64,000 nucleotides of DNA. Origin: Paracoccaceae bacterium (GTDB taxonomy: Bacteria > Pseudomonadota > Alphaproteobacteria > Rhodobacterales > Rhodobacteraceae). A program made the translations under genes and the position numbers. The stretch lies in assembly GCA_018222585.1 (NCBI GenBank), contig JAAFAB010000004.1:124001-188000 (forward strand), given 5' to 3'. Position 1 is the stretch's first letter. Every line of letters starts with the position of its first letter. The notes under the pieces are model-generated. The model saw nothing but the letters and a program-made list of their open reading frames with translations. It was not told the DNA's origin and did no database searches. Positions 1 to 64,000 of the stretch are shown piece after piece.

Positions 1-322
1 CGGTCGCCGTCGCCGGGATCAGCCCCGGGGCGACCTCTGCGAGGGTCGAGTCGACCCCCGGCACGGCGCCCTCCGCGATGGCGACACCCAGCATCAGTGC
101 GACCAGGCTCTTGGAGCAGGACTTGATATTGGCTAGCCGGTCCAGGCCCGGGCCACGGAAGGCACGGGAAAAGACCTCTTCGCCGTTCCTGTGGACGATC
201 AGGGCGTGCAACTGGTCAAGCCGTTCGCCGGCCTCGACCAGCCGGTCGGAAACCGCAGCGCTGGCCGGGCGGATGAAGGGCAGGGCGAGGGCGGAGCCGA
301 GCAGGGCACGTCGAGTGATCAT
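1..322 (-). CDS. Serine hydrolase / beta-lactamase family protein (N-terminal part only)
   Basis: This is the first 107 residues of a protein whose remainder lies outside the left edge. It opens with an Arg-Arg-containing signal peptide (MITRRALLGSALALPFIRPA, then an ASA cleavage-like site), so the product is probably exported, possibly by Tat. The SxxK nucleophile motif of the beta-lactamase/penicillin-binding fold is visible as S68-C-S-K71. The family includes class C-like beta-lactamases, esterases and D-aminopeptidases, and this fragment does not tell them apart. The start is the ATG at 322. It lies upstream of fumC in the same direction, but the fumC terminator at 401-431 separates them. 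Confidence 0.75.
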   Translation of the reverse strand, partial: MITRRALLGSALALPFIRPASAAVSDRLVEAGERLDQLHALIVHRNGEEVFSRAFRGPGLDRLANIKSCSKSLVALMLGVAIAEGAVPGVDSTLAEVAPGLIPATAT

Positions 323-400
323 GCGCCAGAAGTGCGACAGGGACCCGGAGCCGGCAAGCAACGGTTTCTCACGTTGGCGTGGGCGCGGGACTGGGCATGT

Positions 401-431
401 AAAAGGGGCGCGACCGGCCGGTCACGCCCCT
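401..431 (-). terminator. Rho-independent terminator of fumC
   Basis: On the minus strand a long GC-rich hairpin (AGGGGCGTGACCGG pairing with CCGGTCGCGCCCCT, one wobble pair) is followed by TTTTA. It starts about 20 bases after the fumC stop codon. Confidence 0.75.
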
Positions 432-452
432 GTTCCTCGATCCGAAAGGCGA

Positions 453-1847
453 TCAGTCCTTGGGGCCGATCATGTCTTCGGGGCGCACGACACGGTCGAA
501 GGTCTCTTCGTCGACGAAGCCGAGGCCGATGGCCTCTTCCTTCAGGGTGGTGCCGTTCTTGTGTGCGGTCTTGGCGACCTTGGTGGCGTTGTCGTAGCCG
601 ATGGTGGGGGCCAGCGCGGTGACCAGCATCAGGCTTTCCTTCATCAGCTTGTCGATGCGCGGCAGGTTGGCCTGGGTGCCGACGACCATGTTGTCGGTGA
701 AGGCGGAGGCCGAGTCGCCAAGCAGCTGCATCGACTGCAGCACGTTGTAGGACATCATCGGGTTGTAGACGTTCAACTCGAAGTGACCCTGGCTGCCGGC
801 GAAACCGATGGCCGCGTCATTGCCCATGACATGTGCGCAGACCATGGTCAGCGCTTCCGCCTGGGTCGGATTCACCTTGCCCGGCATGATCGAGCTGCCC
901 GGCTCGTTTTCCGGCAGGATCAGTTCGCCCAGACCGGACCGGGGGCCCGAGCCCAGCAGACGCATGTCGTTGGCGATCTTGAACAGCGAGGCGGCGACGG
1001 TCTTCAGCGCGCCCGAGAACATGACCATGGCGTCATGGGCGGCCAGGGCTTCGAACTTGTTCGGCGCGGTGACGAAGGGCAGGCCGGTGATGTCCGCCAT
1101 GTTGGCGGCGACCATCTCGGCCCAGCCCTTCTTGGTGTTCAGGCCGGTGCCGACGGCGGTGCCGCCCTGGGCCAGCTCGTAGATGTCGCCAAGGGCAGAC
1201 TTCACGCGCTCGATGCCCTTGCGGACCTGGTGCGCGTAGCCGCCGAATTCCTGGCCCAGGGTCAGCGGAGTCGCGTCCTGGGTGTGGGTCCGGCCGATCT
1301 TGATGATGTCCTTGAACTCTTCCGACTTGGCTTCCAGCGCGGCAGCCAGCTTTTCCAGCCCGGGCAGCAGCGTGTCGCGGGCGGCCATGGCGATGCCGAC
1401 ATGCATCGCGGTCGGGAAGGTGTCGTTCGAGGACTGACCCATGTTGCAGTGATCGTTCGGGTGCACCGGTGATTTCGAGGCCAGCTCGCCGCCCAGCATC
1501 TCGATGGCGCGGTTGCTGATCACCTCGTTGGCGTTCATGTTCGACTGGGTGCCGGAACCGGTCTGCCAGACCACCAGCGGGAAGTTGTCGTCGAACTTGC
1601 CTTCGATCACCTCACCGGCGGCGGCGATGATCGCATCGGCGATCTCGGGCTCCATGGTGCCCAGTTCCTTGTTGGCCATGGCACAGGCCTTCTTGATCAC
1701 GCCGAGCGCGCGGATGATCGGAACCGGCTGCTTTTCCCAGCCAATGGGGAAGTTCATGATCGACCGCTGGGTCTGGGCGCCCCAGTACTTGTCGGCGGGA
1801 ACTTCGAGGGGGCCGAAGCTGTCGGTTTCGGTACGGGTCTGCGACAT
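453..1847 (-). CDS. fumC: Class II fumarate hydratase
   Basis: Fumarase C interconverts fumarate and (S)-malate in the TCA cycle; it is a cytosolic, iron-free homotetramer. The 464-residue length is normal. The diagnostic regions are all present: [14 protein letters not shown] at about 96-109, the [12 protein letters not shown] block with catalytic His188, and the superfamily signature [13 protein letters not shown] at 317-329 carrying the catalytic serine. The ATG at 1847 has a GGAG ribosome binding site 8-9 bases upstream. It stands alone, with its own terminator downstream. Nothing is unusual. Confidence 0.97.
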
Positions 1848-2020
1848 GTCAGGTCTCCGAAAGGGAACGTCGCAGGTGGTTTACCCGATCACGGGCCGGT
1901 TTCAATGCCGTTCCCGCTAACATTTTGCCGATGTCGGGGGTGTCCCGGCCCTTGTGATCACACGGCACGGGCCCAGGAAGGGGGCAGGGCCCCCCGCGTG
2001 GAGGGCCCCGCTGCGGCCGC

Positions 2021-2578
2021 TCAGTGCTGGCGGCGGCGGAATTCGAAGACGCGGGCCGGGGGCAGGTTGGCCCAGACGGTGCCGCGCTTGCGGGCGGTGA
2101 TGCCCATCTCGGCCTGGGTTTCCGGCGGAATGGGGGCGTTCGGGCTGTAGGTGATCTGCACGAAGACCCCGTCGGGCGCCATCACCTTGAAGGCATTGCC
2201 GACCACCTCGCGCTGGATCTGCGGCCGTGCCAGCACCGGCACCCCCGAGATCACGCAACCGAGGTTGCTGACCCCGATCTGTTCGATCTGCTGGGCGGGC
2301 TGGTTCAGCACCCTGACGCCGGGGAACTTCTGGCGCAGCTCGTCGCAGAAACGCGCGTTCAGTTCCATCAGGATCAGCCGCTCGGGGGCGATGCCGCGTT
2401 CCAGCAGTACCCGGGTGAAAGAGCCGGTGCCCGGCCCGATTTCCAGGATCGGCCCCGCGACCTGTTCCACCCCGGCGGTCATCATCCGCGCCACAGCGGC
2501 GGAGGAGGGGGCAATGGCCGAAACCTCCTTCGGCTTGCGCATCATCTGTCCGAGAAACACCGTGAAATCGCTGGCCAA
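2021..2578 (-). CDS. PmtA-type phospholipid N-methyltransferase / class I SAM methyltransferase
   Basis: This 185-residue protein resembles the Rhodobacter-type phosphatidylethanolamine N-methyltransferase, which makes phosphatidylcholine from PE with S-adenosylmethionine. The N-terminal FLGQMMRKPKEVSAIAPSS segment is typical of this small family, and the SAM-binding motif I is seen as ILEIGPGTGSFT at about 44-55. The acidic end of strand 2 follows (LILMELN). The chosen start is a TTG at 2578, because the residues before the first ATG (2545) match the family N-terminus. An rRNA dimethylase-like or other small-lipid methyltransferase role cannot be excluded from sequence alone. Confidence 0.75.
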   Translation of the reverse strand: MASDFTVFLGQMMRKPKEVSAIAPSSAAVARMMTAGVEQVAGPILEIGPGTGSFTRVLLERGIAPERLILMELNARFCDELRQKFPGVRVLNQPAQQIEQIGVSNLGCVISGVPVLARPQIQREVVGNAFKVMAPDGVFVQITYSPNAPIPPETQAEMGITARKRGTVWANLPPARVFEFRRRQH

Positions 2579-2727
2579 GTCCTTGTCCCCCTGCGGTCGG
2601 TTTCGCCCTATGTCTTGTCCATCCGGCCTGATCCGAACAAGGGGTCTTCGCTGAGTTTACAAAAAATTCACCGAAGGCGCGCACCGCCGGGGCCCCTGTC
2701 ACCGCATGGGGCGCCGCGCAAAGGCAA

Positions 2728-2750
2728 ACCGCCCGGCGGTGCCGGGCGGT
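2728..2750 (-). terminator. Hairpin terminator downstream of sspB
   Basis: A perfect 10-bp stem (ACCGCCCGGC / GCCGGGCGGT) with a 3-base loop lies just after the sspB stop on the minus strand. The tail is a weak TTTGCC rather than a clean U-run. Confidence 0.55.
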
Positions 2751-2774
2751 GCGATATCACGACAGGGCGTGAAG

Positions 2775-3287
2775 CTACTTGCGGAAGGCGTCGAGACGGA
2801 CCACCTCGGCGTCACCCTTCTCGGCCGGGGCGTCGGAGTCCTCGTCGGCCTTGGAGCGATCGCGCAGCGGCGGGGGGCCATCGGGCGGGGTGGGATCGTC
2901 GTCATCCTCATCCTCGTCGAACTCGTCGTCCTGGTCCTGGGTCTCGAAGCGCAGACCGAATTCGACCGAGGGGTCGACGAAGGTCAGGATGGCGTCCAGC
3001 GGGATATACATCCGCTCGGGGCTGTCGCCGAAGTTCAGCGTCACCGCGAAACCGTCGTCCGAGACGTCGAGGTCCTCGAACCAGTGCTGCATCACCACCG
3101 TCATCTCGGTGGGATAGCGGTCGCGCAGCCAGGCGGCCAGTTCGACCTGCTCATGCGTGGTGTCGAAGGTGATGAAGAAGTGATGCGCGCCCGGCAGACC
3201 GTTCTCTGCCACATCCGTCAGGACGTCATGGATCAGCTTGCGCATCGCGCGGTGCATCAGGTTTCCGTAGTCGATGGATCGGGCCAT
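2775..3287 (-). CDS. sspB: SspB-like ClpXP adaptor (stringent starvation protein B family)
   Basis: SspB delivers ssrA-tagged peptides to the ClpXP protease in the cytosol. The 170-residue product has the folded alphaproteobacterial SspB domain at about 1-115 (starting MARSIDYGNLMHRAMRKLI), then a very acidic flexible linker (about 120-131, nearly all D/E), and ends with VVRLDAFRK, the short tail that docks on the ClpX zinc domain. The ATG at 3287 has GGAAGAA upstream. Its functional partner tmRNA lies in the same window at about 7.1-7.4 kb, although not in the same operon. Confidence 0.88.
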   Translation of the reverse strand: MARSIDYGNLMHRAMRKLIHDVLTDVAENGLPGAHHFFITFDTTHEQVELAAWLRDRYPTEMTVVMQHWFEDLDVSDDGFAVTLNFGDSPERMYIPLDAILTFVDPSVEFGLRFETQDQDDEFDEDEDDDDPTPPDGPPPLRDRSKADEDSDAPAEKGDAEVVRLDAFRK

Positions 3288-3386
3288 TTTGTTCTTCCGG
3301 GGGACACTTTTGGCCGAGCATAGGGGATTCGAACCAAAACGGAAGGCGATGCGGCAGAATTTCGGCGTCCGGGCCTCCGCGGCCCG

Positions 3387-4655
3387 TCAGAGCGCCAGCA
3401 GGCGGCTTGCCAGCCCCAGCAGGGCCATCACGCAGAGGCTGGCCAGGAGACCGGCGCGCAGACCGAAGACCAGGGCGCAGGCGATCAGGATCAGGGCGGC
3501 GGGAATCGGCTGGAAACTTCCGGGATCGGGCAGCGGCAGCGGGCCGAGACGCCCGACCACCTCGAAGAGCACATGCAGCGTGAACCACAGCGCCAGCGAG
3601 GCGATGACGCCGACCACGGCGGCAGTGATCGCCTGCAGGGCGGCGCGCAGGCGGGGCTGGGCCAGCAGGCGCTCGACATGGGGGGCGAAGACGAAGATGA
3701 ACAGGAAGCAGGGCACGAAGGTCACCCAGAGGGTCAGCGCGCCCGCCGCCAGCCCCAGCAACGGCCCCTGCCGAAGGGCGCCGGCGACCATGGCGACGAA
3801 CTGGGTCACCAGGATCAGCGGGCCGGGGGTGGTCTCGGCCAGGCCGAGCGCGTCGATCATCTGGCCCGGGCTGAGCCAGCCGTGTGTTTCCACCGTGACC
3901 TGTGCCATCCAGGCCAGGAGCGCATAGGCGCCGCCGAAGCTGAGCACCGCGAGGCGGGCGAAGAAGGCGCCGAGGTCATAGAGGAAATTCGCCCCCGCCA
4001 GTTTCAGCGCCAGCAATGGCGCCAGCCAGGCACCGGCCCAGAGCAGGGCGGTTCCGAGGCTCCGCCCCAGGGCAGGCGCCGAAGCGAGGGACGGCGCGGG
4101 GGTGTCCTCGGCGGTGCCGCCCTGCCAGAGGCCCCAGGCCCCCGCGACGAGGATCAGCAGGGGAAAGGGCAGGGCAAAGGCGAAGATCGCCAGGAAGGCG
4201 GCAAGGGCCCAGAGCCGTTGCGCCCGCCCGGTAAGGGCCTTGCCCGAGAGCCGCCACAGCGCCTGGCAGACCAGCGCCACCACCAGCGCCTTGATGCCGA
4301 GAAAGGCCGCCTGAACCTGGGGAACCGTGCCCCATTCGACATAGGCCAGCGCCAGCGCCGCAACCACCAGCGCACCGGGCACTACGAACAGAAGGCCCGC
4401 CAGCAGCCCGCCCGCGATGCCCTTCAGCCGCCATCCGGCATAGGTCGCCAGCTGCATCGCCTCGGGGCCGGGCAGCAACATGCAGAAACTGAGGGCGCCC
4501 AGGAATGCCTGTTCCGTCAGCCACTTGCGTTGCTCGACCAATTCGCGGTGCATGACCGAGACCTGCGCCGCCGGTCCCCCGAAGCTGAGCAACCCGATGC
4601 GTCCGAAGGCCAGGACCATCTGCCGCCAATCGGGCAGGGGATGCGACGTGCTCAT
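3387..4655 (-). CDS. chrA: Chromate efflux transporter (CHR family)
   Basis: This 422-residue, strongly hydrophobic protein is a full-length two-domain CHR transporter; such proteins export chromate using the proton gradient. Each half starts with the conserved FxxxGLLSFGGP-type block: GRIGLLSFGGPAAQ at about 18-31, and LAVLSFGGAYALLAW near 237-251. A TTPGPLILVTQF signature follows in the second half. The ATG at 4655 has a GAGGA site. No chrB or other chromate regulator is adjacent, so the native substrate is uncertain. Confidence 0.88.
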   Translation of the reverse strand: MSTSHPLPDWRQMVLAFGRIGLLSFGGPAAQVSVMHRELVEQRKWLTEQAFLGALSFCMLLPGPEAMQLATYAGWRLKGIAGGLLAGLLFVVPGALVVAALALAYVEWGTVPQVQAAFLGIKALVVALVCQALWRLSGKALTGRAQRLWALAAFLAIFAFALPFPLLILVAGAWGLWQGGTAEDTPAPSLASAPALGRSLGTALLWAGAWLAPLLALKLAGANFLYDLGAFFARLAVLSFGGAYALLAWMAQVTVETHGWLSPGQMIDALGLAETTPGPLILVTQFVAMVAGALRQGPLLGLAAGALTLWVTFVPCFLFIFVFAPHVERLLAQPRLRAALQAITAAVVGVIASLALWFTLHVLFEVVGRLGPLPLPDPGSFQPIPAALILIACALVFGLRAGLLASLCVMALLGLASRLLAL

Positions 4656-4774
4656 CGTGGGTCCTCGGGCGCGGTGGCAGGTTTGCGGCGACAGTTGCCG
4701 CAGCGCCTGCGCCGGTCAAGCCATTGCCGAGCGCAGCGCGCGCTCCGTTGCGCCGAAGGCGCAGCAGGGCGCGC

Positions 4775-5083
4775 TCAGGCCCGGTCGATCCGGTGCAGGA
4801 AGGTCCGGTCCTCGCGGATCAGCAGTTGCTCGTCGCGGGCCAGGTCGAAGGCTGCCCGGGCCAGCGGATCCTGCGCCAGCCGCGCCCGGTAGGCTTCGTA
4901 CTCGGCCAGCGACGGAATGTCGTAGATCCCGTAGCCCAGCGTCGCCGATCCCTCGTGGGGGGCGAAATAGCCGCGCAGTTCGGCGCCGTTGCGCGGGATC
5001 GCCTCGCCCCACATCCGGGCATAGGTCTGGAACTGCGCGCGCTTGTGGTGGGCGATCTGGTACTGGATGATGCAGGTCAGCAT
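4775..5083 (-). CDS. NIPSNAP family protein
   Basis: A 102-residue protein of the dimeric alpha/beta-barrel NIPSNAP type begins MLTCIIQYQI and carries the family pattern: an aromatic- and Arg-rich first half, a central YFAPHEGS element and a YEAYRARLAQDP helix. The open frame extends upstream, but the ATG at 5083 is preceded by an excellent AGGAG at the right distance, so the shorter form is used. The biochemical role of bacterial NIPSNAP proteins is unknown. It is divergent from the ArsR-type regulator at 5227, which may control it. Confidence 0.8.
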   Translation of the reverse strand: MLTCIIQYQIAHHKRAQFQTYARMWGEAIPRNGAELRGYFAPHEGSATLGYGIYDIPSLAEYEAYRARLAQDPLARAAFDLARDEQLLIREDRTFLHRIDRA

Positions 5084-5226
5084 GGGGGCTCCTTTCGTCG
5101 GTGCCTTCTTCTGGCACGGCGGAGGGCGGGGTGGTTTCGGTGCGCGCCGAAGCATTTCCGCGCCGGACGTGGCAGACTGGTGACAGAAGACTGGCCACAA
5201 GCGACTGGCGACAAAGGAGTACAGGC

Positions 5227-5934
5227 ATGACCCATCCCGGCCCGGCCTTCCGCGAAGGCCCGCAAGTGGCCCATGTCGCCGCCCTGCTGGGCGATCCGTC
5301 GCGGATGGCGATCCTGCAGGCGCTGATGTCGGGCATGGCGCTGACCGCCAACGAACTGGCACGCGAGGCTGGCGTGGCGCCGAGCACCGCCTCGGGCCAC
5401 CTGTCGCAGCTGCTGGAGGCCGGGTTGCTGGCGGTCACTCCGCAGGGGCGGCACCGCTATTTCCGCATTGCCGGCCCCGAGGTCGCCTCGGCTGTGGAGG
5501 GCCTGATGGGGCTGGCCGAGATCCGTGGTCCCTCGCGCTGCCGTCCCGGGCCACGTGACGCGGCGCTGCGCCGGGCGCGCAGCTGCTACGACCACCTGGC
5601 GGGCAGCCTCGCCGTGCAGCTTCACGACAGCCTGGCGCAGCGCGGTTTCCTGCAGCCGGCTGCGGCGGGGCTGGTACTGACGGGGGAGGGTGCGCAGGCG
5701 CTGGCACCGCTGATCGGGGACCTGCCCGAGGGTATCACCGGGCGCCAGTGCCTCGACTGGTCCGAGCGGCGGATGCACCTGGCCGGACCGCTCGGGAGCG
5801 CGCTGTTGCTGGCCCTGCTGGACAAGGGCTGGCTGCGGCGCGGCGCGGGCCGCGAGATCCGCCCGACACCCGGGGGCGCACGGTCCCTGGCGCAGCTTTT
5901 CCCCCTGCCTCAGGCCAGCGGCGCGGTCTGGTAG
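5227..5934 (+). CDS. ArsR-family winged-helix regulator
   Basis: A 235-residue transcription factor has the ArsR winged helix at about 12-80 (LLGDPSRMAILQAL, then the recognition region ELAREAGVAPSTASGHLSQL). The ~130-residue C-terminal region is longer than a minimal ArsR protein and holds no obvious metal-ligand cluster. The ATG at 5227 has AAAGGAG eight bases upstream. It faces away from the NIPSNAP gene across a 143-bp gap and overlaps the 3' end of the convergent RNA methyltransferase gene by 25 bp. Control of the NIPSNAP gene is an inference from divergence only. Confidence 0.85.
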   Translation: MTHPGPAFREGPQVAHVAALLGDPSRMAILQALMSGMALTANELAREAGVAPSTASGHLSQLLEAGLLAVTPQGRHRYFRIAGPEVASAVEGLMGLAEIRGPSRCRPGPRDAALRRARSCYDHLAGSLAVQLHDSLAQRGFLQPAAAGLVLTGEGAQALAPLIGDLPEGITGRQCLDWSERRMHLAGPLGSALLLALLDKGWLRRGAGREIRPTPGGARSLAQLFPLPQASGAVW

Positions 5935-7025
5935 AGCGTCACCCGGATGCCGCCATGGTCTACCGGCGGCGTGGTCGGCAGGAAGGGCAGACCCGAGGCA
6001 CGCGCCAGCCCGCCGTCCGAGGTCACGATCGCGGCGCGCCAGCCGCTGAACCGTTCGCGCAACACCTCTCCCATCCGGCCATAGAGCGCGAAGAGCTGCC
6101 GCCGGTCACCGATCCGTGCGCCATAGGGCGGGTTGATGATCACCAGACCGGGCTTGCCTGCGGGCCTTTCGAGGTCCGACAGGGCGCGGTGGTGGAAGTG
6201 GACAGCCTCTGACAGCCCGGCGGCGGCGGCGTTCCGGGTTGCCATCTCGACCGCGCCGGCATTGCGGTCCGAGCCGTGGAAGCGGGGCAGATCCGCCTGC
6301 GGTTCGGGCGCCTCGGCGCGGATGCGGGCGTAGAGATCGGGCTTGAAACCGGCGAGCTGTTCGAAGGCAAAGCTGCGGTCGCGCCCGGGCCAGAGCCCGG
6401 CGGCGATCTCGGCGGCCTCCAGCACGAAGGTGCCCGAGCCGCACATCGGATCCAGCACCGGCTCGTCGCCGCGATAGCCCGCCTGGCGCAGGAACAGCGC
6501 CGCCAGGGTCTCGCGCATCGGGGCCTTGCCGACGGCGGGCTTGTGGCCGCGCTTGTGGAGCCCCTCGCCGCTGGTATCGACACTGAACTGGACGTAATCG
6601 CGCTGGATGCGGGTCTTCAGCGTCACCGGGGCCTCGGCGTCGATCGTCGCGCCGAAGCTTTCGGACAGCGCCCGTTCGATCCGCTCCTGCGCCGCGCCGG
6701 CATGGTAGATCTTCGATTTCTGCGAGGTCACGACCTCGACCCGCACCGGGACGTCCGCGCGCAGCACCTCGCCCCAGGCAAAGCCGCGCGCCCGCTTGTC
6801 GAGCTGCGCCAGATGGCTGGCCGGAAAGCCGCCGATCCGCGCCAGCACCGCATTGGCGCCGCGCAGCCTGAGGTTGGCGCGCCAGACGGTAGTCCATTGC
6901 CCCTGAAGGGTGACGCCGCCGGGAACGGGGGTGGCATGGGCAAAGCCCGCCTCCCGCGCCTCCTCGGCCAGGATTTCTTCAAGGCCCGGGGCCCCTTGCA
7001 GGAATATCTCGAATGCTGCGCTCAT
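5910..7025 (-). CDS. THUMP-domain class I SAM-dependent RNA methyltransferase (RlmL type)
   Basis: This 371-residue cytosolic enzyme belongs to the RlmL/YcbY N-half family, which methylates guanine N2 in 23S rRNA. Residues 1-155 form the ferredoxin-like plus THUMP RNA-binding part. Residues 160-371 form the Rossmann methyltransferase, with motif I DPMCGSGTF and motif IV NPPYG, the signature of base-N methylation. It lacks the RlmK half found fused in E. coli. The ATG at 7025 is used. The exact rRNA position modified is not deducible. Confidence 0.88.
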   Translation of the reverse strand: MSAAFEIFLQGAPGLEEILAEEAREAGFAHATPVPGGVTLQGQWTTVWRANLRLRGANAVLARIGGFPASHLAQLDKRARGFAWGEVLRADVPVRVEVVTSQKSKIYHAGAAQERIERALSESFGATIDAEAPVTLKTRIQRDYVQFSVDTSGEGLHKRGHKPAVGKAPMRETLAALFLRQAGYRGDEPVLDPMCGSGTFVLEAAEIAAGLWPGRDRSFAFEQLAGFKPDLYARIRAEAPEPQADLPRFHGSDRNAGAVEMATRNAAAAGLSEAVHFHHRALSDLERPAGKPGLVIINPPYGARIGDRRQLFALYGRMGEVLRERFSGWRAAIVTSDGGLARASGLPFLPTTPPVDHGGIRVTLYQTAPLA

Positions 7026-7099
7026 GGCGCCTGATACAGCGAAGCGGCGGCAGAGGCGAGAGCCCGCGTCGAGAGTGCAGATGATCGGTTTGGGGGGAG

Positions 7100-7405
7100 A
7101 AGTGCAGGTTTCTGTTGCCAGGTACCTGCGAACCCCGCCTTAAGCTGCAAAGCCTAAGGGCTTAGATTTCGGTATTCCGGACTGCTTACGCAGCCAGGGC
7201 AACCGGAGCACGATTGTTGTTGGCAATTGTACTTTGTGTACCGATAACGGTGGTAACTCACCGGGACAAAGCAACATCTTTAGACGTTCGTCGATCCTGT
7301 TTCGGCCCCATGATCCCCCAACAAGGGATGTTTGGTGGAGCCGCCGGGTACCGCCCCCGGGTCCGATCCGCTTATTACATGCGCGTTTATGCCCATAGTC
7401 GCCGA
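7100..7405 (-). ncRNA. ssrA: Transfer-messenger RNA, circularly permuted two-piece form
   Basis: tmRNA rescues stalled ribosomes and tags the nascent chain for ClpXP. On the minus strand the acceptor piece comes first and ends with CCGGCGGCTCCACCA, its 3' A at 7333. After a 23-base spacer the coding piece starts GGGGCCG at 7309. GGGGCCG pairs with CGGCTCC to form the 7-bp acceptor stem, which proves the permuted order. A 5-bp T-stem (CCGGG/CCCGG) with a 7-base loop is also visible. The tag frame, 7224-7186, reads GCC AAC AAC AAT ... GCG TAA and encodes ANNNRAPVALAA, close to Rhodobacter tags. Outer boundaries are approximate. A 106-codon open frame across this locus is spurious. Confidence 0.93.
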
Positions 7406-7565
7406 AGCGACATCCCTGATATAGGGCGGGGTGGCGCGGATTTGAAGGGGAAATCGGCAAGGATTTTCATCACGCGGTCAACCTGGCGCCAGGGCCAAGG
7501 CCGCGCCCGGCTTGACCTCGGCCCGTGTCGCGGCAACCCTGCGCCCCGGAAGGAAAGGAGCCGCG

Positions 7566-8390
7566 ATGTCTTCCCCCCGTATCCGCACCGCCCGCGCCGA
7601 GGATCTGGCCACCATGTCCGCCTGGGCTGCCGCCGAGGGCTGGAACCCCGGGCTGGAGGATGCCGTGCCCTTTCACGGCGCCGACCCCGAGGGGTTTTTC
7701 CTGGCCGAGGTCGGTGGTGCGCCGGTAGCCTGCATCTCGGTGGTGAACCATGCGCCGGATCTCGCCTTCCTGGGCTTCTACATCTGCCGCGAGGACTACC
7801 GGGGGCAGGGCATCGGCATGGCGCTTTGGACACACGCCATGGCCCATGCGGGGGCGCGGACGGTGGGTCTTGACGGGGTGGCGGCGCAACAGGCGAATTA
7901 CGCCCGATCCGGCTTCGTGAAGTTTGGCATGACGCGGCGCATGGCGGGGCATCTGGAGGGGCGGGGAGATGCCGCCATCCGCGCCGTGGCCGAGGCTGAC
8001 CACCCGCAGATCCTGGCCTGGGACCGTGCCGCCTGTGGCTACGACCGTGCGGCCTTCCTGACCGGCTGGCTGGCAGCGATCCCGAGCCGCCGCAGCCTGA
8101 TCGCGCCCGGGGCGCGGGCCTTCGTCACCATTCGCCGCTGCCGAGAGGGGGGGAAGATCGGCCCCGTCGTCGCCCCGGATCCCGACACGGGCCTGTGCCT
8201 GATCCGTGCCGCCCTCGCCGACCTGCCCGCCGATCCGGTCGTCATCGACATCACGCCGGACAGCCCGCTTGGTCCCGTACTGGAATCCCTGGGCTTCACC
8301 GAGACCTTCGCGGCCGCGCGCATGTACAGGGGGCCGGCGCCGCAGGGGGACGGGCGGCAGCTGGCCATCGCCTCGATGGAGCTCGGATAG
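7566..8390 (+). CDS. GNAT family N-acetyltransferase with YitH-type C-terminal domain
   Basis: A 274-residue protein with an N-terminal GNAT fold (about 4-130) carries the acetyl-CoA pyrophosphate-binding motif REDYRGQGIGMALW at about 76-89. It is followed by a second ~135-residue domain of the YitH-like type that is degenerate for CoA binding. The acceptor substrate is unknown. The ATG at 7566 is preceded by GGAAAGGAG and is preferred over an in-frame start at 7512. A bidirectional terminator follows immediately, separating it from convergent tyrS. Confidence 0.85.
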   Translation: MSSPRIRTARAEDLATMSAWAAAEGWNPGLEDAVPFHGADPEGFFLAEVGGAPVACISVVNHAPDLAFLGFYICREDYRGQGIGMALWTHAMAHAGARTVGLDGVAAQQANYARSGFVKFGMTRRMAGHLEGRGDAAIRAVAEADHPQILAWDRAACGYDRAAFLTGWLAAIPSRRSLIAPGARAFVTIRRCREGGKIGPVVAPDPDTGLCLIRAALADLPADPVVIDITPDSPLGPVLESLGFTETFAAARMYRGPAPQGDGRQLAIASMELG

Positions 8391-8391
8391 G

Positions 8392-8416
8392 AAAGGGGCC
8401 CGCGCGGGGCCCCTTT
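8392..8416. terminator. Bidirectional terminator between the GNAT gene and tyrS
   Basis: A perfect 10-bp hairpin, AAAGGGGCCC / GGGCCCCTTT with a 5-base loop, sits between two convergent genes. The A and T ends give a short U-tract in both directions. Confidence 0.7.
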
Positions 8417-8450
8417 GCATGCCTCTGTCAGAAACGCACTTTCAGGGAGG

Positions 8451-9704
8451 TCAGTCGACCAGCTTGACCAGCGCGTGCCGCTTCTTGCCCGCCGACAGCT
8501 TGATCGGAGACCTGAGCGCCGTTGCGTCCAGCATCAGCCCTGCATCGGTCAGCGGCGCATCGTCCAGCTTCGCGCCGTTGTCGGAGATCAGGCGCTTGGC
8601 CTCCTTGCCGGTCTTCGCCAGCCCGGACCGCACGATCAACTGCGCCACCGAAATGCCCTCGCCGATCTCTTCCGCGGTCAGTTCCAGCGTCGGCAGGTCA
8701 TCCCCCACGCCGCCTTTCTCGAAGACTTCGCGGGCGGTGGCCTCGGCCGCCTTCGCCGCCTCTTCGCCGTGCAGCAGCGCGGTGACGGCATTGGCGAGGA
8801 TCACCTTGGCCTCGTTGATCTCGGCCCCGCCGAGCGCGCCGAGGCGGTCGCATTCCTCGACCGGCAGCTCGGTGTAGAGCTTGGCGAAGCGGCCCACGTC
8901 GGCATCGGTGGTGTTGCGCCAGAACTGCCAGAACTCGTAGGGGCTGCGCATTTCGGCATTGAGCCAGACCGCGCCATCGGCGCTCTTGCCCATCTTCTTG
9001 CCGTCCGAGGTCGCCAGCAGCGGCGTGGTCAGCCCGTAGATCTCGTGGTCCAGCACGCGGCGGGTCAGGTCGATGCCGTTGACGATATTGCCCCACTGGT
9101 CCGAGCCGCCCATCTGCACCAGGCAGCCGTAGCGCCGGTTCAGCTCGAGGAAGTCATAGGCCTGCAGGATCATGTAGTTGAATTCGAGAAAGGACAGCGA
9201 CTGCTCGCGGTCCAGGCGCGATTTCACCGATTCAAACGACAGCATCCGGTTGACGCTGAAATGCCGCCCGATGTCGCGCAGGAACTCCAGGTAGTTCAGC
9301 CCGTCCAGCCATTCGGCATTGTTCAGCATCAGGGCCCCCGAGGGCGCCGCGTCGTAGGACAGGTAGCGCGCGAAGACCTGGCCCATGCCGTCGATGTTGG
9401 CCTGGATCTGATCCGGCCCCAGCAGGGGGCGCTCGTCGCTGCGGAACGAGGGATCGCCGACCTTGGTGGTGCCCCCGCCCATCAGGGTAATCGGCTTGCC
9501 GCCCAGCTTCTGGAACCAGCGCAGCATCATGATGTTCATCAGGTGCCCGACGTGCAGCGAGGCTGCCGTGGCGTCATAGCCGATATATCCGGGCACGACC
9601 CCCTTCAGCAGCGCCTCGTCGAGGCCCTGGTAATCCGTGCAATCGGCCACGAAGCCGCGTTCCTGCATCACGTTGAGGAATTCGGATCTGGGGGTGTAGG
9701 TCAT
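8451..9704 (-). CDS. tyrS: Tyrosine--tRNA ligase
   Basis: TyrRS charges tRNA-Tyr. The 417-residue length fits the bacterial TyrS1 type. Class I signatures are intact: HIGH-like HVGH at 51-54 (context GYDATAASL), KMSKS-like KMGKS at 237-241, and the tyrosine/tRNA site [11 protein letters not shown] at about 197-207. The last ~60 residues match an S4 RNA-binding domain. The ATG at 9704 (MTYTPRSEF) is chosen over upstream in-frame codons, which add only unconserved residues; AAGAG lies just upstream. It is divergent from anmK with 64 bp between them. Confidence 0.96.
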
Positions 9705-9768
9705 CGCTCTTGTCCGTATCAGGGTTGCGCGGCAACCTATAGTCATAGGGACCTCGAAGGGAAAGACC

Positions 9769-10899
9769 ATGTCGAAGCGCAGGGGCGAACCGCGGATGCT
9801 GCGTGTTCTGGGGGCCATGTCGGGCACCTCGCTGGATGGCATCGACGCGGCGGTGCTGGAAACCGACGGCACGCGGATCGCCGCCTTCGGCCCCTCGGCC
9901 TTCCGCCCCTACAGTGCAGCCGAGCGCGAGACGCTGCGCGCCGCCCTCGGGCTCTGGCCGGGGGAGGATCCGGCGCGCCTCTCTGCGGCCGAAAAGGTCC
10001 TCCGCATTGCCCACGCCGAGCTGCTCTCGGGCTTCGAGGGGATCGACCTCGTCGGCTTCCACGGCCTGACCCTGGCCCATGAGCCGCGCGGGCGGGGCAG
10101 CTTCCAGGCTGGCAACGGTGCCGACCTGGCCGAGGCGCTCGGCCTGCCGGTGGTCTGGGACTTCCGGTCGGCGGACATGCGGCTAGGCGGCGAGGGCGCG
10201 CCGCTGACGTCCTTCTACCAGCACGCGCTGGCCCGGCATCTGGAGATGGAGCGCCCGGTGGCCTTCCTCAACTTCGGCGGCATCGGCACGCTGACCTGGG
10301 TCGATCCGACCCTTGCCGCACCCGAAACACCCGGCGCGCTGCTGTCCTTCGACACCGGCCCGGCCACAGCGCCGATCGACGACCTGATGCTGTCGCGCCG
10401 CGGGCTGCCATATGACAGGGACGGCGCGCTGGCCGCCGGGGGCAGGGTGGCCGAGGGCGCGCTCGAACTGTTCCTGGACGATCCCTATTTCTCCAGACTG
10501 CCGCCCAAGTCGCTGGATCGCAACGGTTTCGCCACCATGATCGGGCTGGTGCGCGAACTGGCCGATGCCGATGCCGCCGCCACCCTGACGGCCATGTCCG
10601 CCAGCGCCGTGATGCGCGGGATGGAGCACCTGCCCACGACCCCCGACCGCCTGCTGGTCAGCGGCGGCGGTCGGCTGAATCCGGTGCTGATGGAAATGCT
10701 CTCGGTTGCGCTGGACTGCCCCGTCGGGTTGGTCGAACACGCGGGCCTCGACGGCGACATGCTGGATGCCCAGGCCGTTGCCTTCCTCGCCGCGCGGGTC
10801 TTCCACGGGCTGCCGACGTCCTGCGCGGGCACCACCGGGGTCAGCATGGCGGTCGGCGGCGGCGAGATCTCGCGCCCGACCCTCGGGGCGCTGGCCTGA
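9769..10899 (+). CDS. anmK: Anhydro-N-acetylmuramic acid kinase
   Basis: AnmK converts 1,6-anhydro-MurNAc from cell-wall turnover into MurNAc-6-phosphate using ATP. The 376-residue sequence shows the sugar-kinase/actin-like fold: [20 protein letters not shown] near the N-terminus for phosphate binding, [10 protein letters not shown] at about 166-175, a central [16 protein letters not shown] block, and [10 protein letters not shown] in the C-terminal nucleotide site. It is divergent from tyrS, an arrangement often seen in Rhodobacterales. The partner MurQ etherase is not in the window. Confidence 0.95.
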
Positions 10900-10900
10900 T

Positions 10901-10935
10901 ATCATCACCGGGCTGAAAATACTCCCGCCGGAGGC
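10901..10935. repeat. Dispersed intergenic repeat, copy 1
   Basis: The string around CATCACCGGGCTGAAAATAC after anmK resembles the segment at 49061-49100. Shared pattern: CATCATCACC(A/G)GGCTG(A/G)AA(A/G)TACTCC followed by G-rich DNA. Similar short intergenic elements are common in Rhodobacteraceae chromosomes; function unknown. Confidence 0.45.
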
Positions 10936-11168
10936 ATTCCCGACTTCGGCCCGACATAGGCCCGACATAGTCCCGGCACGCCTCCGCCGATCCTCCGGCT
11001 GCGCGCCTGCGCAAGGTGTGACCATGATCCCGCATCCAGCGCCCACAGGAGAAGTTATCGCTAACACTCCCCATTGGCAGCGCCGCGTTCTCTGCTATGG
11101 TGCGCCCGTGCCGCGCCGCGGCAGGGCTGCGGCCCGGATGTCTCAATGCTCTAGGGAAAGGAGCTCCG

Positions 11169-12620
11169 ATGGTCTCGCGCGTGATTCCCGTCGATCCCTT
11201 CGATCTGGTCATTTTCGGCGGCACCGGCGATCTTGCCCGGCGCAAGATCCTGCCGGGTCTGTTCCGCCGCTTCTGCGCCGGCCAGATGGAGGACAATGGC
11301 CGCATCATCGGCGCCGCCCGCTCCGAGCACGAGACCGCCGAGTTCCGCCAGATCGTCGCCGACGCCATCGCCGAATTCGACCCGAAGAGCGGCACGAAGG
11401 AGCAATTGGCGGCCTTCCTGGAACGGCTGGAATACGTGCAGGTCGACGCGCTTGGCGAGGGTGGCTGGAAGGAGCTGGCCGCGCTCATGGGCGAGGACCG
11501 GGTGCGCGCCTTCTACTTTTCCGTCGCCCCCAGCCTGTTCGGCGCCCTGGCCGAGCGGCTGCACAGCTACGGCATTGCCGATGCCCAGACCCGCATCGTG
11601 GTCGAAAAGCCCTTCGGCAAGGATCTCGCCTCGGCGCGGGAACTGAATGCCGCCCTGGCCGAGCATTTCGACGAGAGCCAGATCTACCGGATCGACCACT
11701 ACCTCGGCAAGGAAACCGTCCAGAACCTCATGGCCGTGCGCTTCGGCAACATGCTGTTCGAGCCGCTGTGGAATTCCCAGTACATCGACCACATCCAGAT
11801 CACCGTGGCCGAGACCGTGGGCGTCGACGGGCGTGGCGAATACTACGACCGCTCGGGCGCCATGCGCGACATGGTGCAGAACCACCTGATGCAGCTCCTG
11901 TGCCTGACCGCGATGGAGCCGCCCGCCAAGTTCGACCCCGATGCGGTGCGCGACGAGAAACTGAAGGTGATCCGCGCGCTGAACGCCGTGCCGCTGGATG
12001 ACGTGGTGCGCGGGCAGTACCTGGCCGCCGGCAAGCAGCCCGGCTACCTGGAACATGCCGGCGATCCCGACAGCAAGACCGAGAGCTTCATCGCCCTGCG
12101 TGTCGAGGTCTCCAACTGGAGATGGGCGGGCACGCCCTTCTACCTGCGCACCGGCAAGCGGCTGCGTGCCCGCAGCTCGGAAATTGCCGTGGTCTTCAAG
12201 GAGACCCCGCATTCGATCTTCGGCGAAGAGGCGGGCCGCCACCGCAACGTGCTGACCATCCGGCTGCAGCCCAACGAGGGCATGGACCTTTTCGTCACCA
12301 TCAAGGAACCGGGCCCGGGGGGGATGCGTCTGGTCGATGTGCCCCTCGACATGACCTTCGCCGAAGCGCTCGGCCCGGATGCCGAGGAGGTTCCGGACGC
12401 CTACGAACGGCTGATCATGGACGTGATCCGGGGCAACCAGACGCTGTTCATGCGCGGGGACGAGGTCGAGGCCGCCTGGGCCTGGGCCGATCCGCTGATC
12501 GCCTCGTGGGAGAATCGCGGCGACAAGCCGGTGCCCTATGACACCGGCTCGACCGGGCCCGAGGAGGCGCTGGCGCTGATGCACCGCGACGGCCGCCGCT
12601 GGCGCGAGATCCGCGCCTAG
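11169..12620 (+). CDS. zwf: Glucose-6-phosphate 1-dehydrogenase
   Basis: G6PDH oxidises glucose-6-phosphate to 6-phosphogluconolactone with NADP(+), feeding the Entner-Doudoroff and pentose phosphate routes. The 483-residue product has the Rossmann fingerprint FGGTGDLARRK at 16-26, EKPFGKD at 146-152 and the substrate/catalytic signature RIDHYLGKE at 174-182. The open frame runs further upstream, but the ATG at 11169 has AAAGGAG eight bases before it. It begins a co-directional zwf-pgl-pgi block with short gaps, so the three are probably one transcription unit. Confidence 0.97.
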   Translation: MVSRVIPVDPFDLVIFGGTGDLARRKILPGLFRRFCAGQMEDNGRIIGAARSEHETAEFRQIVADAIAEFDPKSGTKEQLAAFLERLEYVQVDALGEGGWKELAALMGEDRVRAFYFSVAPSLFGALAERLHSYGIADAQTRIVVEKPFGKDLASARELNAALAEHFDESQIYRIDHYLGKETVQNLMAVRFGNMLFEPLWNSQYIDHIQITVAETVGVDGRGEYYDRSGAMRDMVQNHLMQLLCLTAMEPPAKFDPDAVRDEKLKVIRALNAVPLDDVVRGQYLAAGKQPGYLEHAGDPDSKTESFIALRVEVSNWRWAGTPFYLRTGKRLRARSSEIAVVFKETPHSIFGEEAGRHRNVLTIRLQPNEGMDLFVTIKEPGPGGMRLVDVPLDMTFAEALGPDAEEVPDAYERLIMDVIRGNQTLFMRGDEVEAAWAWADPLIASWENRGDKPVPYDTGSTGPEEALALMHRDGRRWREIRA

Positions 12621-12693
12621 GGCATTCTGGGCGCCGAGATCGGGGCGTGGCCCGCGCGGGCGCGACCCTCACATGGCCCGAAGGGACAGGACA

Positions 12694-13365
12694 ATGGACT
12701 TCAAGGAATATCCCGACCGGGATCTGCTGGCCCTGAGCCTCGCCGATTCCCTCGCGTCGGAGCTGGGCGCGGCGCTGCGCCACGAGGATCGCGTCACCTT
12801 CTGCGTTCCCGGCGGAACCACGCCGGGGCCGGTCTTTGACGCGCTGACCGCCGTCAAGCTGGACTGGGACCGCGTCGACGTGGTGCTCAACGATGAACGC
12901 TGGGTGCCCGAAAGCTCGCCCCGCTCCAACACCGCGCTGCTGCGCCAGCGCCTGTTGCAGGGTCATGCGGCGGGGGCCGGCCTGCTGCCGCTCTATGCCG
13001 ATCAGCCCGAGCCGGACCTGGCGATGGACGCGCTTTCCGAGGGCATCCGTCCGCATCTGCCGATCAACGTGCTTCTGCTGGGCATGGGCACCGATGCCCA
13101 TACGGCCAGCCTCTTTCCCGGCGCCGACCGGCTGGAGGAGGCGCTGGCGCCCGACGCGCCGATCCTGCTGCCGATGCGGGCCGAGGGCGCGGGCGAGCCG
13201 CGCATCACCATCACGGCCCGCTATCTCAAGGGCGCCATGTCGACCCATGTGGTGATCATGGGCGACGAAAAGCGCCGGGTGCTGGAAGAGGCCCAGGGCA
13301 AGAAGCCCGAAGAGGCGCCGATCGCCGCCATCCTGCCCGGTGCCGTGGTGCACTGGGCCCCCTGA
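12694..13365 (+). CDS. pgl: 6-phosphogluconolactonase
   Basis: Pgl hydrolyses 6-phosphoglucono-delta-lactone to 6-phosphogluconate. The 223-residue protein has the DevB/SOL-type features: CVPGGTTPGPVFDAL near 39-53, the LNDERWVP motif at about 67-74 and GMGTDAHTASLFPG at about 134-147. The ATG at 12694 is preferred to one at 12673, because an AGGA lies just upstream and the conserved sequence starts there. It lies between zwf and pgi and catalyses the step right after zwf. Confidence 0.95.
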   Translation: MDFKEYPDRDLLALSLADSLASELGAALRHEDRVTFCVPGGTTPGPVFDALTAVKLDWDRVDVVLNDERWVPESSPRSNTALLRQRLLQGHAAGAGLLPLYADQPEPDLAMDALSEGIRPHLPINVLLLGMGTDAHTASLFPGADRLEEALAPDAPILLPMRAEGAGEPRITITARYLKGAMSTHVVIMGDEKRRVLEEAQGKKPEEAPIAAILPGAVVHWAP

Positions 13366-13431
13366 AGCCCTCTCGCCCGGCGCCTCCTGCGGGGCGGCGG
13401 GCCCGCGACACTTCCGACCAAGGAGCGCCCC

Positions 13432-15042
<1,611 letters not shown>

Positions 15043-15102
15043 GACCCGGCCGGACGACCTGCCAACCAAAGGGCTACCGGAAATGGGCTGCCAGACCGAA
15101 AA

Positions 15103-15134
15103 GACCGGCGCCGGGGAAACCCCGGGGCCGGTCT
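15103..15134 (+). terminator. Terminator of the zwf-pgl-pgi block
   Basis: GACCGGCGCCGGGG and CCCCGGGGCCGGTC form a strong hairpin (one imperfect position) about 60 bases after the pgi stop, followed by TTCT. Confidence 0.65.
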
Positions 15135-15509
15135 TCTCGTCTGGGCCATGGTCATGCGGGCAATGTGGGAGGCGGGAGCGGGACCCCGCCTCCCCAGACC
15201 TGCCGGGCGGTGTGGGACGCCCGTGTGGCAGGCCCTTTGCGACCGGCTTCGGCACTCGGGAAACGGCGCCAGGGACAGACGCACCCGAAGTCCGGCCGCA
15301 AAGGCGGTTTTGGCGGACGTCCTACATGGAGCGCCCGCCAAAGAAACCATGCAAACTCTTAAAAACTGAACCGTGTCACTCGTTACTCTTCGTCTTGGCC
15401 CCTTGAGACCTCACTGAAAGTTACGGTGGCTGTGCAGGAAGAGTTTCAGCTTCGGGTGATTTTTTCTGAGAAAAGTGCAACTATCGGAATTTAAAGGAAC
15501 AATTCCGTA
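15135..15509. other. Intergenic region without recognised gene
   Basis: About 375 bases between the pgi terminator and the 3' end of the cupin gene. A second GC-rich hairpin-like stretch lies near 15170-15190. From about 15350 the DNA becomes clearly AT-richer than its surroundings. I see no convincing coding frame, tRNA or known RNA motif. Confidence 0.5.
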
Positions 15510-15932
15510 TCAGCGGATGTCGAAATCCGGTGGTGCCAGGGTGAAGCCGGCGAAGTCGAACCCCGGTGAGACGGTGCAGCCGACCAGGGCCCAGCCCCCG
15601 GTGGCGCGGGCCGCCTGCCAGTGGCCCACGGGCACGATTCCCTGCGGCCTCTGCCCGGCGGCAAGATCCGGACCCAGCATCAGCCGTTGCGCCGGCCCCT
15701 CATCGCTGTCGGCAATCCGCAGCTCGACCGGGGCGCCGGCGTAGTGGTGCCAGATCTCGGTGGCGTCGACGTGGTGCCAGTGGCTCGCCTCGCCCGCGCG
15801 CAGCAGGAAATAGATGCAGGTGCCCGGGGGGCGCTCGCCCGCCTCGGCAGGCGCGGCCCAGGTCTCGCGGTAGTGTCCGCCTTCGGGATGCGGCACGAGG
15901 TCGAGCAGGGCGATGATCTCTTCGGCGGTCAT
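15510..15932 (-). CDS. Cupin domain protein of the DUF985 family
   Basis: This 140-residue single-domain cupin resembles the DUF985/YML079w group: the N-terminal MTAEEIIALLDLVPHPEGG-type opening with the HPEGGHYRET element, the His pair in SHWHHVDATEIWHHYAG (about 50-66) that could bind metal or ligand, and the C-terminal VGCTVSPGFDF segment. The family's ligand is unknown, although a sugar has been suggested for homologues. The ATG at 15932 has AAGGA upstream. It is co-directional with eno but separated by a terminator and two hairpins. Confidence 0.85.
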   Translation of the reverse strand: MTAEEIIALLDLVPHPEGGHYRETWAAPAEAGERPPGTCIYFLLRAGEASHWHHVDATEIWHHYAGAPVELRIADSDEGPAQRLMLGPDLAAGQRPQGIVPVGHWQAARATGGWALVGCTVSPGFDFAGFTLAPPDFDIR

Positions 15933-15983
15933 GGGGATCCTTCCGTAACAACGGGCGCAGGCACCTCCCGGTGCCTAGTCGGC

Positions 15984-16030
15984 CTTGCCTGACAAGGCAA
16001 GCCGGGCGCCGGGTGCGCCAGGCGCCCGGC
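15984..16030. repeat. Two consecutive inverted repeats between eno and the cupin gene
   Basis: The first is CTTGCCT/AGGCAAG with loop GACA (15984-16001). The second is a perfect 10-bp pair GCCGGGCGCC/GGCGCCCGGC with a 10-base loop (16001-16030). They lie downstream of the eno terminator and upstream of the cupin start, so they could be extra terminators or a leader structure. Confidence 0.5.
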
Positions 16031-16057
16031 CGTGGCGCGGTCCCTGTCCGGCGAAAC

Positions 16058-16091
16058 GAAAACGCGCCCCGCGGCCTGGGGCCGGGGGCGC
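16058..16091 (-). terminator. Rho-independent terminator of eno
   Basis: On the minus strand GCGCCCC...GGGGCGC forms a GC-rich hairpin followed by GTTTTCG, about 25 bases after the eno stop codon. Confidence 0.7.
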
Positions 16092-16114
16092 TTCGGACAC
16101 CGTCGGGGACGGGC

Positions 16115-18398
<2,284 letters not shown>

Positions 18399-18491
18399 CG
18401 GGATGTTCCGGAAAGAAGGCTGTGCGGTTCGCTAACACCGGCGGGCAGGCGCCACAAGCCGCGCCGCCGCACAGGCGGGTTCACCGAAAGC

Positions 18492-18926
18492 TCAGTCCTC
18501 GGACCTGGGTGCGGGGCGCACCGGCACGCCGTAGAGCTCCAGCCGGTGCCCCTGCAGGCGGTAGCCCAGCTTGGCGGCGATCTTTTCCTGCAGGGCCTCG
18601 ATCTCGGGGTCGCAGAACTCGATGACCCGGCCCGTGGTCACGTCGATCAGGTGGTCGTGGTGGGCGCGTTCGGCATCCTCGTAGCGGGCGCGGCCATCGC
18701 CGAAATCGACCTTTTCGAGGATCCCGGCCTCTTCGAAGACCTTCACCGTGCGGTAGACCGTGGCCAGCGAGATCCGCGGGTCACGGGCATTGGCGCGGGC
18801 GTGCAGCTCTTCCACGTCGGGGTGATCGCGCGACTGGTCCAGCACGTCCGAGATCACCCGCCGCTGTTCGGTCATCCGCAGCCCGGCGCTTTCGCACCTG
18901 TATCCTATGGTGTCTCGCTTGCTCAT
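18492..18926 (-). CDS. Fur-family metalloregulator, probably Mur (manganese) type
   Basis: This 144-residue repressor has the Fur winged helix (LATVYRTVKVFEEAGI as recognition region, about 53-68) and the dimer/metal domain with AHHDHLIDVTTGRVIEFCDPEIE at about 87-109. The CxxC zinc pairs of E. coli Fur are absent, as is typical of alphaproteobacterial Mur/Fur proteins that respond to manganese. Whether it senses Mn or Fe in this organism cannot be read from the sequence. The start is the ATG at 18926; a GTG at 18935 is also possible. No mntH or sit genes are in the window. Confidence 0.87.
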   Translation of the reverse strand: MSKRDTIGYRCESAGLRMTEQRRVISDVLDQSRDHPDVEELHARANARDPRISLATVYRTVKVFEEAGILEKVDFGDGRARYEDAERAHHDHLIDVTTGRVIEFCDPEIEALQEKIAAKLGYRLQGHRLELYGVPVRPAPRSED

Positions 18927-19188
18927 CGGCCTCACGCGCTTCGGTGGATCCCTTTTTCTCAGGTCCGGGCCGGTGCGGCAAGCGGTTTGAGGAAACCGGC
19001 GGGCAAGGCGCCGCCGGTCCGGGGGCCTGCCCGTTCAGGCAGCGCAAAGCGCCAGCCCGCCCGGACCCTGCCGGGCCGCCTGTTGCCACGAAGACATAGG
19101 CGCCGCGGCCCGCATGGGCTGTCATCACCCTGTTACCAATCGCCCCCACGGGAGTGGCGGGACTGTTCACTAAATTCGGGGAATCTCC

Positions 19189-21543
19189 ATGTCCAAGACC
19201 ACCACGCGCGTCTCGATCCTTGCCATGCTGGCCGTCGCGCCCTGGCTGGGTGCGGCCCAGGCCAAACCGGCCCTCGGCGCCTGCGACCCCGGCGCGCCCG
19301 AGGATGGCGAGACCATCCTCTGTACCGGCACCGGCCCCGGCATCACCGACGAAGAGCTGGACGAGGTGACGATCACCGTCGCCGAAAACGCCCAGATTTC
19401 CGACACCGGCGACGAGGCGTTCCTGTTCAAGGACGACGTGACGCTGACCAACTACGGGGCGATCCGGTCCGACAGTGATCACGCCATCAAGGGCGACGAC
19501 GACGCCTCGATCACCAACGAGGGGACGATCACCAGCACCGACAAGGATGCGATCAACCTCGACAAGGACGCCTATGTCGACAACTCGGGCACCATCGAGG
19601 GCAAGGACGAGGGCCTGCAGCTTGGCGAGGATGCCGAGGTGATCAACTCCGGCACCATCACCGGCGGGGACAATGCGATCACCGCTTCCGAGGGGCTGGA
19701 GCTGACCAACCAGGCCGACGGCGAGATCACCGGCAAGAACGACGAGGGCGACGGCATCGCGGTCTCCTACTCGGACGAGGAAGAGGATCCGGTCTTCGAC
19801 GAGCTGCCGACCTCGACGGTGAAGAACCACGGCAAGATCACCGGCGGTGATCGCGGCGTCGACATCTTCGGCAACGGCACCGTGCTGAACTACGAGGGCG
19901 CCACGATCACCGGCCAGAACGGCGATGGTGTGCGGATCGAGGCCGGCATGATCGAGATCACCAACTGGGGCGTGATCGACGGCGACGACGAGGCGATCCA
20001 GGTCGGTGACGATGCGGTGGTGACCAACCATGGCACGCTCTGGTCCGGCGACAAGGGCATCCAGGCCAAGGGGGGCGCGACGATCACCAACACCGGCACG
20101 ATCAATGCCGGCACCGAGGGGATCGAGACGGGCGACGACGCCTATATCGAGAACAGTGGCACCATCAACGCCAGCGACGACGCGATCAACGCCGGCGAGA
20201 ATGCCGAGATCCTCAACACCGGCGACCTGCTGGTCGATGGCGACCAGGACGGCATCGACCTCGACAGCGGCACGGTGACCAACCATGGCCGCATCATCTC
20301 CTACGGCTCCGAGGACGGCATCGACTTCGACGCCTCCGAGGTCGAGCTTTCCACGATCACCAACTACGGCCTGATCGAGGGCGAGATCGGCATCAACGTC
20401 GAGCTGGGCGACCATGATCCGGCCAATACCATGTCGCAATACGTGGTGAACCACGGCACGATCACCGGGCGCGGCGGGCTGGCCCTGCAACTGGGCGCAG
20501 GCGACGACACGCTGGAGCTCTATTCGCTGGACATCAACGGCGAGGTCGACCTGGGCGAGGGCGAGGACAGCCTGATCGTCCATTCCACCGTCCGCGACGG
20601 GGTGGTGACCTTCGTGTCGGATCCCGAGGATATCGACCTGAGCGATGCGCCGAACGCGGTCTATGACGACCTGACCCTGGCCGTCGCCTCGACCGGGTCC
20701 TTCGCCGGACTCGACAGCGTGATGACCGGACAGGTGGCCAGCTTCGGCAAGTCGGTGCTGGGCGTCTCGGGCAGTGCGGCGCCCGAGGGCGTGCTGTCCT
20801 TCATGTCGGCTCCGGCGGGCAGCTTCTGGGCCGTCGGCTCGGCCGGTGTCTTTGACGGGCAGGGCAATGGCCGCCTGACCCTGGGCCGCGATTTCGGCAG
20901 CTACGGGTTGTTCCTGTCCTGGGGCACCGTGCACACCGATGTGACCACGGATCACGAGATGGACCACCGCAGTGCCCTGGTCGGTCTGCGCAGCGGCACG
21001 GTGCTGGCCGGCGGCACCCAGGTCGATGCCATGGCCTACCTCGGCTTCGGGCGTCTCGAGATGTCCAGCCCGGCCACGGCCAGCGGCGACGGCAGCACCG
21101 ACACCCGCAGCTTCGGCCTGGCGGCCTCGATGGCGACGGCACCCAGCGAGGCGGGCCTGTCCCTCGTCGCCCGCGCCGGGATCGAGCGCCAGCAGATCGA
21201 CGGCTACACCAGCAGCGGCCTCGGCGGCGCCAGCTTCGGCGACCGCAGCGTGACGGCCGGCTACCTCTCGGCCGAGCTGCAGCTGCACCGCGCGCTCTCG
21301 GGCGGCAACAGCGTGACGCCCTTCGTCGGGGTGGATGTGCTGTTCACCGATGGCGAGGATGTCACCATGACGCTCGGCACCGACAGCACCCGTTTCTCGA
21401 CCGGTGGAGACGACGTTTACGGCCTGCTGACCCTCGGCGCCGAACTGGGCAGCCTCGGCAGCCCCTGGTCGATGCGCATCGAGGCCCAGGTGGACGAGAA
21501 CGGCGACACCGGCGCGCAGGTCACCGCCGGTATGCGGTTCTGA
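19189..21543 (+). CDS. Autotransporter with beta-helix passenger and outer-membrane beta-barrel
   Basis: The 784-residue product starts with a Sec signal peptide (about 1-25, cleaving after AAQA). Residues ~45-480 are a repetitive, strongly acidic passenger: the pattern x-ITNxGTI-x(6-8)-DAI recurs about every 20-24 residues (ITNEGTI, VDNSGTI, VINSGTI, VTNHGTL, ITNTGTI), as in parallel beta-helices. From ~525 to the end is a type V secretion beta-barrel that finishes in the classical G-M-R-F terminus. Function of the passenger (adhesion, biofilm or other) is not evident; no protease motif was seen. The ATG at 19189 has GGGGAA upstream. The frame is intact. Confidence 0.9.
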   Translation: MSKTTTRVSILAMLAVAPWLGAAQAKPALGACDPGAPEDGETILCTGTGPGITDEELDEVTITVAENAQISDTGDEAFLFKDDVTLTNYGAIRSDSDHAIKGDDDASITNEGTITSTDKDAINLDKDAYVDNSGTIEGKDEGLQLGEDAEVINSGTITGGDNAITASEGLELTNQADGEITGKNDEGDGIAVSYSDEEEDPVFDELPTSTVKNHGKITGGDRGVDIFGNGTVLNYEGATITGQNGDGVRIEAGMIEITNWGVIDGDDEAIQVGDDAVVTNHGTLWSGDKGIQAKGGATITNTGTINAGTEGIETGDDAYIENSGTINASDDAINAGENAEILNTGDLLVDGDQDGIDLDSGTVTNHGRIISYGSEDGIDFDASEVELSTITNYGLIEGEIGINVELGDHDPANTMSQYVVNHGTITGRGGLALQLGAGDDTLELYSLDINGEVDLGEGEDSLIVHSTVRDGVVTFVSDPEDIDLSDAPNAVYDDLTLAVASTGSFAGLDSVMTGQVASFGKSVLGVSGSAAPEGVLSFMSAPAGSFWAVGSAGVFDGQGNGRLTLGRDFGSYGLFLSWGTVHTDVTTDHEMDHRSALVGLRSGTVLAGGTQVDAMAYLGFGRLEMSSPATASGDGSTDTRSFGLAASMATAPSEAGLSLVARAGIERQQIDGYTSSGLGGASFGDRSVTAGYLSAELQLHRALSGGNSVTPFVGVDVLFTDGEDVTMTLGTDSTRFSTGGDDVYGLLTLGAELGSLGSPWSMRIEAQVDENGDTGAQVTAGMRF

Positions 21544-21585
21544 GCCCGGCCACGGGCGGGACCTGTCCCGCCCCGATCCCCTGAA

Positions 21586-21616
21586 CAAAAAAGGCGCCGC
21601 GATTCCTCGCGGCGCC
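21586..21616 (-). terminator. Rho-independent terminator of guaA
   Basis: On the minus strand a 9-bp stem GGCGCCGCG/CGCGGCGCC with a 6-base loop is followed by TTTTTTG, 23 bases after the guaA stop. Confidence 0.85.
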
Positions 21617-21639
21617 TGTCCTGTCTCATGTAAGGCGGA

Positions 21640-23205
21640 TCACTCCAGCTCGATGGTCCCCGGGGGCTTCGAGGTGCAATCGTAGAACACTCGGTTCACG
21701 CCCTTCACCTCGTTGATGATCCGGGTCGAGGTCTCGCCCAGGAATTCATGGGTGAAGGGATAGTAATCGGCGGTCATGCCGTCGACCGAGGTCACCGCGC
21801 GCAGCGCCAGCGCATAGTCATAGGTGCGGCCATCGCCCATGACACCGACGGTGCGCATCGGCAGGATGGCGGCGAAAGCCTGCCAGATCTCGTCATAGAG
21901 ACCATGTTTGCGGATCTGGTCGATATAGACCGCATCGGCCTTCTGCAGGATCGCCAGCTTGTCGCGGGTGATCTCGCCGGGGCAGCGGATCGCCAGGCCG
22001 GGGCCCGGGAAGGGATGGCGGCCGATGAAGCTCTGCGGCAGGCCCAGCTCGGTCCCGAGGGCGCGGACCTCGTCCTTGAACAGCTCACGCAGCGGCTCGA
22101 CCAGCTTCAGGCCCATCTTCTCGGGCAGGCCACCGACGTTGTGGTGGCTCTTGATGGTCACCGAGGGGCCGCCGGAGAAGCTGACCGACTCGATCACGTC
22201 CGGGTAGAGCGTGCCCTGCGCGAGGAAGGTCGCATCCTCGATCTGGCTGGCGTATTTCTGGAAGACGTCGATGAACAGCTTGCCGATGGTCTTGCGCTTG
22301 ACCTCGGGGTCGCTGACCCCTTCCAGCGCGCCGAGGAACAGGTCGCTCTCGTCCGCGTGGATCAGCTTGATGTTGTAGTTGTCGCGGAACATCTTCACGA
22401 CTTCTTCGGCCTCGTTGAGGCGCAACAAGCCGTGGTCGACGAAGACGCAGGTCAGCTGGTCGCCGATGGCCTCGTGCAGCAGGATCGCGGTGACCGAGCT
22501 GTCGACGCCGCCGGAGAGGCCACAGATGACATGGCTGTCTCCGACCTGTTCGCGGATCTTGGCGATCATCTCTTCGCGGTAGGCGGCCATGGTCCAGTCA
22601 CCGGCAAAGCCCGCGTCCTTGACGAAGTTCTCGTAAAGGGTGGCGCCGTTCGGGGTGTGATGCACCTCGGGGTGGAACTGCACCGCGTAGAAGCGGCGTT
22701 CCAGGTCGGCGGTGATGGCGAAGGGCGCACCGGGCGAGGTGCCGTAGACCTCGAAGCCGGGGGCGATCTTGCTGACGTGGTCGCCGTGGGACATCCAGAC
22801 CTGTTCGCGGCCCTCCAGGAACCAGCCGGTCAGCAGGTCGATGCGTGCCTCGGTGGGCTGCACGTAGGCGCGGCCGAATTCGGCCGTGTGGCTTTCGCCT
22901 GCCTCGACCATGCCGCCCAGGTCCTGCATCATCACCTGCTGGCCGTAGCAGATCCCCAGGATCGGCACGCCGAGGTCGTAGACCTCTTTCGGCGGGCGCG
23001 GAGAGCCCTCGCGCACCACGCTGTCGGGCCCACCCGAGAAGATCACGGCCTTGGGCGCGAACTCGGCCAGGAAGGCGGCGGTGACCTTCTGGTAGGGATG
23101 GATTTCGCAATAGACCTTCAGCTCCCGCAGGCGACGCGCGATCAGCTGCGTGACCTGGGACCCGAAGTCGATGATGAGGAGGCGGTCATGGGATGTCTGG
23201 ATCAT
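21640..23205 (-). CDS. guaA: GMP synthase (glutamine-hydrolysing)
   Basis: GuaA converts XMP to GMP using glutamine and ATP. The 521-residue product has the class I glutamine amidotransferase domain (1-200) with nucleophile in [11 protein letters not shown], and catalytic His/Glu in [10 protein letters not shown]. Then comes the ATP-pyrophosphatase domain with the PP-loop [12 protein letters not shown] at about 223-234, and the C-terminal dimerisation domain ending PPGTIELE (KPPGTIE binds XMP). The ATG at 23205 gives MIQTSHDRL; the GTG two codons upstream is an alternative. Confidence 0.97.
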
Positions 23206-23339
23206 GTCCACGCCATAGAGCGCAGCGCGAAAGGAGGCAAGAGAGGAGCGGCGCCAGCCCTGCATTCCGGTTGAATTGCATCCCGGCCCGGCACATCATG
23301 GGGCGGCGGGCGAGGCCCGCATGTCAGGGGAGCTTTCAC

Positions 23340-24164
23340 ATGCCCGACAACATCCTGGTTGCCACCGACCTGTCCATCCGTTCTGAGCGGGCGCTGCGGC
23401 GGGCCGCGAAACTGGCCGAACAGCATGACGCGCGGCTGACCGTGCTCTGCATCGTGGATGAGGATCTGCCACAGCGGGTCGCGACACGGATGCGCGACGC
23501 GATGATCGAGGACCTGGCGCTGCATTGCGAGGGGCTGGACCATGGCCACGCGGTGCAACGCGTCGAGATTGCCGACCCGGTGCAGGGGATCCTCGGGGCC
23601 ATCGAGGAGAGCGGCGCCGACCTGCTGGTGCTTGGGGTTCACCGGCACAGGCCGATCTGGGATCTGGTCTATGGCACCACGATGGAGCGGGTGCTGCGGG
23701 TCAGTTCGGTGCCGGTGCTGCTGGTCAAGTCGGTGCCACATGCGCCCTATGCCCGGGTGCTGGCCGGACTCGACATGTCCGAAGCCTGCGCGACGGCGAT
23801 CCGCATGGCGCATGAGCTGGCGCCGGAGGCATCGCTGAGCGCCTTCCACGCGGTCCATGTGCCCTATCGCGGCCTGGTCGCGCCGCGCGGCAGCGCCGAG
23901 GCGCTCTCGCCCTTCCTCGAGGAGGCGGAGCGGCGAATGCGGACCTGGTGGCAGGGCGCCGATCTGCCCGAGACTCTGGCCATGCCGCGGGCCGAGGCGG
24001 CGGGACGGACCGAGCTGCTGATGCGCCGCCTGAGCGAGATCGGCCCCGACCTGCTGGCCATCGGCGCGCACAGCCGGTCAAGTTTCACCCCGACCATCCT
24101 CGGCAGCTTCACCGAGCAGATCCTGCGGGATCCGCCCTGCGACGTTCTGGTGCTGCGTCGCTAG
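23340..24164 (+). CDS. Universal stress protein with two tandem UspA domains
   Basis: A 274-residue protein with two fused UspA domains. The first, about 1-140, opens MPDNILVATDLSIRSERALRRA and contains LLVLGVHRH and SSVPVLLVK. The second, about 145-274, opens with ARVLAGLDMSEAC and ends LGSFTEQILRDPPCDVLVLRR. The G-x2-G-x9-G(S/T) ATP motif is only partly kept: the second domain shows IGAHSRSSFTPTILGSFTEQIL. The start is the ATG at 23340 with GGGGAG upstream. It is divergent from guaA. Role: stress survival, mechanism unknown. Confidence 0.88.
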   Translation: MPDNILVATDLSIRSERALRRAAKLAEQHDARLTVLCIVDEDLPQRVATRMRDAMIEDLALHCEGLDHGHAVQRVEIADPVQGILGAIEESGADLLVLGVHRHRPIWDLVYGTTMERVLRVSSVPVLLVKSVPHAPYARVLAGLDMSEACATAIRMAHELAPEASLSAFHAVHVPYRGLVAPRGSAEALSPFLEEAERRMRTWWQGADLPETLAMPRAEAAGRTELLMRRLSEIGPDLLAIGAHSRSSFTPTILGSFTEQILRDPPCDVLVLRR

Positions 24165-24300
24165 CGCCCCGGTCCGGAACGATCTGCCGCATTCGCCTCG
24201 TATCTGTCGCTTTTGCCCCGCCGATGCCGCTTGCAGTGGACGGCGCGACGCGGCACTTGGCTAGATAGAGGGACGAAATTCCGAACGGAGGCATGGCGAC

Positions 24301-25845
24301 ATGACGGAAGCAGCGGCGCGGAAGCGGGGACGAGGCGGTGGCGGTGCGGCACGACGCGCGGCGCGGACGGCGGTGTCGATCGACTGCGCACCGGTGATCC
24401 AACGCGGCATCCCCAACATGGAAATGCTCTCGGAAGAGGCGCTGGAGATCATCGAGACCAATGCCGAGACGGTGCTGGAAGAGATCGGCGTCAACTTCGT
24501 CAACAACCCCGGCGCGCTGGACCGCTGGCGCGAGGCCGGCGCCGACGTGCGCGGCGAGCGGGTGCATATCCCGCGCGGCCTGGCCCGCAAGCTTTGCGCG
24601 ACCGCGCCCGGCAGCTTCACCCAACTGGCCCGCAACCCCGAACGCTCGGTCGAGATCGGCGGCAAGGGGCTGGTGCTGGCGCCGGTCTATGGCCCGCCCT
24701 TCGTGCGCGACCTCGACGGCGGTCGCCGCTATGCGACGATGGAGGATTTCCGCACCTTCGTGAAGCTGGGCTACATGTCCAAGTGGCTGCACCACTCAGG
24801 CGGCACGGTTTGCGAACCGACCGACGTGCCGGTGAACAAACGCCACCTCGACATGCTGCACGCCCACATGACGCTGTCCGACAAGCCCTTCATGGGCTCG
24901 GTCACCGATCCCTCGCGGGCCGAGGACTGCGTCGAGATGTGCAAGATCCTGTTCGGCGAAGAGGTCGCGACCACGCAGCCGGTGATGACCTCGCTGATCA
25001 ACATCAACTCGCCGCTGACCTTTGACGACGTGATGATGGGTGCGCTCGAGGTCTATGCCGCCAACATGCAGGCCGCGATCATCTCGCCCTTCATCGTCGG
25101 TGGCGCCATGGCGCCGGTCTCGGTCGTCGGCACGCTGACGCAGGTGCTGGCCGAGGTGATGGCAGGTGTGGCCTATTCCCAGCTCATCCGTCCCGGCGCG
25201 CCGGTGATCTTCGGCGCCTTCGTGACCTCGATCGACATGAACTCGGGCGCGCCGACCTTCGGCACGCCGGAAGCCAGCCAGATCCTCTACGGCGCCGGCC
25301 AGCTGGCGCGGCGTCTGGGGCTGCCGTTCCGCTCGGGTGGCGGGCTCTGCGGCTCGAAACTGCCGGACGCACAGGCGGCCTACGAGACCGCGAACACCCT
25401 GAACGCGGCGCTTCTGGGGGGCGTCAACTTCATGCTCCACGCCTGCGGCTGGCTGGAAGGGGGCCTTGTTTCCTCCTTCGAGAAGTTCGTGCTGGACGCC
25501 GATCAGCTGGGCGTGCTGCACCGTCTGGGCGCCGGCGTGCCCCATGACGCGGAAGGGCAGGCCATGGACGCGATCCGCGAGGTCGGACCCGGCGGCCACT
25601 ACCTCGGCTGCGCCCATACGCAGCGGCATTTCCAGACTGCCTTCTGGCGGTCGGATGTGCTGGACAACAAGCCGTTCGAAACCTGGTCCGAGGAAGGCGC
25701 GCGGGACAGTCAGCAACTGGCCGCAGTGCGGGTGCGCAAGCTGCTGGAGACCTACCAGCAGCCGATGATGGCCCCCGAGACCGCCGAGGAACTGGCGGCC
25801 TACGTGGCGCGCCGCAAGGCAGAGATGCCCGACGCCTTCGCCTGA
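24301..25845 (+). CDS. MttB superfamily methyltransferase, non-pyrrolysine type
   Basis: The 514-residue protein is homologous to trimethylamine:corrinoid methyltransferase MttB, a TIM-barrel enzyme that moves a methyl group to a corrinoid protein. It has the typical opening IPNMEMLSEEALEIIE at about 38-53 and central segments such as HHSGGTVCEPTDVPVNKRHL and GSVTDPSRAEDC. The frame is read through with sense codons only, so it lacks the pyrrolysine of archaeal MttB; such homologues demethylate glycine betaine or other quaternary amines in some bacteria. The N-terminal ~25 residues are Arg/Gly/Ala-rich. No corrinoid protein gene is adjacent, so substrate is open. The ATG at 24301 has GGAGG upstream. 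Confidence 0.85.
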   Translation: MTEAAARKRGRGGGGAARRAARTAVSIDCAPVIQRGIPNMEMLSEEALEIIETNAETVLEEIGVNFVNNPGALDRWREAGADVRGERVHIPRGLARKLCATAPGSFTQLARNPERSVEIGGKGLVLAPVYGPPFVRDLDGGRRYATMEDFRTFVKLGYMSKWLHHSGGTVCEPTDVPVNKRHLDMLHAHMTLSDKPFMGSVTDPSRAEDCVEMCKILFGEEVATTQPVMTSLININSPLTFDDVMMGALEVYAANMQAAIISPFIVGGAMAPVSVVGTLTQVLAEVMAGVAYSQLIRPGAPVIFGAFVTSIDMNSGAPTFGTPEASQILYGAGQLARRLGLPFRSGGGLCGSKLPDAQAAYETANTLNAALLGGVNFMLHACGWLEGGLVSSFEKFVLDADQLGVLHRLGAGVPHDAEGQAMDAIREVGPGGHYLGCAHTQRHFQTAFWRSDVLDNKPFETWSEEGARDSQQLAAVRVRKLLETYQQPMMAPETAEELAAYVARRKAEMPDAFA

Positions 25846-25890
25846 GACGTCCGACGGCCGGGGCTCCGCGCGGAACGGCGGTGCCCCGGG

Positions 25891-26193
25891 TCAGGCCCCG
25901 GGCGCCTGCGGCGGGGTCGCGGCCATCAGCTGTGCCTCGCCGATCAGCGCCGCCAGAAGGCGCACATGGCGCAGCGGCGAATAGCTCGCCGACCCCTCGC
26001 GCCTCAGCGCGTCCAGTTCCGCCTCCCGTTCCATCAGATCCAGCGCCGCCGCCCCGTGGCGGCGCGGCACCAGCGGCCCGAGAAGGCCCGGCAGATGGCG
26101 CTCGCGCCGGTAGTCCCGCGCGGCCAGCCGCGCCGCCGTCACCAGCAGTCCCGGGCGCTTCAGCTGCGCCAGCATGGCAGTGATATCCTGCAT
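25891..26193 (-). CDS. DUF6477 family protein
   Basis: This 100-residue protein begins MQDITAMLAQLKRPGLLVTAAR and has a conserved-looking centre with a DYRRERHLPGLL element and a C-terminal helical SPLRHVRLLAALIGEAQLM. I match it, from memory of the pattern, to the uncharacterised DUF6477 family found in Rhodobacteraceae. The ATG at 26193 has AGGAG upstream and is preferred over in-frame codons further out. It is divergent from the DUF6456 gene, an association I recall from related genomes. Function unknown. Confidence 0.7.
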   Translation of the reverse strand: MQDITAMLAQLKRPGLLVTAARLAARDYRRERHLPGLLGPLVPRRHGAAALDLMEREAELDALRREGSASYSPLRHVRLLAALIGEAQLMAATPPQAPGA

Positions 26194-26329
26194 CGTCACA
26201 TCTCCTATCATGTCGCGGTTCGCGACCCGGAGATGCTTGCACAACCTATTGGGGTGTTGCGTCTCGTGGGAAGGCGCGCACGGTGCTGCAAGAATAGTTT
26301 ATGCTTTCGAAACAATGGTTGAGGCGGGG

Positions 26330-26358
26330 TTAACAATTAACCTTTATGAAACCTTAAC
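26330..26358. promoter_or_regulatory. Cluster of three TTAAC motifs between the DUF6477 and DUF6456 genes
   Basis: TTAAC occurs at 26330, 26337 and 26354 in an AT-rich island within the divergent promoter region. TTAAC is the half-site of the alphaproteobacterial regulator CtrA, but the spacing does not match the TTAA-N7-TTAAC full site. Regulatory meaning is a guess. Confidence 0.25.
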
Positions 26359-26420
26359 GCCTGACCTTGTGGATAAACTGGGGCAAACCCAGGCAAACGA
26401 GACTGCCGAACGAGACCGAT

Positions 26421-27554
26421 ATGAGCCCGACAGAGCATTGCGATGTCCCTGCGGCGCGTGGGGTCCCTCCCTGGGTCCCGACCGCCGCGCGCCATTATCT
26501 GTGCCATACGGAACGCGGAGTTCCGATCCGGCAACTGGCACGGGAAGCGGGCTGCCACCCGTCGACCGTGCTGCGCCAGATCCGCCGCTTCGAGACGCTT
26601 CGGGATGATCCTCTTGTCGATTGCGCCCTTTCCCGGCTTGGGAGGGAAGGGGGCGGCAGGATAGTTTCGATGGGGTCGGGCCCGACACAGGACCGCTCGA
26701 CGATGACGACATTTGCCAGGGAAGACCTTCAGACACCGATCACCGAAACCATCCTGCGCCGCGATGCATTGCCCGTGCTGCGCCATCTCGCCCGCCCCGG
26801 GACCGTGCTGGCCGTGGCGCAGGACATGGACAAGGCCGTGGTGGTGCGGGACCGCCTCGACGGCTCGCCCGACCGCCTCGACGTGGTCTCTCGCCAGTTG
26901 GCCGAGGCCATGGCGCTGAAAGACTGGATCACCTGCAAGAGCCCCGGCCGGGTGGCTCGCTACACTATCACTTCTCAGGGGCGTACGACCCTCAACACCT
27001 TGATCGCCAAGGCGGAAAATGCCGCGCGCGGATTTGCCGAAGGGATGGCGCGTTTCGACACGGGCACGCCGGGCCGCGAGGCCGAGCCTGCCGACGAGGG
27101 CAATCGCGCAAGGGGCTGGGCCAGCGACACGCCGGTTGCGGCCCTGGCCCGCCGTCGCGACCGTGATGGCCAGCCCTTCCTGCGCTCGGAACTGGTCCGG
27201 GCCGGCGAAAGGCTGCGTGAGGACTTCGAACTGTCGCAGATGGGTCCCAGGGTCACCCAGGACTGGGATCGGTTCCTGACGGCCGGCACCTCCGAAAGCA
27301 GGTCCGCACAGTCAACGGGGCCCCTGCGCGGCGCAGAAGCGGCGGGCGAGAGGGTGGCCTCGGCACTGCGCCACCTCGGGCCGGGGCTCGCCGATGTCGC
27401 GCTGCGCTGCTGCTGTCACCTCGAAGGTCTCGAGACCGCAGAGCGCAAGATGGGCTGGTCGGCGAGGTCGGGAAAGATCGTGCTGCGGATCGCGCTGGAG
27501 CGGTTGCATCGCCACTACCAGAACCTGCCCCAGGAGAGCCGGCTGATCGGCTGA
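26421..27554 (+). CDS. DUF6456 domain protein with N-terminal helix-turn-helix
   Basis: A 377-residue protein with two recognisable parts. Residues ~22-55 read as a helix-turn-helix (VPIRQLAREAGCHPSTVLRQIRRFE). Residues ~225-370 form the DUF6456 region, which includes FLRSELVRAGERLREDFELSQMG, the LADVALRCCCHLEGLE segment with three consecutive cysteines, and KIVLRIALERLHRHY. The architecture suggests a transcription factor; targets are unknown. The start is the ATG at 26421; an in-frame GTG at 26367 is possible. It is divergent from the DUF6477 gene and has a strong terminator at 27617-27652. Confidence 0.78.
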   Translation: MSPTEHCDVPAARGVPPWVPTAARHYLCHTERGVPIRQLAREAGCHPSTVLRQIRRFETLRDDPLVDCALSRLGREGGGRIVSMGSGPTQDRSTMTTFAREDLQTPITETILRRDALPVLRHLARPGTVLAVAQDMDKAVVVRDRLDGSPDRLDVVSRQLAEAMALKDWITCKSPGRVARYTITSQGRTTLNTLIAKAENAARGFAEGMARFDTGTPGREAEPADEGNRARGWASDTPVAALARRRDRDGQPFLRSELVRAGERLREDFELSQMGPRVTQDWDRFLTAGTSESRSAQSTGPLRGAEAAGERVASALRHLGPGLADVALRCCCHLEGLETAERKMGWSARSGKIVLRIALERLHRHYQNLPQESRLIG

Positions 27555-27616
27555 GACCTTTCAATTTGGCGTCAAATCTGCCGCTATTCCGCGTCAGCTG
27601 TTAGGTGAGATTAACA

Positions 27617-27652
27617 GGGCCCCCTCGAAAGATGGGGGCCCGGACTTTTTTA
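27617..27652 (+). terminator. Rho-independent terminator of the DUF6456 gene
   Basis: An 8-bp GC stem GGGCCCCC/GGGGGCCC with a 9-base loop is followed by GGAC and TTTTTT. It lies 62 bases after the stop codon, in the gap to the convergent VIT1 gene. Confidence 0.85.
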
Positions 27653-27717
27653 GTTTCCATATCCGAAACAAAGATATCCATAATATCTCTATTGTGCCGG
27701 TCTGGTGCTGCCGATGT

Positions 27718-28443
27718 CTAGCCGCCGACCACGAGGCCCACCCCGTAGGCCACCAGGGCACAGGTGGTGCCGAGGGCGATGGTTTCGCCCAAGGTCCGGG
27801 CCAGTTTCTCGCCGGTGGCGTTCCAGCGCAGCAGGCCGAGCGCGGTGAGGGCGGCCAGGGTGGTGCAGATCGAGGCCAGGAAGGTGCCTCCTGTCGGGGC
27901 GTGCAGGAAGTAGGGCACCAGCGGCGCCGCGCCGAAGAGGATGAAGCTGAAGAAGGTCACCAACCCGTTGATGCCGGGGCTTTCCTCGGCCGGGTCGTGC
28001 ATCCCGAATTCATAGGTCATCATCAGGTCGGCCATGATCGAGGGATGGTGCACCATGATCTCGGCGGTGGCATGGGCATCCGCCCGCGACAGGCCGCGCT
28101 GGTGCAGGATCACCTCCAGTTCATCGCGTTCATGGTCCGGATTCTCGGCGATCTCATGCAGCTCCATCTCGCGGCGGGCGTGGTAGAGGTCGCGCTGTGC
28201 CCGGCCCGAAAGGAACTCTCCCAGCCCCATCGAAACCGCGTCGGCGAACAGGTTGGCCAGCCCGAAGATCAGCACCGCCATGCCGCCGATCTGCGCCACG
28301 CCGTCGGACTGCGCCCCGGCGAACCCCGAGACGATCGCGAAGGTGGTGACGATACCGTCGTTGCCGCCATAGACGATTTGGCGCAGATATTCCTGTGCGC
28401 GTCCCAGTTGATGCGCTTCGCGCCTGTGCCTGGCCCAATCCAT
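27718..28443 (-). CDS. VIT1/CCC1 family iron/manganese transporter
   Basis: The 241-residue membrane protein belongs to the VIT1/CCC1 family, which moves Fe(II) or Mn(II) out of the cytosol. The first helix carries the family motif EYLRQIVYGGNDGIVTTFAI (about 18-37), and the loop between helices 2 and 3 is the charged, metal-binding-like segment with REMELHEIAENPDHERDELE. About five helices are visible. It lacks the N-terminal ferritin-like domain of the related MbfA. The ATG at 28443 is chosen; a start at 28476 would add unconserved residues. It is divergent from oxyR across 141 bp, which suggests a link with oxidative or metal stress. Confidence 0.88.
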   Translation of the reverse strand: MDWARHRREAHQLGRAQEYLRQIVYGGNDGIVTTFAIVSGFAGAQSDGVAQIGGMAVLIFGLANLFADAVSMGLGEFLSGRAQRDLYHARREMELHEIAENPDHERDELEVILHQRGLSRADAHATAEIMVHHPSIMADLMMTYEFGMHDPAEESPGINGLVTFFSFILFGAAPLVPYFLHAPTGGTFLASICTTLAALTALGLLRWNATGEKLARTLGETIALGTTCALVAYGVGLVVGG

Positions 28444-28584
28444 GAAGGTCCCTCCGGTCTGATGCGGCCCGGGCATAGCCCCGGGGATCGGCGAGGCAAA
28501 GCGCGAACGACTCGCATCGCGGGATGGATGGAGAGAGATATAACTTCGACTTCACCCCAGCCGGGGCTGTGATAGGGAGAGCCT

Positions 28585-29508
28585 ATGAACATCACGCTGC
28601 GCCAGCTCACCTATTTCCGTTCTCTTGCCACGCACCACAACTTCGGGCGCGCCGCCGAGGCGGTGCATGTGTCCCAGCCCGCGCTTTCGGTGCAGATCCG
28701 CGAGATGGAGCAGGCCCTGGGCGGCCAGTTGGTCGAGCGGCGGGCCCGGGATGTGGCGCTGACGCCTTTCGGGCGGCTGGTGCTGGCGCAGACGGACAAG
28801 GTGCTGGGCGAGGTGCAGACGCTGAAGGACCTGGCGCGCTGGAACGGTGGCCTCTCCGGCGAGCTGAGGCTGGGGATCATCCCCACCATCGCGCCTTACC
28901 TGTTGCCGCAGGCCCTGGGCGCCATCCGTGCCGAGGACATCGGCCTGGTGGTGCAGGTGCAGGAGTCCAAGACCGCGCGCCTGCTGGAGGACCTGCAGGC
29001 GGGACGGCTGGATGCCGTCGTGCTGGCCCTGCCGATGGAAAGCGAGAAGGGGCTGGAGGTCGCGCCGCTGTTCGAGGACCGTTTCGTGCTGGCGGGCAGC
29101 GCCGCGCGCATCGCGGCCCTGTCTGGCCGCGAGGACAGCCTGCGCCCCGATCACCTGGGGCCCGAGACGCTGCTGCTGCTGGAGGACGGGCATTGCCTGA
29201 CCGACCAGGCCCTTGAGGTCTGCGGGCAGGCCCGGGACCACGGGCAGATCGACATGGGCGCGTCGTCGCTTTCAACCCTGTCGCGGCTGGTGGCGGCGGG
29301 ATTCGGGCTGACGCTGCTGCCCGAGCTGGCGGTCGGGCGCGAGGCGGCGGGGCTGGTCCTGCGCCGCTTCGGCGGCGAGGAGCCGTCGCGGCAGGTGGCG
29401 CTGGTCCGGCGGGCCTCTTCGCTGGATGACGGCTGGTTCCGGACCCTGGCGCAGATCCTGGCCCGCGCGGGCCAGGAGATCACCGAGGAGGTGCGCGCCA
29501 CCCTGTGA
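28585..29508 (+). CDS. oxyR: LysR-type hydrogen peroxide sensor OxyR
   Basis: OxyR is a cytosolic LysR regulator activated by disulfide formation on contact with peroxide. The 307-residue protein has an N-terminal winged helix (RQLTYFRSLATHHNFGRAAE, then VSQPALSVQIREME). In the effector domain LLLLEDGHCLTDQALEVC places Cys204 and Cys213 nine residues apart, exactly as the redox pair of E. coli OxyR (199 and 208), within a near-identical motif. It ends 16 bp from the end of a convergent peroxiredoxin gene and is divergent from the VIT1-type metal transporter; both are plausible targets. Confidence 0.93.
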   Translation: MNITLRQLTYFRSLATHHNFGRAAEAVHVSQPALSVQIREMEQALGGQLVERRARDVALTPFGRLVLAQTDKVLGEVQTLKDLARWNGGLSGELRLGIIPTIAPYLLPQALGAIRAEDIGLVVQVQESKTARLLEDLQAGRLDAVVLALPMESEKGLEVAPLFEDRFVLAGSAARIAALSGREDSLRPDHLGPETLLLLEDGHCLTDQALEVCGQARDHGQIDMGASSLSTLSRLVAAGFGLTLLPELAVGREAAGLVLRRFGGEEPSRQVALVRRASSLDDGWFRTLAQILARAGQEITEEVRATL

Positions 29509-29524
29509 AGGTGGCGCCGCAGGC

Positions 29525-30067
29525 TCAGGCGGCGGCGCGGGCCGCTTCCAGGTGGGCCAGCAGGGTCTCGGGCGAGGACTGGCCGTAGGGGTCTTCGCCG
29601 TGGTTGTCGCTGATCCCGGGCTCTTCGAACCAGGCTTCGACGACACCGTCGTTGATCAGCGCCGCATAGCGCCACGAGCGCAGGCCGAAGCCCAGGTTGT
29701 CCTTGTGCACCAGCATCCCGACGCGGCGGGTGAATTCGCCGGACCCGTCGGGGATCACCTTGACGTTCTGGATGCCCTGGGCCTTGGCCCACTGGTTCAT
29801 CACGAAGCTGTCGTTGACCGACATGCAATAGATGTCGTCGACGCCGAGCTCCTGGAACCTGGCGAAATTGTTCTCGAAGCCGGGCAGCTGGTAGGTCGAG
29901 CAGGTCGGGGTGAAGGCGCCGGGCAGAGAGAACAGGATGACGCGCTTGCCGGCGAAATAGTCGGCGGTGGTCATGTCCTGCCAGCGGAAGGGGTTCGGGC
30001 CCTCGATGCTGTCGTCACGGACGCGGGTGCGGAAGGTCACTTGGGGGAGTTTCGAGCCGGTCTGCAT
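29525..30067 (-). CDS. Peroxiredoxin (Prx5 / glutaredoxin-dependent type)
   Basis: A 180-residue thiol peroxidase that reduces hydrogen peroxide or organic peroxides. The peroxidatic cysteine is C56 in the signature LPGAFTPTCSTYQLPGF. The later YCMSVND element and the FGLRSWRYAALINDGVV region are typical of the Prx5 subfamily. A possible second cysteine is in the DIYCMSVND strand. The ATG at 30067 has AAAGGA eight bases before it and is preferred over one at 30085. It is convergent with oxyR. Confidence 0.92.
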   Translation of the reverse strand: MQTGSKLPQVTFRTRVRDDSIEGPNPFRWQDMTTADYFAGKRVILFSLPGAFTPTCSTYQLPGFENNFARFQELGVDDIYCMSVNDSFVMNQWAKAQGIQNVKVIPDGSGEFTRRVGMLVHKDNLGFGLRSWRYAALINDGVVEAWFEEPGISDNHGEDPYGQSSPETLLAHLEAARAAA

Positions 30068-30324
30068 GGCGTCATCCTTTCTCATGGAAGTGATAAGTCG
30101 CCGCGTTGTTAGAATTGTTCCAATCGCGACGCAAGGCGCTTTCCGCGATGCGGCATCCGGGTATTGAAAAATTTTCGCGGGATATCAGATGTTAACGGGC
30201 AGCGCCTCACAGACTTTCTGCGCCTGCATGGCAGCCATTCCCGAATTGCAGGACCGACATGCGCAACTGGTCCTTTCCTGTGCGCCTGTCTATGATAGCC
30301 CTCAGCCTGTAAGAGGAGCCAGAT

Positions 30325-31275
30325 ATGCGTGATCTCAAGATCCCCGAGCAGCGTCACCCTGAAAAGGCGCACCGTCCCGACAACGCCCAGCCCAAGAAGC
30401 CGGACTGGATCAGGGTCAAGGCGCCGACCTCGAAGGAATACAACGAGACGCGCAAGATCATGCGCGAGAACAAGCTGGTGACGGTCTGCGAAGAGGCGGG
30501 CTGTCCCAACGTGGGCGAATGCTGGTCGCAGGGCCATGCCACCATGATGATCATGGGTGAGATCTGCACCCGCGGCTGTACCTTCTGCAATATCGCCACC
30601 GGCCGCCCCGATGCGCTGGATGTCTTCGAGCCGGGCCGCGTCGCCCATGCGGTCGAAAAACTGGGGCTGAATCACGTCGTGATCACCTCGGTCGACCGTG
30701 ACGACCTGGACGATGGCGGGGCCGATCACTTTGCCCAGACCATCCGCGCCGTCCGGCATCGCTCTCCCTCGACCACCATCGAGATCCTGACGCCCGATTT
30801 CCTGAAATGCGCCCCCGAGGTGCTGGAAACCGTCGTCGAGGCGCGCCCGGATGTCTTCAACCACAATCTCGAAACCGTCCCCGGCCTGTACCAGTCGGTG
30901 CGCCCCGGCGCGCGGTATTTCCACTCGCTGCGCCTGCTGCAACGGGTGAAGGAGCTGGATCCGACCATCTTCACCAAGTCCGGCGTCATGGTCGGCCTGG
31001 GCGAGGAACGGGCCCAGGTGCTGCAGGTCATGGACGACATGCGCTCGGCCGACGTGGATTTCATGACCATCGGCCAGTACCTGCAGCCGACCCCCAAGCA
31101 CCACGCGGTCGCGCGCTTCATCACCCCGGACGAGTTCAAGAGCTACGAGAAGGCGGCGTTCAACAAGGGCTTCTTGATGGTTTCGGCGACGCCGCTGACA
31201 CGCTCGTCCTACCACGCCGGGGATGATTTCGCCCGCCTGCGCGCGGCACGCCTGAAAAAGCTGGGGCTGGGCTGA
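30325..31275 (+). CDS. lipA: Lipoyl synthase
   Basis: LipA is a radical-SAM enzyme that inserts two sulfurs into octanoyl groups on E2 and GcvH proteins. The 316-residue product has the auxiliary cluster ligands C55, C60 and C66 ([12 protein letters not shown]) and the radical-SAM cluster CTRGCTFC at C81/C85/C88. The substrate-domain patterns [15 protein letters not shown] and [11 protein letters not shown] and the [13 protein letters not shown] segment follow. The ATG at 30325 has AAGAGGAG upstream. It stands alone; lipB is not in the window. Confidence 0.97.
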
Positions 31276-31392
31276 GGCCGCTCAGGTTTTCACTGGATTG
31301 CAGACATTTGGCCGGAAAGCTGACCGTAGGTTAGGTTTCCGGTAATCTGTCTGGGCGAGAGTTCCGCGAGCGGCAATGCTGCGGGGCTTTTC

Positions 31393-33498
31393 ATGACGCT
31401 GCGACAACGGATAATCCTTATGGTGGCGGTGCCGATCATGGGGCTTGCTTTCCTGTCGGGCTGGGGCCTGTACCAGGGGCTCTCCCATATCCGCGCCTCC
31501 CTTGTCGGCGAGCGGGAACTGGATCTTGCCGAAAAGGTCAGCGGGCTCGTCTTCGATCTGCAGGTGGAGCGGGGTCTCGCCATGGCGCGGACCAGCCAGG
31601 ACGGCACCGGCTTCGATGCGGCGCTGCAGGAGCAGCGGGAAAAGGTCGACGCGGCTGTCGCCGGGTTTCGCAGGGATGCCACGGCATTCCACGCTCAGGG
31701 CCACGAGGGGTTGTCGCGTTTCCTGACCGCCCTTGCGGGGCTGCAGGGGATGCGGGATCGGCTCACCGATGCCGGGGTCTCTGCGGCAGAGACAGGGGCG
31801 TCCTATACCACCCTGATCCGCAGCGGCCTTCAGTTGACCGAAGAGGCCCTGAACGCGGTGCCGTCGGCCGAGATCGTCCGCCTCGCAGCCGGGGTGATTG
31901 CCCTCTCGGAGGTGCGCGAAAGCGCAGGTCTGGAACAGGGGCTCGGCATGGCTGGCTTTGCCCGTGGCGGCTTCGATCCCTCGACCTTGCAGGATTTCGT
32001 GGGCCATGCCGTCGCCCAGGACAGTGCCCTGCGTCAGGCCGAGCTTTTCCTGCAGGGCCTCGACAAACCGGTGCGGTTGCGCGAGGCCGCCGAGGCCCGG
32101 GCCGTTCAGGACCTGCGGGATGTGGCCCGCAGCGCGGCCATGACCGGCGACCTGAAGGGGGTTTCGGCCGACCGCTGGCACGAGACATCGGGCAGCTGGA
32201 TCCGCTTCCTGCGAGAAGAGCAGCTGGCATTCGTCGATGTGATGCATACCTCCGACGCCACGCTCATGCGAGAGGCCATCGCGCTGCTGGCGGTGGTCTC
32301 GGCTCTCAGCGCGCTGGTCCTGTTGTACAGCACCGTCTATGCGCGGATCGTCATTCGGGTGCTCAACCGGCGCATTGCCGGGCTCAGGCAGTCCTTCGCG
32401 CAGCTGGCGGACAAGCGACTGGATTTCGCCGTGCCCTACCTGGACGACAGCAGCGAGATGGGCGAACTCTGCCGTGCGCTGGAAAGCACGCGGGCCAATC
32501 TCCATGCGATTGAGACGCGGGAGGAGGCAGAGCGGAATGCGCAGGGCATGGTCGTCGATCTTCTCGGCGAAGCCCTGAAGCAATTGGCGCGACAGGACCT
32601 GACCTGCCGCATCGACGTGGCCTTTGCCCCCCGTTTCGAGGGGCTGCGAAGCGACTTCAACGCGGCGGTGGAACAGTTGTCGGAGGTGCTCGGAGAGGTC
32701 GACATCACCGTGGGCGGGCTGCATCGCAACGCATCCAGCCTCTCGGACGCGAGCGAGCGACTGGCGCTGCGCACAGAGACCCAGGCCGCGACGCTGGAGG
32801 AGACCTCGGCGGCCTTCAACCAGATCTCGGGCACTGCCGGCGATATCGCCAGCCATGCCGAACAGGCCGAACGCGCGGTCAGCGATGCCAGCCGCGAGGC
32901 CGGCAAGGGGGGCGCGACGGCGCAGAAGGCGCTGGAGGCCATGCAGCGGATCTCGCAATCCTCGCGCGAGATGACCGAGATCGTGCACCTGATCGAAGAG
33001 CTGGGTTTCCAGACCAACCTGCTGGCCCTGAACGCCGGTGTCGAGGCGGCCCGCGCCGGCGAGTCGGGGCGCGGCTTCGCCGTCGTCGCCTCCGAGGTGC
33101 GGATGCTGGCGCAGCGCGCCACGGATGCTACGGACCGGATCAAGAAGCTGATCGGCGCCTCCAGCGAACAGGTCGCCAGCGGTGTCACCCTGGTCGAACA
33201 GACCGACAGCGTGCTGAGTTCGATCGTCCAAAAGGTCGCCGATGTCAGCGAGAAGGTGGGCCGGATCCGTGATGACAGCAAGGACCAGGCGTCGACGATG
33301 GGAGAGATCAATGCCGCCACCAGGGCCATGGCCGAGATCACCGAGAAGAACGCGGCCATGGCCGACGACGCGCGCGGGTTGTGCCGGGAATTGCAGGGTC
33401 ATGGCAGCGCGCTTCAGGGACAGATCCGGGGCTTCACCCTGCGCCCGAGCTACAGCACCGCCGAGGCGGAGGCAGCAGGCTGGCGCGCCACGGGCTGA
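31393..33498 (+). CDS. Methyl-accepting chemotaxis protein with periplasmic NIT domain
   Basis: The 701-residue receptor has TM1 at about 8-26 and a large periplasmic region (~30-290) of the NIT (nitrate/nitrite-sensing) type, recognised by VFDLQVERGLAMARTSQDG. TM2 lies at about 297-318, followed by HAMP-like segments (~320-385) and a cytoplasmic signalling domain (~430-680) with the hairpin tip FQTNLLALNAGVEAARAGES and RGFAVVASEVRMLAQ. Ligand is unknown; NIT domains are predicted to bind nitrate or nitrite but this is not general. No che or flagellar genes are nearby. The start is the ATG at 31393. Confidence 0.92.
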   Translation: MTLRQRIILMVAVPIMGLAFLSGWGLYQGLSHIRASLVGERELDLAEKVSGLVFDLQVERGLAMARTSQDGTGFDAALQEQREKVDAAVAGFRRDATAFHAQGHEGLSRFLTALAGLQGMRDRLTDAGVSAAETGASYTTLIRSGLQLTEEALNAVPSAEIVRLAAGVIALSEVRESAGLEQGLGMAGFARGGFDPSTLQDFVGHAVAQDSALRQAELFLQGLDKPVRLREAAEARAVQDLRDVARSAAMTGDLKGVSADRWHETSGSWIRFLREEQLAFVDVMHTSDATLMREAIALLAVVSALSALVLLYSTVYARIVIRVLNRRIAGLRQSFAQLADKRLDFAVPYLDDSSEMGELCRALESTRANLHAIETREEAERNAQGMVVDLLGEALKQLARQDLTCRIDVAFAPRFEGLRSDFNAAVEQLSEVLGEVDITVGGLHRNASSLSDASERLALRTETQAATLEETSAAFNQISGTAGDIASHAEQAERAVSDASREAGKGGATAQKALEAMQRISQSSREMTEIVHLIEELGFQTNLLALNAGVEAARAGESGRGFAVVASEVRMLAQRATDATDRIKKLIGASSEQVASGVTLVEQTDSVLSSIVQKVADVSEKVGRIRDDSKDQASTMGEINAATRAMAEITEKNAAMADDARGLCRELQGHGSALQGQIRGFTLRPSYSTAEAEAAGWRATG

Positions 33499-33787
33499 GC
33501 CTGGCGCCCGTGGCCAGCGCACCGCCGTTGCGTGACGGGCCAGCCGCGGGGACAGCGCCCGTCGATCAGGTGGGGGCAAGACCCTGCAAACGCTGCGGAA
33601 TCTGCGGGGGCCTCTTCTTGAGGGTCTGGAGACGCGGAACGCATCGCGCCACGCCCGGGACAGAGCCCCGCAGGACGTCCCCCTCCTTGTAGCAAGCGAC
33701 GGCTGGTCAGGCCCGCGCGGTCCGCGGATAAAGGTGCCACGGCTGGCGGCCATGTCCCGGCAAGGCTGTCGGCGGCCCGGGCCGGGA

Positions 33788-34678
33788 TCACTTCACCGCA
33801 GGCACGGCCTTCAAGTAGGCGGCGATGGCGGCGCGGTCGGACGGGCTGAGCTGCGCGGTATTCTGCACCACCTCCGCCATCTCGCCGCCGGCCACGTCGA
33901 AATCCGGTGTGAAGCCCGAGGCGAGATATTCGGCGATCTCCCCTTCGCTCCAGTCCAGCCCGCCCGAGGTGATGTTTGGAATGCGACCCTCACCTGAGGG
34001 GTTCGCCGCCCCTCCCAGCCACATGTCCCGTTTCGGTCCGCCCAGCCCGTTGCGCGGCGTATGGCATTCACCGCAGTGACCAAGCGCTTCGACCAGGTAG
34101 CGCCCGCGCGCCAGTTCATCGCTGTTGACCTCTTCAAGCACGAAATCATCGCGGAAGAACAACAGCTTCCAGCCTCCCAGGGCACGCCGGACATTGAACG
34201 GGAACCCTACCTCATGGGCGCGGCTTGGCGTTTCGCTGGCGGGCAGGGTGGCAAGGTAGGCGCGCAGATCGGCGATATCCTGCGGTCGTGCCTTGGCATA
34301 GGAGGTATAGGGGAAGGCGGGATAATAGTGCCGACCGGCGGGCGAGACCCCGCGCATCATCGCGTTGGCCAGGTCCGCGGTGGTCCAGGCTCCGATGCCG
34401 GCGGTGTCCGAGTTCGAGATATTGGGCGCATGGAACGTCCCGAAGGGGCTGGCAAAGGCCCGCCCGCCGGCCAGTTCCAGCCGGGCCTCGCCCTCGGCCC
34501 CCGGGGCGGCGTGGCAGGAGGCGCAGCCCCCCGCGTTGAAGATCGCCGCGCCGTGTTCGGCATCGCCGGTCAGCCTCGCCGTCACCTCCGGGTCCAGCGG
34601 ATCGGGGGCGGTCAGCCACCAGGCCAGGCCCGCGGCGACGAGGATCAGGACGATGAGGCTTGCCAGGACCTTGCGCAT
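33788..34678 (-). CDS. Dihaem c-type cytochrome
   Basis: The 296-residue protein has an N-terminal membrane anchor/signal helix (MRKVLASLIVLILVAAGLAW) and two cytochrome c domains in the periplasm. The haem motifs are CASCH (C52, C55, H56) and CGECH (C202, C205, H206), each followed by methionine-containing candidates for the sixth ligand. It resembles the cytochrome subunits that accept electrons from periplasmic dehydrogenases, but no dehydrogenase gene is adjacent, so its donor is unknown. The ATG at 34678 has GGGAGGG upstream; longer in-frame starts are unlikely. Confidence 0.92.
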   Translation of the reverse strand: MRKVLASLIVLILVAAGLAWWLTAPDPLDPEVTARLTGDAEHGAAIFNAGGCASCHAAPGAEGEARLELAGGRAFASPFGTFHAPNISNSDTAGIGAWTTADLANAMMRGVSPAGRHYYPAFPYTSYAKARPQDIADLRAYLATLPASETPSRAHEVGFPFNVRRALGGWKLLFFRDDFVLEEVNSDELARGRYLVEALGHCGECHTPRNGLGGPKRDMWLGGAANPSGEGRIPNITSGGLDWSEGEIAEYLASGFTPDFDVAGGEMAEVVQNTAQLSPSDRAAIAAYLKAVPAVK

Positions 34679-34831
34679 CGGGCCCTCCCTGTGCTGGCCG
34701 GGCACGGCGGCCCTTTGCCGCAGGGTTACCTCTGCGACGCCTAGGCGCAACAGCGAATTTCTGACGTTGCCGTGACGGGGCGCAGCGTGACGGCCGGGCC
34801 CGCGCGGAAGCTGTGCCGATGGTGCGGGTGG

Positions 34832-34996
34832 TCAGCGGCGCGGCAGGCGTTTGGGCTCCAGCCACTCGGGGAAGCCGACCAGCTGTTCCAGCCCCCAGAT
34901 GGCGAAGCAGATTGCCACCACCGCCGCCACCAGCATCACCCGCCGCTCCGAGGGGGGATGGCGGACCCAGCGGGCGGCGCGCAGCAGCCAGATCAT
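34832..34996 (-). CDS. Small single-pass membrane protein coupled to hpt
   Basis: A 54-residue protein starts [19 protein letters not shown] and has one hydrophobic helix, [21 protein letters not shown], followed by a short polar tail. Its ATG overlaps the hpt stop codon (ATGA at 34993-34996), so translation is probably coupled. The cluster of Arg residues before the helix predicts a cytoplasmic N-terminus. I recognise no family with certainty. The overlap and the clear TM segment are the reasons to believe it is real. Confidence 0.68.
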
Positions 34997-35538
34997 GCGG
35001 GGTCTGTAAAGCGCACCTTGCCGATATGGGGCAGGTTGCGATTGCACTGGGCGTAGTCGATGCCGTAGCCGACGACGAATTCGTCCGGGATTTCGAAACC
35101 GATCCAGTCGGCGCGGAAATCCGCCTCGCGCCGCGACGGCTTGTCGAGCAGGGCGATGGTCTTCAGTCGCTTGGGATTGCGCGACTTCAGCAGCCCCATG
35201 ACGTGATTCAGCGTGTGCCCGGTGTCGACGATGTCCTCGACCACCAGCACGTTGCGGCCTTCGATCTCGCCGCGCAGGTCCTTCAGGATCCGCACCTCGC
35301 GCGAGCTTTCCATGGCGTTGCCGTAAGAGGACGCCTCGAGGAAATCGACCTCGACATCGCGGTCGGCCAGTTCGCGCGCCAGGTCGGCGATGAAGACGAA
35401 GGAACCGCGCAGCAGCCCCACGACCACCAGTCGCTCATCGGCGGGGAAGGTGGCGCGTATCTCGTGGCAGAGCGCCTCGATACGGGCGGCGATCGCCTTG
35501 GCAGAGATCATTTCGTCGATGACATATGGACGCGTCAC
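34993..35538 (-). CDS. hpt: Hypoxanthine phosphoribosyltransferase
   Basis: Hpt salvages hypoxanthine (and guanine) to IMP/GMP using PRPP. The 181-residue product carries the PRPP-binding signature [14 protein letters not shown] and the family elements [14 protein letters not shown] and [17 protein letters not shown]. The likely start is a GTG at 35538 ([13 protein letters not shown]), preceded by AAGGGGGAAG. The upstream frame up to 35649 reads into the divergent gene and is not conserved-looking. The 3' end overlaps the small membrane protein gene by four bases. Confidence 0.93.
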
Positions 35539-35623
35539 GGTCTTCCCCCTTGAATGTCGCGGCCTAGTATAAGACATGAAAACCCCAGCAGAAACCAGAA
35601 CGTATGGGAAGCCGGACCGCCTG

Positions 35624-36067
35624 ATGCCCACACACTCCGAGACCCGCAAGCTGCCCTACACCGCTCAGCAGATGTACGACCTGGTGGCCGATGTGGGCGC
35701 CTATCCGAAGTTCCTACCCTGGTGCGCCGCCGCCCGCATCCGCTCTCGCACGCCCCAGGGCGATCACGAGGTGATGGAGGCGGACCTGGTGATTTCCTTC
35801 AAGGTCTTCCGCGAGAAGTTCGGCAGCCGTGTGGTGCTCTGGCCCGAGGCGATGAAGATCGACACCGAGTATCTCGACGGTCCCTTCCGCTACATGAAAT
35901 CGAACTGGGCCTTCCGCGACGCCGACGGGGGCTGCGAGGTCGATTTCTTCGTCGATTTCGAATTCAGGAACGCGGTGCTGCAGGGGATCATCGGGGTCGT
36001 GTTCAACGAGGCGATGCAGCGGATCGTGCGCGCTTTCGAACGCCGCGCGGCCGAGCTTTACGGCTGA
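35624..36067 (+). CDS. RatA / Coq10-type START-domain protein
   Basis: The 147-residue protein is a single START/polyketide-cyclase-like domain. It matches the Coq10/RatA group in the opening [33 protein letters not shown] segment (the YPKFLPWC element is diagnostic), and in the C-terminal [21 protein letters not shown] helix. In mitochondria and alphaproteobacteria this family binds ubiquinone; E. coli RatA was described as a ribosome-association inhibitor. The start is the ATG at 35624; an in-frame ATG at 35576 is possible. The stop overlaps the convergent pncC gene by about ten bases. Confidence 0.88.
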
Positions 36068-36531
36068 AGCGCCGCCAGCAGCAGGGTCAGCGCGTGCTCG
36101 GTCGCGGCGGCGCGGACCTTGGCGCGGCCAAGCGGGCCGAAGTCGACGGTCATGCTGTCGGTCGCCCCGGCCGAGGCGAGGGCGAAGCAGACCCGGCCCT
36201 CGGGATCCTCGCCCGAGTCACCCGGCCCGGCGACCCCGGTCGTCGCCACGCTGAGATCGGCCCGCAACGCCGCCCGCGCGCCCCGGGCCATGGCGCGGGC
36301 CACCTCTTCGGACACGACGCCATGGCTGGCGATGACCTCGGGCGGAACGCTCAGCACGGTCTCCTTCACCGACTCGGCGTAGGAGACAACGCCCCCCATC
36401 ACCACCGAGGACGACCCCGGCACATCCGTCAGCGCCGCCGCGATCATCCCGCCGGTGCAGCTTTCGGCGGTGCCGAGGCGGAGGCCGCGCGCCCGCGCCG
36501 CCGCGATGACGGAGGCGGCGAGAGGGCTCAT
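36058..36531 (-). CDS. pncC: Nicotinamide-nucleotide amidohydrolase (CinA C-terminal domain)
   Basis: A 157-residue stand-alone CinA-C domain deamidates NMN to nicotinic acid mononucleotide. The typical elements are the GTAESCTGGMIAAALTDVPG block near the N-terminus with the catalytic Ser in AESCTGG, GGVVSYAESVKETVL in the middle and VATTGVAGPGDSGEDPEG for phosphate/ligand binding. Its ATG overlaps the pgpA stop by four bases (36528-36531), making it the third gene of the ispDF-pgpA-pncC operon. Confidence 0.93.
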   Translation of the reverse strand: MSPLAASVIAAARARGLRLGTAESCTGGMIAAALTDVPGSSSVVMGGVVSYAESVKETVLSVPPEVIASHGVVSEEVARAMARGARAALRADLSVATTGVAGPGDSGEDPEGRVCFALASAGATDSMTVDFGPLGRAKVRAAATEHALTLLLAALQP

Positions 36532-37025
36532 GCCATCAGCACCAGGTGCGACAGGGCGGCAAGCGCGACCACGACCACGGCGGCGAAGACACCGGCGATC
36601 AGATCGTCCAGCATCACGCCCAGGGCGTCGTTGCGCCGGTCCGCCCGGCCGACCAGCCAGGGTTTCCAGATGTCGAACAGCCGGAAGGCCAGGAAGGCCG
36701 TTACCCAGCCCGGCCAGAGCGCCGAGAGCGGTGCCCCGACATGGGCCGCGCCGAGAGAGACCGGCAGGAAGGCGACGAAAATGCCGACCACCTCGTCGAC
36801 GACGATCTCCGAGGGGTCGTGATCTGTCTTGCCCGCGGTCTCGGCCTTCACAGCCCAGAGGCCGGCGACCCAGACCACGACCAGCGCCAGCGCCAGCAGC
36901 AACGGCCCGCCCAGCCAGTGCAGCAGTACCGCCAGCGCCAGCCCGGCGGCGCTGCCCCAGGTGCCCGAGGCGGGTTTCAGGTAGCCGGTGCCGCCGACCG
37001 TCGCGATGAGGGATGTCAGTGTCAT
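36528..37025 (-). CDS. pgpA: Phosphatidylglycerophosphatase A
   Basis: PgpA dephosphorylates phosphatidylglycerol phosphate in the inner membrane. The 165-residue protein has the expected short soluble start [18 protein letters not shown] and several hydrophobic helices. The conserved acidic signature lies in [17 protein letters not shown], and the later [29 protein letters not shown] region is typical. It overlaps ispDF by four bases upstream and pncC by four bases downstream, so the three are translationally coupled. Confidence 0.93.
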
Positions 37026-38146
37026 GTCTTTACCAGCAGGGCCGTCGCGATGGACGCGATCCCCTCCTTGCGCCCGGTGAAGCCGAGCCGTTCCGATGTG
37101 GTCGCCTTGACCGAGATGCGCTCGGGCGCCAGCCCGGTGATTTCGGCCATGCGGGCCTGCATGGCCCCGGCATGAGGCCCGATCTTCGGCGCCTCGCAGA
37201 TGATGGTGCAGTCAATATTCGATATGGCGTAGCCGTGCGATGCGGCAAGTGCGACCGCATGGGCCAGGAAGATATCACTGGCGGCGCCTTTCCACTGCGG
37301 GTCGGAGGGCGGGAAATGGCGCCCGATGTCGCCCTCGGCCAGGGCGCCGTAGATCGCGTCCGTCACCGCGTGCATTGCCACATCCGCATCCGAATGGCCC
37401 AGCAGGGCGCGGTCGTGCGGGATCTCGACACCACAGAGCCAGACCGAGGTGCCCTCGGTGAAGGCGTGCACGTCGTAGCCATTGCCCAGTCGAATATCCA
37501 TTTGGCCTCTCAGTATCTTTTCGGCCCGGGCGAAGTCGCCGGGGTGGGTGATCTTCAGGTTCTCCTCGGCGCCCTCGGTGATGGTGACGGAGATCCCCGC
37601 CGCGCGGGCGACCTCGACGTCATCGGCGGCACCACCGGGGTGGGCGGCATGGGCCGCCAGAAGGGGGGCAAGGCGGAAGCCCTGCGGGGTCTGCGCCCGG
37701 AACAGCCCGTCGCGCGGGGCGATGCCGGCGACGGCGCCCTCGGCCCCACGCCAGAGCGCGTCGGTCACCGGCAGCCCGGGGGCGGCGGCTTCGGCCTCTC
37801 GCAGGGCCTCGCGGACCCCGGCAATTACGGGCTGCGGCACGCAGGGACGGGCAACATCGTGGATCAGCACATTGTCCACCGCGCCGGGATCCAGCGCCTC
37901 AAGTCCGGCCCTGACCGACGCGTCGCGGCTTGCGCCACCGGCCACGCGCAGGATATCCGGGGGCAGCGGTATCTCCATGTCGTCGGGGTGGAGAACCATC
38001 ACGATCGGTGCCAGGCCGGCGGCGCGGATCGCCTCGATGGTCCAGTCCGCCACCCGGCGCCCGGCCAGCGGCTGCCATTGCTTCGGCTGCGCGCCGCCGG
38101 CCCGTGTGCCCCGGCCCGCGGCGACGATGATCGCGGCATCCCGCAT
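37022..38146 (-). CDS. ispDF: Bifunctional IspD/IspF enzyme of the MEP isoprenoid pathway
   Basis: This 374-residue fusion carries two non-consecutive MEP-pathway activities. Residues ~1-215 are IspD (MEP cytidylyltransferase), with the nucleotide-binding [16 protein letters not shown] motif near the N-terminus and VLIHDVARP in the centre. Residues ~218-374 are IspF (cyclodiphosphate synthase), starting [11 protein letters not shown] with metal-binding Asp/His, [18 protein letters not shown] and the C-terminal [13 protein letters not shown]. The fused form is common in Alphaproteobacteria. The ATG at 38146 begins [11 protein letters not shown]. It leads the ispDF-pgpA-pncC operon. Confidence 0.96.
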
Positions 38147-38340
38147 CAGGCGCCCTCTCTGCTAGCCTGTCCCATGGGCAGAGCAATAGGGCGCGCAGGG
38201 GCCGGGGGCAATGGCGGGTGACCGTAACAACTGCCTGAAAATTGGGCGCTGGCCGCGCCTGACCGGAAGAATATCGGGCCGTTTTGTTGTGGTGGCGCTA
38301 AAATCAGTCTAACGCATAAGCGGATGCTCAAGGTTTAAGC

Positions 38341-39345
38341 ATGTCAGTCAGTGATCTCTTCGCACCTTCCGTCCCGCCTGTCTGCCTTGCGCCGCTGGCC
38401 GGGATCACCGACCGCCCCTATCGCGATCTCGTCGCGGGGTTCGGCGCGGATCTCGTCGTCTCGGAGATGGTGGCCAGTCAGGAAATGGTCCAGGCCAAGC
38501 CCGGCACCCGCGAGCGGGCCGAGCTGGGTTTCGGCGATGCCGCGACCTCGGTCCAACTGGCCGGGCGCGACACCTACTGGATCGGCGAGGCCGCCCGCAT
38601 GGTTGAGGGGCAGGGCGCCGGGATCATCGACATCAACATGGGCTGCCCGGCCAAGAAGGTCGTCGGCGGGCTGTCCGGCTCGGCGCTGATGCGCGATCTC
38701 GATCATGCGCTGACGCTGATCGAGGCGGTGGCCGAGGCGGTCTCGGTGCCGGTCACGCTGAAGATGCGGCTCGGCTGGGATGACGACATGATCAATGCGC
38801 CTGAACTGGCCCGGCGCGCCGAGGGCGCGGGCGTGCAGATGGTGGTGGTCCATGGCCGCACCCGCTGCCAGTTCTACAAGGGCCGCGCCGACTGGGCGGC
38901 GATTGGCGCGGTGAAACAGGCGGTCTCGATCCCGGTCATCGCCAATGGCGACATCGTGGATATCGAGAGCGCCCGCGAGGCGCTGCGCCTGTCCGGCGCC
39001 GACGGCGTGATGGTCGGGCGCGGGGCGCAGGGCCAGCCCTGGAAGCTGGCGCAGATCCGTGAAGGTCTTGCCGGAAGAACGCCGCGCAATGCGCCGGATG
39101 CAAAGGAATTTTCGGACTTGGTCGCGGGTCACTACGAGGCCGGGCTGACCTTCTACGGCGCCGATCTTGGCGGTCGGGTACTGCGCAAGCACCTGGGCTG
39201 GTACATGGACCGCGCCGCCACCTCCGCCGAGCTGCGCGGCCGCATCCTGCGTGCCACCACTCCGGCCGAGGTCCTCTCTCTTCTGCCGGAGGCCCTGGCC
39301 GCCGGCCCCGATGCAATGACCCAACCGGAGGTACGCGCCGCATGA
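38341..39345 (+). CDS. dusB: tRNA-dihydrouridine synthase B
   Basis: DusB reduces specific uridines in the tRNA D-loop using FMN and NADPH. The 334-residue product has the flavin-binding opening [12 protein letters not shown], the catalytic cysteine C102 in [13 protein letters not shown], and the phosphate-binding end IANGDI and [13 protein letters not shown]. It is the first gene of dusB-ntrB-ntrC(-ntrY-ntrX), the same arrangement as nifR3-ntrB-ntrC in Rhodobacter. Its stop overlaps the ntrB start by four bases (39342-39345). Confidence 0.96.
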
Positions 39346-40478
39346 ATTCGCGGTCCAACCCGATCGACTCCGAGGAAATCGCCGCCGCCATCGCCGATGT
39401 CGAGGACACGCCCGTCTGGGCCTCGCTTCCCGTCCCGGCGCTGCTGCTCGATCCCGAGGACGCGATCATCTCGATCAACCCGGCGGCGGAAGGGTTCCTG
39501 AACACTTCCGCCCGCTCGATCCGCGGCCAGAGGGTCTGGGAGCGGGTGATGATCGACAGCCCGTTGGAAGAAGCCTTCCAGCGGGCCCGCGCCACCGCCT
39601 CGCCGCTGTTCGTCAACGATGTCGACGTGGGCACGGGGGAACGCGCGCCGCTGCATTGCAACCTGCAGATCTCGCCGCTGAACGACCGCGAGGGGTTCAT
39701 GCTGTTCCTGATCTCGCCGCGCGAGCTGGCGGGGCGGATGACCCAGGATCACAGCGTGAAATCGGCCGCCAAGTCGGCCATCGGCATGGCCGAGATGCTG
39801 GCCCATGAGATCAAGAACCCGCTGGCGGGGATCACCGGCGCGGCGCAGCTGCTGTCCATGAACCTCAGCCAGGAGGACATGGAGCTGACCGACCTGATCG
39901 TCGCCGAAAGCCGCCGCATCGTGAAGCTGCTGGAGCAGGTCGAGCAGTTCGGCAACCTGACGATGCCCGACCTGAAGCCGGTGAACCTGCACGACGTGCT
40001 GGACCGGGCCCGGCGCTCGGCGCTTCTGGGGTTCGGCGCCAACATGAAGATCATCGAGGATTACGACCCCTCGCTGCCGCAGGCCATGGGGGACCCGGAC
40101 CAGCTGCTTCAGGTGGTGCTGAACCTGCTGAAGAACGCCGCCCAGGCTGCCGGCAAGGAAGGCGGCAAGATCCGCCTGCATACCTATTTCGAACATTCCT
40201 TCCGCCTGCGCCGCGCAGATGGGAAGGGAAAGAGCCTGCCTTTGCAGATCGAGATCGAGGATGACGGCCCCGGCCTGCCCGAGGACATCGCGGGCGACAT
40301 CTTCGACCCCTTCGTCTCGGGCCGCGAGAACGGCACGGGGCTTGGCCTGGCTCTGGTCAGCAAGATCATATCGGATCACGAGGGGTGGATTTCCGTCACC
40401 TCGGTTCCGGGCAAGACGGTGTTCCGCATCTCGCTGCCGCGGGCGCCCAAGGAAGTCCTCGACAAGGAGAATGAGTGA
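39342..40478 (+). CDS. ntrB: Nitrogen regulation sensor histidine kinase NtrB
   Basis: NtrB is a soluble sensor kinase/phosphatase that controls NtrC under PII (GlnB) control. The 378-residue protein has an N-terminal PAS domain (~25-130) and a HisKA segment with the phospho-acceptor His155 in [18 protein letters not shown]. The HATPase domain has an N-box ([11 protein letters not shown]), DDGPGLP, and a G2 box in [18 protein letters not shown]. No membrane segment is present, as expected. It overlaps both neighbours, dusB and ntrC. Confidence 0.95.
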
Positions 40479-41851
40479 TGGACGGCACGATCCTGGTTGC
40501 AGATGACGATCGCACGATCCGCACGGTCCTGACACAGGCCCTGACGCGCGCCGGCTGCAAGGTCCATGCGACCTCGTCGCTGACCACGCTGATGCGATGG
40601 GTCGGCGAGGGCAAGGGCGACGTGGTGATCTCGGACGTGATGATGCCCGACGGGAACGGACTGGAGATGCTGCCAAAGATCGCCCAGGACCGTCCCGGCC
40701 TGCCGGTGATCGTGATCTCGGCGCAGAACACCATCATGACCGCGATCCAGGCCGCCGAGGCCGAGGCCTATGACTACCTGCCCAAGCCCTTCGACCTGCC
40801 GGACCTGATGAAGCGCACCGCGCGGGCGCTGGAGCAGCGCCAGCGGATGCCCTCGGCCAAGCCCTCCGAAGAGATGAAGGAACGCCCCGACGAGCTGCCT
40901 CTGGTCGGCCGCACCGCCTCGATGCAGGCGCTTTACCGGCTGGTGGCACGGGTGATGAACACCGATCTGCCGGTGCTGATCGCTGGTGAAAGTGGGACCG
41001 GCAAGTCCCTGATCGCGAAGGCAATTCATGACTTCAGCGACCGGCGCAACCTGCCGTTCGTCGCGGTCTCGGCCTCGGATCTGCAGGACCTTGAAGGCCC
41101 GGCGCGGATCCTGGCGCGGGCGAAGGGCGGCACCGTGCTGTTCGATGAGATCGCCGATATCGACCAGGAGGTGCAGGCCCGGATCGTGCGCATGATGGAC
41201 GGCGCCACCGACAACCTGCCGCGCTTCATGGCCACCTCGCAGACCGACCTGAACCGGGCGATGGAAGAGGGCGCGCTGCGCCAGGATCTGTTCTACCGGC
41301 TGACCGGCGCGACGATCAACGTGCCCGCCCTGCGCGAGCGCGTCGACGATATCCCGCTGCTGGTCGAGCACTTCCTGACCCGGGCCGAGCGCGAGGGCGC
41401 CATGCGCCGCTACCTGGCCGAGGACGCGCTGGAGATGATGCGCACCTACTCCTGGCCCGGCAACGTGCGCCAGCTGGAAAACGCCATCCGCCGCCTCGTG
41501 CTGACCGCCCGCACCGACGAGATCAGCCGTGCCGAAGTGGAAAGCGTCCTGGGCAACCAGCCCGAGACCGAACCGCTTCTGGGCGGTCAGGGCGAGAGCG
41601 AGAAGCTCTCGGGCTCGGTCGCACGTCACCTGCGGCGTTATTTCGATCTTCACGGGAACATGCTGCCGCCGCCGGGGCTCTATGCCCGCATCCTCAAGGA
41701 GGTCGAGTTGCCGCTGATCGAGATCGCGCTGGAAGCGACCGGGGGCAACCAGGCCAAATGCGCCGACCTGCTGGGGATCAACCGGAATACGCTGCGCAAG
41801 AAGATCACCGATCTGGATATTCGCGTGACACGCCGTCGCAAGTTGATGTAA
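40478..41851 (+). CDS. ntrC: Nitrogen regulation response regulator NtrC lacking the GAFTGA loop
   Basis: The 457-residue NtrC has a receiver domain with phospho-acceptor Asp53 ([11 protein letters not shown]) and an AAA+ domain with Walker A GESGTGKS and Walker [12 protein letters not shown] Fis-like helix-turn-helix closes the protein ([21 protein letters not shown]). Between the two Walker motifs the LFGHEKGAFTGA region that contacts sigma-54 is missing: the chain goes from [19 protein letters not shown] straight to KGGTVLFDE. The same deletion is known in Rhodobacter capsulatus NtrC, which activates sigma-70 RNA polymerase. Its ATG overlaps the ntrB stop (TGATG). Confidence 0.95.
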
Positions 41852-41951
41852 AAACGCCACAGAACCGTGGCCGGCGGGGGACATCCTTCGCGCAGAGCCA
41901 CAAGATATGGCGTTGGTGCCGCGCGGCACCACTTCAGGGCGGGAGCAGCCT

Positions 41952-44198
41952 GTGGCCACGCGGGCACGACATCTGAACTGGACTCGACTTGCCAGACTGA
42001 GCCGTCAAAGGCGAATCCAGAACTTCGCGACCCTTGGCCTGGTGCTTCTGGGCCCGGTTCTGGTGCTCTCGACCTTCTTCGTCCTGGGGCCGCTGGACCT
42101 CGGCGGGTCCTCCATGGCGCTGCGACTCGTCCTGCTGGCGGATTTCGTCTACGTGACCGTCGTCGCGGCCCTCGTGGCGCAGCGTGTGGCCCGGATGGTG
42201 GCCGCGCGCCGGGCGCAATCGGCGGGTTCTCGCCTGCACCTCAGGCTGACCGGCACCTTCACCCTGATGGCGTTGATCCCCACAGTCTCGGTCGCGATCT
42301 TCGCCGCGCTGACCATCAACATCGGGCTTGAAGGCTGGTTCTCGGACCGGGTGCGGCAGGTGGTGGGCACCTCGCTGGCCGCCGCCCGCGCCTACGAGGA
42401 TGAACACCGCCAGGACCTGACCAACGATGCCCAGCTTCTTGCCAATGCGCTGGACGGGGTGCGCGACGCCAACTTCTTCGTCGGAGACGGCGAGTTGCGG
42501 CAGGTGCTGACCTCGGGCCAGGCGCAGATCCAGCGGGGCCTGAAGGAAGCCTATGTGATCGACGGTGCCGGTGAGATCCGCGCCCGCGGGGAACGCTCCT
42601 ACCTGTTTGACTACGAAGAGCCGTCGCGATCGGACTTCGACCAGGCGCGTGGCACCGGCGTGGCGATCATCGAGGATTGGGACAACAACGAATTCCGCGC
42701 CCTGGTGCCGCTGAAACGCTTCCCGGACCGGCTGCTCTACGTCAGCCGGGCAGTGGACGGCGAGATCCTGAACCTGCTCGACGACACCCAGGAGACGGTG
42801 CGCCTCTACCAGCAACTCGAAAGCGAGCGCGGCCGGGTGCTGTTCGAGTTCGCCCTGCTCTACCTCGGCTTCGCGGTGATCCTGATCCTGGCGGCGATCT
42901 GGCTGGGCCTGTGGTTCGCCGAGCGTCTCTCGCGCCCCGTCGGGCGGCTGACCTCGGCGGCGCAGCAGGTCGGGGGCGGCGACCTGGATGTGCGGGTCTA
43001 CGAAGAGGCCGGCAACGATGAATTCGCCCAGTTGTCACGGTATTTCAATCACATGACCCGGGAACTGAAGCGCCAGCGCGAAGAACTGCTGGAAAACACC
43101 GCGCAGATCGAGGCACGGCGGCGGCTGTTCGACTCTGTGCTCAGTTCGGTGACCTCGGGTGTCGTCGGGCTGGATCCGCGCGGCCGGGTGACCTTCGTCA
43201 ACCGCTCGGCGGAGACGCTTCTGGGCTGGGACGGCGACGAGGAGGCGCGCCCGCTGTCGGTCGCCGTGCCCGAGTTCGGCCCGCTCTTCGAACAGCTGCG
43301 CCGCAGTGGCAGCCAGGTGGTGCAGGAGGAGATCAAGGTCTCGCGCGGGGGACGGTTGGAAAACCTGCTGGTGCGCATGGCGACCCGGCGCACCGCCTCG
43401 GGCGAGCGCGAGGGCTACGTGGTGGCCTTCGACGACGTGACCGACCTGGTCTCGGCGCAGCGGATGGCGGCCTGGGGCGACGTGGCGCGGCGCATCGCCC
43501 ATGAGATCAAGAACCCGCTGACCCCGATCAAGCTGTCGGCCGAGCGCATCAAGCGCAAGTTCGGCCGCTTCCTGGAGGAAGAGCAGGAGAACGACCTGGA
43601 GAGCCTGACCGACGTGATCATGCGCCAGACCGATGACCTGCGCCGGATCGTGGACGAGTTCAGCAAGTTCGCCCGGATGCCGGAACCGACCCGGCGCGAC
43701 GAGGACCTGGCAAAGCTGCTGCAGGATGCGGTAGTGTTGCAGCAGTCGGGTCAGCCCGGGGTGACGATCACCGCCGATCTGCCGGGCGGCGGTCTGCCGG
43801 CCGAGCTGGATGCGACGATGATCAGCCAAGCGCTGACCAACCTGATCAAGAATGCCGGCGAAGCCACCGAGGTCCTTGCCGAGCGCGGCGCCCCCGAAGG
43901 CTGGGCGCCCGAAATCCGCGTCAGCCTGGTGCGGATCGAGAACGATGCGCAACCAGAGGCCGAGATCCGGATTGCGGACAACGGCGTGGGCCTGCCGGAG
44001 GACCGGGCGCGGCTGTTCGAACCCTATGTGACGACGCGGGACAAGGGCACCGGCCTTGGCCTGCCGATCGTCAAGAAGATCATTGAAGAACACGGCGGTA
44101 CGCTGTCGCTCGAGGATGCGGCGCCCTTTGCGACGGGTGCCCATGCCGGGGCGATGGCCGTGATCAGGCTGCACTTGAAGCCGCAGGCCGCCGGATGA
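41952..44198 (+). CDS. ntrY: Membrane sensor histidine kinase NtrY
   Basis: NtrY is the kinase of the NtrYX system, linked to nitrogen, redox and envelope regulation. The ~748-residue protein has several N-terminal TM helices (two close together near the start, a third, and one near residue 300 just before HAMP) and a periplasmic region. HAMP, PAS and HisKA domains follow (phospho-acceptor in [21 protein letters not shown]), and the HATPase ends with DKGTGLGLPIVKKIIEEHGG. The start is a GTG at 41952 with GGCGGGAG upstream; an ATG at 41907 without a visible Shine-Dalgarno is the alternative. It precedes ntrX by 15 bp. Confidence 0.94.
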   Translation: MATRARHLNWTRLARLSRQRRIQNFATLGLVLLGPVLVLSTFFVLGPLDLGGSSMALRLVLLADFVYVTVVAALVAQRVARMVAARRAQSAGSRLHLRLTGTFTLMALIPTVSVAIFAALTINIGLEGWFSDRVRQVVGTSLAAARAYEDEHRQDLTNDAQLLANALDGVRDANFFVGDGELRQVLTSGQAQIQRGLKEAYVIDGAGEIRARGERSYLFDYEEPSRSDFDQARGTGVAIIEDWDNNEFRALVPLKRFPDRLLYVSRAVDGEILNLLDDTQETVRLYQQLESERGRVLFEFALLYLGFAVILILAAIWLGLWFAERLSRPVGRLTSAAQQVGGGDLDVRVYEEAGNDEFAQLSRYFNHMTRELKRQREELLENTAQIEARRRLFDSVLSSVTSGVVGLDPRGRVTFVNRSAETLLGWDGDEEARPLSVAVPEFGPLFEQLRRSGSQVVQEEIKVSRGGRLENLLVRMATRRTASGEREGYVVAFDDVTDLVSAQRMAAWGDVARRIAHEIKNPLTPIKLSAERIKRKFGRFLEEEQENDLESLTDVIMRQTDDLRRIVDEFSKFARMPEPTRRDEDLAKLLQDAVVLQQSGQPGVTITADLPGGGLPAELDATMISQALTNLIKNAGEATEVLAERGAPEGWAPEIRVSLVRIENDAQPEAEIRIADNGVGLPEDRARLFEPYVTTRDKGTGLGLPIVKKIIEEHGGTLSLEDAAPFATGAHAGAMAVIRLHLKPQAAG

Positions 44199-44213
44199 CT
44201 GCAAGAGGACGAT

Positions 44214-45632
44214 ATGAGTGACATTCTGATCGTGGACGACGAGCGCGATATTCGCGAGCTGATCTCGGATATCCTGAAGGACGAGGGCTACGGGACGCGG
44301 CTGGCGGCGAACTCGCAGGAATGCATGGGTCAGGTGACCTCGGAAACCCCGGCGTTGATGATCCTCGACATCTGGCTGAAGGACAGCGAGATGGACGGCA
44401 TCGACATCCTGAAGACGGTGAAGCGGGATTACCCAGAGGTGCCGATCATCATCATCTCGGGTCATGGCAACATCGAGCTGGCGGTGGCGGCGATCAAGCA
44501 GGGCGCCTATGACTTCATCGAGAAGCCGTTCAACATCGACCAGTTGCTGGTGGTGATCCGGCGCGCGATGGAGACCTCGCGCCTGCGTCGCGAGAATACC
44601 GCGCTGCGCAAGAAGGGCGGCGACAGCGCCGAAATGATCGGCAGCTCGGCCGCCTTCCGCACCATGCTGAGCCAGCTCGACAAGGTGACCAAGTCCAACG
44701 GCCGGGTGATGCTCAACGGCCCCTCCGGCTCGGGCAAGGAGGTGGCGGCGCGCTATGTCCATGCCAATTCGACCCGCGCCGACGCGCCCTTCGTCGTGGT
44801 CAACTGCGCCCAGATCGAGGCCGACCGCATGGAAGAGGTGCTGTTCGGTCGCGAAAGCGGCGAGCGCGGTATCGAGCCGGGTCTGCTGGAGCAGGCCGAC
44901 GGCGGTGTGATCTACTTCGACGAGGTCGCGGACATGCCCCTTGGCACCCAGTCCAAGATCCTGCGGGTGCTGGTCGACCAGCAGTTCCTGCGCGTCGGCG
45001 GGGCCGAGAAGATCAAGGTGGACCTACGGGTGCTGTCCTCGACCTCGCGCGCGCTGGAGGCCGAGATCGACGCCGGGCGCTTCCGCGAAGAGCTGTACCA
45101 TCGCCTGAACGTGGTGCCGGTGGCGGTGCCCTCGCTGTCCGAACGGCGCGAGGATATCCCGGTGCTGGCCGACCACTTCATCGAGGTGCTGAACCGATCG
45201 CAGGGCCTGCCGCTGCGGCGCCTGTCCGACGAGGCTTCGGCGCTGATGCAGACGATGGCCTGGCCGGGCAACGTGCGCCAGCTGCGCAACATGATCGAGC
45301 GGATCCTGATCCTGGGCGAGGGCGGCGACGAGATCGACGTGGGCGAGGTGCCTGCCGAGGAGGACCGGGGCGGCGATCGCGAAGGGCGGGTGGTGCTGTC
45401 TGGCTCGCTGGCCATGCTGCCGCTGCGCGAGGCCCGGGAGGCGTTCGAACGCGAGTACCTGCTGACCCAGATCAACCGCTTCGGCGGCAATATCTCGAAG
45501 ACGGCGCAATTCGTCGGCATGGAGCGCTCGGCGCTGCACCGCAAGCTGAAGAGCCTGAACGTGGTCACCACCAACCGCGCTGGCGGCCGGATCGCCCGTA
45601 TCGACGAAATGTCGGAAGACGCCGCCGAGTGA
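44214..45632 (+). CDS. ntrX: Response regulator NtrX with degenerate GAFTGA region
   Basis: The 472-residue partner of NtrY has a receiver domain (phospho-acceptor Asp52 in MILDIWLKDSEMDG), an AAA+ domain with Walker A-like GPSGSGKE and Walker B GVIYFDEVAD, and a C-terminal Fis-type helix-turn-helix (GGNISKTAQFVGMERSALHRK). Where sigma-54 activators have GAFTGA, this protein reads LFGRESGERGIEPGLLEQ, so the loop is shortened and altered. That argues against ordinary sigma-54 activation. The ATG at 44214 has AAGAGGA upstream. It ends the operon, with a terminator at 45681-45720. Confidence 0.95.
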   Translation: MSDILIVDDERDIRELISDILKDEGYGTRLAANSQECMGQVTSETPALMILDIWLKDSEMDGIDILKTVKRDYPEVPIIIISGHGNIELAVAAIKQGAYDFIEKPFNIDQLLVVIRRAMETSRLRRENTALRKKGGDSAEMIGSSAAFRTMLSQLDKVTKSNGRVMLNGPSGSGKEVAARYVHANSTRADAPFVVVNCAQIEADRMEEVLFGRESGERGIEPGLLEQADGGVIYFDEVADMPLGTQSKILRVLVDQQFLRVGGAEKIKVDLRVLSSTSRALEAEIDAGRFREELYHRLNVVPVAVPSLSERREDIPVLADHFIEVLNRSQGLPLRRLSDEASALMQTMAWPGNVRQLRNMIERILILGEGGDEIDVGEVPAEEDRGGDREGRVVLSGSLAMLPLREAREAFEREYLLTQINRFGGNISKTAQFVGMERSALHRKLKSLNVVTTNRAGGRIARIDEMSEDAAE

Positions 45633-45680
45633 CTTCGCGCGCCGCCTTGCCTTGTCCGCGCAAGGTGCTGTTATAGAGGC

Positions 45681-45720
45681 AAAAAAGCCGCCCCTTCATG
45701 TTTCACATGAGGGGGCGTTT
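45681..45720. terminator. Bidirectional terminator after ntrX
   Basis: A 12-bp stem (CGCCCCTTCATG/CATGAGGGGGCG, one G-T pair) with a 5-base loop is flanked by six A on the left and TTT on the right. It serves ntrX (+) and the convergent aspartic protease gene (-). Confidence 0.85.
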
Positions 45721-45725
45721 CTGCG

Positions 45726-46301
45726 TCAGCGGGTCAGTCGCAGGGCCTGCCCGGTGATCTCGATGCGGGAAAACCGGTTCAGGTAGGTCATGCCCAGAAG
45801 CGGCATGAAAAGCTCTCCGTCGTTGACCGAGGCGCGCACGTCCTGGTCGGTGACCGGGCCCAGCGTGACGCTGCGCAGCCGCACCGGGGCAACGCGCACC
45901 ATGCCGTTGGCGGTGCTGGCGCGGCCCGAGAAGACCAGGCTGTCCAGCGGCAGGCCGGCGGCGCGGGCGGCCTCGCGGGTCAGGACGATCTCGCTGGCGC
46001 CGGTGTCGACGAGGAAGCGCACCGGGGTGCCGTTCAGCTCGACCATGGCGTAATAGTGCCCGTCTGCCTGCCTCGGCAGGGTGATCACCTCGCCCTCGAC
46101 GCTCTGCATCGGGGTCAGCGTGTTGCGCACCTGGCCCCAGAGCCCGACACCGGCGATCACCGCGACGAAGATCAGCGCCCAGAGCAGCGCATGACGGGCC
46201 AGCTGGCCCAGTTGGCCGCGATGAGATACGAGGTAATAGCCGCCGATGGCAGCCAGCAGGATGACCAGATAGGCCAGATGTCCGTAGTCGGTTCCGCTCA
46301 T
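45726..46301 (-). CDS. TIGR02281-type retropepsin-like aspartic protease, membrane-anchored
   Basis: A 191-residue protein with two N-terminal TM segments (~9-24 and ~38-56) is followed by a single retropepsin-like domain facing the periplasm. The active-site motif is FLVDTGASEIVLT, with the catalytic Asp in DTGAS; the second conserved loop MPLLGMTYLNRF is typical of this clan AA family. Such proteins act as homodimers; natural substrates are unknown. The start is the ATG at 46301 (MSGTDYGHL); an ATG three codons upstream is also possible. Confidence 0.88.
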   Translation of the reverse strand: MSGTDYGHLAYLVILLAAIGGYYLVSHRGQLGQLARHALLWALIFVAVIAGVGLWGQVRNTLTPMQSVEGEVITLPRQADGHYYAMVELNGTPVRFLVDTGASEIVLTREAARAAGLPLDSLVFSGRASTANGMVRVAPVRLRSVTLGPVTDQDVRASVNDGELFMPLLGMTYLNRFSRIEITGQALRLTR

Positions 46302-46358
46302 GCCCCGCATATAGGGGCAGGGCGGGGCGCTGTCACCTGTTGCGCGCCGCCGCGCCGC

Positions 46359-47003
46359 TCACGAAGCGGCGAAGCCGAAATCCCGCAGCCCTTCCAGCAC
46401 GAACTGGACCGAGAGCGCCGCCAGCAGCATCCCCAGCAGCCGGGTGACGACGTTGATGCCGACCCGTCCCAGGGCGCGCTCCATCAGCCCGGCGGTCAGC
46501 GCCAGGGCGAAGACCAGCAAAAGCACCGCCAGCACCACGGCCAGCACCAGCGCCAGCCCCGGCAAGCCCGGATGCTGCCCCGACAGCAGGATCACCGAGG
46601 CGATGGCCCCGGGCCCGGCGATCAGCGGAATGGCCATCGGAAAGACCGAGGGGTCGGCCTCTTCGGGATCCGCCTCGACCTCGGCCTCGGCCTCCTCGCT
46701 GGTGGTCTCGCGCCGTTTCGAGCGCCGCTCGAAGAGCATGTCCAGCGCGGTGAGGAACAGCAGCAGTCCGCCGGCAATGCGGAAGGCGGGCATGGAGATG
46801 CCGATGAAGCCCAGCACCTGTTCGCCGAACAGCGCGAAGACCGCCAGGATGGCGAAGGCGATCAGGCAGGCCCGCGCGGCGATCTCGCGCCGCTTGCGCG
46901 TGCTCTGGCCCTGGGTCAGCGCGGCGAAGAGGGGGGTCAGCCCGATGGGGTCGATGATCACGAAGAGCGTGACGAAGGCGGTGATCAGAAAGGCGGTGTC
47001 CAT
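46359..47003 (-). CDS. MarC family integral membrane protein
   Basis: The 214-residue protein has six predicted TM helices of the MarC/UPF0056 family. Diagnostic stretches are FVTLFVIIDPIGLTPLFAALTQG near the N-terminus and the MAIPLIAGPGAIASVILL motif at about 123-140. The cytoplasmic loop between the halves is unusually acidic (about 100-117, mostly Glu/Asp/Ala). The function of MarC proteins is not known; an earlier link to multiple antibiotic resistance was not supported. The ATG at 47003 is used. Confidence 0.9.
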   Translation of the reverse strand: MDTAFLITAFVTLFVIIDPIGLTPLFAALTQGQSTRKRREIAARACLIAFAILAVFALFGEQVLGFIGISMPAFRIAGGLLLFLTALDMLFERRSKRRETTSEEAEAEVEADPEEADPSVFPMAIPLIAGPGAIASVILLSGQHPGLPGLALVLAVVLAVLLLVFALALTAGLMERALGRVGINVVTRLLGMLLAALSVQFVLEGLRDFGFAAS

Positions 47004-47069
47004 GGCGCGCTCCGGAAATTTCGCCCAGACTGGCGGCTGCGGCGCCCCGGGGCAAGCCCCGGGGAGGCC

Positions 47070-48917
47070 TCAGGCCTCGGCCTTCTCCAGCTTCTCCAGC
47101 GCCGCCATCCACATGCCTTCGGCCTTCGCCATGGCGTCGCGGACCTCGGCGTACTTGCGGTTCCAGACTTCCAGCTCGCCCACCTTGCCGTCCTCGTAGA
47201 GCGCCGGATCGGCCAGCTTCTTGGACAGCTTGTCGGCCATGTCCTCCAGCTTCCTGACCCGCTCCTCGCACTTGCGCACGTCGCCGCGCAAGGCCAGCAC
47301 CTGATCGCGCGAAGGCTTCTTCGGCTTGGGCTTGGGCGCTTCGGTCTTCACCGGCTTGTCCGGCGTCAGCAGCAGCTGGCGATAGCTTTCCAGGTCACCC
47401 TCGTAGGGGGTCACATGGCCGTCCTTGACCAGCCAGAGCCGGTCGGCGACGAGGGACAGCAGGTGCATGTCGTGGCTGACCAGGATCACCGCGCCGGTGT
47501 AATCTGTCAGCGCCTCGACCAGCGCCTCGCGGCTTTCGATATCCAGGTGGTTGGTCGGTTCGTCGAGGATCAGCATATGCGGTGCATCCAGCGTCGCCAG
47601 CAGCAGCGACAGCCGCGCCTTCTGCCCGCCCGACAGCTTGCCGACCAGCGTTTCGGCCTGCTCGGCCCCGACACCGAAACCGGCCAGCCGCGCGCGCAGC
47701 TGCGCCGGCGCCTCGTTCGGGCGCTCGCGGCGGACGTGGTCGATGGGGGTCTCGTCCAGGTACAGCTCTTCCACCTGGTGCTGGGCAAAGAAGCCGATGC
47801 GCAGCTTCGAGCTCTTGACGATATCGCCCTCCATCGCCGCCAACCGGTCCGACAGCAGCTTGGACAGCGTCGACTTGCCCTCGCCGTTGCGGCCCAGCAG
47901 GGCGATGCGGTCGTCCTGGTCGATCCGCAGGTCCAGCTTGCGCAGGACCGGCTTGCCGTCGTAACCCACGGAAACGCCTTCGGTTTTCAGGATCGGCGGA
48001 GACAGCTCCTCGGGTTGCGGGAAAGAGAACCGGCGCAGCGCGGCCTCCTGCGGCCGGGTGATCGGCGTCATCTTCTCCAGCGCCTTGACGCGAGACTGCG
48101 CCTGCTTGGCCTTGCTGGCCTTGGCCTTGAAGCGATCGACGAAGCTCTGCAGGTGCGCCCGGCGGGCGTCCTGCTTGCTGGCCTCGGCCTCGGCCACGGC
48201 CAGCTTGGCGGCGCGGGTCCGCGCGAAGGTGTCATAGCCGCCGGAATAGAGCGTCAGCTTCTTGTCTTCCAGGTGCAGGATATGACCCACGGCACGGTTC
48301 AGCAGGCCCCGGTCGTGGCTGATCACCAGCACCGTATGCGGATAGGTCTGCAGGTAGCTCTCCAGCCACAGCGCGCCTTCCAGGTCCAGGTAGTTGGTCG
48401 GTTCGTCCAGAAGCAGCAGGTCGGGCTGGGCGAACAGTACCCCGGCCAGCGCCACGCGCATCCGCCAGCCGCCCGAGAAGGCCGAACAGGGCATCTTCTG
48501 CTCGGCGTCCGTAAAGCCCAGGCCCTTCAGGATGCTCGCCGCGCGGCCTTCCGCGGACCAGGCGTCGATATCGGCCAGGCGGGTCTGGACCTCGGCGATG
48601 CGCCCCGCATCGGTGGCGCTCTCGGCCTCGGCCAGCAGGCCCGCGCGCTCGGTATCGGCGGCCAGTACCGTATCGATCAGCGAAACCTCGTTGCCCGGCA
48701 CCTCCTGCGCCACGCCACCGATGCGGGCGCGGGCGGGCAGGGTGATCGACCCGCCATCCAGCGTCAGCTCGCCCCGGATCAGGCGGAACAGCGTGGTCTT
48801 GCCGGTGCCGTTGCGGCCGACGATGCCGACCTTGTGGCCTTCGGGAATGGTGACGGAAGCCTCTTCAAGAAGCGGGCGACCGGCGACGGAATAGTTGATC
48901 GAGGAGATACGCAGCAT
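47070..48917 (-). CDS. ABC-F family ATPase (Uup/YheS group)
   Basis: This 615-residue soluble protein has two ABC ATPase domains and no membrane part. Domain 1 has Walker A GRNGTGKTT, signature FSGGWRMR and Walker B LLLLDEPTNYLD. The P-tRNA-interaction linker contains the charged KASKAKQAQSRVKALEKM segment. Domain 2 has GRNGEGKST, LSGGQKARLSLL and LILDEPTNHLD. The C-terminus is a lysine/glutamate-rich coiled coil (~535-610). ABC-F proteins act on the ribosome. The ATG at 48917 (MLRISSINY) is the conserved start. Confidence 0.94.
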   Translation of the reverse strand: MLRISSINYSVAGRPLLEEASVTIPEGHKVGIVGRNGTGKTTLFRLIRGELTLDGGSITLPARARIGGVAQEVPGNEVSLIDTVLAADTERAGLLAEAESATDAGRIAEVQTRLADIDAWSAEGRAASILKGLGFTDAEQKMPCSAFSGGWRMRVALAGVLFAQPDLLLLDEPTNYLDLEGALWLESYLQTYPHTVLVISHDRGLLNRAVGHILHLEDKKLTLYSGGYDTFARTRAAKLAVAEAEASKQDARRAHLQSFVDRFKAKASKAKQAQSRVKALEKMTPITRPQEAALRRFSFPQPEELSPPILKTEGVSVGYDGKPVLRKLDLRIDQDDRIALLGRNGEGKSTLSKLLSDRLAAMEGDIVKSSKLRIGFFAQHQVEELYLDETPIDHVRRERPNEAPAQLRARLAGFGVGAEQAETLVGKLSGGQKARLSLLLATLDAPHMLILDEPTNHLDIESREALVEALTDYTGAVILVSHDMHLLSLVADRLWLVKDGHVTPYEGDLESYRQLLLTPDKPVKTEAPKPKPKKPSRDQVLALRGDVRKCEERVRKLEDMADKLSKKLADPALYEDGKVGELEVWNRKYAEVRDAMAKAEGMWMAALEKLEKAEA

Positions 48918-49250
48918 GGCCGCTCTCTGCCGCATGCCGAGGGGGGCGTCAATCGAAGCTTGCAGCCCGCTGCGCCGGAGGGCCGTCGCCTGCCGTGACC
49001 GGTGCCTCTCTGCCCGGTGGCGCAGCGCGGGCGGGCGGCCCCCGGGCGCACCCCCTCCGGCATCATCACCAGGCTGGAAGTACTCCGGGGGGAGGGCTCC
49101 GGCACGGAGACCGGGGGGCAGCGCCCCCGACGCCCGCAGCCCGGGCGCGCCGGCCCGCCAATTCCCCGCTTTTCAAAGCGTGATCCCCATGCTACCCGGG
49201 CGCGGATATTTCCCGGCGGCCCTGCCGCCCCGACTTCAGAGGACATCGAC
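48918..49250. other. Intergenic region upstream of ndk
   Basis: About 330 bases between the divergent ABC-F and ndk genes, very GC-rich. It contains a copy of the dispersed repeat at 49061-49100. An in-frame extension of ndk up to 49002 exists but has no conserved residues. I see no other gene. Confidence 0.5.
49061..49100. repeat. Dispersed intergenic repeat, copy 2
   Basis: The segment beginning CATCATCACCAGGCTGGAAG, then TACTCCGGGGGGAGG, matches the repeat at 10901-10935 over about 25 bases with a few differences. Confidence 0.45.
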
Positions 49251-49673
49251 ATGGCCACCGAACGCACCCTTTCGATCATCAAGCCCGACGCCACCCGCCG
49301 CAACCTGACCGGCAAGATCAACGCCAAGTTCGAAGAGGCCGGCCTGCGGATCGTCGCCCAGAAGCGCATCCAGCTGACCATCGCCCAGGCCGGTGAATTC
49401 TACGCCGTGCACAAGGAACGCCCTTTCTTCGGCGAGCTGACCGAATTCATGGCCTCCGAACCGGTCGTCGTGCAGGTGCTGGAAGGCGAAGGCGCCATCG
49501 CGAAGAACCGTGAAGTCATGGGCGCGACCAACCCCGCCGATGCCGCTGCCGGCACCATCCGCGCCGAGTTCGCCGAATCCGTCGGTGAGAACTCCGTCCA
49601 CGGCTCCGACGCGCCCGAGACCGCGGCCCAGGAAATCGCCTTCTTCTTCTCCGGCCTCGAACTGGTCGGCTGA
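49251..49673 (+). CDS. ndk: Nucleoside diphosphate kinase
   Basis: Ndk balances NTP pools by transferring the gamma phosphate through a phosphohistidine. The 140-residue protein has the standard length. It starts [17 protein letters not shown], contains [17 protein letters not shown] and the active-site His117 in [11 protein letters not shown]. The ATG at 49251 is used because upstream sequence is not part of the family; AGAGGA lies upstream. Confidence 0.97.
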
Positions 49674-49728
49674 CATCGCTGACCACCCAGGGGAGACCCG
49701 GGGCGGATTGCGAAACGGAACTGCACTG

Positions 49729-49758
49729 GAACGCGCGGGGCGAAAGCCTCGCGCGTTC
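49729..49758 (+). terminator. Terminator of ndk
   Basis: GAACGCGCGGGGC and GCCTCGCGCGTTC form a 13-bp hairpin (one G-T pair) with a GAAA tetraloop, 55 bases after the ndk stop. It is followed by TGCTTTC. Confidence 0.7.
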
Positions 49759-49786
49759 TGCTTTCGGGCGGGATGGCAGGCGGGGA

Positions 49787-51088
49787 TCAGGGCTTGCCCG
49801 GCGCGCCGGTCGCGGCGCGGCGCAGCCGGCGCCTGGCCCGTCCGCCATGGTCCTCGAAGGGCAGGGCATGAAGCCCGCAGGCCATGCAGTCGGCGGGGGC
49901 ACCGCAGGCGGTCGCCCAGCACTTTACCGGGGCCGCGAGGTCCAGGGCGATCCGTTCGAGATGCTGAACCTTTGACCCCTTGAGCAGGATGACCTCGCCC
50001 GCAATCGCGCTGGCCCGGACGTGGGCGGCGGCGGCCTCGACCGTGGTGACATGGACCAGCCGGCCCGCGGCCTCGGCCTCGGGCAGCAGGCTGCCACGGG
50101 CCGAGCGGTCGGCGACCAGCACCACCTCCTCGGCGACCTCCAGCGCGGCGATGAGCGCGGCGCGCTGCACCTTGCGCCGCTTGCCGTGATAATCCGAAAT
50201 CGAGCCCAGCACGATGCGGCGGCGCGGGGCCGGCGCGTCGCGCAGCGCCTCGAAGGCCAGCCCGAGCGTGTCCAGCGGCGCCTTGGCGCAATCGGCGAAG
50301 AGCACCGGCCCGCCGGGGATGTCGTGGCGCGAGAAGCGGGTCGGCAGCGGCATGGTCCGGGCCAGCGCCTCGGCGATCCGCCCGGGCGCGATGCCGAGCG
50401 CCAGGCAGGTGGTGGCGGCCGCAGCGACGGGCAGGGCGAAATGGCGGGCGGGAAAGCGGGTCGGCAGGGTCAGGGTGCGGCCCTGCCAGACAAGGCTGAC
50501 CGTGATCCCCGACAGCAGGTCGCCGGTGATCGCGGTGATCCGGCCATCCGCCCCGGGGCTTTCGCCGAAGCTGACCACCCGGGCCCCGGTGCGCGCGGCC
50601 ATCGCCATGGCCAGCGGGTCATCGGCGTTGAGCACTGCCAGGCCACCGGGCCGCAGCGCCTCCACCAGCAGGCCCTTTTCGGCGGCGATGGCCTCGCGGC
50701 TGCGGAACTGGCTGAAATGCTCGCGCCCGATCAGGGTGACCACGGCCAAGTCCGGGCAGAGCACGCGGGCCAGGTTGCCCATGTCTCCAGGGCCACCGAC
50801 GCCGGTCTCGGCGACCACGTAGTCGGCGCTTCCGCCCCGGCGCAGGGTGCGCAGCAGCGGGTTGATGGTATTGTCCTGTACCTGCGCCGCGACGCTGCCC
50901 TCGGTGGCGAGGATATCGGCGATCAGCCGCGTGGTCGTCGACTTGGCCGAGCTGCCGGTGACACCGATGTGAAGGCCGGGCGCGCGCAGGCGCCGCCGCC
51001 GCGTCCGGGCGATCAGGAGGGGGCGGAGAAGGCCGGTGCGCAGGCGGCGTTCGAGGCTGGCCAGGCGGCGGCGCGGGGACTGTGGCAT
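49787..51088 (-). CDS. Mur-ligase-like ATP-dependent ligase with C-terminal Cys4 cluster
   Basis: The 433-residue protein has the Mur ligase three-domain plan but is not a standard MurC-F. The P-loop reads GVTGSSAKSTTTR (about 42-54) instead of the usual GxxGTNGKTT. Other Mur elements are kept: the NTINPL region, YVVAETGVGGPGDM (metal/ATP glutamate) and LIGREHFSQF. The carbamylated-lysine area looks like REAIAAEKGLL, and the nucleotide loop like VLNADDPLA. The C-terminus has C390-x4-C-x5-C-x2-C404, a possible zinc or Fe-S site, then an Arg-rich tail. It is the last gene of the PP-loop/GT25/pyruvyltransferase set, so it may join an amino acid to a glycan precursor. Substrate unknown. Confidence 0.75.
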   Translation of the reverse strand: MPQSPRRRLASLERRLRTGLLRPLLIARTRRRRLRAPGLHIGVTGSSAKSTTTRLIADILATEGSVAAQVQDNTINPLLRTLRRGGSADYVVAETGVGGPGDMGNLARVLCPDLAVVTLIGREHFSQFRSREAIAAEKGLLVEALRPGGLAVLNADDPLAMAMAARTGARVVSFGESPGADGRITAITGDLLSGITVSLVWQGRTLTLPTRFPARHFALPVAAAATTCLALGIAPGRIAEALARTMPLPTRFSRHDIPGGPVLFADCAKAPLDTLGLAFEALRDAPAPRRRIVLGSISDYHGKRRKVQRAALIAALEVAEEVVLVADRSARGSLLPEAEAAGRLVHVTTVEAAAAHVRASAIAGEVILLKGSKVQHLERIALDLAAPVKCWATACGAPADCMACGLHALPFEDHGGRARRRLRRAATGAPGKP

Positions 51089-51112
51089 TGTCGGGGTCTG
51101 TCGTCAGGTCGG

Positions 51113-51928
51113 TCAGGTCTTGGACGGGGGGGCGCAGAGCGCTTCGGCCAGGGCTGCGCGCAGCGCGTCCTTGTTGCCTGTGTAACGTCCGACGCGGGCC
51201 TCGGCCAGAGGCGGCGCGCGCAGCAGGTCGGCGGTCAGCGGAAAGGGCTCTCGGGGGGCGTCCAGGGTCGAGAAGTAGTCATCGAACTTGAAGCGCCCGC
51301 CCTGCATCTGCGCCGAGGGGGCCAGCCAGAGGCTCGGGATGGCGAAGGCATCGGCGGCGATCAGCCCGTGCAGCGACTGGCTGAGTACGAGGCGGCAGCG
51401 GCCGATCTCGCGCAGGACCTGCCAGGGCGGACGGGAGACGTCGATCAGGCGCAGTCCCGGGGGCAGCTCCCGGCCCATTTCGCGGCGCAGCGCATTCAGG
51501 CTGCGCACATGGGGGATCAGGCCGATGTCCTCGCCGCCGTCGGGTCGCATCACCCGGTCGACAAGCACCATCGGATCGCCGAGCGGCACCGCCGTCGCGT
51601 CGAGCCCGAGGTGGCGGGCCGAGAGCGCGCCGCGCAGGGCGACGACACGGGCCGGGGCCGGGCGCGGCTCGGCCGGGTCGAGCAGGCCCGCGCCCAGCAC
51701 CGTGGCGCTGTCGGTTGCACGGCCGAGGATGCTGCCCATGCCGAGGAAATGTGCCCGGCTGCGGTCCCGGGTCAGGCGAATGCGCACCCCGGTCAGCGCC
51801 TCGAACAGGTCGGGATTGATGTCGTCGCCGAAATTGGGCGTGCCGACATGCCAGTACATCGGCCGCGCGCCGGGGCCGCGCAGCCGCGCGCGCCAGCCGC
51901 GATGGACCTTGCGCAGCTTGCGGATCAT
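51113..51928 (-). CDS. Polysaccharide pyruvyl transferase family protein
   Basis: The 271-residue protein belongs to the CsaB/WcaK-type family that adds pyruvate ketals to surface sugars using phosphoenolpyruvate. The typical opening is MYWHVGTPNFGDDINPDLFEAL at about 24-45 (N-x-GD-x-L-like). The conserved C-terminal motif is VLSQSLHGLIAADAFAIPSL (SxRxHG-type, here SQSLHG, with the catalytic His). It is a soluble, GT-B-like protein. Its ATG overlaps the stop of the glycosyltransferase gene (51925-51928), and the Mur-like gene starts 24 bp downstream. Confidence 0.85.
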   Translation of the reverse strand: MIRKLRKVHRGWRARLRGPGARPMYWHVGTPNFGDDINPDLFEALTGVRIRLTRDRSRAHFLGMGSILGRATDSATVLGAGLLDPAEPRPAPARVVALRGALSARHLGLDATAVPLGDPMVLVDRVMRPDGGEDIGLIPHVRSLNALRREMGRELPPGLRLIDVSRPPWQVLREIGRCRLVLSQSLHGLIAADAFAIPSLWLAPSAQMQGGRFKFDDYFSTLDAPREPFPLTADLLRAPPLAEARVGRYTGNKDALRAALAEALCAPPSKT

Positions 51929-52674
51929 GGCCGGTTCCGCCGCGATTGCAGCGCGATCCGCATCCGGTAGAGCGGCCGCAGCACCTCGCGGCGCAGCCGT
52001 TCGGCGGGCGGGACATGGCGATGGATCGAACTGCCGCCGAGGCTGCAGGAGATGTCGCGCACCCCGGACGGCCAGACCGAGAGCATCTCGACCCCGTGCA
52101 GCCAGCGCAGTTGCAGGAAGGTGTCCACCGGGCGGTCGAAGCGGCGCGTGGCCTCCAGCAGCCGGGCAGCGGCGGTGCGGGTCACCACCTGGGCGCGCAT
52201 CCCCAGGCCGACGGGATCCGGGCGCAGCAGACGCGGCCCCGGGCAGTGCCCGGCAAGGCGGGGGCCGCGTTCCGAGGGCCTGACGGGAAAGCGCACCATC
52301 GCGGTCTCCGGCAGATGGGCCAGGGCAAGTGCCAGCGCGGCAGGAAAGCGGGGACCGAGATCCACATCGTCTTCCAGGATCAGAGCGGCGGGGTGGCCAC
52401 CATCGAGGATCGCCTGCCAGCAGGCGCGATGACTGAGGAAGGTCGCCACCTCGGCGGGGCGCAGGGCGAAGGGATAGGGCGGCGTGGCGCAGGGGGCCAG
52501 GGGCGCGGCAAGCGCCTCGGGGGTCATGGCGGCACCGTCGATGGCAGGCAGCACGCGCGCGGCAGGGCCGAGCTGGGCCAGCAGCGCCTCGACCCGGGGG
52601 CGCCGGGCCCTGTTGCGCTGCAGGTGGATGATCAGGGCCGGCAGGGACGCGGTGGTGAGGGGGGACGGGCTCAT
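51925..52674 (-). CDS. Glycosyltransferase family 25 protein
   Basis: A 249-residue member of the LOS/LPS glycosyltransferase family 25, which commonly transfers galactose. Its features are the N-terminal ALIIHLQRNRARRPRVEALL strand-helix, the FLSHRACWQAIL motif (family S-H-x-x-x-W) and the metal-binding LILEDDVDLGPRF (EDD). A later MRAQVVTRTAAARLLEA segment is also typical. The C-terminal third is basic. The ATG at 52674 overlaps the stop of the PP-loop gene (52671-52674); a longer frame exists but covers that gene. It acts at the cytoplasmic face on a glycolipid. Confidence 0.86.
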   Translation of the reverse strand: MSPSPLTTASLPALIIHLQRNRARRPRVEALLAQLGPAARVLPAIDGAAMTPEALAAPLAPCATPPYPFALRPAEVATFLSHRACWQAILDGGHPAALILEDDVDLGPRFPAALALALAHLPETAMVRFPVRPSERGPRLAGHCPGPRLLRPDPVGLGMRAQVVTRTAAARLLEATRRFDRPVDTFLQLRWLHGVEMLSVWPSGVRDISCSLGGSSIHRHVPPAERLRREVLRPLYRMRIALQSRRNRP

Positions 52675-53960
52675 GGGCGCGCCCTGCGCCAGCGGGCCCG
52701 ATGGCGCCAGATCCGCTGACGGGGTTTCAGCCAGCCCTGCAGCGCCTTCAGCGGCCCTCCGGTGCGCCGGTGGTAGGCGACAACACCTGCGTCGATGGCG
52801 GCGACGTGATCGTCGCGCCCGGCCCGTTCGGCCATGGCCCGCATCATCGCGGCCTCGTCCAGGTGGCGCAGGTAGCTGACCCAGAGCGGGGTCTGCACCG
52901 GGTCGATGTCGGGAAAGCTGGTGGCCCGGGCACGGTCGCCGAGGATGTCGAGGGTCCGCAGGACGAAATTGCATTTCGGGCAGCGCCCGCAATTGACGCT
53001 GGTCTGGGTGCAGACGCGCAGCTCGGGCAACATGCTGCCCTCTTCGGCAACCCGGGCGATCTTTTCGACGCGGGGGTGGGGGCGGTGATGGACGACCTCA
53101 AGGGCGGGCGCCGAGAACAGCGGGTCCAGATGCGGATGAGAGCCCCAGGGCGTGAAATCCCCGAGATCGCTGGAGGCGGCGATCAGCAGCTCGCCGAAAT
53201 GCTCAGACAGCATGTGCCCGATGGCGGCCAGTGCGCCGCCGTGCATCTCGATCCAGCCGGCAAAGGGGTGGAATTTCTGTCGCAGGTCGGTCTCGATGAT
53301 GATGGCCTCGAGGCCGCGCTTGTCCGCCAAGGCCCGGGTGCGGGCCTCCATCGCGGCGCTCTCGACGGTGTCGGAAAGCGGCACGTCGACGCCAAGCAGG
53401 GTGATCAGCGCGGTGACCCTGTCGCGGGCCTCGATCAGCGAGAAGCTGGAATCCACCCCGCCAGAGTAGAACAGCCCGGTGCCAGGCACCGGCGCGCGCG
53501 GCGCGGCAGTGCCGCTGGTGCGTACTGTCACGGGGCGGCAGCCGGGCCACCAGGTAACGAAGTGATCGGTGATCTCGCCGGCGCGGGCCAGCAGTTCGGG
53601 CGCCGGAGCGCCGTCGATCTGCAGGGCGGTGCCCAGCTCGGAGGCGGCGAAGAGACCGAGGCAGAGCAGGGCCTCGGGCGCCTCGCGCAGGCTCTGGCCG
53701 GTGCGGGCGCGGAAGGCGACGGAGAACAGCGGCGTGTCGCCGCGCGCGACCTGCACGGTGATCTCGCTGGCGTCCCGGCGCGGGCCGAAGGAGAGGGAAA
53801 GCGCCTGTGTCACGGGCAGAGTCCCGGCGGCGAAGGGACCAACGAAAAGATGACGATCGGCAAACGGCAGGCTGGCATGACTCGTAAAATGACCGCCTGC
53901 GGACCGGCGGCGTGATTCCCCCTCGTGACCCGTCGACCCTAGCCGAGCTGCCCCCTGCAC
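52671..53960 (-). CDS. QueC-like PP-loop ATPase with Cys4 motif, in a glycan gene set
   Basis: The ~429-residue protein has an N-terminal domain (~1-160) of unknown type, then an adenine-nucleotide alpha-hydrolase/PP-loop domain with FYSGGVDSSFSL (about 164-175), the ATP-pyrophosphatase signature. Further on, VCTQTSVNCGRCPKCNF gives four cysteines spaced x6-x2-x2, a likely zinc site as in QueC. The C-terminus is very basic. QueC makes a nitrile on deazaguanine, but this protein is longer and sits with glycosyl and pyruvyl transferases, so an amide- or ligase-like step on a sugar is possible. No ATG start exists: a GTG at 53960 is used, and another GTG at 54014 abuts the kinase stop. Confidence 0.68.
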   Translation of the reverse strand: MQGAARLGSTGHEGESRRRSAGGHFTSHASLPFADRHLFVGPFAAGTLPVTQALSLSFGPRRDASEITVQVARGDTPLFSVAFRARTGQSLREAPEALLCLGLFAASELGTALQIDGAPAPELLARAGEITDHFVTWWPGCRPVTVRTSGTAAPRAPVPGTGLFYSGGVDSSFSLIEARDRVTALITLLGVDVPLSDTVESAAMEARTRALADKRGLEAIIIETDLRQKFHPFAGWIEMHGGALAAIGHMLSEHFGELLIAASSDLGDFTPWGSHPHLDPLFSAPALEVVHHRPHPRVEKIARVAEEGSMLPELRVCTQTSVNCGRCPKCNFVLRTLDILGDRARATSFPDIDPVQTPLWVSYLRHLDEAAMMRAMAERAGRDDHVAAIDAGVVAYHRRTGGPLKALQGWLKPRQRIWRHRARWRRARP

Positions 53961-54014
53961 GGGAAGGTCGTGTTTGTGTCGACAACAGCTTAGCCGGGAT
54001 CGCGGGCGCGCCAC

Positions 54015-55235
54015 TCAGGCCGGCAGGAGGGCGGTGAAGTCGTTGAAAAGGGTTGCGCCGCCCATCTGGCCGCCTTTCAGCATGATCCGCATCCGGTCGC
54101 GCGCCGGGTCGGGGTGGCGACCGAGGCACAGCGGCACGCCCGGCGCCAGGTTGCGCTGGTATTCCAGCGCCGCAAGGCCGAGGCGGGCACAGATCCGGCT
54201 GGAGGTATCGCCCCCCGCCAGGCCGAGGTGGCCGACGGGCTGACGGGCCAGGATCTCCGCGACGAGCTGGCTGCAGGTCTCGGCCAGCGCATCGGGACTC
54301 TGCCCGTAGTCGGCGCCGGGGAGCAGGTGCAGCAGCACGGGGCGGCCCGTTGCCAGCCGCGCGGCGACGCGGGCGGGCAGGTCGGGATCGCCAAGCGCTT
54401 CGGGCGGCAGGGGCAGCTTGTCATAGCCCTCAGCCGCCTCGATCTGGCGGCTGGTCAGGCTGGAACGGCTGCCGGCAAAGAGCAGCACGCCCCGCGTGCC
54501 GGGCGGCGGGGCCTCGGGCAGCTCCCGTGCGGTGCGGTCGCGGGTCAGGATCTCGGCCACCGAGCTGGGGCCGATCAGCAATTGCCGCCCGCCTGCCGCC
54601 GCCAGCAGGCTGGCGATACGACCCTGGTCGGCGGGTTTCATCACGTCGAACAGCACTGGCCCGGCGCGCAGTTGCAGCGCCGCCGTGGCGGCATCGGGCA
54701 GGTCGGGGGCCGAGATCAGCTCAAGCCCGTCGAGGCCCTGGCCCGCGAGGTGGCGGCGCAGGTCGGCCTCGGCCATCGGGGTCACCGGGTGACTTGCCAT
54801 GATCGGGTGGCGGTCGATGCGGTGCACCGCGCCGTCGGGCCCGCGCGCGAAGAGGGTGCCGAAGGCGCAGTAGCGCCCCAGGCTGGGCTGGCCGCCGATG
54901 ACGGCGGTGATCTCGGGGCGGAACCGCCGCGCAAGTTCCAGCGCCACGGCCCCGATACTGCCGACATGGGGCGCGCTGTCGAAGGTCGAACAGGTCTTCA
55001 GGTGCAGCACGCGCGGGGCTGCGGCTTCGATCCTCGGCCAGAGGCGGTCGATCTCGGCCAGGGCCCGCTCGGGCGTCAGAGAGCGCAGGTCGGTCGGCAG
55101 GCCCAGCACCTCCAGCCCGTCGTCGGCCTGCGAGGGGGCGAGTTGCAGCCGCGCCGACAGCCCGTGACGCGCATAGGTCGCCAGGCTGTCGGAAGCGCCG
55201 GTGAAATCGTCGCCGATGAAGACGATCCCGGCCAT
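54015..55235 (-). CDS. Four-carbon acid sugar kinase family protein (OtnK/OiaK, DUF1537)
   Basis: The 406-residue kinase has the DUF1537 two-domain form. The N-terminal domain starts with the substrate motif IGDDFTGASDSLATYA, and the C-terminal nucleotide-binding domain has LLFAGSRSSLT and the LAGGDTSSRICARLGL signature. Characterised relatives phosphorylate D-threonate, D-erythronate or 3-oxo-isoapionate. Here the ATG overlaps the stop of the RuBisCO-like gene by one base (55235), which favours an OiaK-like role: making the phosphorylated substrate for that enzyme. Substrate is an inference. Confidence 0.86.
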   Translation of the reverse strand: MAGIVFIGDDFTGASDSLATYARHGLSARLQLAPSQADDGLEVLGLPTDLRSLTPERALAEIDRLWPRIEAAAPRVLHLKTCSTFDSAPHVGSIGAVALELARRFRPEITAVIGGQPSLGRYCAFGTLFARGPDGAVHRIDRHPIMASHPVTPMAEADLRRHLAGQGLDGLELISAPDLPDAATAALQLRAGPVLFDVMKPADQGRIASLLAAAGGRQLLIGPSSVAEILTRDRTARELPEAPPPGTRGVLLFAGSRSSLTSRQIEAAEGYDKLPLPPEALGDPDLPARVAARLATGRPVLLHLLPGADYGQSPDALAETCSQLVAEILARQPVGHLGLAGGDTSSRICARLGLAALEYQRNLAPGVPLCLGRHPDPARDRMRIMLKGGQMGGATLFNDFTALLPA

Positions 55236-56500
55236 CAGCGCGCGCCGAAGAATTGCATGGCGGCTGCCAGCGCGGGGCGGGTGCGGGCGCCGTCTTCCAG
55301 GCTCAGCCCCGAGGTCAGCGCCTCATGCGCTTCCCGCAGCGAGGCGACGCCCTGGGCGGGGCCGGCGGGATGGGCCAGGATGCCACCGCCGCACATGAAC
55401 ATCAGGTCCGAAGACCCGGCGGCCTCCAACGTCTGCGGCAGGGTGCCCGCCCATTGGCCGGACGAGAAGGCGGGCATGACACGGTCGTCCTGACCGCCGT
55501 CGCTGAGCGGGGCGAGGCAGAGCCGGGCGCCCTCGGTCACTTCCTCGGCGGTGTCGACGAACTTGCCGCCGATGCCGTGGACATGCATGTGATCGACCCC
55601 GGCGAGGCGATAGAGCGCCTGGTAGGCCGGGAAGGACATGCCGAGCAGCGGATGGCGGCTCATCGCGCCGAAGCCGTTGCGGTGCGCGTGGATCGCCAGA
55701 GGGGTGTGGTTGCGCAGGGTCTCCATTCCCGAGAGGCCGCACCAGTTCAGCGAGGCCATGACGCAGGAGCCGCCCTCGGCCGCGACCAGATCGGCATGGC
55801 GGCGCATGGCGTCTGTCTCGTCGGTGATGTTGAAGGCCATCATCACCTTGCGCCCCGTTTTCTCCTGCCACTTGCGGATCACCGCCATGACGGCGGGCAC
55901 GCGCTGTGCCAGAGGGGCGACGTCGGGGTTGGCGCAGATCTCGTCATCCTTGATGAAATCGACACCCGCCGCACAAAGCCGGTCGACCAGCGCAGCGATA
56001 TCCTCGGGCGTCATGCCGACATTGGGCTTGATGATGGTGCCGAAGATCGGCGCCTCGGCCACGCCCAGATCGGCGCGGGTGCCCGCAATGCCACGGGTCG
56101 GCAGCGGGTAGCGCGCGCGATAGGCGGCGGGGATCTCAAGGCCCGTCAGCTTCAGGCCAGTGATCTCTCCGATATCGTAGAGATTGCCGGACACCGTGGC
56201 CGCCAGCGTCGGCAGGTTGCGCCCGATGTTGCCCGTCGGATAGGCGATGCGGACCCGCGCGCGGCGGAACGGCCCGGAGGGTTGCTTGCGCGCGACATAG
56301 GCCGAATGAAGGGTCGGCGCCGGGGCGCTGTCGATCTCTTCGACCGACAGGACCCGGGCGGCGGAGCGCGCGCGCAACTCGTCGGTTTCGCCTTCGACAC
56401 GCACGAAGGTGCCCGAGCTCTGCTCGCCGGCCATCATGGCAGCGACGTCCTGAAGCGGGTAGGGCGTTTCCAGCAGGTAGCTGGCGATCACGGTTTCCAT
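55235..56500 (-). CDS. RuBisCO-like protein (form IV large-subunit homologue)
   Basis: The 421-residue protein has the RuBisCO large-subunit fold: an N-terminal domain (1-130) and a TIM barrel. Active-site positions are kept: K158 in GTIIKPN, the carbamylated-lysine and metal triad K184-D186-E187 in DFIKDDE, and H273-R274 in IHAHRNG. H306 and loop-6 K313 lie in HMHVHGIGGK, the phosphate-binding SSGQ at about 346-349, and GGG at 371-373. In apionate catabolism such proteins decarboxylate (OiaX) or transcarboxylate (OiaT) 3-oxo-isoapionate-4-phosphate. The kinase next door fits, but the exact reaction cannot be read from sequence. True CO2 fixation is unlikely: there is no small subunit or phosphoribulokinase. 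Confidence 0.9.
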   Translation of the reverse strand: METVIASYLLETPYPLQDVAAMMAGEQSSGTFVRVEGETDELRARSAARVLSVEEIDSAPAPTLHSAYVARKQPSGPFRRARVRIAYPTGNIGRNLPTLAATVSGNLYDIGEITGLKLTGLEIPAAYRARYPLPTRGIAGTRADLGVAEAPIFGTIIKPNVGMTPEDIAALVDRLCAAGVDFIKDDEICANPDVAPLAQRVPAVMAVIRKWQEKTGRKVMMAFNITDETDAMRRHADLVAAEGGSCVMASLNWCGLSGMETLRNHTPLAIHAHRNGFGAMSRHPLLGMSFPAYQALYRLAGVDHMHVHGIGGKFVDTAEEVTEGARLCLAPLSDGGQDDRVMPAFSSGQWAGTLPQTLEAAGSSDLMFMCGGGILAHPAGPAQGVASLREAHEALTSGLSLEDGARTRPALAAAMQFFGAR

Positions 56501-56503
56501 GGA

Positions 56504-57055
56504 TCAGATCTTCGACAGGTCCGGGAAGGGGCGCACGGGGTCCGAGCCGTCCCAGTCCTGCGAGGCTTCGCGGATCAGGTCGAACATGCGGCCCTTGGGG
56601 CCCAGCACTTCGGAGAGCTCGATGCAGGTGCCGGGGTGATGTTCCTCGGCGAAGTAGACGAAGCGCCCGTTCTGGCCGACCTGGCCCGACATCTTCACGG
56701 TGAAACCCTGCTCCAGCATCATCGCCAGATCCTTGTCGAACTCGTTGGTCCAGAAGGCGACGTGCTGAAGGCCGCGCAGGCCCTTCTGCATGAAGTCGCG
56801 GTACATCGAGGGCACGTCGTTGCGGGTCTGGATCAGCTCGACCTGCATCTCGCCGGAATTGGCCAGCGCGACCGAGTTGTGGGGCTGATAGCTTTGCCCG
56901 TCGTAGGTGTAGTTCTCGATCGGCACCTGCGGGTTGTAGTACCAGGGGCCGACGCCCATGACCTCGGCCCAGTGCGTCATGCCGGCTTCGATGTCGTCGA
57001 CGACGATGCCCAGCTGACGGATGGGGCCCAGCTGACTGACGGGAAGTTTGCTCAT
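56504..57055 (-). CDS. VOC (glyoxalase-fold) protein in the RuBisCO-like operon
   Basis: The 183-residue protein has two paired betaalphabetabetabeta modules of the vicinal-oxygen-chelate superfamily, nearest to the methylmalonyl-CoA epimerase/glyoxalase_4 pattern. The likely metal positions are Q14 (RQLGIVVDD, usually His), E73 (MQVELIQ), H98 (LQHVAFW) and E146 (CIELSE). It ends with a polar, family-unlike tail. It lies 3 bp upstream of the RuBisCO-like gene and 8 bp after dctM, so it is co-expressed and may act as isomerase, epimerase or dioxygenase on the same sugar acid. No function can be assigned. Confidence 0.8.
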   Translation of the reverse strand: MSKLPVSQLGPIRQLGIVVDDIEAGMTHWAEVMGVGPWYYNPQVPIENYTYDGQSYQPHNSVALANSGEMQVELIQTRNDVPSMYRDFMQKGLRGLQHVAFWTNEFDKDLAMMLEQGFTVKMSGQVGQNGRFVYFAEEHHPGTCIELSEVLGPKGRMFDLIREASQDWDGSDPVRPFPDLSKI

Positions 57056-57063
57056 CGGGAACC

Positions 57064-58341
57064 TCAGTTCATCAATGTTTCGGGAAGCCAGGTGGAGAGC
57101 GCCGGAACGGCGGAGACCACGAGGAGAGAGAGGAGAAGCGGGATGAAGAAGGGCATGACGCCCGCGATCACCCGGTTGACCGGCATCCTGGTGATGATGG
57201 TGATCATGTAGAGGCTCATGCCGACGGGGGGGGTCAGCAGGCCGATCATCAGGTTCAGCACGAAGACGATGCCCAGTTGCAGCGGGTCCACCCCGGCCAT
57301 GGTCAGCGCAGGCGCGATGATCGGCGCGATGATCAGGATGGCGGCGATGCTTTCCAGCACCATGCCGACCAGCAACAGGAAGACATTGACCAGCAGCAAC
57401 AGCACCAGCGGGTTTTCCGACAGCGAAAGCAGGAAGCCCGAGGCCTTCATCGGCACCTGGTCCAGCGTCAGCACCCAGGCGAAGAGTGCCGCCGTCGCCA
57501 CCACGAACAGGATGTTGGCCGTCGCCTCGACCGTGTCGCGCAGGGCGCGGAAGAGGTTGGCGAAACTCAGCGTCCGGTAGATCGCCACGCCGATGAAGAT
57601 CGAGTAGGCGACGGTGACGCCTGCCACTTCGGTCGGGCCGAAGAAGCCGCTCATCAGCCCGCCGATCAGGAAGAGGGGGGCCAGCAGGGCGGGGAAGGAA
57701 ATCGCGGCCTTGCGGGCGATGGCGCGGGGTTCGGCGCGGATGTCGTCGCGGGGCAGATCCTTGACCCGGGCCACGATGGCGACCTGCACCATCAGCAGCA
57801 CGGTCAGCAGCAGCGCCGGGATGATGCCCGCCAGCAGCAGTTTCACCGCACTGACATTGGCGACCGAGGCATAGATGATGATCGGGATCGAGGGCGGGAA
57901 GATCGGTCCGATGGTGGCCGCCGCGACGGTCAGGCCGGCGGCGAATTCCTCGCGGTAGCCCTGCTTCTTCATCTGGTCGATCTGGATCGCGCCAAGCGCA
58001 CCAATGTCGGCCAGCGCCGCGCCCGAGACGCCCGAGAAGATCAGCGAGACCAGGATGCTGACCTGCGCCACGGCACCGCGAATGCGGCCCAGCACCATGC
58101 GCACCAGGTCGAAGAGATGGGTGGTGACGCCGGTCAGGCTCAGCAGGTTGGCGGCGAAGATGAACAGCGGCACCGCCAGCAGGGGCGAGCTGTCCAGCGC
58201 GTTCAGGCTGCGCTGCGCCAGCACCGACAGCGGCAGGCCCTGCCAGTAGATCACCACGGCCGAGGACAGGCCGAGACAGATCGCAATCGGGGCGCCCAGG
58301 GCCAGAAGCGCCAGGAAGAGAAGGACCAGAAGAAGGCTCAT
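57064..58341 (-). CDS. TRAP transporter large permease subunit (DctM)
   Basis: The 425-residue membrane protein is the 12-TM channel subunit of a tripartite ATP-independent periplasmic transporter, which drives uptake of organic acids with the sodium gradient. The DctM signatures are the SGVSGAALADIGALGAIQI stretch, PIFPPSIPIIIYA, and the C-terminal NLMIGLLTPPVGMSLYMI block. It overlaps dctQ by four bases upstream (58338-58341) and is followed by the VOC gene. With DctP and DctQ it is the uptake system for the substrate of the downstream kinase and RuBisCO-like protein. Confidence 0.95.
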   Translation of the reverse strand: MSLLLVLLFLALLALGAPIAICLGLSSAVVIYWQGLPLSVLAQRSLNALDSSPLLAVPLFIFAANLLSLTGVTTHLFDLVRMVLGRIRGAVAQVSILVSLIFSGVSGAALADIGALGAIQIDQMKKQGYREEFAAGLTVAAATIGPIFPPSIPIIIYASVANVSAVKLLLAGIIPALLLTVLLMVQVAIVARVKDLPRDDIRAEPRAIARKAAISFPALLAPLFLIGGLMSGFFGPTEVAGVTVAYSIFIGVAIYRTLSFANLFRALRDTVEATANILFVVATAALFAWVLTLDQVPMKASGFLLSLSENPLVLLLLVNVFLLLVGMVLESIAAILIIAPIIAPALTMAGVDPLQLGIVFVLNLMIGLLTPPVGMSLYMITIITRMPVNRVIAGVMPFFIPLLLSLLVVSAVPALSTWLPETLMN

Positions 58342-58871
58342 GTGGGCAGTCCGGTATCGTCGCGGGGGTCGTGATAGGGGGCGGTGGCGGGGCGGCCGGT
58401 CAGGGCGGCGACCACCCGGTCCAGCGCCACGGCGGCCAGCACCGCATGACCGACCAGCGCGAGGGAGTAGTAGACCCAGTTCGGCAGTTGCATGGCCGGG
58501 GTCAGGAACTTGCCGGCACGCGGCAGGTATTCGGCGAAGCTCTGCAGCAGCAGGGCGGCAAAGAGCAGCGTGGCGAGGTCGCAGGCAAAGGCCATCCAGC
58601 CACGGACCTTCGGCGGGCAGGCATCGGGCAGCATGGTCACGGCGACCAGCACCTGACGGCCCGCAAGGCAGGGCACGCCCAGGAAGACCAGCCCGATGGC
58701 GCTGAAGCGGGCCAGCTCATCGGCCCAGGGCAGGCCGAGATCGAAGAAGTTCCGCGCCGCCACCTGCAGCACGACCAGGCAGGTCATCAGCGCCAGTAGG
58801 GCCACGCCGCAGAGGATCCCGAGACGGGTGAGCCGCGCGAGATACGCGCGGCCCCTTTCGTGACGGCTCAT
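58338..58871 (-). CDS. TRAP transporter small permease subunit (DctQ)
   Basis: The 177-residue protein has four TM helices and the DctQ family pattern: NFFDLGLPWADELARFSAIGLVFLG at about 41-65, with the conserved E-L-x-R-x-S segment, and a second hydrophobic hairpin near residues 125-155. It begins with a basic cytoplasmic segment. It overlaps dctP (58871) and dctM, so the three transporter genes are translationally coupled. Confidence 0.92.
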   Translation of the reverse strand: MSRHERGRAYLARLTRLGILCGVALLALMTCLVVLQVAARNFFDLGLPWADELARFSAIGLVFLGVPCLAGRQVLVAVTMLPDACPPKVRGWMAFACDLATLLFAALLLQSFAEYLPRAGKFLTPAMQLPNWVYYSLALVGHAVLAAVALDRVVAALTGRPATAPYHDPRDDTGLPT

Positions 58872-59884
58872 CAGGAAACCGCCGCGATCTTCTCGTAGAG
58901 CGCGCCGTACTGCTGGCCGAAACGCTCGTCGACGAGGCTGCTGACCGAGGCGCGGAAGGCCGCGAGGTCAAGGCCCTCGGCCTCGCCGATCACGGTCATG
59001 CCGAGGTCGCGCAGCTGCTGCGTTTCGCTTTCCTCGTTGTCCAGAATGGCCTTGGTGGCCTTCTGGCGGGTCTGCTCGGCGGCCTCGCGCACCGCGTCCT
59101 GCTCGGTCGCGGACATGCCCTGCCAGGTGTCCTCGTTCATCACGACGACTTCGGCGTTGGACATGTGGCCGGTCAGCATGAGGTGGCTCTGCACCTCGTA
59201 GAGCTTGACGTTGAGCACCACGTTGACCGGGTTCTCCTGGCCCTGCACGACGCCGGTGGCCAGCGCGGTCGGGACCTCGGACCAGTCGACGGGGACGGCG
59301 ACGGCGCCCATGCCCTCGACGGCGGTGGTGTAGATCGGGAAGGGCACGGCGCGGATCTTGGTGCCGGCCAGGTCCTCGGGGCTCATCACCGCCTTGTTGC
59401 AGGTCAGGTTGCGGCGGCCGAAGTAGTGGGCGTAGATCACCCGCACGTTCGCGGCGGCGATCAGGCCCTCGTTCAGCTCCTGCATCACCGGGCTGTCGAC
59501 GTCGGTCACCTTCATCAGGTGATCCACGTCACGGTAGAGGTAGGGCGTGTCCAGCGCCGCGAAGGGCTGGTAGAGCGAACCGAGCGCGCCGGCGGTGTTG
59601 TGCGAAAACGCGATGGTGCCCAGCGAGACGGCCTCGGCCAGTTCCTGCAGCTTGCCCAGCTGGCTGTTCGGGAAGACCTGCACCTCGATGTCGCCGCCCG
59701 AGGTCTGGCCGAGAGCTTCGGCGAACCAGTCGGCCTGTGCGCCGGCCACCGAGGCGACCTCGTTGTTGTGGCCGTAGCGCAGGGTGGTCGCGGCGAAGGC
59801 CGGACGGGCGATGAAAGGCGCGGCCAGGGCTGCGCCGCCCAGGGCCAGCACGCTGCGGCGGGTCGGTTGAAGTCGCTTCGTCAT
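58871..59884 (-). CDS. TRAP transporter substrate-binding protein (DctP family)
   Basis: The 337-residue periplasmic binding protein starts with a Tat-like signal, MTKRLQPTRRSVLALGGAAL, cleaving near ARPAFA. The mature domain contains the DctP/YiaO patterns: DIEVQVFPNSQLGKLQELAE, the LAGTKIRAVPFPIYTTAVEGMGA region with the substrate-carboxylate Arg in KIRA, and GVVQGQENPVNVVLNVKLYE. The ATG at 59884 has GGGAGGAA upstream and is preferred to an in-frame start at 59932. It is the first gene of the operon, so its ligand defines what the whole system uses. Confidence 0.94.
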   Translation of the reverse strand: MTKRLQPTRRSVLALGGAALAAPFIARPAFAATTLRYGHNNEVASVAGAQADWFAEALGQTSGGDIEVQVFPNSQLGKLQELAEAVSLGTIAFSHNTAGALGSLYQPFAALDTPYLYRDVDHLMKVTDVDSPVMQELNEGLIAAANVRVIYAHYFGRRNLTCNKAVMSPEDLAGTKIRAVPFPIYTTAVEGMGAVAVPVDWSEVPTALATGVVQGQENPVNVVLNVKLYEVQSHLMLTGHMSNAEVVVMNEDTWQGMSATEQDAVREAAEQTRQKATKAILDNEESETQQLRDLGMTVIGEAEGLDLAAFRASVSSLVDERFGQQYGALYEKIAAVS

Positions 59885-59960
59885 ATGAGTTCCTCCCAGG
59901 TAGTCATGACGTTTTTTGATGGCTCGCATCATCTCCTCGCAATGCGCCGCCCCTGATACA

Positions 59961-59982
59961 CTTGCACAAACACCGTGTGTTG
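59961..59982. promoter_or_regulatory. Possible LacI-family operator between dctP and the regulator gene
   Basis: In the 171-bp divergent gap the sequence CTTGCACAAACACCGTGTGT contains an odd-centred palindrome ACAC-C-GTGT. Divergent operons with a LacI regulator usually carry such an element, but this one is short and could be chance. Confidence 0.25.
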
Positions 59983-60055
59983 ACGAAAGCTAAGGTTTCG
60001 GGGCAGCTTCAGTCAAAGGAAATGGATTGACGGTTTTTGAGGGGTTCTGACGCAA

Positions 60056-61081
60056 ATGAGCGACAGGGACGGAGGGGCGGGACGGCCGCAGCTGATGGAT
60101 ATCGCCGAGCGCGCGGGGGTCTCGCTGGCGACGGTGGACCGGGTGATCAACCGCCGCAAGGGGGTGAAGGAGCGTACCCGGGTGCGGGTGTTGGAAGCGG
60201 CCTCGGCGCTTGGCTACCTGAGCGAGGGCGAGGCGGCGCGCTATGGCGGAGAGCGGCCGCTGAACATCGTCGTGCTGCTGCCGGCAGGCACCAACCCCTA
60301 CCTGCGCCTGCTGGGCGACCGTCTGCGCGACCGGGTGGCGCGGAGCGGGCAGGGCGACCCGGTGCTGCGCTGCTTCTTCATCGAGAGCTTCAATGCCCGC
60401 GCCCTGGCCGAGGCGCTGCGGCGCAATGCAGGCTGGGCCGACGGGATCATCTTCTTCGCCATCGAACATCCCGAGGTGCGCGAGGCCGCCGCCGAGGTCG
60501 CGGCGCAGGGCACACGGCTGGTCAGCATCGTCTCGGACCTCGGCGGCTCGCCCGGGATCGCCCATGTCGGGCTCGACAACCGCGCCGTCGGGCGCACGGC
60601 GGGGCTGCTGATCGGCCGGCTGGCGGGACAGGCGGGGGGCGCGGTGGCGCTTGTCGCGGGGTCGCGCCACTACCGCGCCCATTCCGAACGGGAAGCGGGC
60701 TTCCTGTCGATCCAGGAAGAGCTCTTTCCCGATCTGCGTGTCGTCGGGATGCGCGAGGGGCATGACGATGCCGGGCAGAACTACCGTCATGCCCTGGCGC
60801 TGTTCGAGCAGGAGCCGGACCTAGTGGGGATCTACAACGTCGGCGGCTCGTCCGGTGGGATCACCCGCGCGATGCGCGAGTGCAACCGGCAGGGGCTGGT
60901 GTTCATCGGCCACGGTCTGACCGCCGACACCCGCCGGGCGATGGTCGAGGGCACGATGGATGCGATCTTCGACCAGGACCCGGACGGGCTGATCGACCGC
61001 GCCATCCGCTGCCTGACCGTGCCCGGAGACCTGCCGCGCCCGCTGAAGCTGGATATCTATTTCCGTGAGAATTTGCCTTGA
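60056..61081 (+). CDS. LacI-family transcriptional regulator
   Basis: The 341-residue regulator has the LacI headpiece at about 13-65 (LMDIAERAGVSLATVDRVINRRKGVKERT), a hinge helix, and a periplasmic-binding-protein-like effector domain (70-341) with NIVVLLPAGTNPYLRLLGDRL and GIYNVGGSSGGITRAMREC. The V-D-R-V-I-N recognition is typical of sugar regulators. It is divergent from the TRAP-VOC-RuBisCO-like-kinase operon and is very probably its control gene, with a sugar acid as inducer. The ATG at 60056 is used. Confidence 0.93.
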   Translation: MSDRDGGAGRPQLMDIAERAGVSLATVDRVINRRKGVKERTRVRVLEAASALGYLSEGEAARYGGERPLNIVVLLPAGTNPYLRLLGDRLRDRVARSGQGDPVLRCFFIESFNARALAEALRRNAGWADGIIFFAIEHPEVREAAAEVAAQGTRLVSIVSDLGGSPGIAHVGLDNRAVGRTAGLLIGRLAGQAGGAVALVAGSRHYRAHSEREAGFLSIQEELFPDLRVVGMREGHDDAGQNYRHALALFEQEPDLVGIYNVGGSSGGITRAMRECNRQGLVFIGHGLTADTRRAMVEGTMDAIFDQDPDGLIDRAIRCLTVPGDLPRPLKLDIYFRENLP

Positions 61082-61256
61082 GGGCGTAGTGCTCCGCCCT
61101 GGAAAGGACGCTATCCTTTAAGATTATTGCCTTGGATCAACGCCTTGACGTGGCTTGTGTTGCGCAAGTCATGGCATGTCGATTATCTTTTTCGCAGGGT
61201 GGCATTTTCCAGAACGATCCATCCTGATTTGAAGAGCCTTTTGGATCGGAGGTATC

Positions 61257-62117
61257 ATGAGCGACCAACAGCACGGCCTGGAAACGTCGCGTCCGCCTCC
61301 CGGTCCCCGGTCGTCACCGCCGTTCTACATCGTCTTGATCACGGTCGTGCTGATCGTCGGGGCCTTTGCAGTCGCGACCCGGCTGTTGTCCCATCCCTCC
61401 GGGCCGACGGTTCTCGTGGAAGACGGGGGCGTGATCTACCCGCTTGGGTACAGGTTTGCCTATACCAATATCGAGTGGTGGGAGTTCGAGGGGGAATACA
61501 GTCTCGGGGTCGAGCTGACCCCGATCGACCCGAGGGCGCAAGGGCTTGGCATCGATACCGATCTGTTGCACGCGATGTGCGGCAGCATCCTGACCTCGAT
61601 CTCGGCCAGAAAGGAAAAACCAACGGGTCGGTCGGGCATTTTTCGCCTGACGATCGGTTTGCGGGGCGTCGTGGGCGGCAATTCCGAAGTGCGCGCGGAT
61701 GAACTGTTGCTCCAGAGACTCCCGGTGGACGATGGCGCCTGTCTTCCGGTGAACCAGCTGAAGTACGCGACGTACAACAGCTATCCGGCGGCGCTGGAGG
61801 AATGGGGGCTGGTGAATTTCAACCTGCCTCCGGCAGGCGCTGAAGACACCATGGATATGATGGCGATATTCGCCCGGCGCACCCCCGGGGCTGATGCTCA
61901 GCCACCCTTCCAGGCCGGATGCCGCGCGGTACTCTTTGAACTCGGCCAACCCGGGCAGGAAGGTGTTGCCTTGCCTGCGAGACTGGGTGTGGTCTTTACC
62001 GATCAGCCGCCTCACGAGATACGGGAAAAGGGTGTCATCGGTGGGAGGGGGCTGCTTTTCGATGTCCGTGGAGAAAACTGCTTCAAGGTCGATGACAGCT
62101 CGGCGCGAAAGATCTGA
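61257..62117 (+). CDS. Hypothetical protein with one N-terminal TM segment
   Basis: The 286-residue protein has a proline-rich cytoplasmic start (~1-22), one TM helix (FYIVLITVVLIVGAFAVATRL, about 23-43) and a ~240-residue outer domain of mixed composition. Four cysteines lie in that domain (in HAMCGSI, DGACLPV, AGCRAV and GENCFKV) and could form disulfides in the periplasm. I recognise no family. The ATG at 61257 has a perfect GGAGGT. The stretch 61082-61256 before it is AT-richer than surroundings and shows no gene. Confidence 0.72.
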   Translation: MSDQQHGLETSRPPPGPRSSPPFYIVLITVVLIVGAFAVATRLLSHPSGPTVLVEDGGVIYPLGYRFAYTNIEWWEFEGEYSLGVELTPIDPRAQGLGIDTDLLHAMCGSILTSISARKEKPTGRSGIFRLTIGLRGVVGGNSEVRADELLLQRLPVDDGACLPVNQLKYATYNSYPAALEEWGLVNFNLPPAGAEDTMDMMAIFARRTPGADAQPPFQAGCRAVLFELGQPGQEGVALPARLGVVFTDQPPHEIREKGVIGGRGLLFDVRGENCFKVDDSSARKI

Positions 62118-62151
62118 GGGCGAGGGCGGCCAGCCGGGCCGCCCCCTCCAT

Positions 62152-63084
62152 TCACCCCACCGTCCTCGTCAGCCAGCCAGCCATGCGGCGCAGGCTGCCC
62201 TCGCAGGCGGGACAGAAGGGCAGGGCGCGCAGGTAGCCATGGATCAGGCCCTCGCCGGGGTCCAGGGTCAGCTCCACGCCCGCGGCCTCCAGTGCCTCCG
62301 CATAGGCGCGGCCCGAATCCCGCAGCGGGTCGTTGTGGGCCAGGGCCACGTAGGTCGGTGGCAGGCCGGCATGGCTCTCGGCCGCCAGCGGGGTGATGCG
62401 CGGATCGGTGCGCAGCTGCGTGACATCGGGGCAGTACATGGCATTGGTCGCGGCCATGCCGGAGACCCTCAGCAGCGGTCCCTCGGCGTTCTCGACACAG
62501 GAGGGGCGGGTGTGGTCGAAATCGCAGCTGGGATAGATCAGCAGCTGCGCCGCCAGTGACAGGCCCTCGTCGCGGGCGGTCAGGGCCGTGACGGCGGCCA
62601 GGTTGCCCCCGGCGCTGTCACCGCCGATGGCGATGCGGCCCGGGTCAAGGCCGAGCCTCGCGGCATTTGCGAAGGTCCAGCGGATGACCGAGAGCACCTG
62701 CAGGTAGGCGGCGGGGAAGGGGTGTTCGGGCGCCAGGGCGTAGTCGACCGAGATCACGGTCAGGCCGGCCCAGTCGGCCAGGCGGGCGGTGACATCCCAT
62801 TGCGTTTCCGGGCTGCCCTGCATCCAGGCGCCACCATGCATGTAGATCAGCGCCGGGTGCGCCCCGTGCCGGTCAGGACGGAAGAGGCGCACCCGGACGG
62901 GGCCGCCCGCGCTGTCGATCCGGTGTTCTTCGTCCGTCCGGACCCCGGGCGGCGTCGGCAGGCGCATGTCGCGGGCGATGGTTTCCAGATGCTGACGCCG
63001 CTCGGCCGGGGTCGCACCGGGGGGCAGGCTGGCCCAACGGGCCTCCCAGAAATCCAGGAACCGGAGAAGATCCGGGGTGGTCAT
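62152..63084 (-). CDS. Alpha/beta hydrolase of the hormone-sensitive-lipase (HSL) family
   Basis: The 310-residue esterase has the HSL pattern: the oxyanion motif MHGGAW at 82-87 (usually HGGGW), nucleophile S157 in GDSAGGNL (155-162), and the likely acid D252 (HNDPLRD) and base H282 (IHGY). The cap region is the first ~50 residues. No signal peptide is seen, so it is cytosolic. Substrate unknown. The ATG at 63084 has GGGAGG upstream; the frame's earlier start lacks conserved sequence. It does not belong to an obvious operon. Confidence 0.88.
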   Translation of the reverse strand: MTTPDLLRFLDFWEARWASLPPGATPAERRQHLETIARDMRLPTPPGVRTDEEHRIDSAGGPVRVRLFRPDRHGAHPALIYMHGGAWMQGSPETQWDVTARLADWAGLTVISVDYALAPEHPFPAAYLQVLSVIRWTFANAARLGLDPGRIAIGGDSAGGNLAAVTALTARDEGLSLAAQLLIYPSCDFDHTRPSCVENAEGPLLRVSGMAATNAMYCPDVTQLRTDPRITPLAAESHAGLPPTYVALAHNDPLRDSGRAYAEALEAAGVELTLDPGEGLIHGYLRALPFCPACEGSLRRMAGWLTRTVG

Positions 63085-63248
63085 GCGCGCGTCCTCCCTG
63101 TCGCGTGGCGTATCGCTTTCGGCGGAACGCGCGGGCGCGCCCCGGCCCTCGGCCGACCGGGCCGCTTGTAGCCCAATGGCTTGCGTCCGGGAAACCGCGG
63201 ATAGTGCGCCGTGCCGCCCGGGGGCACCTCCGATGGCGCCGTCGGGGC

Positions 63249-64000
63249 CTAGTCCCCCGGGCCGTCGAGGAGCAGATCGATGACCCGACCCGGCAGGGTC
63301 AGATCGCGCATGACCCTGCGGCAATCCGAGCTGAACCTGTCTTCATTCTGTTCCATCGCGTCGAGGTCCAGAAAGTCCCTGCCGGTGTTCAGGGCCAGAT
63401 AGAAATCCCTGTCGACGAAAGCGGCGCGCAGTTCATGGGGTTTCACACCCGCTTCCCTGGCAAGATGCGCGAACATCCGGATGAAGGCGGGCGGCAGCAG
63501 CTGCCGGGCCGCCTCGGGATCCTCCGAGAAGACCGAGAATGGCAGGCCGCCCCCCCTCATAGCGCACAGGGGCGAGCGCGCAGTTGTCCTCGGTGTTGCC
63601 CCAATGACTGAGGTGAAGCGACGGGACGGCGGGCGCCTGGGGTCGTCCGAATTGTTTCGTCTCGATCACGGTCCAGGGGCTCGGGTCCGGGGTCTCGATG
63701 CGCAGGACCGGGCCGTGGAAAACCACTTCCTGCCTCTTGCCGGCCTTCCGGATCAAGCTGGCATCTTCGAATATCTTGCGACCGAGCTTGCCCTTGGTCT
63801 GGATCAGCTTTGCTTCCTGCAGCCGCCAGGACACAGCACGCCAGGTGCCGGACAGGCCGTCTTCGGGAAAGTCGCGATCGTACGGGGGCAGGGCGAGGCC
63901 GCGCACCGCCTTGTCGATGCAGATCAGACCGTGGTCTGGTGTCGGATCGTAGCGGTCGAGTCCCAGCTCCTGGATCACCAAGGGCAGGACGCGCGCGTTG
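63249..64000 (-). pseudogene. Hypothetical gene, frameshifted at a G7 run and cut by the window end
   Basis: A continuous reading frame enters from beyond 64000 and runs to about 63560 (IQELGLDRYDPTPDHGLICI at its start, SHWGNTEDNCALAPVRYEGG at its end). It then continues in a second frame from about 63560 to 63249 (GGLPFSVFSEDPEAARQLLP, ending with LLLDGPGD). Both halves show normal codon use, and the switch falls exactly at seven G residues (plus strand C 63550-63556). So this is one gene with a +/-1 shift: a sequencing error, a mutation or a phase-variable tract. I do not recognise the protein family; the N-terminus lies outside. Confidence 0.62.

Follow-up and report, generated by a model that had tools for sequence, protein, structure and literature searches.

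Within the 64,000-nt stretch of Paracoccaceae bacterium DNA analysed here (the window), the open reading frames of 54015..61081 comprise six packed genes on the minus strand and one divergent regulator gene. From the regulator side, the six encode the TRAP solute-binding protein DctP (58871..59884; Pfam DctP), the TRAP small permease DctQ (58338..58871; Pfam DctQ), the TRAP large permease DctM (57064..58341; Pfam DctM, and TIGR00786 at 371.5 bits against a cut-off of 268.45), a VOC protein of methylmalonyl-CoA-epimerase-like fold (56504..57055; Pfam Glyoxalase_4), a RuBisCO-like protein (RLP) of a VOC-linked clade (55235..56500; Pfam RuBisCO_large and RuBisCO_large_N, and trees) and a four-carbon acid-sugar kinase that forms its own clade within the OtnK/OiaK superfamily (54015..55235; Pfam SBD_N and NBD_C). 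A LacI-type regulator with a Peripla_BP_4 ligand domain (Pfam LacI and Peripla_BP_4) is encoded on the plus strand at 60056..61081. The DctP start at 59884 was chosen by comparison with relatives such as that of locus L036, the longest open reading frame starting at 59932. Counted from the kinase side, the genes are spaced by −1, +3, +8, −4 and −1 bp (minus for overlaps, plus for gaps), and the layout given in an earlier note on this DNA, six minus-strand genes with overlaps or gaps under 10 bp and a divergent LacI regulator, was confirmed from the ORF coordinates and Pfam. Beyond the kinase, the next same-strand gene (52671-53813) lies ~200 bp away and leads into genes with polysaccharide-type domains; no clustered counterpart of it was found at the other loci compared.

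DctP, DctQ and DctM are all present and adjacent, as in a TRAP transporter. The closest solved chains for DctP were 4p9k/4pak, 4nq8 and 4pdh, and its predicted model was only moderate (pLDDT 78). Another relative, 4oan, gave 410-445 bits with the DctP proteins from three VOC operons; its density was reportedly modelled as 2-acetolactate, a compound with the 2-hydroxy-3-oxo skeleton of 3-oxo-isoapionate, and the literature search returned no paper for 4OAN/RPB_2686. According to PMC11668362, structures containing pantoate or erythronate were solved for IseP homologues (IseP being a TRAP protein), the chains being unnamed there. Between DctP and the regulator, the divergent regulatory region (59885..60055) is a putative operator/promoter with TTTTGA-type repeats. 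In 80 of 87 such regions (the near-duplicates L023, L103-L107 and L151 being left out), the 7-mers TTTGATG, TTTGACG and TTTGAGG occurred in 44, 35 and 33 regions, counts inflated by the kinship of the loci, and any 7-mer in 20 shuffles reached at most 8 of 80. The region of the window contains TTTTGATGG and TTTTGAGG and lacks TTTGACG, and no consistent LacI operator emerged from a simple palindrome scan.

The neighbourhood of the VOC-RLP pair, whose analysis the earlier note had called for, was compared across genomes. Among the named loci, which are the best 80 of 231 related stretches (weaker relatives lie outside the counts, and L122 and L149, where no RLP was called, were left out), gene calls placed the VOC gene directly upstream of the RLP gene in 80/80 and the kinase gene directly downstream in 76/80, and a LacI-type regulator was called beside the module in 74/80. 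At the remaining four (L031, L043, L050 and L055), tblastn placed a kinase at the expected site, the L043 copy being cut by the contig end. The gene order was kept among relatives with 63-98% RLP identity, and these 80 loci, the best of 231, rule out a chance or merely local gene set. The VOC gene had been regarded as an insertion, a view refuted by its constancy as the partner of this RLP clade in all 80 loci seen. The flanks of the module differ between loci, some copies lie on plasmids, and the TRAP genes are swapped in some loci, in L154 for an ABC system with a binding protein of the amino-acid-binding family, with VOC-RLP-kinase left intact; the variable flanks, plasmid copies and exchangeable transporter mark VOC-RLP-kinase as the core. 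In a minority of loci, the first gene of the operon encodes a short-chain dehydrogenase (SDR). Among 149 Rhodobacterales genomes, a VOC match at E<=1e-15 was found in nine, in eight of them beside an RLP of the VOC-clade type; in the ninth (G053), two SDR genes and a TRAP transporter accompany the VOC gene (L187), and another contig carries an RLP-kinase pair of the apionate type (L111). SDR-headed RLP-kinase operons without VOC also exist (L158, L159 and L227), so that some related routes do without VOC.

The RLP scored 218.8 bits against RuBisCO_large (cut-off 30.1) and 36.7 against RuBisCO_large_N (cut-off 20.7), which places it in the RuBisCO superfamily, and it remained below the cut-off of the type III RuBisCO model TIGR03326 (231.8 against 497.45 bits). 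Lys158, Lys184-Asp-Asp-Glu187, His273-Arg274, His304/His306, Lys313 and Ser347 were located, with RuBisCO equivalents assigned by hand; by this assignment the protein keeps RuBisCO-type catalytic motifs. Its best solved structure was 3nwr (556 bits, 60% identity), an RLP with no stated function that falls into the same clade; literature searches returned no paper joining 3NWR with RuBisCO, none on apionate together with an RLP or on apiose together with TRAP and RuBisCO, and none treating both an RLP and a TRAP transporter. In a first, smaller tree that included 2qyg, from which three of 120 RLPs shorter than 385 aa had been dropped (the limit was 381 aa in a later comparison), the VOC clade held 97 tips with a support of 0.983. 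In a larger tree without 2qyg, the VOC-linked RLPs, defined by His308 and Thr353 and then tested as a split, formed their own clade of 103 of the 150 tips with a support of 1.0; this split was not recovered when the larger tree included 2qyg, which is a partial sequence. The clade takes in 3nwr and adjoins the D-apionate RLPs without being nested in them.

Comparison with OiaX (3-oxo-isoapionate-4-phosphate decarboxylase) separated the window RLP from that family. It matched the OiaX model NF042437 over its full length, but at 399 bits against a cut-off of 700, which the OiaX-clade positives L167 and L188 exceeded (787 and 780 bits), and its identity was 39-43% to the OiaX clade and 44-52% to the non-OiaX relatives compared. 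Twenty positions were taken as marking OiaX, each being invariant among nine RLPs of the OiaX clade and occupied differently in at least 85% of the 38 other relatives. At 15 of these positions the majority state of the VOC clade agrees with the other relatives, at two (85 and 180) with OiaX and at three (188, 227 and 245) with neither. Asn106, His304 and His306, each found in 103/103 VOC-clade RLPs, are among the 15 and are also present in the presumed OiaT-like clade, although non-OiaX states shared in this way may reflect ancestry and not function. Asp109, Asn160, Ala236, His308, Gly312 and Thr353 were likewise invariant (103/103), and of these the 38 other non-OiaX relatives show only Ala236 and Thr353, once each. 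A plain OiaX identity was rejected on the model cut-off and the residues, and since the cut-off was not reached and most OiaX-marking residues are absent, decarboxylation is the less likely RLP reaction.

The kinase likewise stood apart. It scored 189 bits against the OiaK model NF042436, below the cut-off of 700; eight apionate-type kinases were also below it, at 452-590 bits, and the VOC-module kinase of L154 reached 283. Against the OtnK model it scored 113 bits (cut-off 350). In the kinase tree, from which one of 110 kinases had been dropped beforehand, the 88 VOC-module kinases split off with a support of 0.999. Together with the clade-specific RLP invariants, the scores of only 189 and 283 bits of two VOC-module kinases suggest that the substrate may differ. 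The VOC protein carries invariant residues of the metal-ligand type in the sequence comparison and is probably a metal-dependent isomerase, acting, as we infer, upstream of the kinase. Among known proteins, methylmalonyl-CoA epimerase and 3gm5 of the VOC superfamily are the closest counterparts, but the score of the window protein against the epimerase model TIGR03081 was below the cut-off (26.5 against 114.95 bits), and the operon contains no CoA-pathway gene.

In D-apiose catabolism, OiaT (3-oxo-isoapionate-4-phosphate transcarboxylase/hydrolase) reportedly acts with OiaK (3-oxo-isoapionate kinase), as described by Carter and colleagues in 2018, a work mentioned in PMC6302742. OiaT/OiaK resembles the window in the RLP superfamily and in an acid-sugar kinase adjoining the RLP; the window differs in its lack of ApnO and ApnL, its constant VOC and its own invariant RLP residues. 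Because the Xanthobacter autotrophicus sequence of OiaT itself was not located, the term "OiaT-like" is deduced from loci of the genus of Ancylobacter, in which apionate-type RLPs, found in 16 of 30 genomes, occur with ApnO/ApnL-like genes, and the VOC type was found in three of 30; for the database proteins P0322 and P0324 (75% identical to a clade member), OiaT is the label of the source. The absence of the apionate oxidoisomerase and lactonase, pointed out earlier for the operon, extends to the genome, as no ApnO-like or ApnL-like gene was found in the source genome (99.93% complete) nor any such match in five other VOC-module genomes (G066, G039, G078, G046 and G014). As positive controls, the ApnO-like queries matched in six and ApnL in five of 12 genomes (one ApnL match above cut-off), and the idea that other parts of the genome encode the missing apionate steps was rejected. 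A link to apionate metabolism is given by G015 and G114, where an ApnL-like gene lies a few genes from the VOC module, in G015 on the contig of L036, which also has a Gfo/Idh gene nearby. G015, G114 and G867 additionally carry a separate apionate-type operon. In operon L164, the VOC, LacI and TRAP genes of the VOC module accompany an RLP and a kinase nested in the apionate-type clades; this pairing makes the same phosphorylated intermediate plausible, and the single case suggests that the VOC module and the apionate-type RLP/kinase may share it. Homologues of TIM and RpiB follow the kinase in three of the nine OiaX-clade loci (L167, L188 and L191); when these homologues were searched against the proteins of L023-L122 and L148-L167, the one match outside L167 was an RpiB-like protein of L052 at 35% identity.

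We tentatively favour, at somewhat less than even confidence, the explanation that the operon is a stand-alone, horizontally mobile unit for the catabolism of an oxo acid like 3-oxo-isoapionate, small, polyhydroxylated and probably branched, ending in an OiaT-like cleavage; the substrate is one that we infer from sequence comparison. The TRAP transporter would take up either a sugar acid with a 2- or 3-oxo group or an acid oxidised by the dehydrogenase encoded in some operons, and VOC would isomerise it to the 2-hydroxy-3-oxo acid for the kinase (3-oxo-isoapionate or a close analogue). The kinase would phosphorylate the terminal hydroxyl, and the RLP would yield 3-phosphoglycerate and glycolate by OiaT-like carboxyl transfer and hydrolysis. 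As these products call for no additional dedicated enzymes, the shortness of the module would be accounted for. In favour of this reading we count the constancy of VOC and kinase around the RLP, the 15 non-OiaX states, the gene combination of L164, the arrangement in G053, the transporter exchanges that spare VOC-RLP-kinase, the near absence of TIM and RpiB homologues outside OiaX-clade loci in the set searched, the ApnL-like and Gfo/Idh genes near the module and the match of 4oan to DctP. Against it stand the invariant residues peculiar to the RLP clade, the low OiaK scores, the five marking positions at which the state of the other relatives is not shared, the singleness of the L164 case, the occurrence of TIM and RpiB in no more than three of nine OiaX-clade loci, the SDR-headed operons lacking VOC and the amino-acid-type binding protein of L154. 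Of the uptake-to-decarboxylation module proposed in the earlier note, a self-contained uptake-to-cleavage module, related to yet distinct from that for apionate, stands, and the best reading of the final step is a transcarboxylase/hydrolase-like cleavage rather than plain decarboxylation. The operon may import a later intermediate directly; an SDR gene heads a minority of the operons, and in two genomes ApnL-like and Gfo/Idh genes lie close to the module, a few genes off. A bolder version, which we consider quite improbable, has VOC (with SDR where present) replacing ApnO: an imported 2-oxo acid would become 3-oxo-isoapionate through a metal-assisted ketol rearrangement, which is not known for the VOC superfamily. 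The 3nwr clade would then represent a second lineage of RuBisCO-type transcarboxylase/hydrolases, one that depends on VOC.

The threonate/erythronate pathway runs through OtnI (2-oxo-tetronate isomerase), OtnK and OtnC; it shares with the window the kinase superfamily and the logic of isomerase, kinase and C-C cleavage, but has OtnI and OtnC where the window has VOC and RLP. Along such lines, the same uptake-kinase route could end in a simple OiaX-like decarboxylase that converts a 3-oxo acid phosphate to a ketose or triose phosphate and CO2, the product from an unbranched 3-oxo-tetronate being dihydroxyacetone phosphate, with VOC in the part of OtnI. The OtnK-superfamily kinase, the solved chains closest to DctP (4p9k/4pak, 4nq8 and 4pdh) and the pantoate- or erythronate-bound IseP homologues of PMC11668362, whose chains are unnamed there, agree with this route, and the VOC fold suits the proton transfer by which a 2-oxo acid would become a 3-oxo acid. 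We nevertheless hold it to be somewhat unlikely: the RLP scored 399 bits against the 700-bit OiaX cut-off, 15 of the 20 OiaX-marking positions are in the state of the other relatives and two in that of OiaX, the kinase is nearer to OiaK (189 bits) than to OtnK (113 bits), and L164 has an apionate-type RLP and kinase.

An unlikely explanation in our view is that a different branched acid, e.g. a 2-C-carboxy or hydroxymethyl sugar acid, is degraded through a new RLP reaction, with VOC as an epimerase or as an enzyme acting on a ring or lactone instead of an isomerase that supplies the kinase. The clade-specific invariant residues of the RLP and the separate kinase clade point in this direction, and the VOC copies that share a genome with a separate apionate-type operon (G015, G114 and G867) argue for a non-redundant substrate; the exchange in L164 and the arrangement in G053, however, tie VOC to apionate-type RLP-kinase pairs. 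That the operon is a diverged D-apiose/apionate operon, with the missing steps encoded elsewhere in the genome, would fit an RLP and a kinase nearest to the apionate families and the ApnL-like genes near the module in G015 and G114, but it is very improbable given that no ApnO-like or ApnL gene was found in the source genome or in G066, G039, G078, G046 and G014.

Few RuBisCO-like proteins have assigned reactions. Here, a whole RLP clade, which includes one solved structure (3nwr), goes with a widespread and minimal set of genes for transporter, VOC, kinase and regulator, and this set makes the RLP substrate findable, as the TRAP binding protein is open to direct screening. The VOC protein would gain a new metabolic role, and an RLP clade that keeps RuBisCO catalytic motifs but would have a catabolic role bears on the evolution of RuBisCO chemistry.

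The operon studied (window 54015..61081) consists of six minus-strand genes, which on an ORF and Pfam basis encode, in this order, DctP, DctQ, DctM, a VOC protein, a RuBisCO-like protein (RLP) and a four-carbon acid-sugar kinase, with junctions from DctP to kinase of -1, -4, +8, +3 and -1 bp, and a LacI-type regulator gene lies divergently from them. The RLP is the sole RuBisCO_large match in its genome. Past the kinase (49787-53813, minus strand), a gene for a 380-aa protein without Pfam match is followed by glycosyltransferase 25, polysaccharide pyruvyl transferase and Mur-ligase domain genes; elsewhere in the window, ARAGORN labelled 7095-7425 (minus strand, tag ANNNRAPVALAA) as 'tmRNA*', read as the permuted type.

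A species-genome scan yielded 231 related stretches, and the best 80 (L023-L102, RLP identity 63-98%) were analysed for gene order by gene calling and clustering. Among these best 80 of 231, the VOC gene immediately preceded the RLP gene in all 80 loci, and the kinase gene immediately followed it in 76 by gene calls and was in place by tblastn in the other four. A LacI-type regulator was called close to the module in 74/80, and the flanking genes outside it were mostly locus-specific. The gene set is thus a conserved module. The nearest named relative found among the best 80 was Oceanicola sp. S124 (L023, RLP identity 98%), and the record titles of these loci also name Salipiger, Hoeflea, Mesorhizobium, Bosea, Azospirillum, Roseomonas, Thalassospira and Billgrantia; plasmid-borne copies occurred in Alphaproteobacteria and one Comamonadaceae strain. 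Searches of open-licence papers turned up no published account of this gene set.

The module's transporter is exchangeable: among the best 80 of 231, a DctP of the window type was present in 56 loci and a different DctP, usually with fused DctQM, in 22, the remaining two loci starting inside the module. In L154 (genome G858), an amino-acid-type ABC system stands in place of the TRAP transporter. The solved DctP relative 4oan, whose modelled ligand is reportedly 2-acetolactate, scored 410, 445 and 432 bits against the DctPs of the VOC operons L094, L222 (the terminal part of a long ORF) and L226, respectively. The solved chains nearest to the window DctP were 4p9k/4pak, 4nq8 and 4pdh. Homologues of the TRAP protein IseP have been solved with pantoate or erythronate, according to PMC11668362.

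In a tree of 150 RLPs without outgroup, 103 formed a VOC-linked clade and nine the clade of the decarboxylase OiaX, each with support 1.0; the VOC-linked split was not recovered in this set once a distant partial outgroup was added. In a smaller tree with the same outgroup, the VOC-linked clade had 97 tips (support 0.983) and included the solved RLP 3nwr. The window RLP shares 60% identity with 3nwr, 44-52% with other non-OiaX relatives and 39-43% with members of the OiaX clade. The kinases part likewise, with 88 VOC-module kinases grouped at support 0.999. The VOC-module RLP of L222 has 75% identity to two database proteins (P0322 and P0324) that carry the source label '3-oxo-isoapionate-4-phosphate transcarboxylase/hydrolase'.

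The window RLP scored 399 bits to OiaX and the window kinase 189 bits to the 3-oxo-isoapionate kinase OiaK, against cut-offs of 700 for both, whereas the RLPs of L188 and L167, whose loci both carry homologues of TIM and RpiB behind the kinase gene, reached 780 and 787 bits to OiaX. In 12 genomes tested, the lactonase ApnL was matched in five, only one above the cut-off, and an ApnO-like protein, labelled as such (cluster c10) from gene position and a weak ketol-acid reductoisomerase match, in six; the window's genome and five other VOC-module genomes gave no match to either. Given these sub-cut-off scores and the absence of matches to both genes in the window's genome, the described apionate pathway was rejected.

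Among 149 Rhodobacterales genomes, 19 carried a related RLP (E<=1e-30) and nine the VOC protein (E<=1e-15), which adjoins an RLP of the VOC-linked type in eight of the nine. In the ninth (G053), a 49% identical VOC lies behind two SDR genes and ahead of a TRAP transporter (L187), and an apionate-type RLP-kinase pair lies on a separate contig (L111). Genomes G015, G114 and G867 each combine a VOC module with a separate apionate-type operon containing an ApnO-like gene, and G952 combines one with an SDR-type RLP operon; therefore, the VOC module probably serves an input different from that of the co-resident operons. In the two related genomes G015 (L036, L106) and G114 (L107), an ApnL-like gene (393.5 bits against a cut-off of 750 in L036) lies beyond a two-component system that directly adjoins the module past its LacI gene (L036 region 1-5342), with a Gfo/Idh gene also beyond it in L036, which makes a link to apionate metabolism plausible in G015 and G114.

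Other RLP-kinase operons (L158, L159, L227, L172 and L175) carry SDR genes without an in-operon VOC or ApnO-like gene, with TRAP transport genes except in L172 (MFS), an annotated LysR-type regulator in L172 and L175, and an ApnO-like gene ~5 kb downstream in L175; these are possibly an alternative input route to the same intermediate. An RLP-kinase pair directly follows a GH127-type beta-L-arabinofuranosidase-like gene in L162, L163 and L170, the last (Croceibacterium) amid polysaccharide-degradation genes. Plasmid-borne pairs accompany an ApnO-like gene and a GntP permease in the haloarchaeon Halalkalicoccus (L173), and an aspartate/glutamate racemase family gene and a pectinesterase in the Bacteroidota member Rufibacter (L174).

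The best link from the VOC module to the intermediate is L164 (G715), in which the regulator, TRAP genes and VOC are of the VOC-module type, the VOC being nested among VOC-module VOCs, and the RLP (452 bits to OiaX) and kinase (551 bits to OiaK) are members of the apionate-type clades. This single case looks like an exchange of one RLP-kinase cassette for the other, the outcome to be expected if the two act on the same phosphorylated intermediate.

To compare reaction residues, 20 OiaX-marking positions were used, fixed in the nine OiaX-clade RLPs and unlike the state found in at least 85% of the 38 other relatives. The VOC-linked majority had the other relatives' state at 15, the OiaX state at two (85 and 180) and neither at three (188, 227 and 245). 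Among the 15, Asn106, His304 and His306, which by hand alignment correspond to RuBisCO Asn123, His325 and His327, were each present in 103/103 VOC-linked RLPs, where the OiaX clade has Gly, Gln and Gln. Ancylobacter belongs to the same family as Xanthobacter. In apionate-type loci of the Ancylobacter genus (L192, L228 and L248-L253), the kinase gene is followed by an ApnO-like gene with no TIM or RpiB gene between. PMC6302742 reports the transcarboxylase/hydrolase (OiaT) from Xanthobacter autotrophicus. The shared residue states could be merely ancestral; both they and the Ancylobacter-genus layout favour, at the sequence level, an OiaT-like reaction for the VOC-linked RLP. Further residues are invariant features of the VOC-linked clade itself, so its substrate may not be identical.

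Collectively, the operon is of a real and widespread type centred on a distinct RLP clade. It adds a new variant, outside the OiaX family, to the known kinase-plus-RLP acid-sugar routes, one in which an OiaT-like RLP reaction would yield products that enter central metabolism directly.
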